The notes under the pieces were generated by a model that was not told where the DNA came from, made no database searches, and saw only the letters and a program-made list of their open reading frames with translations. Source: Protonemura montana (Eukaryota > Arthropoda > Insecta > Plecoptera > Nemouridae). From it: a stretch of 64,000 nt of DNA. Made by a program: the position numbers and the translations under genes. Of this stretch, positions 1-64,000 are shown piece after piece. The stretch lies in contig OX387603.1 in assembly GCA_947568835.1 (NCBI GenBank), positions 2,501 to 66,500 of the forward strand, written 5' to 3'. How positions within the stretch are numbered: the first letter of the stretch is position 1; each line of letters starts with the position of its first letter.

Positions 1-1765
1 AACCAAACCAAACCAAACCAAACCAAACCAAACCAAACCAAACCAAACCAAACCAAACCAAACCAAACCAAACCAAACCAAACCAAACCAAACCAAACCA
101 AACCAAACCAAACCAAACCAAACCAAACCAAACCAAACCAAACCAAACCAAACCAAACCAAACCAAACCAAACCAAACCAAACCAAACCAAACCAAACCA
201 AACCAAACCAAACCAAACCAAACCAAACCAAACCAAACCAACCAAACCAAACCAAACCAAACCAAACCAAACCAAACCAAACCAAACCAAACCAAACCAA
301 ACCAAACCAAACCAAACCAACCAAACCAAACCAAACCAAACCAAACCAAACCAAACCAAACCAAACCAAACCAAACCAAACCAAACCAAACCAAACCAAA
401 CCAAACCAAACCAAACCAAACCAAACCAAACCAAACCAAACCAAACCAAACCAAACCAAACCAAACCAAACCAAACCAAACCAAACCAAACCAAACCAAA
501 CCAAACCAAACCAAACCAAACCAAACCAAACCAAACCAAACCAAACCAAACCAAACCAAACCAAACCAAACCAAACCAAACCAAACCAAACCAAACCAAA
601 CCAAACCAAACCAAACCAAACCAAACCAAACCAAACCAAACCAAACCAAACCAAACCAAACCAACCAAACCAAACCAAACCAAACCAAACCAAACCAAAC
701 CAAACCAAACCAAACCAAACCAAACCAAACCAAACCAAACCAAACCAAACCAAACCAAACCAAACCAAACCAAACCAAACCAAACCAAACCAAACCAAAC
801 CAAACCAAACCAAACCAAACCAAACCAAACCAAACCAAACCAAACCAAACCAAACCAAACCAAACCAAACCAAACCAAACCAAACCAAACCAAACCAAAC
901 CAAACCAAACCAAACCAAACCAAACCAAACCAAACCAAACCAAACCAAACCAAACCAAACCAAACCAAACCAAACCAAACCAAACCAAACCAAACCAAAC
1001 CAAACCAAACCAAACCAAACCAAACCAAACCAAACCAAACCAAACCAAACCAAACCAAACCAAACCAAACCAAACCAAACCAAACCAAACCAAACCAAAC
1101 CAAACCAAACCAAACCAAACCAAACCAAACCAAACCAAACCAAACCAAACCAAACCAAACCAAACCAAACCAAACCAAACCAAACCAAACCAAACCAAAC
1201 CAAACCAAACCAAACCAAACCAAACCAAACCAAACCAAACCAAACCAAACCAAACCAAACCAAACCAAACCAAACCAAACCAAACCAAACCAAACCAAAC
1301 CAAACCAAACCAAACCAAACCAAACCAAACCAAACCAAACCAAACCAAACCAAACCAAACCAAACCAAACCAAACCAAACCAAACCAAACCAAACCAAAC
1401 CAAACCAAACCAAACCAAACCAAACCAAACCAAACCAAACCAAACCAAACCAAACCAAACCAAACCAAACCAAACCAAACCAAACCAAACCAAACCAAAC
1501 CAAACCAAACCAAACCAAACCAAACCAAACCAAACCAAACCAAACCAAACCAAACCAAACCAAACCAAACCAAACCAAACCAAACCAAACCAAACCAAAC
1601 CAAACCAAACCAAACCAAACCAAACCAAACCAAACCAAACCAAACCAAACCAAACCAAACCAAACCAAACCAAACCAAACCAAACCAAACCAAACCAAAC
1701 CAAACCAAACCAAACCAAACCAAACCAAACCAAACCAAACCAAACCAAACCAAACCAAACCAAAC
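1..1765. repeat. (CCAAA)n telomere-like terminal array
   Basis: An almost uninterrupted 5-bp repeat, read as CCAAA on the plus strand and TTTGG on the minus strand. I see only three short units (CCAA in place of CCAAA), near 240, 320 and 661. The array starts at base 1 and the C-rich strand runs 5' to 3' into the chromosome, the orientation expected of a telomere at the left end of a scaffold. The usual arthropod motif is TTAGG; this differs by A to T at one position. It is followed by subtelomere-like satellites. A non-telomeric simple repeat at a contig edge cannot be excluded. Confidence 0.7.
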
Positions 1766-1983
1766 TACAATGATACTATACATTTTAAAACGTATTAATA
1801 CAATATTCTACAAAATACAATGAACAATATTAATACAATTAAACTCAATGTATGCAATGGTATTTCAGTTTGGAACCGTCTATACTCAATTTGTACAAAA
1901 ATGTTTCGGGTGACCTTTCTTCTTAACTCAATTTCTACAGTGGTGACTAAGTGTGTGACCGTTTTATTTACATGTGTTAACTA
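1766..1983. other. AT-rich spacer next to the terminal array
   Basis: Low-GC sequence with short repeats of AATACAAT type. I see no gene, ORF or mobile element. It joins the terminal array abruptly to the first satellite. Confidence 0.5.
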
Positions 1984-3690
1984 AAATAAAGCTAGCCTAG
2001 AGCTGAACTTATTCAAGCTAACATGGACCTATCACTAAACTTAAATTAAACTTGCCTCGAACTAGACCTATATTAAAACAAAGCCAGCCTTCACCTAGCT
2101 CTAAATTAAAACCAAGGTATCTTCAACCTAAACTTAACAAAGCCAGCCTACACCTCGCTCTAAACTAAACAAAGCTAGCCTCCACCCCAATCTTTAACTA
2201 AAATGAAGCTAGCCCAGAGCTAAACTAATACAAGCTAACCTGGACCTAGCACTAAACTTAAATTAAACTTTCCTCGAACTAGACCTATATTAAAACAAAG
2301 CCAGCCTTCACCTAGCTCTAAATTAAAACCAAGGTATCTTTACCCTTAACTCAACAAAGCTAGCCTACACCTAGCTCTTAACTAAACAAAGCCAGCCTAC
2401 ACCTAGTTTTAAACTAAACAAAGCTAGCCTTCACCCTACCCTTTAACTAAAATAAAGCTAGCCCAGAGCTAAACTTATACAAGCTAACCTGGACCTAGCA
2501 CTAAACTTAACTTAAACTTGCCTCGAACAAGACCTATATTAAAACAAAGCCAGCCTTCACCTAGCTCTAAATTAAAACCAAGGTATCTTTACCCTTAACT
2601 CAACAAAGCTAGCCTGCACCTAGCTCTTAACTAAACAAAGCCAGCCTACACCTAGTTTTAAACTAAACAAAGCTAGCCTTCACCCTACCCTTTAACTAAA
2701 ATAAAGCTAGCCCAGAGCTAAACTTATACAAGCTAACCTGGACCTAGCACTAAACTTAACATAAACTTGCCTCGAACAAGACCTATATTAAAACAAAGCC
2801 AGCCTTCACCTAGCTCTAAATTAAAACCAAGGTATCTTTACCCTTAACTCAACAAAGCTAGCCTACACCTAGCTCTTAACTAAACAAAGCCAGCCTACAC
2901 CTAGTTTTAAACTAAACAAAGCTAGCCTTCACCCTACCCTGTAACTAAAATAAAGCTAGCCCAGTGCTAAACTTATACAAGCTAACCTGGACCTAGCACT
3001 AAACTTAACTTAAACTTGCCTCGAACAAGACCTATATTAAAACAAAGCCAGCCTTCACCTAGCTCTAAGCTAAACAAAGCCAGCCTACACCTAGCTCTAA
3101 ACTAAACAAAGCTAGCCTACACCCTACCCTTTTACTAAAATAAAGCTAGCCCAGAGCTAAACTAATACGAGCTAAACTAATAAAAGCTAACATGGACCTA
3201 GCACTAAACTTAAAATAAACTTGCCTCAAACTAGACCTATATTAAAACAAAGCCAGCCTTCACCTAGCTCTAAATTAAAACCAAGATATCTTCACCCTTA
3301 ACTCAACAAAGCTAGCCTACACCTAGCTCTTAACTAAACAAAGCCAGCTTACACCTAGTTTTAAACTAAACAAAGCTAGCCTTCACCCTAACCTTTAACT
3401 AAAATAAAGCTAGCCCAGAGCTAAACTAATACTAGCTAAACTAATAAAAGCTAACATGGACCTAGCACTTAACTTAAAATAAACTTGCCTCAAACTAGAC
3501 CTATATTAAAACAAAGCCAGCCTTCACCTAGCTCTAAATTAAAACCAAGATATCTTCACTCTACACTAAACAAAGCCAACCTACACCTAGCTCTTAACGA
3601 AAACAAAGCTATCCCAACCCTTAACTAAAACAAAGTTTGCCTAGACCTAGTCAAAAACTAAATTAAAACTAGCCCTTATCGAGCGTACTG
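1984..3690. repeat. Subtelomeric satellite, ~32-bp units in a ~250-bp higher-order repeat
   Basis: Units such as AAAGCCAGCCTACACCTAG followed by TTTTAAACTAAAC repeat throughout. A larger block beginning AAATAAAGCTAGCCCAGAGC recurs near 2199, 2449, 2697, 2945, 3138 and 3402, giving a higher-order period of about 248-250 bp with two irregular steps. Several neighbouring blocks are nearly identical, which suggests recent unequal exchange. There is no coding potential. Confidence 0.85.
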
Positions 3691-3699
3691 TTGGGGCAC

Positions 3700-4320
3700 G
3701 AATTAAGTTTGAATAAAAGAAGTGCATCTACCTTGTCTTCAAGCAGCTGACAGCGACACCAACTGTTGATATCTTCCCCTGACACAGGAGGTGTTAGCTA
3801 CGCTCCCAGCTGTCTGGTTATCACCAACACCCCCTTCCCCCTCTCTCCTTCAGCAGCGTCACGTGGCGGCCATTGTTGACTCCCCTGCATCCTGCGCCCA
3901 GCGTCCAGCGGCAGGCAAACACGGCACTTGAAACTTTCACGGAGCACTTTGTCCTACACTTTGTCCTGCACTTTGTCCTGCACTTTGTCCTGCACTTTGT
4001 CCTGCACTTTGTACTACACTTTGTACTACACTTTGTCCTACACTTTGTCCTACACCTTGTCCTTCACCTTGTCCTACACTTGCCGGTAACTTTCCGACCA
4101 CTTTACACTTCACACACTATCGCAGCACTTTCAGCGACTGCTTTGTAAGACACTGCCCTGAAAGGAAAGTTCAATCAGAAATCATTAGCTTATGTGGTAA
4201 GTTAGGCGCTTGAAAATACCTCTTATCGTCTCAGATGCAGGAAAAAGCTGCTGACTCCCTCAGTGTGATCCTACGAGGGGGAGGATGCGGGATGCAGACT
4301 TAAAAAAACCAAAACTAACT
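3700..4320. repeat. Subtelomeric module A, copy 1
   Basis: GC-richer block that recurs at 18100, 24911 and 33363. Shared landmarks are CTTCAAGCAGCTG, TTGATATCTTCCCCT, CAGCAGCGTCACGTGG and a tail with TCTCAGATGCAG. It contains the 12-bp minisatellite annotated separately. The short ORFs differ between copies, so I do not call a gene. Confidence 0.75.
3945..4080. repeat. 12-bp minisatellite (ACTTTGTCCTGC)n
   Basis: About eleven copies of a 12-bp unit with minor C/A and T/G changes. The open frame through it encodes only a repeating VLHF tetrapeptide and is a by-product of the period being divisible by three. The copy at 25170-25240 is shorter, and the copies at 18.35 and 33.6 kb have almost lost it. 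Confidence 0.8.
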
Positions 4321-4324
4321 CAAG

Positions 4325-4850
4325 TAACCTGGATAGAACATAGAATCCAGCCAGCTAAATGCAAATAAAAGAGCCAGAGCATAAAATCCAGTCAGTTGAT
4401 CTAAAAGGACCTGAATGGAGTATAGGATCCAGCCAGCTGATCTCAAAAAAAACCTGGACAGAGCATATGATCCAGCCAGCTTATCTCAAATAACCTGGAT
4501 AGAGCATAGGAACCAGCCAGCTGATCTCAAATGACCTGAATGGAGCATAGGATCAAATCAGCTTATCTCTAATAGAATGGATGGCATAGGATCCATCCAG
4601 CTGATCTCAAAAAACCTAGATAGAGCATAGGATGCAGCCCGCTGATCTTAAATAACCTGGATAGAACACAGGATTCAGCCAGCTGATCTCAATAACCTGG
4701 ATAGGATATAGGATCCAGCCAGCTGATCTCAAGTACCTGGATAGAGCAAAGAATCCAGCCAGCTGATCTCAGTATTCTGGATAGAGCATAGGATCCAGCA
4801 AGCGGATATCAAATTACCTGGACAGAGCATGAGTTTCAGCCAGTAAAAAA
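4325..4850. repeat. Satellite B, 41-bp units, array 1
   Basis: Degenerate units of a 41-bp repeat built around GGATCCAGCCAGCTGATCTC and AAATAACCTGGATAGAGCATA. Point and length variation is greater here than in the arrays at 19.4 and 34.6 kb, so this copy is probably older. Each unit contains palindromic hexamers GGATCC and CAGCTG. No gene is seen. Confidence 0.85.
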
Positions 4851-5135
4851 CAATGGGATTGTTCAGATGACTTAAAATCTACGATTGTTTAATTGACAAA
4901 GAAAACTCACCACGTGGTTCAGTAGTAGATCCAGCTCGATGAAAGGATGTTGTCTCCAAGATCTCCCAGCTCGATGACAGGATGTTGTCTCCAAGATCTC
5001 CCAGCTTTGATTGACTGCTGTCTCTCAACATTGCAGTCCACCCGGCAATGAAACAACGTCATTAGTCACACAGTCAGGTGCCTCAGAATTGACCACAGCC
5101 AGGAAAAGGGAGGCATCAAACTGACCGTGGAAAAT

Positions 5136-5185
5136 TGGTGCCCGAATGGGAAATCGAACCCTGATCTCCACACGTGGTTATAATC
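5136..5185 (-). other. tRNA 3'-half-like sequence with encoded CCA
   Basis: The minus strand reads as the 3' half of a tRNA: GGGTTCGATTTCCC as T-arm, then ATTCGGGC, discriminator A and a CCA-like end (GCACCA). No matching 5' half (it would need about GCCCGAA) is present upstream. Seen from the plus strand, TGGTGCCCGAATGGG looks like a retroelement primer-binding site, but the similarity is longer than a usual PBS. It is conserved at about 7063, 11450, 26191 and 36760. Confidence 0.4.
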
Positions 5186-5386
5186 ACCTAAATAGTTTTA
5201 CATATTTGAGAGAGTAGCTGTGTTCATGATACTCCAATACTCGCCCAATGCAAGCAACGAGGAAGAGAGAATTTATTGAATTGTTGAATAAATAACTTGA
5301 TATTAGAGTTGATTGTACACAGCAGTAGACAAGTGAACCACGATGTATTTGACCCTGCTAGGGTAGACTAACCTGGTAATAAAATT

Positions 5387-5965
5387 GGTAAAATTGTGCT
5401 AAGCCGCCGCACATGTGACCTCCAAAAATCAAGGTCAAACTTCGAAAAACAGCCATATATGAAACTGTTTTTGAAAACAATTAGAAGAAATTCTGGAAAT
5501 TTCCAGAAAAACCCACTTTTCACCACATATTCCCGAAAAAAACGATTTCACCAGCAGAACACCCAATCCCAAACGCCATCTTTCCTAAAGCAATCATCTT
5601 GAAGAACGCGCGCCAACTGAAATATACCCACCAAAAAAAAAAACCCTGCTCACTACCAGAAAAATGGTAGGATGTGTGACCATGATACCTACACACGACT
5701 TTCAGTGAATTCACCAAACAGTTGGCATCAATGATCGCACACCACCAACACACCACCACCTGTCAGATAGTCGCCATTCGGCACAGTACAACCCGACCAA
5801 AACGCAACAAACCATCAAATTCAAACAGCAACTACACCCAAAATAGCCGTCGCTACACAAGTTGCCGCACCTATATCGACTCAAAATTGCACAAGGAATC
5901 CAAAACTACCATCAAAAAGGCGATCCGACAACAATTACCCGTGCGGCGGTATAGCACATTTAACC
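5387..5965. mobile_element. Non-autonomous DNA transposon (MITE), 579 bp
   Basis: The ends form an inverted repeat of about 25 bp: GGTAAAATTGTGCTAAGCCG on the left against GGTTAAATGTGCTATACCG (reverse complement) on the right, both continuing CCGCAC. It is flanked by an 8-bp duplication, ATAAAATT and ATAAAATA. The empty site is present in the sister copies near 7310 and 11695. An 8-bp duplication suits hAT, P or Merlin-type elements; the terminal GG does not decide. The internal ORFs (68 and 85 codons) resemble nothing I know. Confidence 0.8.
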
Positions 5966-7570
5966 ATAAAATAAAATGACAACGCACGCGAGTTGCAGAT
6001 AGTGAACTAAATTCTAGCCGTTAGAGCGAAAATGATGATACCAGCCGGAATATTGTTTTAAAATTACCTAACATTTAATTAAACAAGGAGTAGCAGAATG
6101 AAATCACAGAACATTCCTCATAGATAATATGAACTACTAACTAGAACAAGATATTTGCTGTAAACCATACCAATCAGGAGATGACAAGCTTCATACAATA
6201 GCACGCAAGTGATGGTCTGTGCATGACGCTATCATGGACTAGACACACTAAAATAACGTTCTTTGTTGGTCTGGATTGATAGTTGATGATCAACAGGTGA
6301 ATTAAGTCAGATTTATTAAATATGTCAGAGGAATGTCAGTACAGCCTTTACATGGCAAGGGCTGAAAACGATGCATGGTTACAAGTGCGTTTTACACTGA
6401 ATTACTACACATGTCCTCGTGGTCATACTAATTTATTTGCGAATAAAATGTATCCACTGTGCTCGGCTGGTAATAATATCGAGTTAAATAGCGCCATGCA
6501 ACGAAACCATGCTTTGAAAAAAACTCAGTGCACGAGTAGAAGTAAAGCTTTAAAGAAGATGTTAGTTAGTGAAATTGGCTTACCGTGGTTATCGGCTGTA
6601 CGGGCGACCCTTCCCGTCGAAGCGCCCGGCACGAACTGGGTCCCGAACGTTCTCGAACGGAGTAGATGCGCTACACTAGCGCAGCGGCGAGTGTTTCTCG
6701 TACTATCAAAGTTGTAAAGAGCGCCAAGAGTGCGCTCGCGGCCCTGAAAACAAACCATGGAACCTTCTCAAACACAGCAAAAATGAGGCACGAATGACTT
6801 TGAATCTACGATTGTTTAATTGACAAAGAAAACTCACCACGTGGTTCAGTAGTAGATCCAGCTCGATGAAAGGATGTTGTCTCCAAGATCTCCCAGCTCG
6901 ATGACAGGATGTTGTCTCCAAGATCTCCCAGCTTTGATTGACTGCTGTCTCTCAACATTGAAGTCCACCCGGCAATGACACAACGTCATTAGTCACACAG
7001 TCAGGTGCCTCAGAATGGACCACAGCCAGGGCAAGGGAGGCATCAAACTGACCGTGAAAAATTGGTGCCCGAAAGGGAAATCGAACCCTGATCTCCACAC
7101 GTGGTTATAATTACCCAAATAGTTTTACATATTTGAGAGAGTAGCTGTGTTCATGATACTCCAATACTCGCCCAATGCAAGCAACGAGGAAGAGAGAATT
7201 TATTGAATTGTTGAATAAATAACTTGATATTAGAGTTGATTGTACACAGCAGTAGACAAGTGAACCACGAGGTATTTGACCCTGCTAGGGTAGACTAACC
7301 TGGTAATAAAATTAATTGTCAACGCCCGCGAGTTGCAGATAGTGAACGCAATTCTAGTCGTTAGTGCGAAGATGATGATACCAGCCGGAATATTGTTTTA
7401 AAATTACCTAACATTTAATTAAACAAGGAGTAGCAGAATGAAATCATGGAACATTCCTCATAGATAATATGAACTACTAACTAGAACAAGATATTTGCTG
7501 TAAACCATACCAATCAGGAGATGACAAGCTTCATACAATAGCACGCACGTGATGGTCAATGCATGACGCT

Positions 7571-7795
7571 TGTAACGTTCCCGCCACTTTGTGCGGTTAG
7601 TAACCTGTCCCTCCACCAGGGCAGGTAGGTAGGGTACAGAGACGATCCGAAAGGGCTACGACCCCAAGGAGAGGCAGTTGACTTCGGTCCTCCGAATGTA
7701 CCACCGGTCCGCCGGATTAACATCTCTTTGAATAAATCATTGTTTTCATCCTATCTCTTGGCTTCGTTCTTTATTGTGATAAGCGAAACCTTACA
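7571..7795 (+). repeat. 5' LTR of the gypsy element
   Basis: 225 bp with TG...CA ends and an AATAAA-type signal (GAATAAATCATTG) in its second half. It matches the 3' LTR at 10389-10613 along its length by eye. Confidence 0.92.
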
Positions 7796-7796
7796 T

Positions 7797-7809
7797 TGGC
7801 GCCCAACGT
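7797..7809 (+). promoter_or_regulatory. Primer-binding site, tRNA-Lys-like
   Basis: TGGCGCCCAACGT starts one base after the LTR. It fits the complement of a tRNA 3' end; the same string is the PBS used with tRNA-Lys1,2 in known retroelements. The assignment to tRNA-Lys is from general knowledge. Confidence 0.75.
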
Positions 7810-7842
7810 AATCGAACCAGATTATTCATTCGTGTTTCAGTG

Positions 7843-8203
7843 TTTTTGTGTAATTGTGCCGCGTCCGCGCCGTACTAAACTGACAATATTTTGTGTAATT
7901 GTGCCGCGTCCGCGCCGTACTAAACTGACAATATTTTGTGTAATTGTGCCGCGTCCGCGCCGTACTAAACTGACAATATTTTTGTAATTGTGCCGCGTCC
8001 GCGCCGTACTAAACTGACAATATTTTGTGTAATTGTGCCGCGTCCGCGCCGTACTAAACTGACAATATTTTGTGTAATTGTGCCGCGTCCGCGCCGTACT
8101 AAACTGACAATATTTTTGTAATTGTGCCGCGTCCGCGCCGTACTAAACTGACACTATTTTGTGTTATTGTGCCGCGTCTGCGCCGTACTTAACTGACAAT
8201 ATT
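7843..8203 (+). repeat. 45-bp tandem repeats in the gypsy leader
   Basis: Eight near-identical units with period 44-45 bp (landmark CGTACTAAACTGACAATA at 7871, 7916, 7961, 8005, 8050, 8095, 8139, 8184), followed by a degenerate ninth. They lie between the PBS and the gag start. Because 45 is a multiple of three, a small ORF runs through part of the array; I regard this as incidental. A role in packaging or enhancer activity would be speculation. Confidence 0.85.
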
Positions 8204-8255
8204 TTGTGTAATTGTGCTACGTCCGCGTTGCACGAACTCGTAAACACCACAGAAA

Positions 8256-9143
8256 ATGGTGAAGACGCGACGAACGCGGGAAACCACGTCTGCAAAGAGT
8301 GCAACAATCTCTGAGGCGCTCATAACCATGTCGCAAGCTTTGGCCGCGATTAATACCAAAGTAAACAATTTGCAACCGCAGCCCGTCACACCCCAAGAGC
8401 GCACGTCCACACCTCCGAGGAGCGCACCGGCGGCGGCTACCCTGCCCATGCCACCAATAACCCTGCGACGCTTTGCAGAGGATGGTAAGGTCCATCCGAA
8501 GGAATTCATTAAACAATTTCAAAAGTACCTGACGGACTACAATGACGAAGATATTATCGAGATTGCGATTAATCAACTCGACGGCCCCCCGCAAGACTGG
8601 GCGAATGCCATGTCTGACCAGTGGGCGACGTGGAAGGAGTTCGAAGAGGCCTTTTTATCCACGTACTGGTCGATGTACAAACAAGACGCGATTCTCGCAG
8701 AGTTTACAAACTCAGCGTATTCCAGAGAAGTGCACAATTCAATGGCCCAGTTCCTCATCCATTGGATGGGGAAACTAAAGTACATCACACCACCAATTGA
8801 ACCAGCCCGATTTATCCGACAGCTCATTTCTCTGCTGCCAGCAACCACGTTTAATATCCTGGCTGCAAGCAACATCAGCACCACCGCTGAACTGCTGCAA
8901 GTCCTGCAGCGAATGGACGAGGGAGCGTCACGACGCAGGCACAGACAGATCGCCGTGGACACCACGCACCGACAAGCGACGCGACAACAGAACAACAGCA
9001 ACAGCAACTGGCGTTCCAAGCCAAAAGATGAAATTCGCGCACGAGTCCACCAGCTTTCCGCAATGTCGACTCTCGACATCGAGAGCCACGACGCCCCCAG
9101 GGAAAACGACGACGACCACGAGACGTCGGGAAACGAGTCGTAG
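8256..9143 (+). CDS. Gag of the gypsy retrotransposon
   Basis: An intact 295-codon ORF encoding the capsid-type protein that would assemble retrotransposon particles in the cytoplasm. Residues of about 70-200 fit the retrotransposon gag family: an FIKQFQKYL motif, then LDGPPQDWA, then FEEAFLSTYW, then a section ending in FIRQLISLLP. The C-terminus is rich in basic, acidic, Gln and Asn residues and has no CCHC zinc knuckle, which some insect gypsy lineages also lack. The start follows the leader repeats by about 50 bp and is the first ATG in the frame. The downstream integrase frame is -1 relative to gag and is already open across the gag stop, consistent with the -1 frameshifting known in gypsy elements. 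Minus-strand ORFs across this region are shadows. Confidence 0.88.
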   Translation: MVKTRRTRETTSAKSATISEALITMSQALAAINTKVNNLQPQPVTPQERTSTPPRSAPAAATLPMPPITLRRFAEDGKVHPKEFIKQFQKYLTDYNDEDIIEIAINQLDGPPQDWANAMSDQWATWKEFEEAFLSTYWSMYKQDAILAEFTNSAYSREVHNSMAQFLIHWMGKLKYITPPIEPARFIRQLISLLPATTFNILAASNISTTAELLQVLQRMDEGASRRRHRQIAVDTTHRQATRQQNNSNSNWRSKPKDEIRARVHQLSAMSTLDIESHDAPRENDDDHETSGNES

Positions 9144-9145
9144 CT

Positions 9146-10189
9146 GCGCCTGAGACTTCCGAGCCGCCAGCCGAGACCGACCAGAAGGAAGTCACCACTG
9201 AACCAACAGAAGACACGTGTGGGATATTTTCCATCGGAATCGAAGGAAATCCACTCGCGGATTTGTGGGACGAAGGTCCGAAAGAACATGTTAGTACAAT
9301 ATGTGAAAACACATCACACATAGAGGCCGTGATCAATGAAGTCCAGATACGAGCCAGTCACGAAAGTGCGAATCACACGACATTACACATCGACGAATTA
9401 CAGCCGTGCGTGAAAGAGCCAAACGAGAATATTTCACAGTTGGTAAAATCTTTAGCGGCAGAACAGAAAACTGACGAACAATTTAAAGTTATTGTTAGCG
9501 CGCTGCAAACGAATTCAGATTCGACGGCGACAGAGCAGAAGTTGAAAAGTGAAAACATCGTTCACGAAAACACGCGGTTTCATCGCGTGAGATACAAGCT
9601 TGTATGGAAAGCGTGTGTTCCCCATTCACTGATAAATCAATTAGTGATTAACTATCATGAGGCGTATGGATATTGCGGGGCATACAAAATATTTTGCAAA
9701 ATGCGAGAGTATTTTCACTGGCAAAGAATGCGACGACATATCGTTAAAATAGCAAGATCGTGTGAAATTAGCCAGAAAGCCAAAATTCTTACCCACACAC
9801 TAGCTGGAGAAATGTCATCCCTATTACCTGACCGACCAAATCAGCTCGCGGCAACAGACCTTTTCGGCCCGTTACCAAGGTCTCGAGGAGGAGTGATTTT
9901 CGTGTTAGTAATTTTAGACGTGTTTTCCAAACATGTGAAACTTTATGCATTGAAGAAGGCAACGACGCAGGCGATTTTGAACCGTCTGACAGGCGACTAC
10001 CTGGTCAACGTAGGTAGGTGCGAGAAGCTGTTGAGTGACAACGGAAACCAATTTCGTTCGCGTCAGTGGTCTACCGCCTTAGTGAAAGAAAACATTCAGG
10101 TAGTTCACTCGTCGGTACGGCATCCGGCCAGTAATCCTAGTGAAAAAGTGATGAGTGAGCTAGGTAGGATGATTAGGAATCATGGATGA
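9146..10189 (+). pseudogene. Pol remnant: integrase only
   Basis: The frame is open from before the gag stop; its first ATG is at 9263. What remains is the linker that normally precedes integrase, a zinc-binding region (HEAYGYCG, then HIVKIARSC) in which the second cysteine of the CxxC pair is replaced (CEIS), and an integrase core with the expected acidic triad: ATDLFGPL, LLSDNGNQF and ASNPSEKVM. The ORF stops soon after the core, so the usual C-terminal domain is missing or very short. Protease, reverse transcriptase and RNase H are absent; there is no YxDD motif anywhere in the element. I treat it as a deletion derivative rather than a working pol. Confidence 0.82.
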
Positions 10190-10378
10190 ACGTGACCATG
10201 GAGAAACAACACAGAAGAATTAGCATTGTTTAGTTTGTTTAGCATTGTTTAGTCGTTTTAAGTAATTGCCGATGAGGGATTGTAAAATATATTCATTTTA
10301 ATATTTAATTTATATTATCTATTCGTCTGTTTTAGATTAAAGCATGTACACTGTTCATTTTCCCCCTGCTTTAAATCT

Positions 10379-10388
10379 GGCGGGGGTA
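10379..10388 (+). promoter_or_regulatory. Polypurine tract of the gypsy element
   Basis: GGCGGGGGTA immediately precedes the 3' LTR, the place where plus-strand priming occurs in LTR elements. Confidence 0.6.
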
Positions 10389-10613
10389 TGTAACGTTCCC
10401 GCCACTTTGTGCGGTTAGTAACCTGTCCCTCCACCAGGGCAGGTAGGTAGGGTACAGAGACGATCCGAAAGGGCTACGACCCCAAGGAGAGGCAGTTGAC
10501 TTCGGTCCTCCGAATGTACCACCGGTCCGCCGGATTAACATCTCTTTGAATAAATCATTGTTTTCATCCTATCTCTTGGCTTCGTTCTTTATTGTGATAA
10601 GCGAAACCTTACA
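10389..10613 (+). repeat. 3' LTR of the gypsy element
   Basis: 225 bp, same ends and length as the 5' LTR and apparently identical to it. It is followed by the second CGCT of the target duplication. Confidence 0.92.
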
Positions 10614-11160
10614 CGCTATCATGGACTAAACACACTAAAATAACGTTCTTTGTTGGTCTGGATTGATAGTTGATGATCAACAGGTGAATCAAGTCAGATT
10701 TATTAAATATGTCAGATGAATGTCGGTACAGCCTTTACATGGCAAGGGCTGAAAACGATGCATGGTTACAAGTGCGTTTTACACTGAATTACTACACATG
10801 TCCTCGTGGTCATACTAATTTATTTGCGAATCAAATGTATCCACTGTGCTCGGCTGGTAATAATATCGAGTTAAATTGCGCCATGCAACGAAACCATGCT
10901 TTGAAAAAAACTCAGTACACGAGTAGAAGTAAAGCTTTAAAGAAGATGTTAGTTAGTAAAATTGGCTTACCGTGGTTATCGGCTGTACGGGCGACCCTTC
11001 CCGTCGATGCGCCCGGCACGAACTGGGTCCCGAACGTTACGGAACGGAGTAGATGCGCTACACTAGCGCAGCGGCGAGTGTTTCTCGTACTATCAAAGTT
11101 GAAAAGAGCGCCAAGAGTGCGCTCGCGGCCCTGAAAAAAAACCATGGAACCTTCTCAAAC

Positions 11161-12560
11161 ACAGCAAAAATGAGGCATGAATGACTTTGAATCTACGATT
11201 GTTTAATTGACAAAGAAAACTCACCACGTGGTTCAGTAGTAGATCCAGCTCGATGAAAGGATGTTGTCTCCAAGATCTCCCAGCTCGATGACAGGATGTT
11301 GTCTCCAAGATCTCCCAGCTTTGATTGACTGCTGTCTCTCAACATTGAAGTCCACCTGGCAATGAAACAACGTCATTAGTCACACAGTCAGGTGCGTCAG
11401 AATGGACCACAGCCAGGACAAGGGAGGCATCAAACTGACCGTGGAAAATTGATGCCCGAATGGGAAATCGAACCCTGATCTCCACACGTGGTTATAATCA
11501 CCTAAATAGTTTTACATATTTGAGAGAGTAGCTGTGTTCATGATACTCCAATACTCGCCCAATGCAAGCGACGAGGAAGAGAGAATTTATTGAATTGTTG
11601 AATAAATAACTTGATATAAGAGTTGATTGTACACTGTAGTAGACAAGTGAACCACGATGTATTTGACCCTGCTAGGGTAGACTAACCTGGTAATAAAATT
11701 AATTGTCAACGCCCGCGAGTTGCAGATAGTGAACGCAATTCTAGTCGTTAGAGCGAAGATGATGATACCAGCCGGAATATTGTTTTAAAATTACCTTACC
11801 TTTAATTAAACAAGGAGTAGCAGAATGAAATCACAGAACCCTCATAGATAATATGAACTACTAACTAGAACAAGATATTTGCTGTAAACCATACCAATCA
11901 GGAGATGACAATCTTCATACAATAGCACGCACGTGATGGTCAATGCATAACGCTATCATGGACTAGACACACTAAAGTAACGTTCTTTGTTGGTCTGGAT
12001 TGATAGTTGATGATCAACAGGTGAATTAAGTCAGATTTATTAAAATGTCTGGCAAATGATTCTCCTTCGAATGAGAGCAGACGTGTGATAGTATTGCTAC
12101 TTAATACACGAGACTTGTCTGGTGGTCCGAGGCATGTCGGTACATACTTTACATGGCAAGCACTGAACACGAGCAACGATACAAGTACTGAATTACTACA
12201 CATGTTCTCGTGGTCATACTAATTTATTTGCGAATAAAATGTATCCCCTGTGCTCGGCTGGTAATAATATCGAGTTAAATAGCGCCATGCAATGAAACCA
12301 TGCTTTGAATAAAACTCCGTGCACGAGTGGAATTAAAACTTTAAAGAATATGTTAGTTAGCGAAATTGGCTTACCGTGGTTATCGGCTGTACGGGAGACC
12401 CATCTTGTTCCAGCCCACGGCACCAACTGTCGTTCAAGCACGGTGTAGAAACGCTACAGTAGCGCAGTGGCGAGTGTTTCTCGTACTGTCATAGTTGTAA
12501 AGAGCGCCAAGAGAGTGCGCTCGCGGCCCTGAAAACAAGCCATGGAACCTTCGCAAAATA
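11161..12560. repeat. C-D-E tandem unit, copy 3
   Basis: Third copy, without insertions. Its E part is rearranged (12050-12550) relative to copies 1 and 2 and matches the E parts at 26.8 and 37.3 kb better at its beginning (ATGTCTGGCAAATGATTCTCC). The frame open in copies 1 and 2 is broken here. Confidence 0.75.
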
Positions 12561-12801
12561 AGGCAGCAATAATAAGGCACGAAAAAAACAAAGAATTTAA
12601 CCCATTTCACAGTTTCTGCATGAATATATAATTATTATAACCACGACAAACACGATTATACAATCGTTTAAACACATTGGGGTCTCTTCTGAAAGTTCCT
12701 CATTACATCCAAAAACACTCGACGTTGTTATGAATGGGAAGAATCAAGCGACGTCTTCAATTCTCGTAAGCTTACCTACCTGAGTGAGGTGGATGCAATT
12801 T

Positions 12802-13080
12802 GACATGCCTAGAGGTTGAAGGGATAAGAATAAAACTACACTGCGCAGGGTCAGGTCATAGTCACCCATCCAATACCTGACCCAGTGCAGTGTTGGTAAC
12901 TTCCATCCCCCCCAACCTCTCTCCCGATCTGGTCATGTGTTTGATGGTCACCCATCCATTGATGGCCCAGCGCAGTGTTGCTTAACTTTCATCCCTCCAA
13001 CCTCTTTCCCGAACAGATCAAGTCATGGGTACGATGGTCACCCATCCAATACCTGAACTAGCGCAGTGTTGCTTAACTCA
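12802..13080. repeat. Inverted cluster of 5S-like units in module F, copy 1
   Basis: A plus-strand unit head (GACATGCCTAGAGGTTGAAG) runs to GGGTCAGGTCAT and then switches strand: the following units read on the minus strand (GGATGGGTGACT, AAGTTAAGCAACACTGCG). The switch near 12859 forms an imperfect palindrome, GGGTCAGGT ... ACCTGACCC. The same junction occurs at 27600-27876 and 38116-38398. Confidence 0.75.
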
Positions 13081-13099
13081 CTGATCATCAGATCAACAC

Positions 13100-13171
13100 G
13101 ATCTGAACCCACGCCCTCCGAGGAGGACTGCGACCTGAACGCAGCGCCTTAGACCGCTCGGCCATCCTGAC
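13100..13171 (-). pseudogene. tRNA-Leu (CAG) fragment, copy 1
   Basis: The first 72 nt are canonical: acceptor GTCAGGA, box A TGGCCGAGCGGTC, anticodon stem-loop CTGCG-TTCAGGT-CGCAG with anticodon CAG, a long type-II variable arm and box B GGGTTCAGATC. The 3' T-stem strand and acceptor strand are replaced by unrelated sequence that leads within about 20 nt into 5S-like units. It keeps both internal promoter boxes but cannot fold into a mature tRNA. Confidence 0.8.
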
Positions 13172-13373
13172 TTAATGGTGATGTGATATATAATTTTGTA
13201 CAATCACTGTCCAGATATGTAGAAATAGAAATGAGTGTCTAATTTAGAACCAGCAGCATAGCGAATGTGCTTTCAAAAAAGGGCAAATAAAAAATATATA
13301 TGATTTTATAGGAAATAAAAAGTAGCCTCGTTGATGTATGCAATATTGCAAGAGAAAATAAAATTCAAAAAGT

Positions 13374-13444
13374 TGCATTGGCTGGGAATCGAACCCGGGC
13401 CGCCCGCGTCGCAGGCGAGCATTCTACCACTGAACCACCGCTGC
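13374..13444 (-). tRNA. tRNA-Gly-like gene, anticodon GCG, copy 1
   Basis: A 71-nt gene with the body of tRNA-Gly(GCC): GGTGGTTCAGTGGTAGAAT (A box, D arm), anticodon stem CTCGC/GCGGG and GGGTTCGATTCCC (B box). The anticodon loop is CTGCGAC, so the anticodon reads GCG (Arg) instead of GCC. The acceptor stem has two mismatches (5' GCAGCGG, 3' CCAATGC). A run of five T follows three bases downstream, as a pol III terminator should. Either a tRNA pseudogene or an anticodon-switched tRNA. Confidence 0.75.
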
Positions 13445-13925
13445 AGATATAAGTTTTGCAGGCAGTAACTCATCTTACCAGTTGGGATTATTTCCTCTGA
13501 CTGATAGGGACATTGACCAATCTAATCTAAATAATAATTAAAGTACTATTTTTGCAGTGTTTTTTGATTTTCTGGCATTTCCACTAGGGAGCTTAAACCA
13601 GCAAGCGTATGATGGACAGGAAGCTAGACTGGAAAGTTTATTGATTGAAGTTCATTGATTATTGTTGATCCACAAATAACAGAGTTTGATTTGGTTTGAT
13701 CGCGGCTCAGTTTTTACAGATTCACTTTATGATAATATTCTAGCTTAACATGTTTCCAGGGTTCAAACCAGCGCCTACTTACAACACGCATCGCGTTGTT
13801 TGCTTTGTTATTGCTTGAATAAATCTGAAACCCTTTCAAATCACTGCATGCCTTGACTTGCAAAGCTCTTTACTAGCGTCAAGTACTTGCTTCTACCATA
13901 AAGAAAGACTTAGGTTAGGTTTCAA

Positions 13926-14190
13926 GGTATCTGGTTAAAAGGTATCTGGTATAAAGTTACCTGGTATAAAGGTATCTGGTATAAATGTATCTGGTATAAA
14001 TGTATCTGGTATAAAGGTATCTGGTATAAAGGTATCTGGTATAAAGGTATCTGGTATAAAGGTATCTGGTATAAAGGTATCTGGTATAAAGGTATCTGGT
14101 ATAAATGTATCTGGTATAAAGGTATCTGGTATAAAGGTATCTGGTATTAAGGTATATGGTATAAAGGTATCTGGTATATCGGCACTGGGG
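13926..14190. repeat. 15-bp minisatellite (GGTATCTGGTATAAA)n in module F, copy 1
   Basis: About 17 units with a few G/T substitutions. The sister arrays at 28722-28905 and 49568-49775 hold about 12-13 units, so the locus varies in length between duplicates. The minus-strand ORF is a repeating pentapeptide and is not a gene. Confidence 0.85.
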
Positions 14191-15577
14191 TTTGACAGAA
14201 AGCTTAGAGCATGACGGATGGTGGCGGCGCTAGTTGTAGCAAACCGCTGTACGTGCCGCGGAGTTGGAAGAATCCGTAGTGCATGTGACTTTCGTAAACG
14301 CGCTAGTAGCTTAGAGAAAAGAATACGGGTTAGGTAGTGTTAAAGTTTCTGCCAACTTTTTGGACCTTCTTAGGAACCACACCATGATCACAGCAGTCGT
14401 TTGGGGTGCCAGCAGCTAGCGATTGCGGGATTTTAGTGGCACTGCCTAGGAACTCCATGAATACCTTACCGACTCGGCTCAGGCTGTCAGAAAATGCGAA
14501 ATTTGTGAGCCTGTCGGCGGGATCGCGATTGACAGGTAGCGAAAAGGGTGTGTTATTTTTAGAAGCGGGTAGCAACCAATCTGTTAACCAGTTCCACAAA
14601 ACCACATGCGTGAGACGATACCAAATGTTTACATGGACTCTGTGAATTGAAACAAGGAAATCCATTTCATCCTTGTCGATGGTTACTTTTAATCTTAAGA
14701 GAAATTAACCATCAGGCTCATTTAGGTTCTTTACTTGTATGCTATAAAAGTGGAATTTAATCTTTGACTGCGGTATTTTCTTTCTGCAACTAATTGTTTT
14801 AAAAAAAAATCGAAATCTGAAAAATGTTGGTAGGTTTCTGAATAACGTTTTATTTTTAAGTTTTATGCTTTAAAATATACAATCAACAGAAATAATGGCG
14901 GTAATTAACTTTGTAAGTAAAAATGACGATCGACAGCCCGGTTAAAGGAAAAGAATATACCTAATGACATTCTAGGCCCAGATTTAGCGATTTGACATAA
15001 TTTCTCACCCAACAATTTCAATGTGACACGGTCATGTTCGTGAATGCATGGTATGAGAGACTTACAGCGAATTCAAGCGGCACAAAGTGTTTTTATGAAA
15101 AATATCCGCAGAGAACTATGTCTGTATTGGACTGCTAGATGGTATTACAATTTAGTTCAGTAGTAATCATTTTTTCTCTCCCCCCCCCCCCCCCCCCGCC
15201 ACAAAAACTTTAGCAGCTGACTATATTTGCCGCATTTTTACATGGCAAATCGTGTAGGAGTGATAGATGATGCAGAGTTTAACGTGTCATACTCGTGAAA
15301 ACTTACGCGATTTTTGTGGGTTCGTGAATGGCCAAAACTGACTTTGATCATGTCTACGCGGCAATGTTTTAGTAAGCATATAAAGAACAGGGGTTATTTT
15401 TCAAGAAAAAGGAAGAGACACTATCAGACAGAAAATTGAAGAAAAATTAAGATTTATCAATCCTCAAGGTAAGCATTCCACTTTGTTTTCATTCACAATC
15501 ACCTTCAATATGCACCATTCGCAATAAACACACGGCCAATGCTAAAAGGGTACTACATTACTACATTTTCGACATTC

Positions 15578-18085
15578 CTAGAGGTCGAAGGGATAAGAAT
15601 AAAACCAAGCTGCGCTGGGTCACCGTATTGCATGGGTGACTATCATACACATGACCAATTCTGTTCGGGAGAGAGGTTAGAGGGATGAAAGTTAAGCAAC
15701 ACTGAGCTGGGTCAGGTATTGGATAGGTGACCATCATACACATGACCAATTACGTTCGGCAGAGGTTGGAGGGCTGCAAGTTAAGCTACACTACGCTGGG
15801 TCAGGTATTGGATGGGTAACCGTCAGACCAGTTCTGTACGGGAGAGGTTGGCAGAATGAAAGTTAATCAACCCTGCGCTAGGTCATGTTTTGAATGGATA
15901 ACCATCATACACATGACCATTTCTTTTAGGGAGAGAGGTTAGTTGGAGGGCTGAAAGTCAAGAAACACTGCGCTGCGTCAGGGATAGGATGGGTGACCAT
16001 CATACACATGTCCAGTCTTATTTGGGAGAGGTTGGAGGAATGAAAGTTAAGCAACACTGCGCTGGGTCAGGTGTTGGATGGGTAACCGCCAGACCAGTTC
16101 TATACGGGAGAGAGGTTGGAGAGATGAAAGTTAAGCAACACTGCGCTGGGTCAGGTATTGGATAGGTGACCATCATACACATGACCAATTCCGTTCGGGA
16201 GAGGTTGGAGGGCTGCAAGTCAAGCAACACTACGCTGGGTCAGGTATTGGATGGGTGACTATCAAACAAATGACCAGTTTTATTTGGGAGAGAGGTTGGA
16301 GGGATGAGAGTAAAGCAACACTGTTCTGGGTCAGGTATTGGATAGAAAACCATTATACACATAACTAGTTCTGTTCGGGAGAGAGGTTGAAGGGTGAAAG
16401 TTAAGCAGCACTGCGCTGGGTCAGGTATTGGATGGGTGACTATCAAACACATGACCAGTTTTGTTTGGGAGAGAGGTTGGAGGGATGCAAGTTAAGCAAC
16501 ACTACGCTGGGTCAAGTATTGGATGGGTAACCGCCAGACCGGTTCTGTACGGGAGAGAGGTTGGAGGGTTGAAAGTAAAGCAACACTGCGCTGAGTCGGG
16601 TATTGGATGGGTGACTATCATACACATGATAGGTTCAATTCGGGAGAGAGGTTGGAGGGATGCAAATTAAGCAACACTGCGCAGAGTCGGGAATTGGATG
16701 GGTGACCATCACACAAATGACCAGTTCTGTTAGGGAGAGAGGTTGGAGGGATGCAAGTAAGGCAACACTACGCTGGGTCAAGTATTGAATGGGTAACCAC
16801 CAGACCGGTTCTGTACGGGAGAGAGTTTGGAGGGTTTAGAGTAAAGCAACACTGCGCTGAGTCAGGTATTGGATGGGTGACCATCACACATACCATCAGC
16901 TCTATTCGGGAGAGACGTTGGAGGGATGCAAGTTGAGCAACACTACGCTGGGTCAGGTGTTGGATGGGTAACCGCCAGACCAGGTTTATACGGGAGGGAG
17001 GTTGGAGGGATGAGAGTTAAGCAACACTGCGCTGGGTCAGGTATTGGATGGATGACTATCATACACATCAGCAATTCTGTCCGGAGGAGAGGTTGGAGGG
17101 ATGAAAGTAAAGCAACACTGTTCTGGGTCAGGTTTTGAATGAATGACCATCATACACATGACCATTTCTTTTAGGGAGAGAGGTTAGTTGGAGGGATGAA
17201 AGTCAAGGAACACTGCGCATGGTCAGGTATTGGATTGGTAAGCGCCAGACCAGTTCTGTACGGGAGAGAGGTTGGAGGGATGAAAGTAAAGCAACACTAC
17301 GCTGGGTCAGGTTTAGGATGGGTGACAATCATACACATGTCCAGTCCTATTTAGGAGAGGTTGGAGGGATGCAAGTTAGGCAACACTACGCTGGGTCAGG
17401 TATTGGATGGGTAACCGCCTGACCAGTTCTGTACGGGAGAGAGGTTGGAGGGATGCATGTTAAGCAACATTCCGCTGAGTCAGGCATTGGATGGGTACCT
17501 GCTAGACCAGTTCTGTACGGGAGAAAGGTTGGAGGGATGAAAGTAAACCAACACTGCGCTGGATTAGATAATGGATGGGTGACCATCATACACATGAATA
17601 GTTATTTTCGGGAGAGAAGTTGGAGGGATGCAAGCTAAGCAACACTGTACCGAGTCGGGTATTGAATAGGTACACATCATTCACATGACCAGTTCATTTT
17701 GGGAGATAGGTTGGAGGGATGAAAGTAAGGCAACACTGCGCAGGGTCAGGTATTGGATAGGTAACCGCCAGACCAGTTCTTTACGGGAGAGAGGTTGGAG
17801 GGATGAAAGTAAAGCAACACTGCGCTGGATCAGGTAATGGATGGGTGACCATCATACACATGACCATTTCTATTCGGGAGAGAGGTTAAAGGGATGCAAG
17901 TTAAGCAACACTCCGCTGAGACTGGTATTGGATGGGTGACCAACATACACATGACCAATTCTGTTCGGGAGAGAGGTTGGAGGGATGCAAGTTGAGCAAC
18001 ACTACGCTGGGTCAGGTATTGGATGGGTAACCGCCAGACCAGTTCTGAACGGGAGAGAGGTTGGAGGGATAAAAGAAAAGCAACA
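15578..18085 (+). repeat. 5S rRNA-like satellite G, array 1
   Basis: Roughly 28 units of 92 bp (CATCATACACATGACC type) and 85 bp (CCGCCAGACC type). The core, AAGTTAAGCAACACTGCGCT then GGGTCAGGTATTGGATGGGT and GACC, aligns without gaps to the 5S rRNA stretch that carries box A (AGTTAAGC), the intermediate element and box C (GGATGGGTGACC). CCAGTTCTGTTCGG matches 5S upstream of box A. The 5' and 3' quarters of 5S are missing. The many 60-70 codon ORFs on both strands are period effects. Confidence 0.8.
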
Positions 18086-18400
18086 CTGGCGTCGTGTGGG
18101 GCATGAAATGAGTGTATAAAGTATTTGCACGTACCTCGTCTTCAAGCAGCTGGCAGCGACACCAACTGTTGATATCTTCCCCTAACACAGGGGGTGTTAG
18201 CTACGCTCCCAGCTGTCTGGTTATCACCAACACCCCCCCTCCGCCTCGCTCCTTCAGCAGCGTCACGTGGCTGCCATTGTTGACTCCCCTGCATCCTGCG
18301 TCCAGCGTCCTGCGTCCAGCGGCCAGCAATTACGGCACTTGAAACTTTCACGGAGCACTTTGTCCGACTCTTTCCCCGAGTCCCTGCAAGAAAAAACAAA
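18086..18400. repeat. Subtelomeric module A, copy 2
   Basis: Begins where the 5S-like array breaks off (AACACTGGCGTCGTGTGGGG) and carries the module A landmarks. The 12-bp minisatellite is reduced to one unit. Nearly identical to 33363-33660. Confidence 0.8.
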
Positions 18401-19380
18401 CAATATTAGCTGATGTTGTAAATTAGGCGCTTGAAAATACCTCTAATTGTCTCAGATGCAGAGAAAAGCTGCCGACTCACTCAGTGTGGTACTGCAAGGG
18501 GGAGGATGCGGGATACAGACTTTAACTAACCCAAAATCTGCTTACAAACAAAACCTATTATCTCCACAAACAAAATAAGTACATAGATTCTGAAGTCCCT
18601 TCCTAGCTTTGTAGCTAGAATAAAAATATAAATGATAATTGAGTACGATAGCGTCTATATAGCGGTGCGTCATGTCGAGCTGGCGTCGTGGCGGCTCACA
18701 ACTCAGGGGCAGTGTCCTTCAATACGCAGTCTGATGATCGGCGACTCACGTCCACTTGGTCTTGCGATGTTTGACTGTTACGTCTCCCTTCTTGCGTCCG
18801 CTCGGTTCACCGGCCTCGAGCAGTTTCTCCTGACACGTCTTGTCGCGTTCCCGACCTCGGGCTGACTCCCTGCTCCTTCGTTGGTCTTCCTCGCGCGTTC
18901 CTCAAGCTCCCCCTCCGGATTACACAACTCGTGACTCAGTCGACCAATCATTGGCTCGCATTTAGTTTGTGACCATATTTGGAGATGTTCGTCCACAGGG
19001 ATCCCCCATGTCGCTATTAGCCACCGTACTCAAATATTCCTCTACTTTACATTTAATATGCATTGCAAATAATTGGGAGAGTCAGTTTGGAACGGATAGT
19101 AGGACCAGAACCGCACTGCGAGCGTCAGCACATTCCGCTGATAAATAGTCATTCACTATCGCCACCTGGAGCTTAACCATGGGGCAATTTGCAAACAGAG
19201 GAAAGAACGCTGGCGCCCCAAGGGAGACTTATCAGAGATATTTCACAGACGCACGTGGCTAGAAGCCTGTGACCCAATATGTGCATTTCACAATGTAAAC
19301 AAATGACACATCCATGCAAATGTTGGTACCAATAAGATCTGATAGCAGCAATTCATGGATCATGTTCATCAAGTGTCAAA
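18401..19380. repeat. Subtelomeric module H, copy 1
   Basis: About 1 kb found again at 33661-34640 with few differences and absent from the A-B junctions at 4.3 and 25.5 kb. It contains a GC-rich part (18660-18960) with short ORFs on both strands that I cannot link to any family. No promoter or RNA gene is recognised. Confidence 0.7.
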
Positions 19381-20313
19381 TGATCCAGCCAGCTGATCTC
19401 AAATAACCTGGATAGAGCATAGGATCCAGCCAGCTGATCTCAGATATCCTAGATAGAACAAAGCATCCACCCAGCTGAACTCAAATAACCTGGATAGAGC
19501 AAAGGATCCAGCCAGCTGATCTCAAATAACCTGGATAGAGCATAAGATCGAGCCAGCTGATCTCAAATAACCTGAATCGAGCATAGGTTCCAGCCAGCCG
19601 ATCTTAAATAACCTGGATAGAGCATAGGATCCAGCCAGCTGACTAAAATAACCTGGATAGAGCTTAGGATACAGCTAGCTTATCTCAAATAACCCGGATA
19701 GAGCATATGATCCAGCCAGCTGATCTCAAATAACCTAATAGATCATAAGATCCAGCCAGCTGATCTCAAATAAACTGGATAGAGCATAGGATCCAGCTAG
19801 CTGATCTCATATAACCCGGATAGAGCATAGAATCCAGCCGGTTGATTTCAAATAATTCGGATAGAGCATAGGATTCAGCCAGCTGATCACAAATAACCTG
19901 GATAGAGCATAAGATCCAGTCAGCTGATCTCAAATAACCTGGATAGACAATAGGATCCAGCCAGCTGATCTCAAATAACCTGGATAGAACATAGGATCCA
20001 GCCAGCTGATCTCAAATAACATGGATAGAGCATAGGATCCAGCCAGCTGATCTCAAATAACCTAGATATAACATAGGATCCAGCCAGCTGATCTCAAATA
20101 ACCTGGATAGAACATAGGATCCAGCCAGCTGATCTCAAATAACACGGATAGAACATAGGATCCAGCCAGCTGATCACAAATAATGTGGAAAGAGCATAGG
20201 ATCCAGTAAGCTGATCTCAAATAACCCGGATATAACATAGGATCTAGCTAGCTGATCTCAAATAACATGGATAGAACATAGGATCCAGCCAGCTGATCTC
20301 AAATAACATGGAT
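19381..20313. repeat. Satellite B, 41-bp units, array 2
   Basis: About 23 fairly uniform units. Unlike the other arrays, which lead into module C, this one is joined directly to a 5S-like unit at its right end (ACATGGATAC then ATGACCG). Confidence 0.88.
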
Positions 20314-23300
20314 ACATGACCGTTTATTTTTGAGAAAGGTAAGTTGGAGGGATGAAAGTCAAGCAACACTTCGTTGGGTCAGGTTTAGGGTGGCTGACCA
20401 CCATACACTTGACCCGTTTTACTTGGGAGAGAGGTTGGAGGGTGAAAGTTAAGTAGCACTGCGCTGGTTCAGGTATTGGATGGGTAAATATCTAATACAT
20501 GACCAGTTTTGTTTGGGAGAGAGGTTGGAGGGATGCAAGTTAAGCAACACTACGCTGGGTCAGGTATTGGATGGGTAACCGCCAGACCAGTTCTGTACGG
20601 GAGAGAGGTTGGAGGGATGAAAGTAAAGCAACACTGCGCTGGGTCAGGTATAGGATGGGTGACCATCATACACATGTCCAGTCCTATTTAGGAGAGGTTG
20701 GAGGGATGCAAGTTAGGCAACACTACGCTGGGTCAGGTATTGGATGGGTAACCGCCAGACCAGTTCTGTACGGGAGAGAGGTTGGAGGGATAAAAGTTAT
20801 GCAACACTGCGCCGAGTCTGGTATTAGATGGGTGAACATCTTACACATGATCAGTTCTGTTCGGGAGAGAAGTTGGAGGGATAAAAGTAAAGCAGCACTG
20901 TTCTCGGTCAGGTTTTGGATAGATAACCATCATACACATGACAATTTCTTTTTGGGAGAGAGGTAAGTTGGAGGGATGAAAGTCATGCAACACTGCGTTA
21001 GCTCAGGAATTGGATGGGGGACCATCAAACACACGACTGTTCTATTTGGGAGAGAGGTTAGTTGGAGGGATGAAAGTCAAGGAACACTGCGCATGGTCAG
21101 GTATAAGATGGGTGACCATCATATACATGTCCAGTCCTATTTGGGAGAGGTTGGAGGAACGAAAGTTAAGCAACACTACGCTGGATCAAGTATTGGATGG
21201 GTAACCGCCAGACCGGTTCTGTACGGGAGAGAGGTTGGAGGGTTGAAAGTAAAGCAACACTGCGCTGAGTCGGGTATTAGATGGGTGACCATCATACACA
21301 TGATAAGTTCAATTCAGGAGAGAGGTTGGAGGGATGCAAATTAAGCAACACTGCGCTGAGACGGGAATTGGATGGGTGACCATCACACAAATGACCAGTT
21401 CTGTTAGGGAGAGAGGTTGGAGGGATGCAAGTTAAGCAACACTACGCTGGGTCAAGTATTGAATGGGTAACCGCCAGACCGGTTCTGTACGGGAGAGAGT
21501 TTGGAGGGTTTAAAGTAAAGCAACACTGCGCTGAGTCAGGTATTGGATGGGTGACCATCACACATACCATCAGCTCTATTCGGGAGAGACGTTGGAAGGA
21601 TGCAAGTTGAGCAACACTACGCTGGGTCATGTGTTGGATGGGTAACCGCCAGACCAGTTCTATACGGGAGAGAGGTTGGAGGGATGAAAGTTAAGCAACA
21701 CTGCGCTGGGTCAGGTATTGGATGGATGACCATCATACACATAAGCAATTCTGTCCGGAGGAGAGGTTGGAGGGATGAAAATAAAGCAACACTGTTCTGG
21801 GTCAGGTTTTAAATGGATGACCATCATACACATGACCATTTCTTTTAGGGAGAGAGGTTAGTTGGAGGGATGAAAGTCAAGGAACACTGCGCATGGTCAG
21901 GTATAAGATGGGTGACCATCAGATACATGTCCAGTCCTATTTGGGAGAGGTTGGAGGAACGAAAGTTAAGCAACACTGCGCTGGGTCAGGTATTGGATGG
22001 GTGACCATAATTCACATTACCAGTTCTGTTCGTGAGAGAGATTGGAGGGATGAAAGTTAAGGAACACAGTGCTGGGTCAGGCATAAGATGAGTGACCATC
22101 GAACACACGGCCAGTTCTGTTCAGGAGAGAGGTTGGAGGGATGAAAGTATTGCAACACTGCGCTGAGTCCGGTATTAGATGGGTGACCATCATACACATG
22201 ATCAGTTCTGTTCGGGAAAAGGGTTGGAGGGATGAAAGTAAATAACACTGTTCTCGGTCAGGTTTTGGATGGATAACCATCATACACATGACCATTTATT
22301 TTTGAGAGAGGTAAGTTGGAGGGATGAAAGTCAAGCAACACTTCGTTGGGTCAGGTTTAGGGTGGCTGACCACCATACACTTGACCCGTTTTATTTGGGA
22401 GAGAGGTTGGAGGGTGAAAGTTAAGCAGCACTGCGCTGGTTCAGGTATTGGATGGGTGAATATCAAATACATGACCAGTTTTGTTTGGGAGAGAGGTTGG
22501 AGGGATGCAAGTTAAGCAACACTACGCTGGGTCAGGTATTGGATGGGTAACCGCCAGACCAGTTCTGTACGGGAGAGAGGTTGGAGGGATGAAAGTAAAG
22601 CAACACTGCGCTGGGTCAGGTTAGGAATGGGTGACCATCATACACATGTCCAGTCCTATTTAGGAGAGGTTGGAGGGATGCAAGTTAGGCAACACTACGC
22701 TTGGTCAGGTATTGGATGGGTAACCGCCAGACCAGTTCTGTACGGGAGAGAGGTTGGAGAGATAAAAGTTATGCAACACTGCGCTGAGTCAGGTATTAGA
22801 TGGGTGAACATCTTACACATGATCAGTTCTGTTTGGGAGAGAGGTTGGAGGGATAAAAGTAAAGCAACACTGTTCTCGGTCAGGTTTTGGATGGATAACC
22901 ATCATACACAAGACAATTTCCTTTTGGGAGAGAGGTAAGTTGGAGGGATGAAAGTCATGCAACACTGCGTTAGCTCAGGAATTGGATGGGGGACCATCAA
23001 ACACACGACTAGTTCTATTTGGGAGAGAGGTTGGAGGGATGAAAGTTAAGCAACACTGTTCTGGGTCTGGTATTGGATGGATAACTATTATACACATAAC
23101 CAGTTCTGTTCGGGAGAGAGGTTGGATGGATGAATGTTAAACACTGTGCTGGGTCAGGTATTGGATTGGTGGCCATCACACATACCATCAGCTCTATTCG
23201 GGAGAGAGGTTGGAGGGATGCAAGTTGAGCAACACTACGCTGGGTCAGGTGTTGGATGGGTAACCGCCAGACCAGTTCTATACGGGAGAGAGGTTGGAGG

Positions 23301-24765
23301 GATGATAGTTAAGCAACACTGCGCTGGGTAAGGTATTGGATAGGTGACCATCATACACATGACCAATTCCGTGCGGGAGAGGTTGGAGGGCCCCAAGTTA
23401 AACAACACTACGCTGGGTCAGGTATTGGATTGGTAACCGTCAGACCAGTTCTGTACGGGAGAGATTGGCAGAATGAAAGTTAATCAATCCTGCGCTGGGT
23501 CAGGTATTGGATGGATGACCATAATACACATAAGCAGTTCTGTCCGGAGGAGAGGTTGGAGGGATGAAAGTAAAGCAACAGTGCGCTGGGCCAGGTATTG
23601 GATGGGTACCTGCTAGACCAGTTCTGTACGGGAGAGAGGTTGGAGGGATGAAAGTAAAGCAACACTGCGCTGGATTAGGTAATGGATGGGTGACTATCAT
23701 ATACATGACCAATTCTGTTCGGGAGAGAGGTTGGAGGGGTGCAAGTAAAGCATGATTGAGCTGGGCAGATATTTAGGATGGGTGACCATCATACACATGA
23801 CCAGTTCTGTTCGGGGGAGAGGTTGGAGTGATGAAAGTTAAGCAAGACTGCGTCGGGTCAGGTATAAGATGGGTGACCAGCATACACATGACCAGTTCTG
23901 TTCGGGAGAGAGGTTGGAGGGATGATAGTTAAGCAACACTGCGCTGGGTCAAGTATTGGATGGGGGACTACATACACATGACCAGTTCTGTTCGGGAGAG
24001 AGGTTGGATGGAAGAAAGTTGAGGAACACTGCACAGGGTCAGGTATTGGATTACACATACCATCAGCTCTATTTGGGAGACAGGTTGGAGCGATGCAAGT
24101 TAAGCAACACTACGCTGGATCAGGTATTGGATGGGTAACCGCCGGACCAGTTCTGTACGGGAGAGAGGTTGGAGGGAACAAAAGTTATGCAACACTGCGC
24201 TGAGTCAGGTATTAGATGGGTGAACATCTTACACATGATCAGTTCTGTTTGGGAGAGAGGTTGGAGGGATAAAAGTAAAGCAACACTGTTCTCGGTCAGG
24301 TTTTGGATGGATAACCATCATACACAAGACAATTTCCTTTTGGGAGAGAGGTAAGTTGGAGGGATGAAAGTCATGCAACACTGCGTTAGCTCAGGAATTG
24401 GATGGGGGACCATCAAACACACGACTAGTTCTATTTGGGAGAGAGGTTGGATGGAAGAAAGTTGAGGAACACTGCACAGGGTCAGGTATTGGATCACACA
24501 TACCATCAGCTCTATTTGGGAGACAGGTTGGAGGGATGCAAGTTTAGCAACACTACGCTGGATCAGGTATTGGATGGGTAACCGCCGGACCAGTTCTGTA
24601 CGGGAGAGAGGTTGGAGGGATAAAAGTTTAGCAACACTGCGCTGAGTCAGGTATTGGATTGATGGCTATAATACAAACATTGCCAGTTCTGTACGGGAGA
24701 GAGGTTGGATGGATGAATGTTAAGCAACACTGAGCTGGGTCAGGTATTGGATGGGTGACTACGGA
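20314..24765 (+). repeat. 5S rRNA-like satellite G, array 2
   Basis: The largest array, about 50 units. Blocks of several units recur inside it (for example 20509-20960 with 22497-22930 and 24170-24355), showing amplification in multi-unit steps. Both the 85-bp and 92-bp unit types occur, plus a longer variant with GAGGTTAGTTGGAGGGATG. Confidence 0.8.
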
Positions 24766-24910
24766 ATGGTTTGGTGAAGTGTATACACCGGTCCTCGTGA
24801 AATCATCGAGGTTAAAGAGGCGTGAAGCTAAAAAATGTATGTTTTTTTTGTTTAACATTGGTTGCATTTAACATTGGCTCAGTTCTTTCAGATTCACTAC
24901 GATCATACGT
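24766..24910. other. Short unmatched spacer between array 2 and module A copy 3
   Basis: About 145 bp not found at the other G-A junctions, which share AACACTGGCGTCGTGTGGGG. It contains an oligo-T run and GGTCCTCGTGAAATCATCGAGG. I see no gene. It may be a small insertion or an older state of the junction. Confidence 0.45.
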
Positions 24911-25480
24911 GTGGGGCATGAAATGAGTGTATAAAGTATTTGCACGTACCTCGTCTTCAAGCAGCTGGCAGCGACACCAACTGTTGATATCTTCCCCTAA
25001 CACAGGGGGTATTCGCTACGCTCCCAGCTGTCTGGTTATCACCAACACCCCCCCTCCCCCTCGCTCCTTCAGCAGCGTCACGTGGCTGCCATTGTTGACT
25101 CCCCTGCATCCTGCGTCCAGCGTCCTGCGTCCTGCGTCCAGCGGCCAGCAATCACGGCACTTGAAACTTTCACGGAGCACTTTGTCCTGCACTTAGTCCT
25201 GCACTTTGTCCTGCACTTTGTCCTTCATTTTGTCCATCACTTGCCGGTAACTTTCCGACCACTTTACACTTGTCACACTATCGCAGCACTTTCAGCGACT
25301 GCTTTTTAGACACTGCCCTGCAAGGAAAGTTTAAGACAGCGTTAGCTTATGTTGTAAGTTAGGCGCTTGAAAATACCTCTTATCGTCTCAGATGCAGGAA
25401 AAAGCTGCTGACTCACTCAGTGTGATCTTACGAGGGGGAGGATGCGGGATACAGACTTTAACTAACCAAAACTAACTCAA
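24911..25480. repeat. Subtelomeric module A, copy 3
   Basis: Module A with a short 12-bp minisatellite (about 25170-25240) and the tail that resembles copy 1 rather than the H-containing copies 2 and 4. Confidence 0.75.
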
Positions 25481-25830
25481 ATAACCTGGATAGAACATGA
25501 GATCCAGCCAGCTTATCGCAAATAAAATAGACAGAGCATAGGATACAGGCAGCTGATCTCAAATTACCTGAATGGAGCATAAGATCAAATCAGCTTATCT
25601 CTAATAATATGCATGGCATAGGATACAGTCAGCTGATCTCAAAAAACCTGGATGGAGCATAGGGTCCAGCCAGCTGGGCACTAATATCCTGGAAAGAGCA
25701 TTGGATCTAGTCAGCTGATCTAAAATAATCTAGATAGAGCATAGGGTCGAGCCAGCTGATCTCAATAACCTAAATAGAGCATAGGATCCAGCGAGCTGAT
25801 CTCAAATGACCTGGACAGAGCATGAGTTTC
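25481..25830. repeat. Satellite B, 41-bp units, array 3
   Basis: The shortest and most degenerate B array, about eight units, leading into module C as array 1 does. Confidence 0.75.
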
Positions 25831-27360
25831 AGCCAGTAAAACAGATGGGATTGTTCAGATGATTTTAAATATACGATTGTAAAATTGACAAAGAAAACTC
25901 ACCACGTGGTTCAGTAGTAGATCCAGCTCGATGACAGGATGTTGTCTCCCAGATCTCCCAGATCGATGACAGGATGTTGTCTCCAAGATCTCCCAGCTTT
26001 CATTGACTGCTGTCTCTCAACCTTGAAGTCCACCCTGCAATGAAACAACGTTATTATTTACACAGTCAGGTGCCTCAGAGTGGACCACGGCCAGGACAAG
26101 GGAGGCATCCAACTGGCCGTGGCAACATAAATTGTCTTGCAATGCCCTCAGTATTTTATCTTTAGGAACACTAATAATCTCTCATAATTTGGTGCCCGAA
26201 TGGGGAATCGAACCCTGATCTCCACACGTGGTTATAATCTTCTAAAGAGTTACACATATTTGAGAGAGTAGCTGTGTTCATGATACTGCAATACTAGCCC
26301 AATGCAAGCGACGAGGGAGAGAGAATTTGTTGAATAAATAACTTGATATTTGAGTTGATTGTACACTGCAGTTGTCAAGTGAACCACGAGGTATTTGACC
26401 CTGCTAGGGTAGACTAACCTGGTAATAAAATTAAATGTCAACGCCCGCAAGTTGCAGATAGTGAACTTAATTCTAGCCGTTAGAGCGAACATGATGATAC
26501 CAGCCGGAATATTGTTTTACACAAACGATTGATTTTATTAGTTGAGGCATTGCTATCCACTGACCATTCATTCACTAACAATTGGATCTAAGCTTCCATA
26601 TCCATTTGAATAAACAAGGAGTAGCAGAATGAAATCACGGAACATTCCTCATAGATAATAAGAACTATAAACTAGAACAAGATCTTTGCTGTAAATCAAA
26701 CTAATCAAGAGATGACAAGCTTCATACAAGATCACACACGTGTTGGTCTATGCATGATGCTATCATGAACTAGACACACTATCTTTGTTAGTATCAACAG
26801 GTGAGTTAATTCTGATTTATTAAAATGTCTGGCAAATGATTCTCCTTCGAATGAGAGCAGACGTGTGATAGTATTGCTACTTAATACACGAGACTTGTCT
26901 GGTGGTCCGAGGCATGTCGGTACATACTTTACATGGCAAGCACTGAACACGAGCAACGATACAAGTACTGAATTACTACACATGTCCTCGTGGTCATACT
27001 AATTTATTCGCGAATAAAATGTATCCCCTGTGCTCGGCTGGTAATAATATCGAGTTAAATAGCGCCATGCAATGAAACCACGCTTTATATTAAACTCAGT
27101 GCACGAGTAGAAGTAAAGCTTTAAAGAAGATGTTGGTTTGTGAAATTAGTCTTACCGTTGGTTACAGCTATGTGAGCGACCCTTCCCTTCCCGCGCGTAG
27201 CAAACTAGTCCCAGTGTTCTCGATCGTTCTAAAACGTTGTTACACTACGTGCTACACTAGCGCAGCGGCGAGTGTTTCTCGTACTGTCATAGTTGTAAAG
27301 AGCGCCAAGAGAGTGCGCTCGCGGCCCTGAAAACAAGCCATAGAAGCTTCTCAAAATAAG
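25831..27360. repeat. C-D-E unit, single copy at 25.8 kb
   Basis: One copy only. It has a longer C segment than the first three copies, with an extra part (ACATAAATTGTCTTGCAATG) before the tRNA-like 3' half. The E part is the rearranged type. No gene is supported. Confidence 0.75.
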
Positions 27361-27897
27361 GCGGCAATAATAAGGCATGAACAAATCATAAAATTTAACC
27401 CATTCCACAGTTTCTGCATAAATATATAATTATTATAACCACGACAAACACGATTATACAATCGTTCAAACACATTGGAGTCTCTTCTGAAAGTTCCTCA
27501 TTACATCCAAAAACACTCGACGTTGTTATGAATGGGAATAATCAAGCGACGTCTTCAATTCTCGTAAGCTTACCTACCTGAGTGAGGTGGATGCAATTCG
27601 ACATGCCTAGAGGTTGAAGGGATAAGAATAAAACCACACTGCGCAGGGTCAGGTCATAGTCACCCATCCAATACCTGACCCAGTGCAGTGTTGGTAACTT
27701 CCATCCCCCCCAACCTCTCTCCCGATCTGGTCATGTGTTTGATGGTCACCCATCCATTGATGGCCCAGCGCAGTGTTGCTTAACTTTCATCCCTCCAACC
27801 TCTTTCCCGAACAGAACAAGTCATGGGTACGATGGTCACCCATCCAATACCTGAACTAGCGCAGTGTTGCTTAACTCACTGATCATCAGATCAACAC

Positions 27898-27969
27898 GAT
27901 CTGAACCCACGCCCTCCGAGGAGGACTGCGACCTGAACGCAGCGCCTTAGACCGCTCGGCCATCCTGAC
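27898..27969 (-). pseudogene. tRNA-Leu (CAG) fragment, copy 2
   Basis: Same as copy 1: complete D arm, CAG anticodon arm, variable arm and box B; 3' acceptor strand replaced, followed by minus-strand 5S-like units. Confidence 0.8.
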
Positions 27970-28171
27970 TTAATGGTGATGTGATATATAATTTTGTACA
28001 ATCACTGTCCAGATATGTAGAAATAGAAATGAGTGTCTAATTTAGAACCAGCAGCATAGCGAATGTGCTTTCAAAAAAGGGCAAATAAAAAATATATATG
28101 ATTTTATAGGAAATAAAAAGTAGCCTCGTTGATGTATGCAATATTGCAAGAGAAAATAAAATTCAAAAAGT

Positions 28172-28242
28172 TGCATTGGCTGGGAATCGAACCCGGGCCG
28201 CCCGCGTGGCAGGCGAGCATTCTACCACTGAACCACCGCTGC
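28172..28242 (-). tRNA. tRNA-Gly (GCC)-like gene, copy 2
   Basis: 71 nt, loop CTGCCAC with anticodon GCC. The acceptor stem still shows two mismatches (GCAGCGG against CCAATGC). A and B boxes and a downstream T5 terminator are intact, so it could be transcribed. The acceptor mismatches make efficient function doubtful. Confidence 0.78.
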
Positions 28243-28721
28243 AGATATAAGGTTTTCAGGCAGTAACTCATCTTACCAGTTGGGATTATTTCCTCTGACT
28301 GATAGGGACACTGACCAATCTAATCTAAATAATAATTAAAGTACTATTTTTGCAGTGTTTTTTTATTTTCTGGCATTTCCACTAAGGAGCTTAAACCAGC
28401 AAGCGTATGATGGACAGGAAGCTAGACTGGAAAGTTTATTGATTGAAGTTCATTGATTATTGTTGATCCACAAATAACAGAGTTTGATTTGGTTTGATCG
28501 CGGCTCAAGTTTTTACAGATTCACTTTATGATAATATTCTAGCATAACATGTTTCCAGGGTTCAAACCAGCGCCTACTCACAACACGCATCGCGTTGTTT
28601 GCTTTGTTATTGCTTGAATAAATCTGAAACCCTTTCAAATCACTGCATGCCTTGACTTGCAAAGCTCTTTACTAGCGTCAAGTACTTGCTTCTACCATAA
28701 AGAAAGACTTAGGTTAGGTTT

Positions 28722-28905
28722 CAAGGTATCTGGTTAAAAGGTATCTGGTATAAAGGTACCTGGTATAAAGGTATCTGGTATAAATGTATCTGGTATAAAT
28801 GTATCTGGTATAAATGTATCTGGTATAAAGGTATCTGGTATAAAGGTATCTGCTATAAAGGTATCTGGTATAAATGTATCTGGTATAAAGGTATCTGGTA
28901 TATCG
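28722..28905. repeat. 15-bp minisatellite in module F, copy 2
   Basis: About 12 units of GGTATCTGGTATAAA with G/T variants; shorter than in copy 1. Confidence 0.85.
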
Positions 28906-30290
28906 GCACTGGGGTTTGACAGAAAGCTTAGAGCATGACGGATGGTGGCGGCGCTAGTTGTAGCAAACCGCTGTACGTGCCGCGGAGTTGGAAAAATCCG
29001 TAGTGCATGTGACTTTCGTAAACGCGCTAGTAGCTTAGAGAAAAGAATACGGGTTAGGTAGAGCTTTACAGTCTGTGTTAAAGTTCCTGCCAACTTTTTG
29101 GACCTTCTTAGGAACCACACCATGATCGCAGCAGTCGTTTGGGGTGCCAGCAGCTAGCGATTGCGGGATTTTAGTGGCACTGCCTAGGAACTCCATGAAT
29201 ACCTTACCGACTCGGCTCAGGCTGTCAGAAAATGCGGAATTTGTGAGCCTGTCGGCGGGATCGCGATTGACAGGTAGCGAAAAGGGTGTGTTATTTTTAG
29301 AAGCGGGTAGCAACCAATCTGTTCACCAGTTCCACAAAACCACATGCGTGAGACGATACCAAATGTTTACATGGACTCTGTGAATTGAAACAAGGAAATC
29401 CATTTCATCCTTGTCGATGGTTACTTTTAATCTTAAGAGAAATTAACCATCAGGCTCATTTAGGTTCTTTACTTGTATGCTATAAAAGTGGAATTTAATC
29501 TTTGACTGCGGTATTTTCTTTCTGCAACTAATTGTTTAAAAAAAAATCGAAATCTGAAAAATGTTGGTAGGATTCTGGATAACGTTTTATTTTTAAGTTT
29601 TATGCTTTAAAATATACAATCAACAGAAATAATGGCGGTAATTAACTTTGTAAGTGAAAATGACGATCGACAGCCCGGTTAGTGGAAAAGAATATACCTA
29701 ATGACATTCTAGGCCCAGATTTAGCGATTTGACATAATTTCTCACCCAACAATTTCAATGTGACACGGTCATGTTCGTGAATGCATGGTATGAGAGACTT
29801 ACAGCGAATTCAAGCGGCACAAAGTGTTTTTATAAAAAATATCCGCAGAGAACTATGTCTGTATTGGACTGCTAGATGGTATTACAATTTAATTCAGTAG
29901 TAATCATTTTTTCTCCCCCCCCCACCCCCCAAACTTTAGCAGCTGACTATATTTGGCGCATTTTCACATGGAAAATCGTGTAGGAGTGATAGATGATGCA
30001 GAGTTTAACGTGTCATACTCGTGAAAACTTACGCGATTTTTGTGGGTTCGTGAATGGCCGAAACTGACTTTGATCATGTCTACGCGGCAATGTTAAAGTA
30101 AGCATATAAAGAACAGGGGTTATTTTTCAAGAAAAAGGAAGAGACACTATCAGACAGAAAATTGAAGAAAAATGAAGATTCATCAAGCCTCAAGGTAAGC
30201 ATTCCACTTTGTTTTCATTCACAATCACCTTCAATATGCACCATTCGCAATACACACCCGGCCAATGCTAAAAGGGTACTACATTACTAC

Positions 30291-33200
30291 ATTTTCGACA
30301 TTCCTAGAGGTCGAAGGGATAAGAATAAAACCACGCTGCGCTGGGTCACCGTATTGCATGGGTGACTATCATACACATGACCAATTCTGTTCGGGAGAGA
30401 GGTTGGAGGGATGAAAGTTAAGCAACACTGAGCTGGGTCAGGTATTGGATAGGTGACCATCATACACATGACCAATTACGTTCGGCAGAGGTTGGAGGGC
30501 TGCAAGTTAAGCAACACTACGCTGGGTCAGGTATTGGATGGGTAACCGTCAGACCAGTTCTGTACGGGAGAGGTTGGCAGAATGAAAGTTAATCAACCCT
30601 GCGCTAGGTCATGTTTTGAATGGATAACCATCATACACATGACCATTTCTTTTAGGGAGAGAGGTTAGTTGGAGGGATGAAAGTCAAGAAACACTGCGCT
30701 GGGTCAGGTATAGGATGGGTGACCATCATACACATGTCCAGTCTTATTTGGGAGAGGTTGGAGGAATGAAAGTTAAGCAACACTGCGCTGGGCCAGGTAT
30801 TGGATGGGTACCTGCTAGACCAGTTCTGTGTTGGAGGGATGAAAGTCAATAACACTGTTCTCGGTCAGGTTTTGAATGGATGACCATCATACACATGACC
30901 ATTTCTTTTAGGGAGAGAGGTTAGTTGGAGGGATGAAAGTCAAGGAACACTGCGCATGGTCAGGTATAAGATGGGTGACCATTATATACATGTCCAGTCC
31001 TATTTGGGAGAGGTTGGAGGAACGAAAGTTAAGCAACACTGCGCTGGGTCAGGTATTGGATGGGTGACCTTAATTCACATTACCAGTTCTGTTCATGAGA
31101 GAGATTGGAGGGATGAAAGTTAAGGAACACAGTGCTGGGTCAAGCATAGGATGGGTGACTATCAAACAAACGACCAGTTTTATTTGGGAGAGAGGTTGGA
31201 GGGATGAAAGTTAAGCAACACTGCGCTGGGTCAGGTATTGGATAGGTGACCATCATACACATGACCAATTCCGTTCGGGAGAGGTTGGAGGGCTGCAAGT
31301 CAAGCAACACTACGCTGGGTCAGGTATTGGATGGGTGACTATCAAACATATGACCAGTTTTGTTTGGGAGAGAGGTTTGAGGGATGCAAGTTAAGCAACA
31401 CTACGCTGGGTCAAGTATTGGATGGGTAACCGCCAGACCGGTTCTGTACGGGAGAGAGGTTGGAGGGTTGAAAGTAAAGCAACACTGCGCTGAGTCGGGT
31501 ATTGGATGGGTGACCATCACACATACCATCAGCTCTATTTGGGAGAGACGTTGGAGGGATGCAAGTTGAGCAACACTACGCTGGGTCAGGTGTTGGATGG
31601 GTAACCGCCAGACCAGTTCTATACGGGAGAGAGGTTGGAGGGATGAAAGTTAAGCAACACTGCGCTGGGTCAGGTATTGGATGGATGACCATCATACACA
31701 TAAGCAATTCTGTCCGGAGGAGAGGTTGGAGGGATGAAAGTAAAGCAACACTGCGCTGGGCCAGGTATTGGATTGGTACCTGCTAGACCAGTTCTGTACG
31801 GGAGAGAGGTTGGAGGGATGAAAATAAAGCAACACTGTTCTGGGTCAGGTTTTGAATGGATGACCATCATACACATGACCATTTCTGTTAGGGAGAGAGG
31901 TTAGTTGGAGGGATGAAAGTCAAGGAACACTGCGCATGGTCAGGTATTAGATGGGTGACCATCAAATACATGTCCAGTCCTATTTGGGAGAGGTTGGAGG
32001 AACGAAATTTAAGCAACACTGCGCTGGGTCAGGTATTGGATGGGTGACCATAATTCACATTACCAGTTCTGTTCGTGAGAGAGATTGGAGGGATAAAAGT
32101 TAAGGAACACAGTGCTGGGTCAGGCATAGGATGGTTGACCATCGAACACACGGCCAGTTCTGTTCAGGAGAGAGGTTGGAGAGATGAAAGTATTGCAACA
32201 CTGCGCTGAGTCCGGTATTAGATGGGTGACCATCATACAAATGATCAGTTCTTTTTGGGAAAAGGGTTGGAGGGATGAAAGTAAATAACACTGTTCTCGG
32301 TCAGGTTTTGGATGGATAACCATCATACACATGACCATTTATTTTTGAGAGAGGTAAGTTGGAGGGATGAAAGTCAAGCAACACTTTGTTGGGTCAGGTT
32401 TAGGGTGGCTGACCACCATACACTTGACCCGTTTTACTTGGGAGAGAGGTTGGAGGGTGAAAGTTAAGCAGCACTGCGCTGGTTCAGGTATTGGATGGGT
32501 GAATATCAAATACATGACCAGTTTTGTTTGGGAGAGAGGTTGGAGGGATGCAAGTTAAGCAACACTACGCTGGGTCAGGTATTGGATAAGTAACCGCCAG
32601 ACCAGTTCTGTACGGGAGAGAGGTTGGAGGGATGAAAGTAAAGCAACACTGCGCTGGGTCAGGTATAGGATAGGTGACCATCATACACATGTCCAGTCCT
32701 ATTTAGGAGAGGTTGGAGGGATGCAAGTTAGGCAACACTACGCTGGGTCAGGTATTGGATGGGTGACCATCATACACATGACCAGTTCTGTACGGGAGAG
32801 AGGTTGGAGGGATGCAAGTTAAGCAACACTCCGCTGAGTCAGGCATTGGATGGGTACCTGCTAGACCAGTTCTGTACGGGAGAAAGGTTGGAGGGATGAA
32901 AGTAAAGCAACACTGCGCTGGATTAGATAATGGATGGGTGACCATCATACACATGAATAGTTATTTTCGGGAGAGAGGTTGGAGGGATGCAAGTTAAGCA
33001 ACACTGCACAGAGTCGGGTATTGAATAGGTACACATCATTCACATGACCAGTTCATTTTGGGAGATAGGTTGGAGGGATGAAAGTAAGGCAACACTGCGC
33101 TGGATCAGGTAATGGATGGGTGACCACCATACACTTGACCCGTTTTACTTGGGAGAGAGGTTGGAGGGTGAAAGTTAAGCAGCACTGCGCTGGATCAGGT

Positions 33201-33362
33201 AATGGATGGGTGACCATCATACACATGACCATTTCTATTCGGGAGAGAGGTTGGAGGGATGCAAGTTTAGCAACACTACGCTGGGTCAGGTATTGGATGG
33301 GTAACCGCCAGACCAGTTCTGAACGGGAGAGAGGTTGGAGGGATAAAAGAAAAGCAACACTG
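30291..33362 (+). repeat. 5S rRNA-like satellite G, array 3
   Basis: About 34 units of the same two types. It starts with the variant head GACATTCCTAGAGGTCGAAG found at the start of arrays 1 and 4, and it ends at the same G-A junction as array 1. Confidence 0.8.
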
Positions 33363-33660
33363 GCGTCGTGTGGGGCATGAAATGAGTGTATAAAGTATTT
33401 GCACGTACCTCGTCTTCAAGCAGCTGGCAGCGACACCAACTGTTGATATCTTCCCCTAACACAGGGGGTGTTAGCTATGCTCCCAGCTGTCTGGTTATCA
33501 CCAACACCCCCCCTCCGCCTCGCTCCTTCAGCAGCGTCACGTGGCTGCCATTGTTGACTCCCCTGCATCCTGCGTCCAGCGTCCTGCGTCCAGCGGCCAG
33601 CAATTACGGCACTTGAAACTTTCACGGAGCACTTTGTCCGACTCTTTCCCCGAGTCCCTG
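33363..33660. repeat. Subtelomeric module A, copy 4
   Basis: Nearly identical to copy 2; the two lie about 15.3 kb apart and mark the larger duplicated block. Confidence 0.8.
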
Positions 33661-34640
33661 CAAGAAAAAACAAACAATATTAGCTGATGTTGTAAATTAG
33701 GCGCTTGAAAATACCTCTAATTGTCTCAGATGCAGAGAAAAGCTGCCGACTCACTCAGTGTGGTCCTACGAGGGGGAGGATGCGGGATAAAGACTTAAAC
33801 TAACCCAAAATCTGCTCACAAACAAAACCTATTAACTCCACAAACAAAATAAGTACCTAGATTCTGAAGTCCCTTCCTAGCTTTGTAGCTAGAATAAAAA
33901 TATAAATGATAATTGAGTACGATAGCGTCTATATAGCGGTGCGTCATGTAGAGCTGGCGTCGTGGCGGCTCACAACTCAGGGGCAGTGTCCTTCAATACG
34001 CAGCCTGATGATCGGCGACTCACGTCCACTTTGTCTTGCGATGTTTGACTGTTACGTCTCCCTTCTTGCGTCCGCTCGGTTCACCGGCCTCGAGCAGTTT
34101 CTCCTGACACGTCTTGTCGCGTTCCCGACCTCGGGCTGACTCCCTGCTCCTTCGTTGGTCTTCCTCGCGCGTTCCTCAAGCTCCCCCTCCGGATTACACA
34201 ACTCGTGACTCAGTCGACCAATCATTGGCTCGCATTTAGTTTGTGACCATATTTGGAGATGTTCGTCCACAGGGATACCCCAGGTCGCTACTAGCCACCG
34301 TACTCAAATATTCCTCTACTTTACATTTAATATGCATTGCAAATATTTGGGAGAGTCTGTTTGGAACGGATAGTAGGACCAGAACCGCACTGCGAGCGTC
34401 AGCACATTCCGCTGATAAATAGTCATTCACTATCAACCATGGGGCAATTTGCAAACAGAGGAAAGAACGCTGGCGCCCCAACGGAGACTTATCAGAGATA
34501 TTTCACAGACGCACGTGGCTAGAAGCCTGTGACCCAATATGTGCATTTCACAATGTAAACAAATGACACATCCATGCAAATGTTGGTACCAATAAAATCT
34601 GAAAGCAGCAATTCATGGATCATGTTCATCAAGTGTCAAA
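33661..34640. repeat. Subtelomeric module H, copy 2
   Basis: Near-identical to 18401-19380, with one short deletion near 34433 (the CGCCACCTGGAGCTTA part of copy 1 is missing). No gene recognised. Confidence 0.72.
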
Positions 34641-36250
34641 TGATCCAGCCAGCTCATCTCAAATAACCTGGATAGAGCATAGGATCCAGCCAGCTGATCT
34701 CAAATATCCTAGATAGAACATAGCATCCACCCAGCTGAACTCAAATAACCTGGATAGAGCATAGGATACAACCAGCTGATCTCAAATAACATGGATAGAG
34801 CAAAGGATCCAGCCAGCTGATCTCAAATAACCTGGATAGAGCATAAGATCGAGCCAGCTGATCTCAAATAACCTGGATAGAGCATAAGATCGAGCCATCT
34901 GATCTCAAATAACCTAGATAAAGCTTAGGATCCAGCCATCTGATCTCAAATAACCTGAATCGAGCATAGGTTCCAGCCAGCTGATCTTAAATAACCTGGA
35001 TAGAGCATAGGATCCAGCCAGCTGACTAAAATAACCTGGATAGAGCTGAGGATACAGCCAGCTTATCTCAAATAACCCGGATAGAGCATATGATAGAGCC
35101 AGCTGATCTCAAATAACCTAATAGATCATAAGATCCAGCCAGCTGATCTCAAATAAACTGGATAGAGCATAGGATCCAGCTAGCTGATCTCATATAACCC
35201 GGAAAAAGCATGGAATCCAGCCGGTTGATTTCAAATAATTCGGATAGAGCATAGGATTCAGCCAGCTGATCACAAATAACCTGAATAGAACATAGGATCC
35301 AGCCAGCTGATCTCAAATAACCTGGATAGACAATAGGATCCAGCCAGCTGATCTCAAATAACCTGGATAGAACATAGGATCCAGCTAGCTGATCTCAAAT
35401 AACATGGATAGAGCATAAGATCCAGTCAGCTGATCTCAAATAACCTGGATAGACAATAGGATCCAGCCAGCTGATCTCAAATAACGTGGATAGGGCATAA
35501 GATCCAGTCAGCTGATCTCAAATAACCTGGATAGACAATAGGATCCAGCCAGCTGATCTCAAATAACCTAGATAGAACATAGGATCCAGCCAGCTGATCT
35601 CAAATAACATGGATAGAACATAGGATCCAGCCAGCTGATCTCAAATAACCTGGATAGAGCATAGGATCCAGCCAGCTGATCTCAAATAACCTGGATATAA
35701 CATAGGATCCAGCCAGCTGATCTCAAATAACCTGGATAGAACATAGGATCCAGCCAGCTGATCTCAAATAACATGGATAGAACATAGGATCCAGCCAGCT
35801 GATCTCTAATAATGTGGATAGAGCATAGGATCCAGTCAGCTGATCTCAAATAACCCGGATATAACATAGGATCTAGCTAGCTGATCTCAAATAACATGGA
35901 TAGAACATAGGATCCAGCCAGCTGATCTCAAATAACCTGGATAGAGCATAGGATCCAGCCAGCTGATCTCAAATAACATGGATAGAACATAGGACCCAGC
36001 CAGCTGATCTCAAATAACCTGGATAGAACATAGGATCCAGTCAGCTGATCTCAAATAACATGGATAGAGCATAGGATCCAGTCAGCTGATCTCAAATAAC
36101 CCGGATATAGCATAGGATCCAGCCAGCTGATCTCAAATAATGTGGATAGAGCATAGGATCCAGTCAGCTGATCTCAAATAACCTGGATATAGCATAGGAT
36201 CCAGCCAGCTGATCTTAAATAACCTGGATAGAACATAGGATCCAGCCAGT
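34641..36250. repeat. Satellite B, 41-bp units, array 4
   Basis: The longest B array, about 39 units, mostly uniform. Alternation of CCTGG, CATGG and CCCGG variants suggests amplification in blocks of two to three units. It leads into module C. Confidence 0.88.
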
Positions 36251-37870
36251 AAAAAATATGGGATTGTTGAGATGACTTTAAATCTACGGTTGTATATTTG
36301 ACAAAGAACCACGATGTTGAGAAACTTCCCACGTGGTTTAGTAGTAGATCCAGCTTGATGACAGGAAGTTGTCTCCAAGATCTCCCAGCTTGATGACAGG
36401 ATGTTGTCTCCAAGATCTCCCAGCTTGATGACAGGATGTTGTCTCCAAGATCTCCCAGCTTGATGACAGGATGCTGTCTCCAAGATCTCCCAGCTTGATG
36501 ACAGGATGTTGTCTCCAAGATCTCCCAGTTTTGATTGAGTGCTGTCTCTCAACATTGAAGTCCACCTTGCAATGAAACAACGTCATTAGTCACACAGTCA
36601 GGTGCCCCAGGATGGACCACGGCCAAGACAAGGGAGGGATTCAACTGACCGTGGCAACATAAATTGTCTGCCAATAGATCGACTGCCAGCGCCAGGGCTT
36701 AGAGCTTGCAACGCCCCAAGTATTTTATTATTAGGAACACTATTAATCGCTCATAATTTGGTGCCAGAATGGGAATTGGAACCCTGATCTCCACACGTGG
36801 TTATAATCTCTAAAGAGTTTCACATATTTGAGAGAGTAGCTGTGTTCATAATACTGCAATACTCGCCCAATGCAAGCAACGAGGAAGAGAGAATTTATTG
36901 AATTGTTGAATAAATAACTTGATATTAGAGTTGATTGTACACTGCAGTAGTCAAGTGAACCACGAGGTATTTGACCCTGCTAGGGAAGACTAACCTGGTA
37001 ATAAAATTAATTGTCAACGCCCGCGAGTTGCAGATAGTGAACTAAATTCTAGCCTTTAGAGCGTAGATGATGATACCAGCCGGAATATTGTTTTAAAATT
37101 ACATAACATTTGAATAAACAAGGAGTAGCAGAATGAAATCATGGAACATTCCTCATAGATAATATGAACTACTAACTAGAACAAGATATTTGCTGTAAAC
37201 CATACCAATCAAGAGATGACAAGCTTCATACAATAGCACGCACGTGTTGGTCAATGCATGATGCTATCATGACCTAGACACACTAAAATAACGTTCTTTG
37301 TTAGTATCAACAGGTGAATTAATTCTGATTCAATGTCTGGCAATGTCTGGCAAATGATTCTCCTTCGAATGAGAGCAGACGTGTGATAGTATTGCTACTT
37401 AATACACGAGACTTGTCTGGTGGTCAGAGGCATGTCGGTACATACTTTACATGGCAAGCACTGAACACGAGCAACGATACAAGTACTGAATTACTACACA
37501 TGTTCTCGTGGTCATACTAATTTATTCGCGAATAAAATGTATCCCCTGTGCTCGGCTGGTAATAATATCGAGTTAAATAGCGCCATGCAATGAAACCACG
37601 CTTTGAATTAAACTCAGTGCACGAGTAGAAGTAAAGCTTTAAAGAAGATGTTGGTTTGTGAAATTAGTCTTACCGTTGGTTACAGCTATGTGAGCGACCC
37701 TTCCCTTCTCGCGCGTAGCAAACTAGTCCCAGTGTTCTCGATCGTTCTAAAACGTTGTTACACTACGTGCTACACTAGCGCAGCGGCGAGTGTTTCTCGT
37801 ATTGTCAGTTGTAAAGAGCGCCAAGAGAGTGCGCTCGCGGCCCTGAAAACAAGCCATGGAACCTTCTCAA
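36251..37870. repeat. C-D-E unit, single copy at 36.3 kb
   Basis: As at 25.8 kb, but the 35-bp internal repeat (GACAGGATGTTGTCTCCAAG) is present five times (about 36350-36530) instead of two. The ORFs across it are repeat-driven. No gene is supported. Confidence 0.75.
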
Positions 37871-38419
37871 AATAAGGCGGCAATAATAAGGCATGAAAAA
37901 ATCATAGAATTTAACCCATTCCACAGTTTCTGCATAAATATATAATTATTATAACCACGACAAACACGATTATACAATCGTTTAAACACATTGGGGTCTC
38001 TTCTGAAAGTTCCTCATTACATCCAAAAACACTCGACGTTGTTATGAATGGGAATAATCAAGCGACGTCTTCAATTCTCGTAAGCTTACCTACCTGAGTG
38101 AGGTGGATGCAATTCGACATGCCTAGAGGTTGAAGGGATAAGAATAAAACCACACTGCGCAGGGTCAGGTCATGGTCACCCATCCAATACCTGACCCAGT
38201 GCAGTGTTGCTAACTTCCATCCCCCCCAACCTCTCTCCCGATCCGAACTGGTCATGTGTTTGATGGTCACCCATCCAATACCTGGCCCAGCGCAGTGTTG
38301 CTTAACTTTCATCCCTCCAACCTCTTTCCCGAACAGAACAAGTCATGTGTACGATGGTCACCCATCCAATACCTGAACTAGCGCAGTGTTGCTTAACTCA
38401 CTGATCATCAGATCAACAC

Positions 38420-38491
38420 GATCTGAACCCACGCCCTCCGAGGAGGACTGCGACCTGAACGCAGCGCCTTAAACCGCTCGGCCATCCTGAC
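38420..38491 (-). pseudogene. tRNA-Leu (CAG) fragment, copy 3
   Basis: As in copies 1 and 2, with one further change next to the D loop (GGTTTAAGG for GGTCTAAGG), which lies in the box A region. The 3' acceptor strand is missing. Confidence 0.78.
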
Positions 38492-38693
38492 TTAATGGTG
38501 ATGTGATATATAATTTTGTACAATCACTGTCCAGATATGTATAAATAGAAATGAGGGCCTAATTTAGAACCAGCAGCATAGCGAATGTGCTTTCAAAAAA
38601 GGGCAAATAAAAAAAATATATGATTTTATAGGAAATAAAAACTAGCCTCGTTGATGTATGCAATATTGCAAGAGAAAATAAAATACAAAAAGA

Positions 38694-38764
38694 TGCATCG
38701 GCTGGGAATCGAACCCGGGCCGCCCGCGTGGCAGGCGAGCATTCTACCACTGAACCACCGCTGC
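38694..38764 (-). tRNA. tRNA-Gly (GCC)-like gene, copy 3
   Basis: 71 nt with anticodon GCC. The 3' acceptor strand is CCGATGC, which pairs with GCAGCGG except at position 4-69, so this copy has one acceptor mismatch where the others have two. Downstream T5 terminator present. It is the best candidate of the three for a working tRNA. Confidence 0.8.
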
Positions 38765-39029
38765 AGATAAAAGATAGTCAGGCAGTAACTCATCTTGCCA
38801 GTTGGGATTATTTCCTCTGACTGATAGGGACATTAACCAATCTAATCTAAATAATAATTAAAGTACTATTTTTGCAGTGTTTTTTGGTTTTCTGGCATTT
38901 CCACTAGGGAGCTTAAACCAGCAAGCGTATGATGGACAGGAAGCTAGACTGGAAAGTTTATTGATTGAAGTTCATTGATTATTGTTGATCCACAAATACC
39001 CAGACAACACACTGATGTTGTGAGGAGGT

Positions 39030-40735
39030 TGCAAACGAAACACTAGTGTTTTAGAACACTAAATGTTATCTTCACAATTCGATTACAATATCATTCCATA
39101 ATAAAGTGTTTGCTATTTTGTTACCCTATTTATAATATAAATTTTAAGGATATCACAAAAATACGAATTAATGCTTTTTGATTTGACGAACTTTATACAT
39201 TTTACTTGTATTGTGATGGTATTTTAAAAATACCATTAAATGTTACGCGTCCACACTTTGTTTGCGCGGTCATGATTGAGATCGAGGCGGCTGCTGAGCA
39301 TAACCTCTTGGGTCGCCTTCTGTGTTCAAACACGAACATTTATACTAATCGCTAGACGACCAGCTTGAAACTGCCAAAAGAGGAAGATGGAAGTATATAC
39401 TTTCAATTATAACCAAATTCTACCGCATGTTGTTGATTATGTCAAAGATTAAATTTTTACCAGAATTGTGACAATTTAATAATAAAAAGTGCGGTTTGAA
39501 TGGCAGCCGCCACCATGAAACTTGCGACACGCTTCCTACACACAGCTGGTCAAACTGAAACAGACTGGCAACATGTCTCGGCACTCGGCAGCCGGCAATC
39601 ATTAGAAGATCAGTCTGAAAGTGTGAAGTAAAGAAAGAAGTAAGTATTGACATTGCATTAGAACAAAATTTTACCGTCTGATATTTATTTTGTTCATTTA
39701 TTTGAGTGAATTGAGACAATTATGATGAGCTGAAGTGGTTTGAACATGGTTTGAATGTATGCGCAATGTCTCGCGCCAACAGCTCGCGCCCGGCACGCCA
39801 TCCACACAGAGCGCCGTGAAATACAGGTTAGGGCGCATCCGGCATCAGTTGCCGTGCCTCGTGCCTACTAGCCGGCGTTAGAACATTTGGTTTTACTGCA
39901 AAGCTTATAGGTACTCGAATCGTTATAAATTATATATCACATGAAATTGGTTTTTATGTTATCATGCTTAAGTGACTGTTGTTTCTTTTTGCCTTATCTA
40001 GATAAAGGTGTCCACACTGCGACAACGTGCCATTCTAACCTCTATAATCATCACTACCTAGACTGGTGGAATCAGTGGAAATCCTGCCTTTTAGGCTAGC
40101 ATTGAGCAATTCCTGAGAAGATAATATTATAAGGTATGGTGGCTGGGGGCTGTACTATTTTGCTAGGATTGTAAGTCCTTATCTGTTTACCCCCTTTATA
40201 ACACATTGAAGTTGTGCACAGAACATAAGGCAGCATGGTAGTGCTGTGATAACCAGTGTGGTCGGACCTATCTAGCTGTGGGTCGAAATTTTGGCCAAGG
40301 CTATTTATTGAAACCTTATGATGAATATTACACCTACCTATGATGTATATTAGAGTAGAGTAGGTTATTTTTGGATAAGGATAACAAATATCAAAGAGGT
40401 AGGAAGGAGGTAGGTAGGTAGGTAGGTAGGTAGGTATATAGGTAGGTAGGTAGGTAGGTAGGTAGGTACTTAGGTACTTTGACCTATACATTCTCTGCCA
40501 GTAAACCTATTATGTAATTGACAAACATTAGGATCCTACATTTGTTTGTAACCTAAATGGCTGGAAGTCTAATTCAGGGATAAGTAGGTAGTTACCAATA
40601 CCTTCTTTCAAGCAATTGAATTGCTAATCCACAAGATGACAAGTTCTAACATACTAGTAGTTAGGTAGGTAGGTAGGTACCTTTTAAATCTGAAATCCCA
40701 CCTTTTTATATTACAGTGTCAATAAAGTGCCCAAG
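39030..40735 (+). promoter_or_regulatory. 5' region of the EnSpm element
   Basis: No ORF with a recognisable product. A likely splice acceptor (TTATATTACAG, ending 40716) lies 19 bp before the transposase ATG, so at least one upstream non-coding exon is expected. A subterminal palindrome TGGTATTTTAAAAATACCA lies near 39210. The stretch also has the GGTA microsatellite. The promoter itself cannot be placed. Confidence 0.5.
40405..40470. repeat. (GGTA)n microsatellite
   Basis: About 15 tetranucleotide units interrupted by ATA; a shorter run occurs at 40660-40680. The minus-strand ORF over it (YLPT repeats) is not a gene. Confidence 0.85.
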
Positions 40736-42865
40736 ATGTTTAAGAAAAAATTTAAAAAGACTGTGTCCAAAAGACATTCGGATAGAGCAAAGAGAATGCA
40801 CCTGAGCCATCTGTTTGATAATAATGACTTACAAGATGATTTGTCTGACGGTAGCAGTAGTCGTAGTGTTAGCAAGGAAAGAGAATCTGCCATGCCAGAT
40901 CAGACGAGTTTCAGTGCAAGCGGAACTGAGAAATCTATGGGAGCTGCTTCAAAGGATAGTTCTGACAGCGATCATTTTGAACAAGCCGACTCACAGCATG
41001 AACCAGGTCCTAGCTCCACAGAAAACAAATCAGATGTTCCAGATGATCCTTCCTCTTCAGAAAATGAATCAGATGGTGAAAACCCAAGAAGTGAAGCTGA
41101 AAATCTTCTAACTGACCTAGGATTTTGGGCCACATCACATAACGTTAATCACAACACTTTGGATTCCTTGTTGACGGTTTTGAGGCAGTATGGACACAGC
41201 GAGCTTCCAAAGACTGCTAGAACACTGTTGAAAACTCCTAAATCCACTACTCTCAGGGATGTTCCACCAGGTGAATACGTTCACTTTGGCCTAGAAAATT
41301 GTCTCATCGAATATATAAGCACACTTCCATCTGATGATCTTCCTGATAATATCAATGTCCTAGTAAATGTTGATGGAGTCCCTATCAACAAAAACTCGGG
41401 GCAGTTATGGCCAATCTTAGGGAGTGTCCATGGTAAAAGTACCGTTTCTCCTTTCATAATTGGAATATTTTATGGAAAAAAGAAGCCTGCCGATTGCAAT
41501 CTGTATTTGGCCGATTTTATCAATGAAGCCACAGAGTTAACAAATCACGGTATAAAATATGAAGATTTACGGATTCCGTTTAGATTGCTCGGGCTTATTT
41601 GTGATGCTCCAGCCCGTTCTTTCATAGCAGGAATTAAAGGTCACAGTGGATTCTTCGGTTGCGGTAAATGCGTTCAAGAGGGGGAATATCTCAAGGGCCG
41701 AGTTTGCTTCCCAGATAGCGATGCACCTCTAAGGACCGATCAGACCTTCCGTGATAAAACCCACAAGGAGCATCATGTCCTAATGGATCCTGACTTAGAA
41801 AAAATTCCTGGATTTGGAATGGTGTCTGAAATTGCTTTTGAATATATGCATTTGACCTGCCAAGGAGTGATGAAAAAGTTACTTCGGGAGTGGATGGGCT
41901 CGAAAAACCTAGCTGTGCGGCTTCGAAGTTCAAAGATAGATCAGATTAGTGCTGGGTTAATTGAACTGAAGATCTACACCTGCACAGAATTTGCTCGAAA
42001 GCCACAATCACTTAGAGAACTTGCAAATTGGAAGGCCACAGAATTACGACTCACAATGCTGTACATTGGACCCCATGCTTTCAAGAACATTTTGTCTGAT
42101 GCCTTTTATGAGCATTTTCTTTGCCTTCATGTAGCAATGAGAATACTTGCCTCTCCTCAACTATGTATTAAAAGAAATGCATATGCTAAAGCGCTGATGA
42201 AGCATTTTATCCAAGTGTTTGGGATTTTGTATGGAAGGCACCTCATATCTTACAACATTCATGGCCTACTTCATTTACCAGACGATGTGTTGAAATTCGG
42301 ACCAGTTGACAAGTTCAGCACGTTCGAGTTCGAAAACCACCTGCAAACTGTCAAAAAACTGATACGTAAAAGTGACCGTCCTTTACAACAAGCTGCAAAC
42401 CGGCTTTATGAGAAGAAAGTGTCCGCTCTTTCATCTCTCAAGAATACTAAAAAGCCCGACGATGCAGAAAAAATGCAAGGAAGACCTGCAGGAATCCATG
42501 TTAATGGCCCACTAGCACATGGAACTTGTAATCCACAGTATGAATCGGTCAAACTTCATGGTTTCATCTACTCGAAGAAACTTGCTGATAACTGCTGCAT
42601 TCTAAAGAATGGGCTAATTGTTGCTGTGGCAAACATTGCAACCGTTAAAGGAGAGCTTGTTATCATTGGTCATAGCTTTAAAAGCAAGAAAGATGCGTTC
42701 ACAGTTCCTTGTGTATCGTCCGAAGTTGGGATCTTTCTGGCCAGTGACATGACCACATCGTTACAAAAATGGCCTGTGACAGACATTGATTTCAAGGCAA
42801 TGAGGATTCCAAAGGGCAATGATACCTTTCTGGTGGTGTCCCTGCTTCACGGCTTGAATAAATAG
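40736..42865 (+). CDS. EnSpm/CACTA-type transposase
   Basis: Encodes 709 residues from the ATG that follows a good Kozak-like context and a splice acceptor; a GTG three codons earlier is not used as a start. It would cut and join the element ends in the nucleus. Residues 1-30 are very basic (nuclear targeting or DNA binding), and about 35-125 are Ser/Asp/Glu-rich and probably disordered. From about residue 205 it follows animal EnSpm transposases: NVDGVPINKNSGQLWPILG, PFIIGIFYGKKKP, LICDAPARSFIAG with a CGKC zinc-like pair, and EYMHLTCQGVMKKLL. The candidate catalytic triad is D213, D290 and E369, the third being E where related proteins often have D (DxMH). The frame is uninterrupted to the stop. 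The family is recognised from motif pattern only. Confidence 0.85.
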   Translation: MFKKKFKKTVSKRHSDRAKRMHLSHLFDNNDLQDDLSDGSSSRSVSKERESAMPDQTSFSASGTEKSMGAASKDSSDSDHFEQADSQHEPGPSSTENKSDVPDDPSSSENESDGENPRSEAENLLTDLGFWATSHNVNHNTLDSLLTVLRQYGHSELPKTARTLLKTPKSTTLRDVPPGEYVHFGLENCLIEYISTLPSDDLPDNINVLVNVDGVPINKNSGQLWPILGSVHGKSTVSPFIIGIFYGKKKPADCNLYLADFINEATELTNHGIKYEDLRIPFRLLGLICDAPARSFIAGIKGHSGFFGCGKCVQEGEYLKGRVCFPDSDAPLRTDQTFRDKTHKEHHVLMDPDLEKIPGFGMVSEIAFEYMHLTCQGVMKKLLREWMGSKNLAVRLRSSKIDQISAGLIELKIYTCTEFARKPQSLRELANWKATELRLTMLYIGPHAFKNILSDAFYEHFLCLHVAMRILASPQLCIKRNAYAKALMKHFIQVFGILYGRHLISYNIHGLLHLPDDVLKFGPVDKFSTFEFENHLQTVKKLIRKSDRPLQQAANRLYEKKVSALSSLKNTKKPDDAEKMQGRPAGIHVNGPLAHGTCNPQYESVKLHGFIYSKKLADNCCILKNGLIVAVANIATVKGELVIIGHSFKSKKDAFTVPCVSSEVGIFLASDMTTSLQKWPVTDIDFKAMRIPKGNDTFLVVSLLHGLNK

Positions 42866-43235
42866 TACAGTACGTTCACATTTTTAGAAACTTGTTCAAA
42901 TGGGCTATGGAATATAGGTTAATCTAACCAAATGTGCCTGTAAAATTAACACAGTGTGTCAATAGACAGATTATTTGAACCGTAGAAGGGAAAGCTTCAG
43001 ATGGCTGAGGATTTTACCCTTGACATTGGAGTGATGGATAAACATTTCTAACAAATTAACCACAAGTTTAAGGTACCTAGGTAGCGTAGTTAGTGTAATG
43101 TTGTTTCATCTAGTTTTGCGTGTGCATGTAGACTTGGATTCGGATCGTAGTGGTCGAGCTTTTTTTAGTCCCTTCGAAAAGATGTTACGAGTTCACACCA
43201 CACTATATATATTTTATAATATGATATTGTTTCAG

Positions 43236-46200
43236 ATGGCACTCTACTCCTTAGTAGATTATGTTGATGGCACGGAACTGGTCCCCACCTCTTGGTTGCA
43301 CGAGGAGGAAGGTCAGCAATTTTGTTGGTGGCCTCCAAAGTTGACCAACATTCATGTTGCTGTCAAAAATAGGAAAAAATTTGATATTGGCACCTGGAAG
43401 GAGTGCTTGGTAAAAAAAATTATTTCTCAGTATGGTGAGTAAAATCATAAATAGGTAATAAAACTAATAATCAAGTTAACTACTGGTGGATTTAAAGAAG
43501 ATCTTGTATTGTTTAGACACTTACGAAGAAGGACGTAAGGCACTTTCCCACGTGGAGAATGCGGATGGCACCTCAGACTTAGAGGGGACACCTTCTAAGT
43601 CTACAAGAAAAGCAAGGCATGCCATCTACAACGACCAGGTGGCAGTTGCTAACCCCTACGAAGAGGATGGGGGCCTTCCATTGCCCCCTGCACTAGAAGG
43701 GGACCTTTTCATGAATTCAAAAGAAGGTAGTCATATTTACTTTTCTAGGGTCTTGATCAGGGCATCGAACCGAAATTAATATTGGCTCAGGTTCAGGTTC
43801 AGTAAATTGTAAATTTCGGTTCGGGTTCAGGTTCAGTAAATTGTAAATTTCGGTTCGGGTTTGGGTTTTTTTATTTTGCCTATTCGGTTCGCGTTCAGGT
43901 TTTTTTCAATTGGGTAGTTCCGGTTTGGGTTCAGGTTCGATACAAAATTACTGGTTTTTCGGGTTACAGCTGTTCGGGTTCGATGCCCTGGTCCAGAGTT
44001 CCAGACACATTCATATTTTTTACTGTTGACTTAAATTACTTAAAATTCTCAGCAGATCTCGATTATTCTTTCATCATATTTTGGGTTGTTGGGATTTTAA
44101 CAAGAACAACAACAACAAACTGACATGTGATTTGCCCTACAGATGTCGACAAGCCTTCCAACCTTAAAATTGGCGGTGGAGGGAACGGAAAATATCATAA
44201 ACTAGGTTCTAAAGGTAAACTGTGATGGTGATTATTCTCAAGCTGAGTGTTTAGAGGCAACGGAACCACAATTAACATGTGATTTGCCCTACAGATGTCG
44301 ACAAGCCTTCCAACCTTAAAATTGGCGGTGGAGGGAACGGAAAATATCATAAACTAGGTTCTAAAGGTAAACTGTGATGGTGATTATTCTCAAGCTGAGT
44401 GTTTAGAGGCAACGGAACCACAATTAACATGTGATTTGCCCTACAGATGTCGACAAGCCTTCCAACCTTAAAATTGGCGGTGGAGGGACCGGAAAATATC
44501 ATAAACTAGGTTCTAAAGGTAAACTGTGATGGTGATTATTCTCAAGCTGAGTGTTTAGAGGCAACGGAACCACAATTAACATGTGATTTGCCCTACAGAT
44601 GTCGACAAGCCTTCCAACCTTAAAATTGGCGGTGGAGGGACCGGAAAATATCATAAACTAGGTTCTAAAGGTAAACTGTGATGGTGATTATTTTCAAGCT
44701 GAGTGTTTAGAGGCAACGGAACCACAATTAACATGTGATTTGCCCTACAGATGTCGACAAGCCTGCAATTCTTTCCTCTCGCCAAGGAAGTTCGGAAGGT
44801 ATGCCTTCACATGGTATATTCTTAATAAAAAGTCTAGCAGTATTTGTGCCGTCATCAAACATTTCTTCTTACAGATGGATACTCCCCTATAAAGAAACGT
44901 GTGGATCGTCGCCTCGATATGTCGCCACCACGAAAAGATGGTAAGCCTTTGCATAGCATTATCTCATGCTGGGGCCTGAAAGGGTTTTGAGCAGAAAATG
45001 TAATAAAATGTGTCTTCTGCCTTTAGATGGGTACTCCCCTCAAACAAATAGGCACAATCGCCACAATCGTCACCTCGAAATGCCCCCAAAGCGAAATTAT
45101 GGTAAGCCTTTGTAACATATTTTGTCATGTTGAAGCCTGAAAGGATTTTGTGTGGAAAATGTAATAAAACATAATGTCTTCTGTTTTTAGATGGATACTC
45201 CCCTCAAACAAATAGGTACAATCGTCATCTCGATATGCCGGTGGAGCAAAAATATGGTAAGCCTCGGCAAAGTATTTTCTCATGTTGAAGTCTGAAAGGG
45301 TCTTCTGCAGAAAATGTAGTAAAACATGTTTTCTGCCTTTAGATGGATACTCCCCTGTAAAGAAACGTCTGTATCGTCCATTAGATAGATCACCAGGACG
45401 AAAGTATGGTAAGCCTTTGCAAGGTTTTTTTCATGTTGGAGTCTGGAATCTCTGTGTTATGTACTTACAGTGTTGGGGAATGTCACTTTTAAAGTGAACT
45501 TTGTAAAGTTCAGTTCACCAGTAGCTTAAATGAACTTTATAAAGTTCAGTTTGCCAATTTAAAAAGTTCAAGTTCACGTTCATTTTCACAAATTTTTTAG
45601 TTGTCTGTATGATTTTCTAAAACCCAGAAATAGGAAGGAAATTATTGGATAAACTATGAGCTAGGTAGGTACCCAAACATCAGTTGAAATGATCATAGTG
45701 GTGCTTGAGTGTAATTTGATGATAAAATCTTGTTCGAATTGCGATCATTTTCGTGGCATGGAGGCAGAGGGTGCTTTGTACCTTGTAGCTAGTTCCGCAA
45801 GCGAAATATTTATCTTTTCTAGGGTGAAAAATGACTGAAGATTGTCCCATGGTATGAGATTCAGATTGGTTACCAGCTGTATCTAGTGCATATGGGGATT
45901 TCCCGTATAAATTTAAAAGTTAATTATGTCGCATCACTGACACTGAAATTAGATACGTCTGTGCTCGTGTTTGGATCTTCATGTTCACTGTCCATCATAT
46001 ACTATCTTGTTTTTTATTAATAACACGGCACCCTTTGGTCGCTTGGTCTATGGTCGCAATGTTAGGGTCAGGCTCTAAGCAAGAGAGAGAGAGAGGCTCT
46101 AGAGTCCATTACAGGCTGTTAGAGTGCGCTCGGACTCGGTGAGCGTTGAACGGTCAAATGAACGCGTTCAAAACTAAAAAGTTCGCGAAAAAACTGAACT

Positions 46201-47941
46201 TTTACACGTTCAAAGTTCACATAGGGAGAAGTGAACGCGTTCACTGAAAAGTTCACAAAAAAGTTAACGCGTTCATTTAAAAAGTTCAGTACCCAACACT
46301 GGTTATGTACTAAACTGTTGCTTCTGCTTTCAGATGATTTATCACCTCGAAATCTGGCTCTTTCTGCTTCTGCTGATAGTAGCTCCCTGAAACGGCGTGC
46401 AATAGGTTAGCACTCCTGCGGAGTATTTTATCATTTAAATTGCAACCTTGATTTTGTGGCAAAGGCTTGTTATTGTGCACTCTGGATACAGACAAGTTTT
46501 CCGCTGAACACATTAGAGCTATTGCTGATGCCCGTTATTAATCAAAACGTCTTTCCAAATGTGGATGCTGTTGTGTCGACTTATTATGTTATGTTTCAAG
46601 TATATATTTTAGGCCAGAATTATGATGTATTTATTTGTTATCATTCTAGACACACCCAGTATTGCTCAGCCTGCATCAAAACATAGGAAGAGTGTCCATG
46701 TAGATCAGTCATCTTCTGATAGAGGTGAATTGTTCATGCTTTACTAAGCTATTACCTATTGTATTTTAAATGTAATTGTGGAATATTAACATAATTGCTT
46801 TCAGAATGGCAACGTTCAGTGGACCGAAAACTATACTTGCTAAGAGCGACTTGAAAGAAATGTACGACACACTTGCTACCATTTTGAAAAAACTCATGTC
46901 GGGTGCCGGTACAGGAGAGGTAGAGGACGAATACTCCAACTATTTCTCAGCTGTTTTCCCCCTGAGAACCCTGTCGGAACTCGAGAGCCTAGAGGCAAAG
47001 CTAGGAAATGAGTCGGGCTTAAGAAAAGCTTTGGTAAGTGCAATTGTGCAAAAGTGAAATAGCATTAATTTAGTAATGTAGCCTCTTTGATAATGTTTAC
47101 TTATGCCCTACTAGATCAAACACATGGCTGAAGTTGGTGGGGTGGACATCGGCTCCGCTGTGCGCCGATTGCTGGTGATGGTTTGCGCAAACGAAGTCGC
47201 CGTAAAGTTCACTTGGGATGGGGCGACAGGGAAGAAGAAATTTTCAAATCTGCTTCTAACGGCATCAATAATTGGTAAGTTTGTAGAACGAGTGCTTTTA
47301 AAACATTTTTGTGGTGATGTTGTATTTTGGACAGCAATAGTTTCAAAATCGACAGGGAAACTTTCTGGCGACCCTGGGTTTGAGCAAAAACACTAAAAAC
47401 TACACCCATTTCCAATGGAAAAAGGGGAAATAATTTCCAACATGTTTTGGAATTTTTAGAATTTTTTCACACCAAGAATTTGTTACAACTATGTGCCTTA
47501 TTTTTATGCATGAATGTTGATCAAAGTTCACATATCCATTAATTTATTTTTAAGCCAGGGCAACAAGCCGGTCCTTTTATTTTTCACCCGTCTCTTTTTG
47601 TGTATCTCATTTTTACCCCACTATTCCCTATGGCTTACTGACAATCTTGAGTATGCCTTTTGACATTCCAATCGAAATTCTCTAATCAAGGTTTTTGTGG
47701 AATTCCCTTTTTATTTCACATATTTTTGCACGGTACCCCAGTGACCAAAACCTCTACTTAAATTGAATTTGTTACAGCTGCTGTTAAAAAGATGCCAAAT
47801 CTACCTGATGCAACCAATGCAGCTATTGAAGCAAAAGCAAAAAACTGGATCCTGCACGCTGGTACAAGGATCAAGCAGTTTGCCAAAGCAAAAAAGAATC
47901 AAATAGCCGCGTCCAGCAGCGAGGATTCTGCAGTAGAGTAA
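43236..47941 (+). CDS. DUF4806-containing protein of the EnSpm element (spliced)
   Basis: Exons by GT-AG sites: 43236-43434, 43517-43726, four 72-bp exons (44143, 44295, 44447, 44599), 44751-44798, 44875-44940, 45027-45101, 45191-45256, 45343-45408, 46334-46405, 46650-46724, 46805-47033, 47115-47274, 47778-47941 (stop TAA). The N-terminal exons carry the usual start of this family (YVDGTELVPTSWL, FCWWPPK, DTYEEGRKAL). The last three form DUF4806: FPLRTLSELESLEAKLG, HMAEVGGVDIGSAVRRLL, KFTWDGATGKKKF. The middle exons are basic, Pro/Gly/Ser-rich and mutually related. Such proteins accompany EnSpm transposases in animals; their role is not established. All junctions keep frame except 46724/46805, where the frame is off by one base. 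The first exon is preceded by TTTCAG, so a 5' UTR exon probably exists. Confidence 0.75.
43758..43990. mobile_element. Small hAT-like MITE in an intron of the DUF4806 gene
   Basis: 233 bp bounded by CAGGGCATCGAACCGAA and, inverted, CAGGGCATCGAACCCGAA. The interior is made of degenerate GGTTCGGGTTCAGGTT repeats. The CAGGG start is typical of hAT elements. I find no clear 8-bp target duplication, so the family is uncertain. Confidence 0.6.
44123..44760 (+). repeat. 152-bp tandem duplication of exon plus intron
   Basis: ACATGTGATTTGCCCTACAG recurs at 44123, 44275, 44427, 44579 and 44731, exactly 152 bp apart. Each of the first four units contains a 72-bp exon (24 codons, DVDKPSNLKIGGGG ... KLGSK) between an AG acceptor and a GTAAAC donor. 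The fifth keeps the acceptor and first 15 bases of the exon, then differs. Units differ at only a few bases (for example GGGAACGG to GGGACCGG), so the duplication is recent. Confidence 0.9.
44875..45408 (+). repeat. Second family of duplicated small exons (four copies)
   Basis: Exons at 44875-44940, 45027-45101, 45191-45256 and 45343-45408 each begin with a split codon giving DGYSP and run on to H/R-rich sequence ending before GTAAGCC. Lengths are 66, 75, 66 and 66 bp, all multiples of three, with phase-1 junctions. They are more diverged than the 152-bp repeats, so this expansion is older. The introns are also similar to each other. Confidence 0.85.
45466..46301. mobile_element. hAT-like MITE in an intron of the DUF4806 gene
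   Basis: About 836 bp between two copies of GTTATGTACT (10 bp). The ends contain CAGTGTTGGG in inverted orientation, and both flanks are rich in AAAGTTCA and TGAACTTT palindromic motifs. No ORF of note. The duplication is longer than the 8 bp expected for hAT; chance identity of the outer bases may explain that. Confidence 0.7.
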
Positions 47942-49318
47942 TCAGTAATTAGGAAAATCTATCTTCAAAACTCTTTTGATACAACTTTCCCTGACAATTG
48001 CGAAATTTTTCTTTTAAAAAATGTTGAAAGATATTTAAAAACATTGTTGTTTCATCTCACTTCTGAAGAATCAGAAAAATGTTCAGTACACCGCTGTGCT
48101 CGTCTGGACGAGAGTTTAACTATTTTAGTCAGTATTCCAGTGGAATGACAACTAATTTATGTCAGTCATTAGTCAAGTGGATTAGCTACTAACAGTTTTT
48201 AGTCCATGTTCCACTCGGTTAAAATTAAAATGTAATTCGCGCTAGTCCAGTGGACAAACGTCGACAGTTTTTAGACGCATTTGAAATTAATAAAAGATGG
48301 TCAGTAATATTTTGGTGAATGCAAGCAAATTAAAATGAAATTGCCCACTAATTTCCAGGGTTCAGTGTGTACCTATTTCAATTTACGTTTCATTCACCAA
48401 AAAAAGTCAGCCCCGTCTTATAAATTGAAAGAGGGTCTACAAATAGTAAGACGTTTTTCCACTGGCCTAACGTTATTATTTTAATTGAGTGGAACAAGGA
48501 CTACAAATTATTAGTCGCTAATCCACTGGACTGTCGACTAACAGAAATGAGTTTTTCAAACCAAACCAAAGCAGCCGCACAGGGTTGCAAAATGTATTAG
48601 CCTTATTCCATTAGTGGCATCCCCGTGTAAATGAACATTTACCTTCTTGCTTTGCATCTAATTAGCTTTTGTAACAAGACCAAATATAAAGCTCAGGTTT
48701 TGTTTCTAGAATAACTTCAAAATTCGATATTAAAACTATCGAGTTCCAGAAACAAATTTAGTCTAGTAAATTTTCTTGATATTATCCTTGATATTAAAAT
48801 AGCTTTTTATGCATATAATTTTATTTTTAATTTGCCTGGTTCTTTCCAGCCCCTAGAACACATCATTAGCATACCATTAATGGTACCAAAATGTATACAA
48901 ATATGTAACAAAAAGTGGAGCGAATATTTAAGCAACATCACAATGATGTAATAATGCTATGTCTGCAAGCTTCTGAGGATATCGCTATTGCCACATTAAC
49001 TAATTTATATTGGATATATATAATTTGTGTTTCTTTATCATATGTTTGCCTACGAATTAATATGCAATGGTATGGAAAATCGAAAAAGTATTTTGTTTTC
49101 AATTCCTTTGTTCCTTTCCGATTCCCAAAACACATCCTGAGGATACCATTAATGGTATCAAAAAGCATATGAATGTGTAAAGAATTCTGAGACAAATGAT
49201 CTTTGTGACAACATCACAATGGTATAATAATGTGACGTGGGCAAGTTCCTGAGGATGTCATTAAAAACATTAAATGGTATCACTGTCCAATCGTGACAAC
49301 ATCACTGTGTTGTGTGGG
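47942..49318. other. 3' non-coding end of the EnSpm element
   Basis: No gene. It holds a fold-back region (listed below), paired near-repeats around ACCATTAATGGTA at 48870 and 49146, and three copies of CAACATCAC at 48933, 49209 and 49297, the last inside the terminal repeat. Such subterminal repeats are where CACTA-type transposases usually bind (family knowledge), so these are candidate binding sites. Confidence 0.6.
48165..48545. mobile_element. Fold-back (long inverted repeat) element
   Basis: The left arm (AGTGGATTAGCTACTAACAG ... TGTTCCACTC) and the right arm (reverse complement AGTGGATTAGCGACTAATAA ... TGTTCCACTC) pair over more than 60 bp with gaps and mismatches. TAGTCCAGTGGA motifs recur inside. 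It is probably a fold-back MITE. The outer ends and a target duplication could not be fixed. Confidence 0.5.
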
Positions 49319-49941
49319 TAACAGAGTTTGATTTGGTTTGATCGCGGCTCAGTTTTTACAGATTCACTTTATGATAATATTCTAGCATAACATGTTTCCA
49401 GGGTTCAAACCAGCGCCTACTCACAACACGCATCGAGTTGTTTGCTTTGTTATTGCTTGAATAAATCTGAAACCCTTTCAAATCACTGCATGCCTTGACT
49501 TGCAAAGCTCTTTACTAGCGTCAAGTACTTGCTTCTACCATAAAGAAAGACTTAGGTTAGGTTTCAAGGTATCTGGTTAAAAGGTATCTGGTATAAAGGT
49601 ATCTGGTATAAAGGTATCTGGTATAAATGTATCTGGTATAAAGGTACCTGGTATAAAGGTATCTGGTATAAAGGTACCTGGTATAAAGGTATCTGGTATA
49701 AAGGTATCTGGTATAAAGGTATCTGTCATAAAGGTATTTGGTATAAAGGTATCTGGTATAAAGTTATCTGTTATATCGGCACTGGGGTTTGACAGAAAGC
49801 TTAGAGCATGACGGATGGTGGCGGCGCTAGTTGTAGCAAACCGCTGTACGTGCCGCGGAGTTGGAAAAATCCGTAGTGCATGTGACTTTCGTAAACGCGC
49901 TAGTAGCTTAGAGAAAAGAATACGGGTTAGGTAGAGCCTTA

Positions 49942-50739
49942 AGGCCCGTTCACAATTGCAGTAGCAGTAGCAGTAGCAGTAAACGTGAAAGTTTGGCTTA
50001 TGGGCATGCGTATCACCGTTCACATCACCATGCTGTAAACGCAACGACGCAAACGCTAACGTAAAGTTTGCAAACTTCTAACTTTACGGTTACGTCCTGC
50101 GTCGACCGTAAGAATGAACCAATTAGATGTTAGTGTTGGCGCGCGAAAACATTCACCAGCTGACATATCCAACTAACAACATAACCTAGACATCACAATT
50201 TGCGCCAATTTTGTTGTTGTTAGCTTTGTGGTTCGCTTTGTTTGCTTTGTAATTGTTCTTCCGAATTAGGTGCTATGGAAAATTTTGATGAAAATTTGAT
50301 TAATTTATACATAAGTTGCCCAGCGCTATATGATCTCATGGAGAAGATTATTAAAATCCCCTTGCTCATGCCGACGTTGGTTGATTGGACGAACCCACCA
50401 CCTTCGAGGCCTTTGTTGTCTCCGTTTTTTTAATAAATATGTACAGGCAAGCGTAACTGTTACACAGCATTGAAATGCGGCAACCGTTTGATTTTTATCC
50501 ATTACTAGTATCAATATTTATCTCTGCGGTTATTACTTCGAAACTTGTGCGTGCTGTTGGAAACCAAACTATCAGCTGTCACCCGCATCCAAAATGGCAG
50601 CCACTGACTTTCTATTGGCTCATTTTCTCGTTTTCTATTGGCTGGTGGCTTACTGCTACTGTTGTTGTGAATGCCTCAATTCGAATTCTGCGTCTGCGTT
50701 ACTGCTACTGCTACTGCTACTGCAATTGTGAACGGGCCT
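49942..50739. mobile_element. PIF/Harbinger-like MITE, 798 bp
   Basis: Terminal inverted repeats AGGCCCGTTCACAATTGCAG, continuing GTAGCAGTAGCAGTA on both sides, flanked by TTA on each side. Copy 2 of F (GAGCTTTACAG) shows the empty site with a single TTA. A 3-bp TWA duplication is the hallmark of PIF/Harbinger. Inside, the plus strand at 50275 encodes MENFDENLINLYISCPALYD, which resembles the start of a MADF/Myb-SANT-like domain such as the second Harbinger protein carries. This would be a remnant of an autonomous parent. Confidence 0.8.
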
Positions 50740-51040
50740 TTACAGTCTGTGTTAAAGTTTCTGCCAACTTTTTGGACCTTCTTAGGAACCACACCATGAT
50801 CGCAGCAGTCGTTTGGGGTGCCAGCAGCTAGCGATTGCGGGATTTTAGTGGCACTGCCTAGGAACTACATGAACACCTTACCGACTCGGCTCAGGCTGTC
50901 AGAAAATGCGGAATTTGTGAGCCTGTCGGCGGGATCGCGATTGACAGGTAGCGAAAAGGGTGTGTTATTTTTAGAAGCGGGTAGCAACCATTCTGTTAAC
51001 CAGTTCCACAAAACCACATGCGTGAGATGATACCAAATGT

Positions 51041-54000
51041 ATTTGTATTGTTGTTTATTGTCATCAAAACCATTACATTAGATGGGAAATGCTGGTGTAC
51101 AGACATAGTGCATCAGCACATGATAAAATATGATATAAATGATAATGCATATGATATAATATTCTAATCTAACTTATGATCTTTGTTTACACAGCTTATA
51201 TTACACTACTGAAATACTAATGAACTTATTGAAGCTTGTCATATTAAAAAGTAGTGTTAAAAAATTCATCCAGTGTATAAAAACAATGTTTGGATAAGAA
51301 AATTTTTACCTCATGTTTAAAGATATTTCTTGACGCTCTTCTACCGTCGTTTGATACCCTGATACTAATTGGTAAATGGTTGCATATTTTGACTCCCATA
51401 TTCATAGGGTCATAATCGGTAAGTCTTGGATGTAGAGGTGTCGGATGATATTTCAATCTTTGTCTAGTATTAAAATTATGTACAGTGTCATTAGATATAA
51501 AAAGCGACTGATTGTCAAATACAACCATTACAATATCTAGGATATACAATTCTGACAGCGTTAAAACGTTGAGCTTTTCAAAAAGTAATCTACAAGATTC
51601 TCTATATGATGCTCTAGTAAGAATTCTTATTATTCTTTTTTGGTACAAAAACACCTTTTTTACATTTACTGCATTCCCCCAGAATCTCAAACCATATTGT
51701 AACCTGCTTTGCACTTGAGCGAAATACACTAGAAGTGCTGTTTTATGACTACAATGTTTGACTAGTTGATAAAATTTATAGCACTCGGCGCTTAGTTGCT
51801 TGCATAAGTTGGTAATATGATTCCCCCACTTGAGTCGATGGTCCACTGAGATACCTAGGAACTTGGTGCATTCTACAAATGATAGAGGTGCATCATTAAC
51901 AATAATCGGCTCCTCCTTACAATTACCTTGGGCTTTATAACGAATAAGATATGTTTTCTCGCAGTTTAATTTAAGCTTGTTGGCAGTGAACCATGCATCA
52001 AGTTCTACAACTACATTTCTTATATTATTTCTGAATTCTATATCAGTATTACCTCTAACTACTAAGCTAGTATCATCGGCGTATTGCACGATTTTTACAC
52101 CGTCAGGAATATTGGCCGGCAAGTCATTTACATAAATACAAAATAAAATTGGTGATAGGATAGCACCCTGTGGGAGTCCGTTATTAGAACTAGCCCATGA
52201 TGAACTAGCAACATGGCTCATACTACTATTATAGTTATTTAGAATATCTACCCTATGTTTCCTTAATGAGAGGTAGGAGGAAATCCAATGTAAAGCCTCA
52301 TTGTGTATACCATAGTACTCTAATTTCATAATTAAGAGTTTGCTGTCAATAGTGTCAAAGGCCTTAGATAAATCACATAGGATTGTAGCGGTAATCTCAT
52401 TGTTATTTAAGCCATCATTAACAGAGTTCAATAGGTCATGCGTGGCTGATGTCGTGGAATGGTTTTCTCTGAATCCATGCTGTCCCTCATATAATATTGA
52501 ATTTTTTTTGAGAAAGTACATTAATCTCCTCAAAAATGTCTTCTCCAATATTTTTGAAAATGTGGGGAGTAAGGCCAATGGTCTATAATTTGACATGTTG
52601 TTTTTCTTTCCCTTTTTAAACAAAGGTTTAATTATGGCGTATTTAAGTTTATCAGGAAACACCCCTTCACTGAACGACATATTACAAATGTCGGCAATGG
52701 GTAACGCTATAAATCGAGAGCTGTGCTTTAGAATATCTATCGGCACCTCATCCCAGCCTGAACTTTTCTTAGATTTTAGTTTGCTTATTACTTCAATAAT
52801 CTCCGCTGGTGTTGTGCTTTCCAGTGTCATACTGTTACCAACAGTAACCTTCGTACACATATTAGATAATTTATTGTGGCACTCAGTTGAAGTATCAATA
52901 TTATAGTCTATTATTGAATGTGCTATTGAATTATAGTAAGTATTGAAAGCTTCAGCAACCTCGGTATGGTTAGTGATCTCCTTGTTGTTTATAGATAACT
53001 TGATATCTCTATCCGCATTTCTAGTACTTCCTTCGCCCCTGGTCGTATTAATTACCTTCCAAGTTGCCTTTATTTTGTTGTCAGCATTAACAATGAAGTT
53101 ATCATTGAACTCTCTTTTAGCGTTAGCAATATCTTTAGCTAGTTTTTTTTTGTACATCTTGAATTTAATCTTAAATTCATGTGAGCTATTAATTTTGCTT
53201 TCACTATAAAGTCTACGTTTAACCCGGGTCATTTCTTTCAGTTGCTCCGTTATCCACGCAGGTCTAGATCTATTTTGAATAGTGATTGACTTCTTGGGGA
53301 AATGTTTATCGAAGTACATTAGGAATGTTTTTAAGAAACTATCAAACTTTTGGTTCGTTGACTGAGATTGCAATACTTCAAGCCAACTTTCAATACTGAT
53401 GTCGTGAATAAATTCTATAATATTCGCGTCTTTGAAAACTCTGCGAGTAACATGTTTAACGGGTTTCGGTACTGCAACACAATTATCCATTACGTAAGGT
53501 ACTGTTACCATCTGTCCAAAATGATCAGATAGTCCAGTGACTACATTAATAGGCTTAGTGCAGAGCTTAAAATTAGTTAGTACATTGTCAATAATTGTTG
53601 ACGAATTAGTTGTGCATCTTGTAAAATCGTCTATATTGCTCTTGAAGTTATACATATTCATTAAATTGATGAGTTCAATTTTTTTATTAGATTCTGTATT
53701 GAAGTCAACATTGAAGTCGCCGATAATACATACATTACTATTGGGAGTGTGATCACTAATATTTCTGAATAACACTTCTAGTTTTGACATGAACTTGCCA
53801 AGCAATGTGTCTTGAGGTGTTCTGTAAATAGTAACAATTATTACTGGAGTGCGTGTAAGTAGTTGGATCGCACACACTTCAAAACATTTCACCACTGATA
53901 GCTTGGCAATGTCAGGTCTAGATTTATACTGTATGTTTTTGGACATTCTAGTGTAAATGGCTACACCCCCACCCTTAGCCTCATTCCTTGTAAAGTATGT

Positions 54001-54235
54001 GGCCAGAGCAAAGTCATTAATAACAATAGAGTCAAATTGATTCAAAGACAGCCAATGCTCAGATATACATATAATGTCTATCTGCCTTTCCATCATGTCA
54101 ATGCATAACTCAAGCTCTTCTATCTTATTGGCTAAGCTACAAATATTTTGATGCAAAATTACAACCGAATTCTTAGAGTTCTTAGAGTACCTTCTTTCTT
54201 GTTGACACCTTGATGCGGATAGGTTTACGAGCCTG
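51041..54235 (-). mobile_element. 5'-truncated LINE (CR1/Jockey type)
   Basis: Bounds come from the empty copies of F, which read ACCAAATGTTTACATGG; only GT is shared by both edges, so there is almost no target duplication. The element reads on the minus strand. Its 3' end lacks a long poly-A and finishes with CAATAAACAACAATAC. At the 5' end the reading frame is still open at the insertion edge, showing truncation before the normal start. Confidence 0.88.
51244..54234 (-). CDS. LINE ORF2: endonuclease and reverse transcriptase (5'-truncated)
   Basis: About 996 codons without a stop. The frame runs in from the truncated edge, so no natural start is present. Counting from the leucine codon at 54156, residues 1-222 are an AP-type endonuclease (CISEHWL, GGGVAIYTR, VTIYRTP, GDFN, SDHF). 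Residues of about 455-720 are a reverse transcriptase (KKSSGWDEVP, SNYRPLALLP, HGFRENHST, CDLSKAFDTID, GLPQGAILSPILF, QYADD). The C-terminal 200 residues are the usual poorly conserved tail. The protein nicks target DNA and reverse-transcribes its own RNA. All key motifs are intact, so the insertion is probably young, but without promoter and ORF1 this copy is likely dead. The exact clade (CR1, L2 or Jockey) is not decided. Confidence 0.88.
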   Translation of the reverse strand, partial: RLVNLSASRCQQERRYSKNSKNSVVILHQNICSLANKIEELELCIDMMERQIDIICISEHWLSLNQFDSIVINDFALATYFTRNEAKGGGVAIYTRMSKNIQYKSRPDIAKLSVVKCFEVCAIQLLTRTPVIIVTIYRTPQDTLLGKFMSKLEVLFRNISDHTPNSNVCIIGDFNVDFNTESNKKIELINLMNMYNFKSNIDDFTRCTTNSSTIIDNVLTNFKLCTKPINVVTGLSDHFGQMVTVPYVMDNCVAVPKPVKHVTRRVFKDANIIEFIHDISIESWLEVLQSQSTNQKFDSFLKTFLMYFDKHFPKKSITIQNRSRPAWITEQLKEMTRVKRRLYSESKINSSHEFKIKFKMYKKKLAKDIANAKREFNDNFIVNADNKIKATWKVINTTRGEGSTRNADRDIKLSINNKEITNHTEVAEAFNTYYNSIAHSIIDYNIDTSTECHNKLSNMCTKVTVGNSMTLESTTPAEIIEVISKLKSKKSSGWDEVPIDILKHSSRFIALPIADICNMSFSEGVFPDKLKYAIIKPLFKKGKKNNMSNYRPLALLPTFSKILEKTFLRRLMYFLKKNSILYEGQHGFRENHSTTSATHDLLNSVNDGLNNNEITATILCDLSKAFDTIDSKLLIMKLEYYGIHNEALHWISSYLSLRKHRVDILNNYNSSMSHVASSSWASSNNGLPQGAILSPILFCIYVNDLPANIPDGVKIVQYADDTSLVVRGNTDIEFRNNIRNVVVELDAWFTANKLKLNCEKTYLIRYKAQGNCKEEPIIVNDAPLSFVECTKFLGISVDHRLKWGNHITNLCKQLSAECYKFYQLVKHCSHKTALLVYFAQVQSRLQYGLRFWGNAVNVKKVFLYQKRIIRILTRASYRESCRLLFEKLNVLTLSELYILDIVMVVFDNQSLFISNDTVHNFNTRQRLKYHPTPLHPRLTDYDPMNMGVKICNHLPISIRVSNDGRRASRNIFKHEVKIFLSKHCFYTLDEFFNTTF

Positions 54236-55165
54236 GTTTACATGGAGTCTGTGAATTGAAACAAGGAAATCCATTTCATCCTTGTCGATGGTTACTTTTA
54301 ATCTTAAGAGAAATTAACCATCAGGCTCATTTAGGTTCTTTACTTGTATGCTATAAAATTGGAATTTAATCTTTGAATGCGGGATTTTCTTTCTGCAACT
54401 AATTGTTTTAAAAAAAAATCGAAATCTGAAAAATGTTGGTAGGTTTCTGGATAACGTTTTATTTTTAAGTTTTATGCTTTAAAATATACAATCAACAGAA
54501 ATAATAGCGGTAATTAACGTTGTAAGTAAAAATGACGATCGACAGCCCGGTTAGTGGAAAAGAATATACCTAATGACATTCTAGGCCCAGATTTAGCGAT
54601 TTGACATAATTTCTCACCCAACAACTTCAATGTGACACGGTCATGTTCGTGAATGCATGGTATGAGAGACTTACAGCGAATTCAAGCGGCACAAAGTGGT
54701 TTTATAAAAAATATCCGCAGAGAACTATGTCTGTATTGGACTGCTAGATGGTATTACAATTTAGTTCAGTAGTAATCATTTTTTCTCCCCCCCCCCCCCC
54801 ACACTTTAGCAGCTGACTATATTTGGCGCATTTTCACATGGCAAATCGTGTAGGAGTGATAGATGTTGCAGAGTTTACCTTGTCATACTCGTGAAAACTT
54901 ACGCGATTTTTGTGGGTTCGTGAATGGCCGAAACTGACTTTGATCATGTCTACGCGGCAATGTTAAAGTAAGCATATAAAGAACAGGGGTTATTTTTCAA
55001 GAAAAAGGAAGAGACACTATCAGACAGAAAATTGAAGAAAAATGAAGATTTATCAAGCCTCAAGGTAAGCATTCCACTTTGTTTTCATTCACAATTACCT
55101 TCAATATGCACCATTCGCAATACACACCCGGCCAATGCTAAAAGGGTACTACATTACTACATTTT

Positions 55166-55650
55166 CGACATTCCTAGAGGTCGAAGGGATAAGAATAAAA
55201 CCACACTGCGCTGGGTTACCGTATTGCATGGGTGACTATCATACACATGACCAGTTCTGTTTGGGAGAGAGGTTGGAGGGATGAAAGTTAAGCAACACTG
55301 AGCTGGGTCAGGTATTGGATAGGTGACCATCTTACTCATGACCAATTCCGTTCGGGAGAGGTTGGAGTGATGAAAGTTAAGTAACATTGCGCTGGGTCAG
55401 GTATTGGAAGGGTGACCATCATACACATGATCAGTTTTATTCCGGAGAGGTTGGACGGATGAAAGTTAAGCAACACTGCGCAGGATCAGGTCTGGGATGG
55501 GTGACCATCGAACACATGATGACCAGTTCTGTTTGGGGGAGAGGTTGGAGGGATGAAAGTTAAGCAACACTGCGCTGGGTCAGGTATTGGATGGGTGTTC
55601 ATCATACACATGACCAGTTCTGTTCGGGAGAGACGTTGGAGGGATCGTCT
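55166..55650 (+). repeat. 5S rRNA-like satellite G, array 4 (truncated)
   Basis: Starts with the same head as arrays 1 and 3 and has about five units. It stops inside a unit (GACGTTGGAGGGATCG), where non-repeated sequence begins. This is the right edge of the module mosaic. Confidence 0.8.
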
Positions 55651-56562
55651 TCTAGATACGCGCATTGGCAAACAAAAGAAGCATACGGTGTGATTGAAGA
55701 CAAGTCCGAAAAATGTTCAAAAAAATTCAATGGAATTTTTTTAGGAGAATTTAACAAGAATTCTCAGATAATCTTAAATCCACACGACTTTTCGAATTTT
55801 CAAAAAAGAAAACGAAATTCTAGTCTTCAAGACGATATTTTTGTGCGTTCTTAACTTCAGAATGCATTATCACAATGTTTAACAATGCATGTTGTCGATT
55901 ACCTATTATAATTACATTACTAGCAATGAAAAAAGCACTCGCAAGTAATTTTGGAGCGTCCTGGAATTGACATTTTGTATTTTCCAAGTGGAGGTCGCGA
56001 CACCCGCGTGAAAATGTTGGGTCTTTTTTTAACGTTTCGTTAAACGTTTCGTGCACAGCCGCATGCTAGGTGCAGTCCTGTATAGTCCTGTATACTACTA
56101 CTATACTTATTATATACTACTTCTACTATAGTCGCGTAATAAAAGATGTCGATGGTCCATGTATGGAAAGCTTAGCAACGCGAAAGTATGACATAAATAC
56201 AGAGATATTGTTCCATCAGACATAAATTATATTACAACTCATGTTTTAGTGTTTGAAACGATGTAATTAGAGTTTGTAATCAAAATAATTGTAATCACAT
56301 AAAGTGGTCAGAATGTTTACAGTAAAATAAAATTGTCTATTATGTCCGAGCACTTTAAGGGATAAAATCGTTTTTTAGTCAATGGAGTACTCATAAGCGC
56401 CATGTGGACATGATTATTCAACCATCCGTTCCATGAGGAATAAGGAAAGCGTTTCCAGCTCTGCCTCTGAGTCGGCAAATTGCAAAGGACTGTCTGTTCC
56501 TTTACTACCGCGCTTGCCGCCCTACCGCACTTGCAAATAGTTGTTGTCCAAAACACAACAAA
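55651..56562. other. Unrecognised sequence between the subtelomeric mosaic and a DNA transposon
   Basis: Not found elsewhere in the window. A plus-strand frame continues from the satellite unit to 55854 and encodes a Lys/Asn/Phe-rich stretch with no family I know. A minus-strand frame of 79 codons at 56317-56556 is likewise unassigned. A short repeat AACGTTTCGTTAAACGTTTCG lies at 56031. I make no gene call. Confidence 0.4.
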
Positions 56563-57043
56563 GGGTCATTCCATATCAAGTGCCCACACTCAAAACCTTC
56601 ACTATCTCAGAACTTGACGAAATTTTCAGGAGGGTTAGAACACCGGAAATAAAAAATCTCTTTTAAAGTTTTTTTCCATACGCCTAGCGGTTTGCCCGTG
56701 GCAGGGGATGGAAAAATAAAATATTTTACTTTTTGCCCCGCACGGCCATTCACTATATTCACTCTAGCGTTTGAACAAATAAACTTAAAACGATGGGATT
56801 AGTTCTAAAATGATAATCGTGCTTTCATTAACAAGAAAAAATGCATAAATTGCTTACTTATCAAGTTTAGGGGTAGAAAAAATCCACCCTTAAATTTCAA
56901 CCCTTAATAACTCGAGAAGTAATTTTTTTTTTTTTTTTGTTTTGTTGTGAAGCATCTCCTGTCTATTATCTTTCCATGAAAAAAAAATTAATCATTAACA
57001 GCCGTATGATCAGAAGTTATGAGATTTTTATTGTATAAATGTG
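56563..57043. repeat. Left terminal inverted repeat
   Basis: Long inverted repeat of the transposon, including an oligo-T run near 56922 and TTTCCATACGCCTAGCGG. Its inner edge fades at TTGTATAAATGTGTG. Confidence 0.88.
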
Positions 57044-57171
57044 TGTGCATTTAGTTGTGTTTCTGCAAGTCTGTTAGCATGGTCCATGCAATTCACCCGT
57101 AAATTGATAGATTATATAATTTTTCAGTTTAAAAATTGTGTGTAAGTACTACAAAGATTCTTTTTACTCAC

Positions 57172-59241
57172 TCATTTCTTCGTTTCACTCTGACCTATCA
57201 CTCTGGCTTCTTCGAACAACGGCGAGGAGGAGAACACCCGCGTGGCTACTGAGTGCTCAGACACGGGTACGAAGCAATGCAGTTTTTGCGTGCCGGGAAT
57301 TGGCCGGGATGACGCAAATCGTGTGGCTAGCAGCTGTTCTGTGTCTTGGTGCTCCTCAATAGTTCCGAATGTGAAGTTGATGGTCGGGATGGCTTCGACC
57401 GCCCAATCGAAGAGTTGCCGGGGTGTTATTATTTGCGACTCGTAGGGGCGCTGAAGACTCGCCCGCGCTGCCAGCCGCTTGACCGTCCCTCCGACGCCGT
57501 CGCAGGCGCTCTTCCCATGTGACGTCGCCGTGAAATGCCACTCCACGTCGGCCCCAAAGTCTCTTTGATAGTGGCACAAGTTGGCAAAATTTTTCCTATT
57601 TTTATATTGCGAGGCTGCCCCATCAGAAAAAAAGAACATCTTCTTTATGGTCTGAAATTTATTGTGCAAAAAGCTCACGAGTTTTTTTATGAATAGATGC
57701 ACTGCGACAGTGTTGTGGATCAAACTCTCGGAAATTACAACAAAGCTGATGTGGCGCTCTTCCCCGCCCTCTTTGTAATATGCCACGAAGGGGTGGATGG
57801 TGGCGGACGCATTGTTCCAGTGGAACCCCTGGGCCTCGTCTTGTAGCACGAACGCATAGTTTTCGGCAAAATCACAGATCACCAAAAACTCGCCGGGCAG
57901 GAGACCGCACTTGATGTCCGATTGGTGCGAAGATTGTTTTTTAGCAATAAAAGAGTGGCGGCACAGAGCAACTAATTTTGCACAAAAACTGTCCACGAAT
58001 TCCTCGGATGAATCGATGTGCGTTTGCAGGGTGCATCGGTCGGTGCTCTCCCACTGCTTGTAGATAACATTGTCCACCATTTCGTCGTCCAGCAGTTGCG
58101 TGAGGCGCTCCTTTAACGGCTCGATGCCCGGGCACTCCTCACACTCGCCTAGATGGCATTCGGGGAGGGGACTGTCGCAGACCAACTGCTCAAGGCAGTC
58201 GTGGTAAGATGTTATCGGATAAGATTGGTCCACTGTCAACTTCGTCAAGTCGGCACCGATGATCATTAGCTTGACGTTTTGGTGGATAGTGCACACGCAC
58301 ACCGAATGAGTCCCACTGGCACCAGGCAACACACAGTTCTTCGGCCGCAGCTCTGCAAATTTTGAAAATCCTATTTTTTTATTAGGAAATTTGTCCTTGA
58401 ATTGGGTATGGAGGTCCTTAAGGTTTGAGAGTACGAGCCTTTTCTGGATGTGCACTCGAGTGCCGCTCGCCTCCTTGACGGAAACATAGTCTTTCTTGCC
58501 CGGCATGGCTCGGCTCACATCGTCTGAATTGTAAAAAGATTTTACTCGGTCAACTGTGGCTCGGTCAATTGTTTTTCCTGGCTTTGGATTCGGGGTTGAC
58601 AAAATTCCCTTTTCCAGGACGAGCTTCTTTGCCTTGCGGACCATGCGCTCTGACGCTTGAAACTCTGCCACTGTTCGCCGGACAGAGCAGCTCTTCGGGA
58701 GGACAGTTAGAACATGCACTTTCTCGCTGTTGGATGTGGACGAGTGAAACTTCTCTTTCAGCTGATTAATCATTTCGCGACCATCAGCTGAATCTTGGCC
58801 ACTGTCGCTTTCAGCGTCGGAGGTAGTGGTTCTTTTAAGCGCACCTTCGAGTTTCTTCAATTTCTTCCTGGGATAACTGGATTGCGCCAACTTTTTCTTA
58901 ACAATGGGCGATTGCCCTAGCTCCGCCAAGCCCACGTTGATGTTAGACAAAGCAGCGTCTTGTCGGAAAAAATATGCTTGACTCTCGGCGTTTGCACCAC
59001 TGCAGCCGGGCTGCGAGTTGTCGCCATCGCTGGAGGTCGTCGTCGTCACTGGAGAGTCGCTGCTGATTGGTTTTACGTAGTTATTTAAATCTTTCCTACA
59101 TTTGGCACAGATTTTGCTTCCTACTGGAATCGAGGAAATCTTTTCAATCATCCACGGCTGGACGTTGAGGAGAGACTTCAGCTGTGTGTGGGAAACGTGT
59201 TTAAAAGGATTGCAGCACTTCGCTCGAGTAAACGAGTCCAT
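57172..59241 (-). CDS. DDE/D transposase, Sola-like (tentative)
   Basis: Encodes 689 residues from the ATG at 59241 (MDSFTRAKCCNPF). Upstream in-frame codons exist, but this ATG heads a Cys-rich N-terminus (CCNPF ... ICAKC) that probably binds zinc. Residues of about 60-160 are low-complexity. A helix-turn-helix-like stretch (RRTVAEFQASERMVRKAKKL) follows near 190-210. The central part has ASGTHSVCVCTIHQN and a Cys-rich loop (CHLGECEECPG). The catalytic region has three conserved acidic sites: CDFAENY (D457), FSDGAASQYKN (D540) and HGKSACDGVGG (D581). The protein would excise and insert the element in the nucleus. No stops or frameshifts. GC content is higher than in the flanks. Plus-strand ORFs here are shadows. 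Confidence 0.8.
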   Translation of the reverse strand: MDSFTRAKCCNPFKHVSHTQLKSLLNVQPWMIEKISSIPVGSKICAKCRKDLNNYVKPISSDSPVTTTTSSDGDNSQPGCSGANAESQAYFFRQDAALSNINVGLAELGQSPIVKKKLAQSSYPRKKLKKLEGALKRTTTSDAESDSGQDSADGREMINQLKEKFHSSTSNSEKVHVLTVLPKSCSVRRTVAEFQASERMVRKAKKLVLEKGILSTPNPKPGKTIDRATVDRVKSFYNSDDVSRAMPGKKDYVSVKEASGTRVHIQKRLVLSNLKDLHTQFKDKFPNKKIGFSKFAELRPKNCVLPGASGTHSVCVCTIHQNVKLMIIGADLTKLTVDQSYPITSYHDCLEQLVCDSPLPECHLGECEECPGIEPLKERLTQLLDDEMVDNVIYKQWESTDRCTLQTHIDSSEEFVDSFCAKLVALCRHSFIAKKQSSHQSDIKCGLLPGEFLVICDFAENYAFVLQDEAQGFHWNNASATIHPFVAYYKEGGEERHISFVVISESLIHNTVAVHLFIKKLVSFLHNKFQTIKKMFFFSDGAASQYKNRKNFANLCHYQRDFGADVEWHFTATSHGKSACDGVGGTVKRLAARASLQRPYESQIITPRQLFDWAVEAIPTINFTFGTIEEHQDTEQLLATRFASSRPIPGTQKLHCFVPVSEHSVATRVFSSSPLFEEARVIGQSETKK

Positions 59242-59860
59242 GATTAAATTACATAAAATATACAAAACTAAACGCTGTGATTATAACTATTAAATAAACT
59301 AGCTATTACTATACTATTGCTATTAATTAAAAATATGTTCACAAGACACTTCCAACGGTATTATTAACACCCCTCAATTCACGACGCACAAAAATAATGC
59401 AAAGAAAACTTCGAATCACTCGTCTACTTGCACTGAGCTAAGTGTTTTGCGACTGACCAAGAAACCAATGCAGAAACAACTGAATTCGCTGTCTCACGGC
59501 TAAACTTCCGGCCATAAGGGTTGAAAAGAGAAACAGGTAGCAAGGGCTGCACGTGTTCGTGGTGGGATTCTTTAAATAGAAGTAGGTAAAATATGAATTT
59601 CGTCAGATCCGTGGTCATAATGCACGGCAGAAACACAGACCTAGTATCGTGACCAGAGCCACATATTATCATGTTTATAGCACAAAGCCCAAAAATATCA
59701 CATCCTTATAATAAAATTTTAATTGCTCGACTCCATCCCAAATTCAAATCTTTTCAAGCTTTATTTATGCTATGACAAACTTAGCATAATCGAATGCTTC
59801 TGAATTCAATTTGGTTCATGCTCAACAAACTATTTAGCAAAAGCACTTCTAAATTCATAC

Positions 59861-60341
59861 ACATCTATACAATAAAAATCTCATAACTTCTGATCATACG
59901 GCTGTTAATGATTAATTTTTTTTTCATGGAAAGATAATAGACAGGAGATGCTTCACAACAAAACAAAAAAAAAAAAAAAAATTACTTCTCGAGTTATTAA
60001 GGGTTGAAATTTAAGGGTGGATTTTTTCTACCCCTAAACTTGATAAGTAAGCAATTTATGCATTTTTTCTTGTTAATGAAAGCACGATTATCATTTTAGA
60101 ACTAATCCCATCGTTTTAAGTTTATTTGTTCAAACGCTAGAGTGAATATAGTGAATGGCCGTGCGGGGCAAAAAGTAAAATATTTTATTTTTCCATCCCC
60201 TGCCACGGGCAAACCGCTAGGCGTATGGAAAAAAACTTTAAAAGAGATTTTTTATTTCCGGTGTTCTAACCCTCCTGAAAATTTCGTCAAGTTCTGAGAT
60301 AGTGAAGGTTTTGAGTGTGGGCACTTGATATGGAATGACCC
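59861..60341. repeat. Right terminal inverted repeat
   Basis: Inverted copy of the left repeat; the oligo-A run at 59965-59980 corresponds to the left T-run. It lies upstream of the transposase start, so it probably contains the promoter. Confidence 0.88.
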
Positions 60342-61049
60342 CAAAGCGTTCAGGGTGCCCGTGAAACCTTTTTCTCACCGAAATCTATCGATGACTAGTT
60401 TATTGTACCCGTCCCTTCGCTTTCATCCCGCCAGATAAAAGCTTGATCGCAGCCGACGGGATGGGAGGCCGTGGGGTCAAAATCCGGTGGGTGTTTGCGA
60501 CAACACTAGCTAATTGCTTAGGTTTCGCGGCGGTGGCTGAACCGGGGCCCCGTTTGTGTCGGTGTCGCGAGGCCCGAATGACAGGCGTACAATGTTATTC
60601 CGTAAGTCTACAAAAGTGTTCTTAGAAATTTTCCCAAAATTCTGTTTGGAACCCTGATTTGTGGGTTTAAGCACGAAAATCAAATTTAAAAAATCCAGCC
60701 GGCTGGGGCCCCAGGGGCCCCGGCCGGATGAAGGCCCCGGCGGCATTTGCCGCCTGGCTGCCCTGGCCAGTCCGACACTGGACATGAGTCTTAAAACCAT
60801 AATGTGTGTGTGTTTGTTTGTTCGCGCTTCAGCGGCCAAACGCTTGCGTTGCTTTGAACCGAATTTGCAGAGCACATTTTTATGTTCTCAACTTCGACCC
60901 CCCATGCGTTTTTCAGAATAATCGGTCAAATAGTTATGATAAAATAAGCACATTTTTAGATTTTGAATACACTTTTCGGAGTACATATTATTTTGTTCGT
61001 CTCACATGCTTATTTCAGTAATTTCTGTCCCGTCTTCTAATTGTCCATA
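60342..61049. other. Unrecognised sequence right of the transposon
   Basis: Continues the sequence left of the transposon after one CAAA. It includes a GC-rich stretch (60690-60790) with the palindrome GGGGCCCCAGGGGCCCC. The ORFs of 60-121 codons on both strands resemble nothing I know, and I make no gene call. Confidence 0.4.
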
Positions 61050-61255
61050 TATTTCCTCCCCTATACAGTATAATATGCAGTCCCTTGGATCTCAATGCTC
61101 TAAATCCGATGTGTATAATTGAATTTGTTATTGATTTTTTTTTTTATTAGAACACGTGTGAGACTGAAATATTTGCGTTCTCGTCATGTGGAGAAAGCCC
61201 AAATTTCCCGACACGGAAAAAAAATAGTGCAACTGCTCGCAAACATTACCCGTAC
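61050..61255. repeat. Left arm of a large inverted repeat
   Basis: Contains ACACGTGTGAGACTGAAATA and TTGCGTTCTCGTCATGTGG, which recur in reverse complement at 62760-63010. The inner 110 bp match closely, the outer part only in blocks (TCCTCCC ... GCAGTCC). Confidence 0.7.
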
Positions 61256-61930
61256 TTCGTTGGTGCCCATACGAATAATGTCCTTGTTGACAAGACCCAT
61301 GTCGTCCTTCGGGGTCTTTTCCGACTTAAACTGAGTCAAAACGAAGCTTTTCTGCTGGCTTCTAAGAGAAAAATCCAAGACGGGATTAAATCTTATTTGC
61401 TGATAGAAAAAAGACAAATAGCTGTCTAAATAAAGGGATGCGCCTGAGGTGCAGAACAGTCTTGGCGCGATTTATGAAAAAAATTCGCTAATTTCACAAT
61501 CTTTGAGTGGATTTAGTGTCGTTTGCAAAATAACCTCGTCAGCTTTGCTCCCTGACCGGGGCAAAGGTTTGGCCCGTTGCGCTCGTGGGAGTAAGTCATG
61601 CATGGTTTGATACGCACTTGAATCCGATATTCAAATCCATCTCGATATAAATCTTCAAAGTCGCCGGGTAAGCACGCACGAGTCACGTTAAGGGAAATTA
61701 CAATTTGGGTGTTGATGTCAGATTTGTCAACATGTGTGGAGTCAGGCGTGAGAGTGATCGACTTCTAGAGGACTCTGAGTGGATGGCGAAAGGTGGATTA
61801 TTACAACTACATGGATATTTGCTGTGAATTGAGTTGCGTATTGCGCGAATGAGTGGCATAAAAAAATCCATGTAAGCAAACGTAATCTCACGCAGTTCTT
61901 GATTAACGCCCGGCGTCGCTTAGGGCATCT
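61256..61930. other. Unrecognised sequence inside the inverted repeat, left part
   Basis: No family recognised. Minus-strand frames of 77 and 94 codons exist, but nothing supports them. If the inverted repeat is an old transposon, this would be its decayed interior. Confidence 0.35.
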
Positions 61931-62154
61931 TGTAACGTTCCCGCCACTTTGTGCGGTTAGTAACCTGTCCCTCCACCGGGGCAGGTAGGTAGGGACAGAG
62001 ACGATCCGAAAGGGCTGCGACCCCAAGGAGAGGCAGTTGACTTCGGTCCTCCGAATGTACCACCGGTCCGCCGGATTAACATCTCTTTGAATAAATCATT
62101 GTTTTCATCCTATCTCTTGGCTTCGTTCTTTATTGTGATAAGCGAAACCTTACA
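61931..62154 (+). mobile_element. Solo LTR of the gypsy family
   Basis: 224 bp matching the LTRs at 7571 and 10389, with a one-base deletion (AGGGACAG for AGGGTACAG) and G/A changes at two sites. It is flanked by ATCT on both sides, a 4-bp target duplication. No internal region is present, so it arose by LTR-LTR recombination. Confidence 0.92.
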
Positions 62155-62759
62155 ATCTCAAAGGGCACATCGACACCGTCACTACAATATCAGTTCCTTG
62201 GATCGCAATTTTGGTTACTACCTCAGTCTTGTTCTGTCATTTTCCTGGTCACATAGTGCCTTTTTGTAATAACAACATTCAGAATACCTAGTATGTATCA
62301 TATACATTCGCTGTTTTGTCGGCTTTCGGCACTCGACTCAAAGGCTAGCGGCTTAGAGAGATGTGGAAATTTGAACTAGCTTTAAACAGTAACTGAGAGT
62401 GCCGTCCCAAGAATTGTAGTCCAAAGTTTGGGTAGGGATGGTCATAAATGTACTGTAAGAAGAGGTCACTTTTGCTGAGATATAGTAAATTCAGGATAGG
62501 AATCGCCAATGACAGAAACACTGTCTTGCAAAATTCACCCATAAGGGCCAATGATTTCATCCTAATATGTATACGTCCTCTTCGGGTAAGTGACACCCTA
62601 GTTACACAAAGTATTTTTGCCGACAATAAACCACAACTATCAACCAATGATTCCACTATTTACTTATAAAAAACAAGAAGAGCTACCCCCCCCCCCCCCC
62701 CCACCCCACCCCACACACAAAAGAAGATCGTCAAGCGTCCACCCACCTTTTTTTTTTTT
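62155..62759. other. Unrecognised sequence inside the inverted repeat, right part
   Basis: No recognised gene. A minus-strand frame of 103 codons (62345-62656) has a hydrophobic middle but no known motif. A C-rich microsatellite lies at 62687-62715. Confidence 0.35.
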
Positions 62760-63010
62760 TAGAAATTAACCACTGCGGGTAATGTTTGCGAGCAGTTGGA
62801 TTATTCATTCTTTCATCGTGTCGGGAAATTTGGGCTTTCCCCACATGACGAGAACGCAAATATTTCATTCTCACACGTGTTCTGAGACAGCTAAAAAATA
62901 GCGATATCAAACTCAATTTTCAGTGATATTCACATCGAAGTGACCACAGATTGAGAAAGTATGATAGATTTAAGAACCAAAGGACTGCTTACTATACCTT
63001 ATATGGGAGG
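62760..63010. repeat. Right arm of a large inverted repeat
   Basis: Reverse complement of the left arm. Both arms have a T-run nearby and an open frame encoding RTRVR(L/M)KYLRSRHV, which may be a relic of coding sequence or chance. Confidence 0.7.
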
Positions 63011-64000
63011 AAATCGAACAAGATACCTTGCGCTAAATTTGATTGAGAATAACTTTAACTGGGATTATTATTATATACACCCGCATTATAAAAGTATAAT
63101 CTAATATATTCTTTCTTATCACATTTTCTGGAAGTGCACGTCAGGCAAATTTCCAGTGTTATTGGGACTTTCTTTTATCACGGCCAAACTATCGCTGCAT
63201 ACCGGAAAACTTGAAGCAGTAGGCACGAAAAAACTACTGATTTTAGGAATTTTCTTCACTGTCTTGTTATTGTCACATTTACTACGCCTTTTTTGCGCCC
63301 CGCGATGGCCCCGTGGTGACTGCCGTAAGCCACCTAAAAGCATTTTTTCCCATGATTGAGAAAAATTAGCTATAGTCTAGGAATATCGAGCGGCTATCTC
63401 TTCAAATAGAAAAGTTAGGATATTCGGTGTTATATAAAGCTGAAATTTTGATATTATGTGCATAACACCATGACACAACTATTGTCACAAACCCGGACAA
63501 AAAATTTTCATCGGAAGACATTCAAAAAAATTACCAAAGTCAAAATTTCTTAAAAAATGAAAATTTCTTAAAAGTTGAATAAGTATGTCATTTTTGAATT
63601 TATAAACGTCTAGTTTCCGCAGAAGCCTAGGCATTAATACGTTATATCGATGCCGTTTTTAAAAAACATCAAAAAGTTTTTTCTAACCTATGATATGAGC
63701 CAAAAAGTAGCTAAAAAAACGCAAAAAAAATATATACCACTTTTCACTTACTGCCACGGGACTAAATATTGGCCAAATGTTATAAAACGAGTTTGTGAAG
63801 ATAGCTCAAATCATTGTCTACAAGACTGCAGATCTAACTTTTTGAACACGTCAAGTTCACAACTGAGATTTTTGCTTTTCCCTACGAGAGGTAACTCTTG
63901 GCGCGCTGCCAAGCGCCGATAAGCCGTGCGGCATGCTATTGCTTGGAACGCTCTTGATACATCCATGCGTGCGTACATCATTGAAGCGTTTCTTCGTCGG
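63011..64000. other. Unrecognised AT-rich sequence at the right end
   Basis: Small ORFs at 63119-63359 and 63650-63922 lack recognisable domains. A short hairpin (TTGGCGCGCTGCCAAG) lies at 63897. I see no RNA gene or mobile element. Confidence 0.35.

Follow-up and report, generated by a model that had tools for sequence, protein, structure and literature searches.

Arrays and other features of the window

The window (the whole 64-kb stretch of DNA that was analysed) contains four plus-strand tandem arrays of a unit corresponding to the promoter part of a 5S-headed SINE, in a long (91-bp) and a short (85-bp) type. Array A1 (15580..18088) comprises 28 units, 18 long and 10 short, A2 (20314..24759) comprises 49 (35 long, 14 short), A3 (30306..33362) comprises 34 (26 long, 8 short), and A4 (55176..55645) consists of five long units, with no short type. 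Cyclic alignment of the arrays, in which stretches with 70 or more aligned positions were counted as units, gave 116 units (28 + 49 + 34 + 5), 84 long and 32 short. The original prediction of more than 110 units in four arrays was borne out, with 111 units in the span that it covered, 15578..33362, and A4 outside it. It had given unit lengths of 85 and 92 bp; the first is that of the short type, and the main unit measures 91 bp.

The end of A2 abuts a plus-strand remnant of the SINE 5S head (24761..24815; SINE positions 1-55, 76% identity, E 1.35e-06), in the same box-C-to-head order as that of 92-bp head repeats at other loci. Contrary to the original prediction, some of the remaining 5S sequence is thus present in the region. 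Among the window arrays a head remnant is found at A2 only and a SINE tail at none, and no tail was found elsewhere in the 64-kb window (best matches of 18 and 13 bases, E 0.61). The arrays are therefore linked to the SINE by the sequence of their unit and by one head remnant.

An inverted module occurs three times on the minus strand, at 12858..13078 (a short array of 2.4 units), 27656..27876 and 38172..38398. Located 5′ of the first of these arrays, at 13100-13171, is a tRNA-like stretch that scores 18.8 bits with Rfam, where the cut-off is 29, and lacks a normal 3′ end. The window also contains a reverse-transcriptase ORF (51244-54237), downstream of which no SINE-type tail was seen by eye.

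The array unit, 5S rRNA and a dispersed 5S-headed SINE

Alignment to the species' own 5S rRNA, on which the proposed 5S derivation hinged, scored above all shuffles for both unit types: 51 for the 91-bp unit (best of 2000 dinucleotide shuffles 30, with 0/2000 reaching 51) and 50 for the 85-bp unit (best of 2000, 27). The short GGTAACCGCC type, which had been described as the closer to 5S, is thus not so, and it has a G-to-A change within box C. The array unit retains nt 49-92 of 5S (about 45 nt) at 5S spacing. A scan of 15578..33362 that allowed up to two substitutions per box found 85 near-intact pairs of box A (AGTTAAGC) and box C (GGATGGGTGACC), and 0 pairs in one mononucleotide-shuffled control. 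The two boxes were separated by 31 bases, the distance in the 5S of the species itself, in 83 of these pairs. Exact box A was found 35 times and exact box C 20 times, with both exact at 5S spacing in 5/116 units. The internal control region is therefore kept in its spacing, as predicted, but its boxes are mostly inexact.

The preserved spacing could be taken to mean that the arrays are kept as binding sites for TFIIIA/TFIIIC, acting as a chromatin boundary or as a source of short pol III RNA, a role that we consider very improbable. The control region was no better conserved than other tested positions in either the 91-bp units (0.887 vs. 0.882, with 0.445 of randomly drawn position sets reaching that level) or the 85-bp units (0.929 vs. 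0.927, with 0.489 reaching it). Moreover, the short type has an altered box C, and TTTT runs are present in all four window arrays. With no higher conservation in the control region and so few units that have two exact boxes, a boundary or promoter role is unsupported by the sequence.

The full 5S covariance model is not matched by the arrays: the Rfam 5S model had no match in 15500-18200 even at E 10 and none over its cut-off in the window, in comparison with 108.7-117.5 bits for the 47 5S matches scored genome-wide. Direct 5S gene arrays are thereby ruled out. No other Rfam family was found over the arrays.

Thousands of SINE copies are spread across the 258 Mb genome. That the host is an insect is indicated by 129 matches in this genome to PF02949, an insect-type family of odorant receptors, which was matched in 0 of 14 control genomes. 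The single-unit element is about 430 bp long and consists of a 5S head (nt 17-92), a linker, a tail of about 290 bp and AAT-type repeats. Its 5′ part aligns to the species' own 5S with a score of 98 over 78 columns (best shuffle 28, 0/2000). With the limits of boxes A, IE and C set where we presume them to be, box C of the head is identical to that of 5S and the IE region is partly different. The linker of the array unit is the SINE segment between head and tail. Pattern searches, the counts of which are lower bounds and for which the reversed-pattern control gave 0 in each case, found at least 34,427 unit cores, 5,945 heads and 11,426 tails in the genome, as well as at least 26,587 unit-unit, 9,375 unit-tail and 2,421 box-C-to-head junctions. 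The order head, units, tail recurs at dispersed loci and among 40 sampled loci; this sample is biased to well-kept copies because its members were picked from two contigs by an exact match to the head or the tail. Of 20 tail-anchored loci, 18 retain the head at least in part, which speaks against 5′ starts inside arrays through initiation at internal promoters. Among the copies inspected by eye, the 3′ simple repeats are AAT-type, with AAAT or AATC in some copies and none at L057. The SINE consensus has no TTTT, and an exact search of viral contigs gave 0 matches to the unit and 0 to the tail.

Target-site duplications scoring 9 or more flank 19 of 33 analysable copies, compared to 1.2% of 1056 mismatched pairs, and 8 of 13 multi-unit copies. 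Seven of the 40 loci were left out for want of a full head or a clear 3′ end (L053, L058, L063, L064, L067, L070, and L079). A cruder test with earlier element borders gave 10/33 against 1.0%. The duplications vary in length from 8 upward; at L061 and L085 they are lengthened by flank repeats, and L071 and L075 have a common duplication and may represent one duplicated insertion. The 5S-like head, the variable-length duplications and the 3′ simple-repeat tail are features of the SINE3 class, and the suggested similarity to 5S-derived SINEs (SINE3) is supported by the identity of the unit with the promoter part of this element. The SINE was probably transcribed by pol III via TFIIIA/TFIIIC.

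A satellite could instead have arisen directly from 5S rDNA, like PcP190 in frogs, and its unit could later have been taken up by the SINE as a promoter. The unit does hold nt 49-92 at 5S spacing, and 5S gene arrays are located close to where contigs C11 and C15 begin. However, the SINE head is longer in 5S (nt 17-92, score 98) than the unit (score 51), the linker of the unit is a head-tail segment of the SINE, and reverse capture would need genuine 5S sequence to be added back; we regard this origin as very unlikely. The 5S ancestry originally predicted is supported, by way of a dispersed 5S-headed SINE rather than by direct copying, and the window arrays are very probably a satellite grown from that SINE.

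Multi-unit copies and the growth of the arrays

The promoter, together with the linker, is repeated in 16 of the 40 sampled loci, from 2 to at least 11 times, and in two registers. In the 91-bp register, GAAAGTTA of the linker is joined to GAAGTTA of box A, with one and the same junction between different flanks in the inspected copies and a shared 6-bp AAGTTA as microhomology. In the 92-bp register, box C is joined to the SINE 5′ end, within about 3 bases. One diagnostic base was examined in 37 loci (L057, L063, and L079 were left out, and L066 had no state). It is A in 20/22 single-unit copies, whereas in 14 multi-unit copies 20 of the 29 later units have G (Fisher 1.7e-5, although the units are not independent). 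Among the first units of these 14 copies the base was A in 8, G in 5 and T in 1, which did not clearly separate them from the later units (A 9, G 20; p 0.09) or from the single-unit copies (p 0.075).

These data bear on whether every tandem copy was inserted with a single unit and then expanded at its own site, through unequal crossing-over or slippage of replication at AAGTTA, with multi-unit copies never mobile. Growth in place is what the alternating unit variants of L072 and the run of three like units in L060 point to, and it is consistent with the shared 6 bp at the junction and with the lack of a clear difference between first and later units. Conversely, the identical junction is present at its 26,587 or more places, the base that later units mostly carry is mostly missing from single-unit copies, and the 92-bp register begins at the SINE 5′ end, which fits a template jump by reverse transcriptase. 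Furthermore, multi-unit copies are not older: in the 37 loci used (3 of 40 left out), unit number and tail divergence had a rho of -0.38 (p 0.02). Counting against the SINE-based account, unit identity was no higher within elements (0.869) than between them (0.866), a comparison in which one two-register locus weighs heavily. Overall, exclusive growth in place seems somewhat unlikely. Also considered was a foldback element or DNA transposon whose terminal inverted repeats bear the satellite, as suggested by L039-L041, where plus and minus arrays lie 3-4 kb apart. It was ruled out given that L046 has the opposite order and other loci have one array only; the long flanks that L039-L041 have in common suggest segmental duplication of a single locus containing two SINEs in inverted order.

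For a satellite grown from the SINE, we envisage a founder carrying at least two promoter units that would have formed through microhomology or a template jump in target-primed reverse transcription. Multi-unit copies would themselves have been retrotransposed, and unequal exchange would then have altered their unit number. One such array may have reached a subtelomere, acquired the 85-bp variant and become mixed long and short arrays, and the subtelomeric array would have been copied between chromosome ends together with its surroundings. Most units of the window arrays would then be decayed by-products. The genomic distribution is as follows: on nine large contigs, 86 of 88 exact matches to the 85-bp variant are located no more than 127 kb from a contig end and share a single orientation, and the 91-bp unit is dispersed across the genome. 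The proposed subtelomeric character thus applies to the 85-bp variant and not to the repeat as such. In the weevil Sitophilus oryzae, (TTTGG)n is the reported telomere motif (PMC12134996).

A further reading, which we advance tentatively as a possibility, is that of a SINE lineage with a mobile, length-variable pol III promoter array. Tandem TFIIIA-type promoters would be retrotransposed together, with the 91- and 92-bp periods as jump registers, and would seed satellites that spread between chromosome ends; extra units might perhaps raise transcription or offer more landing points for reverse transcriptase.

Related repeats and significance

SINE-derived satellites (sSats) have been described in squamate reptiles by authors who leave their existence beyond squamates open (Vassetzky et al., 2023; PMC10702118). 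As reported there, the sequence repeated in tandem is a portion of a SINE, most sSats have a longer terminal unit reaching a SINE end, and their forms range from internal duplication to satellite. The same holds here: at dispersed loci the tandem unit is part of a SINE and a terminal unit extends to the SINE end, which is how sSats are recognised. Squamate sSats are described as preferring subtelomeres; here the 85-bp variant lies near contig ends and the 91-bp unit is dispersed. Unlike the sSats of the Squam SINE families, whose head type is outside this comparison, the present arrays have a 5S-derived head and an insect host, the pol III promoter is the part repeated, and an array is present in many copies flanked by target-site duplications.

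Known insect 5S SINEs include HaSE3 of Helicoverpa and SINE3-1_TC of Tribolium (both named in PMC3272025) and PxSE4 and PxSE5 of Plutella, with reported copy numbers of 4415 and 1952 (PMC8010984). They share with the present element a 5S-related head with boxes A, IE and C, a body and a tail, and some copies of the HaSE3 type are stated to have target-site duplications (PMC3272025). The word "tandem" is absent from the main text of both papers (PMC3272025; PMC8010984), and here, unlike in HaSE3, PxSE4 and PxSE5 as described, the promoter is repeated to satellite size. Hy/Pol III of Hydromantes and Satellite 1 of Xenopus are reported as satellites from tRNA-related SINE heads (PMC9659126), and are alike in amplifying a SINE pol III promoter region, tRNA-type in their case and 5S-type in ours. 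The frog satellite PcP190 has a unit of about 190 bp with a 120-bp region similar to transcribed 5S rDNA (PMC11675491); in contrast, the units here measure 91 and 85 bp, include some 45 nt of 5S and have a probable SINE parent, none being mentioned for PcP190 in the accessible text of that report. The TRIMs Ajax and Cassandra are mobile elements that likewise have a 5S-derived promoter, located inside their LTRs, with 5-bp duplications reported for Ajax (PMC10886601). By comparison, the ends of the present element differ from one another (5S head and simple-repeat tail), and its duplications are longer and variable. We found no published case, in the open-access literature, of a 5S SINE with a tandem promoter array giving rise to a satellite.

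One genome thus displays the stages side by side: SINEs with one promoter, SINEs with a short array of promoters, longer arrays at dispersed sites and, in the subtelomeres, a satellite that has a unit variant of its own. Interspersed and tandem repeats are thereby linked, and the route from mobile element to satellite becomes testable in insects. SINE-derived satellites would be extended past squamates, and to a 5S-type promoter.

Array units and their likeness to 5S rRNA

The genome comprises 258.5 Mb in 34 contigs, the window being C2:2501-66500. Tandem Repeats Finder reported 91-bp arrays at 15610-18088, 20343-24759 and 30336-33362 of the window and a smaller array of period 89 at 55203-55645; unit searches extended the array limits slightly and added three short inverted arrays. 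Cyclic alignment of the arrays yielded 116 units, 84 long (91 bp) and 32 short (85 bp), which are intermixed along three arrays, with only long units in the fourth. Moreover, 15615-20314 and 30860-35574 of the window share 86% identity.

The species' own 5S genes gave 47 scored matches (108.7-117.5 bits), several of which were read. Alignment to this 5S gave scores of 51 for the long unit (nt 49-92), 50 for the short unit and 98 for the 164 nt at the 5' end of a dispersed element carrying the unit (nt 17-92); the highest scores among 2000 dinucleotide shuffles were 30, 27 and 28, respectively. Since the unit scores exceed those of all shuffles, the 5S likeness claimed in the original prediction holds, while its claim that the GGTAACCGCC unit lies nearer to 5S is not borne out (short unit 50, long unit 51).

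A dispersed SINE with a 5S-derived head

The unit occurs far beyond the subtelomeres, because the listed matches to its 25-nt core (100 of 34,427 in the genome) are spread over contig C1 between 0.06 and 28.8 Mb; simple multiplication of the full count by 91 bp gives a lower bound of approximately 3.1 Mb, or 1.2% of the genome. The recurring order in dispersed loci is a 5S head, n units and a tail of approximately 290 bp, with 5,945 genome matches to the head pattern and 11,426 to the tail pattern. A single-unit copy (L085) is approximately 430 bp long, and head-to-tail distances among the listed pairs (130, 221, 858, and 949 bases) equal, by subtraction, 130 plus multiples of 91. AAT-type tails (AAAT or AATC in some) and target-site duplications were seen among the copies listed. 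By script, duplication scores of at least 9 were obtained for 19 of 33 analysable copies and for 8/13 multi-unit copies; among 1056 mismatched flank pairs the share was 1.2%. The dispersed element is a SINE whose head derives from 5S. On C1, the exact SINE-tail matches listed at approximately 29.9-31.3 Mb, where the listing ends, form a dense stretch of more than 1 Mb with every match on the + strand, as might result from tandem duplication of one SINE-bearing segment.

Origin of the tandem promoter units

A further sample comprised 40 loci, picked by exact match to the tail on C1 (20 loci) or to the head on C2 (20 loci); 16 contain two or more units, and one has at least 11. Unit-unit junctions (26,587 genome matches) outnumber unit-tail junctions (9,375), and in the copies read the junction joins GAAAGTTA, which precedes the tail, to the box A sequence GAAGTTA. 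In a second register, box C is joined to the SINE 5' end (2,421 matches; seen in L033, L051, L057, and L079). A diagnostic base is G in 20/29 later units of multi-unit copies vs. 2/22 single-unit copies, which mostly have A (p = 1.7e-5); first units were not clearly separated from later units (p = 0.09) or from single-unit copies (p = 0.075). Multi-unit copies are, if anything, younger. Unit identity within and between elements (0.869 vs. 0.866) did not tell mobile arrays from growth in place. Growth in place does occur as well: units alternate locally in locus L072, and L060 has alike units in succession. We infer that multi-unit SINE forms transposed as such, reverse-transcriptase jumps being their likely source, and that unequal exchange later altered unit number.

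A satellite variant near chromosome ends

No SINE tail was found in the window. A head remnant at 24761-24815 (E = 1.35e-06) adjoins the second array, in the same box-C-to-head order as the second register. The 85-bp variant has 199 genome matches at up to two mismatches, 88 of them exact; 86 of the exact matches are no more than 127 kb from a contig end, on nine contigs of 13-33 Mb, and the remaining two are on contig C28. Exact matches are on the + strand at left contig ends and on the - strand at right ends, a pattern suggesting exchange of a larger module between chromosome ends.

A telomere-like (CCAAA)n/(TTTGG)n repeat occupies 1-1765 of the window, the right ends of C1 and C11 and the left end of C13. 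The left end of C16 starts with (ACCTA)n, of the TTAGG type, followed by sequence resembling window 1890-1960 by eye; two telomere motifs thus occur in one genome or assembly. The three inverted modules have 98% mean column identity and contain tRNA copies at 13372-13445, 28170-28243 and 38692-38765 (- strand), two being read as Gly(GCC) and one, with a single anticodon change, called Arg(GCG) by ARAGORN. Directly upstream of 5S-type units, also on the - strand, is a tRNA-like stretch (13100-13171, with further copies at about 27.9 and 38.4 kb), read as Leu with anticodon CAG, scoring 18.8 bits in Rfam (cut-off 29) and without a normal 3' end. A 41-bp minisatellite of up to 39 copies is found at 4319-4830, 19382-20314, 25476-25823 and 34642-36249, in the vicinity of the 5S-type arrays and between them. 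The 15-bp minisatellite AAGGTATCTGGTATA lies at 13924-14178, 28723-28902 and 49566-49775, two of these sites being slightly past inverted modules, and a 152-bp tandem repeat (4.2 copies, 99% match) at 44123-44764.

Retention of the arrays as factor-binding sites would predict less variation in boxes A, IE and C than in the rest of the unit; no such reduction is seen in the window arrays. Boxes A and C are both exact at 5S spacing in 5/116 window units, compared with at least one such pair in 19 of the 40 sampled SINE loci, which were selected for good matches. T runs, potential pol III stops, are present in all four arrays and absent from the SINE consensus. According to earlier papers, 5S SINEs are already known from insects (PMC3272025, PMC8010984), squamates have SINE-derived satellites with extended terminal units that prefer subtelomeres (PMC10702118), and a review lists satellites made from tRNA-related SINE regions (PMC9659126). 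Relative to known SINE-derived satellites, the combination of a 5S SINE with a tandem promoter array that gives rise to a satellite is new among the open-access papers searched. The arrays are most likely a by-product satellite of a SINE that was once, or is still, active.
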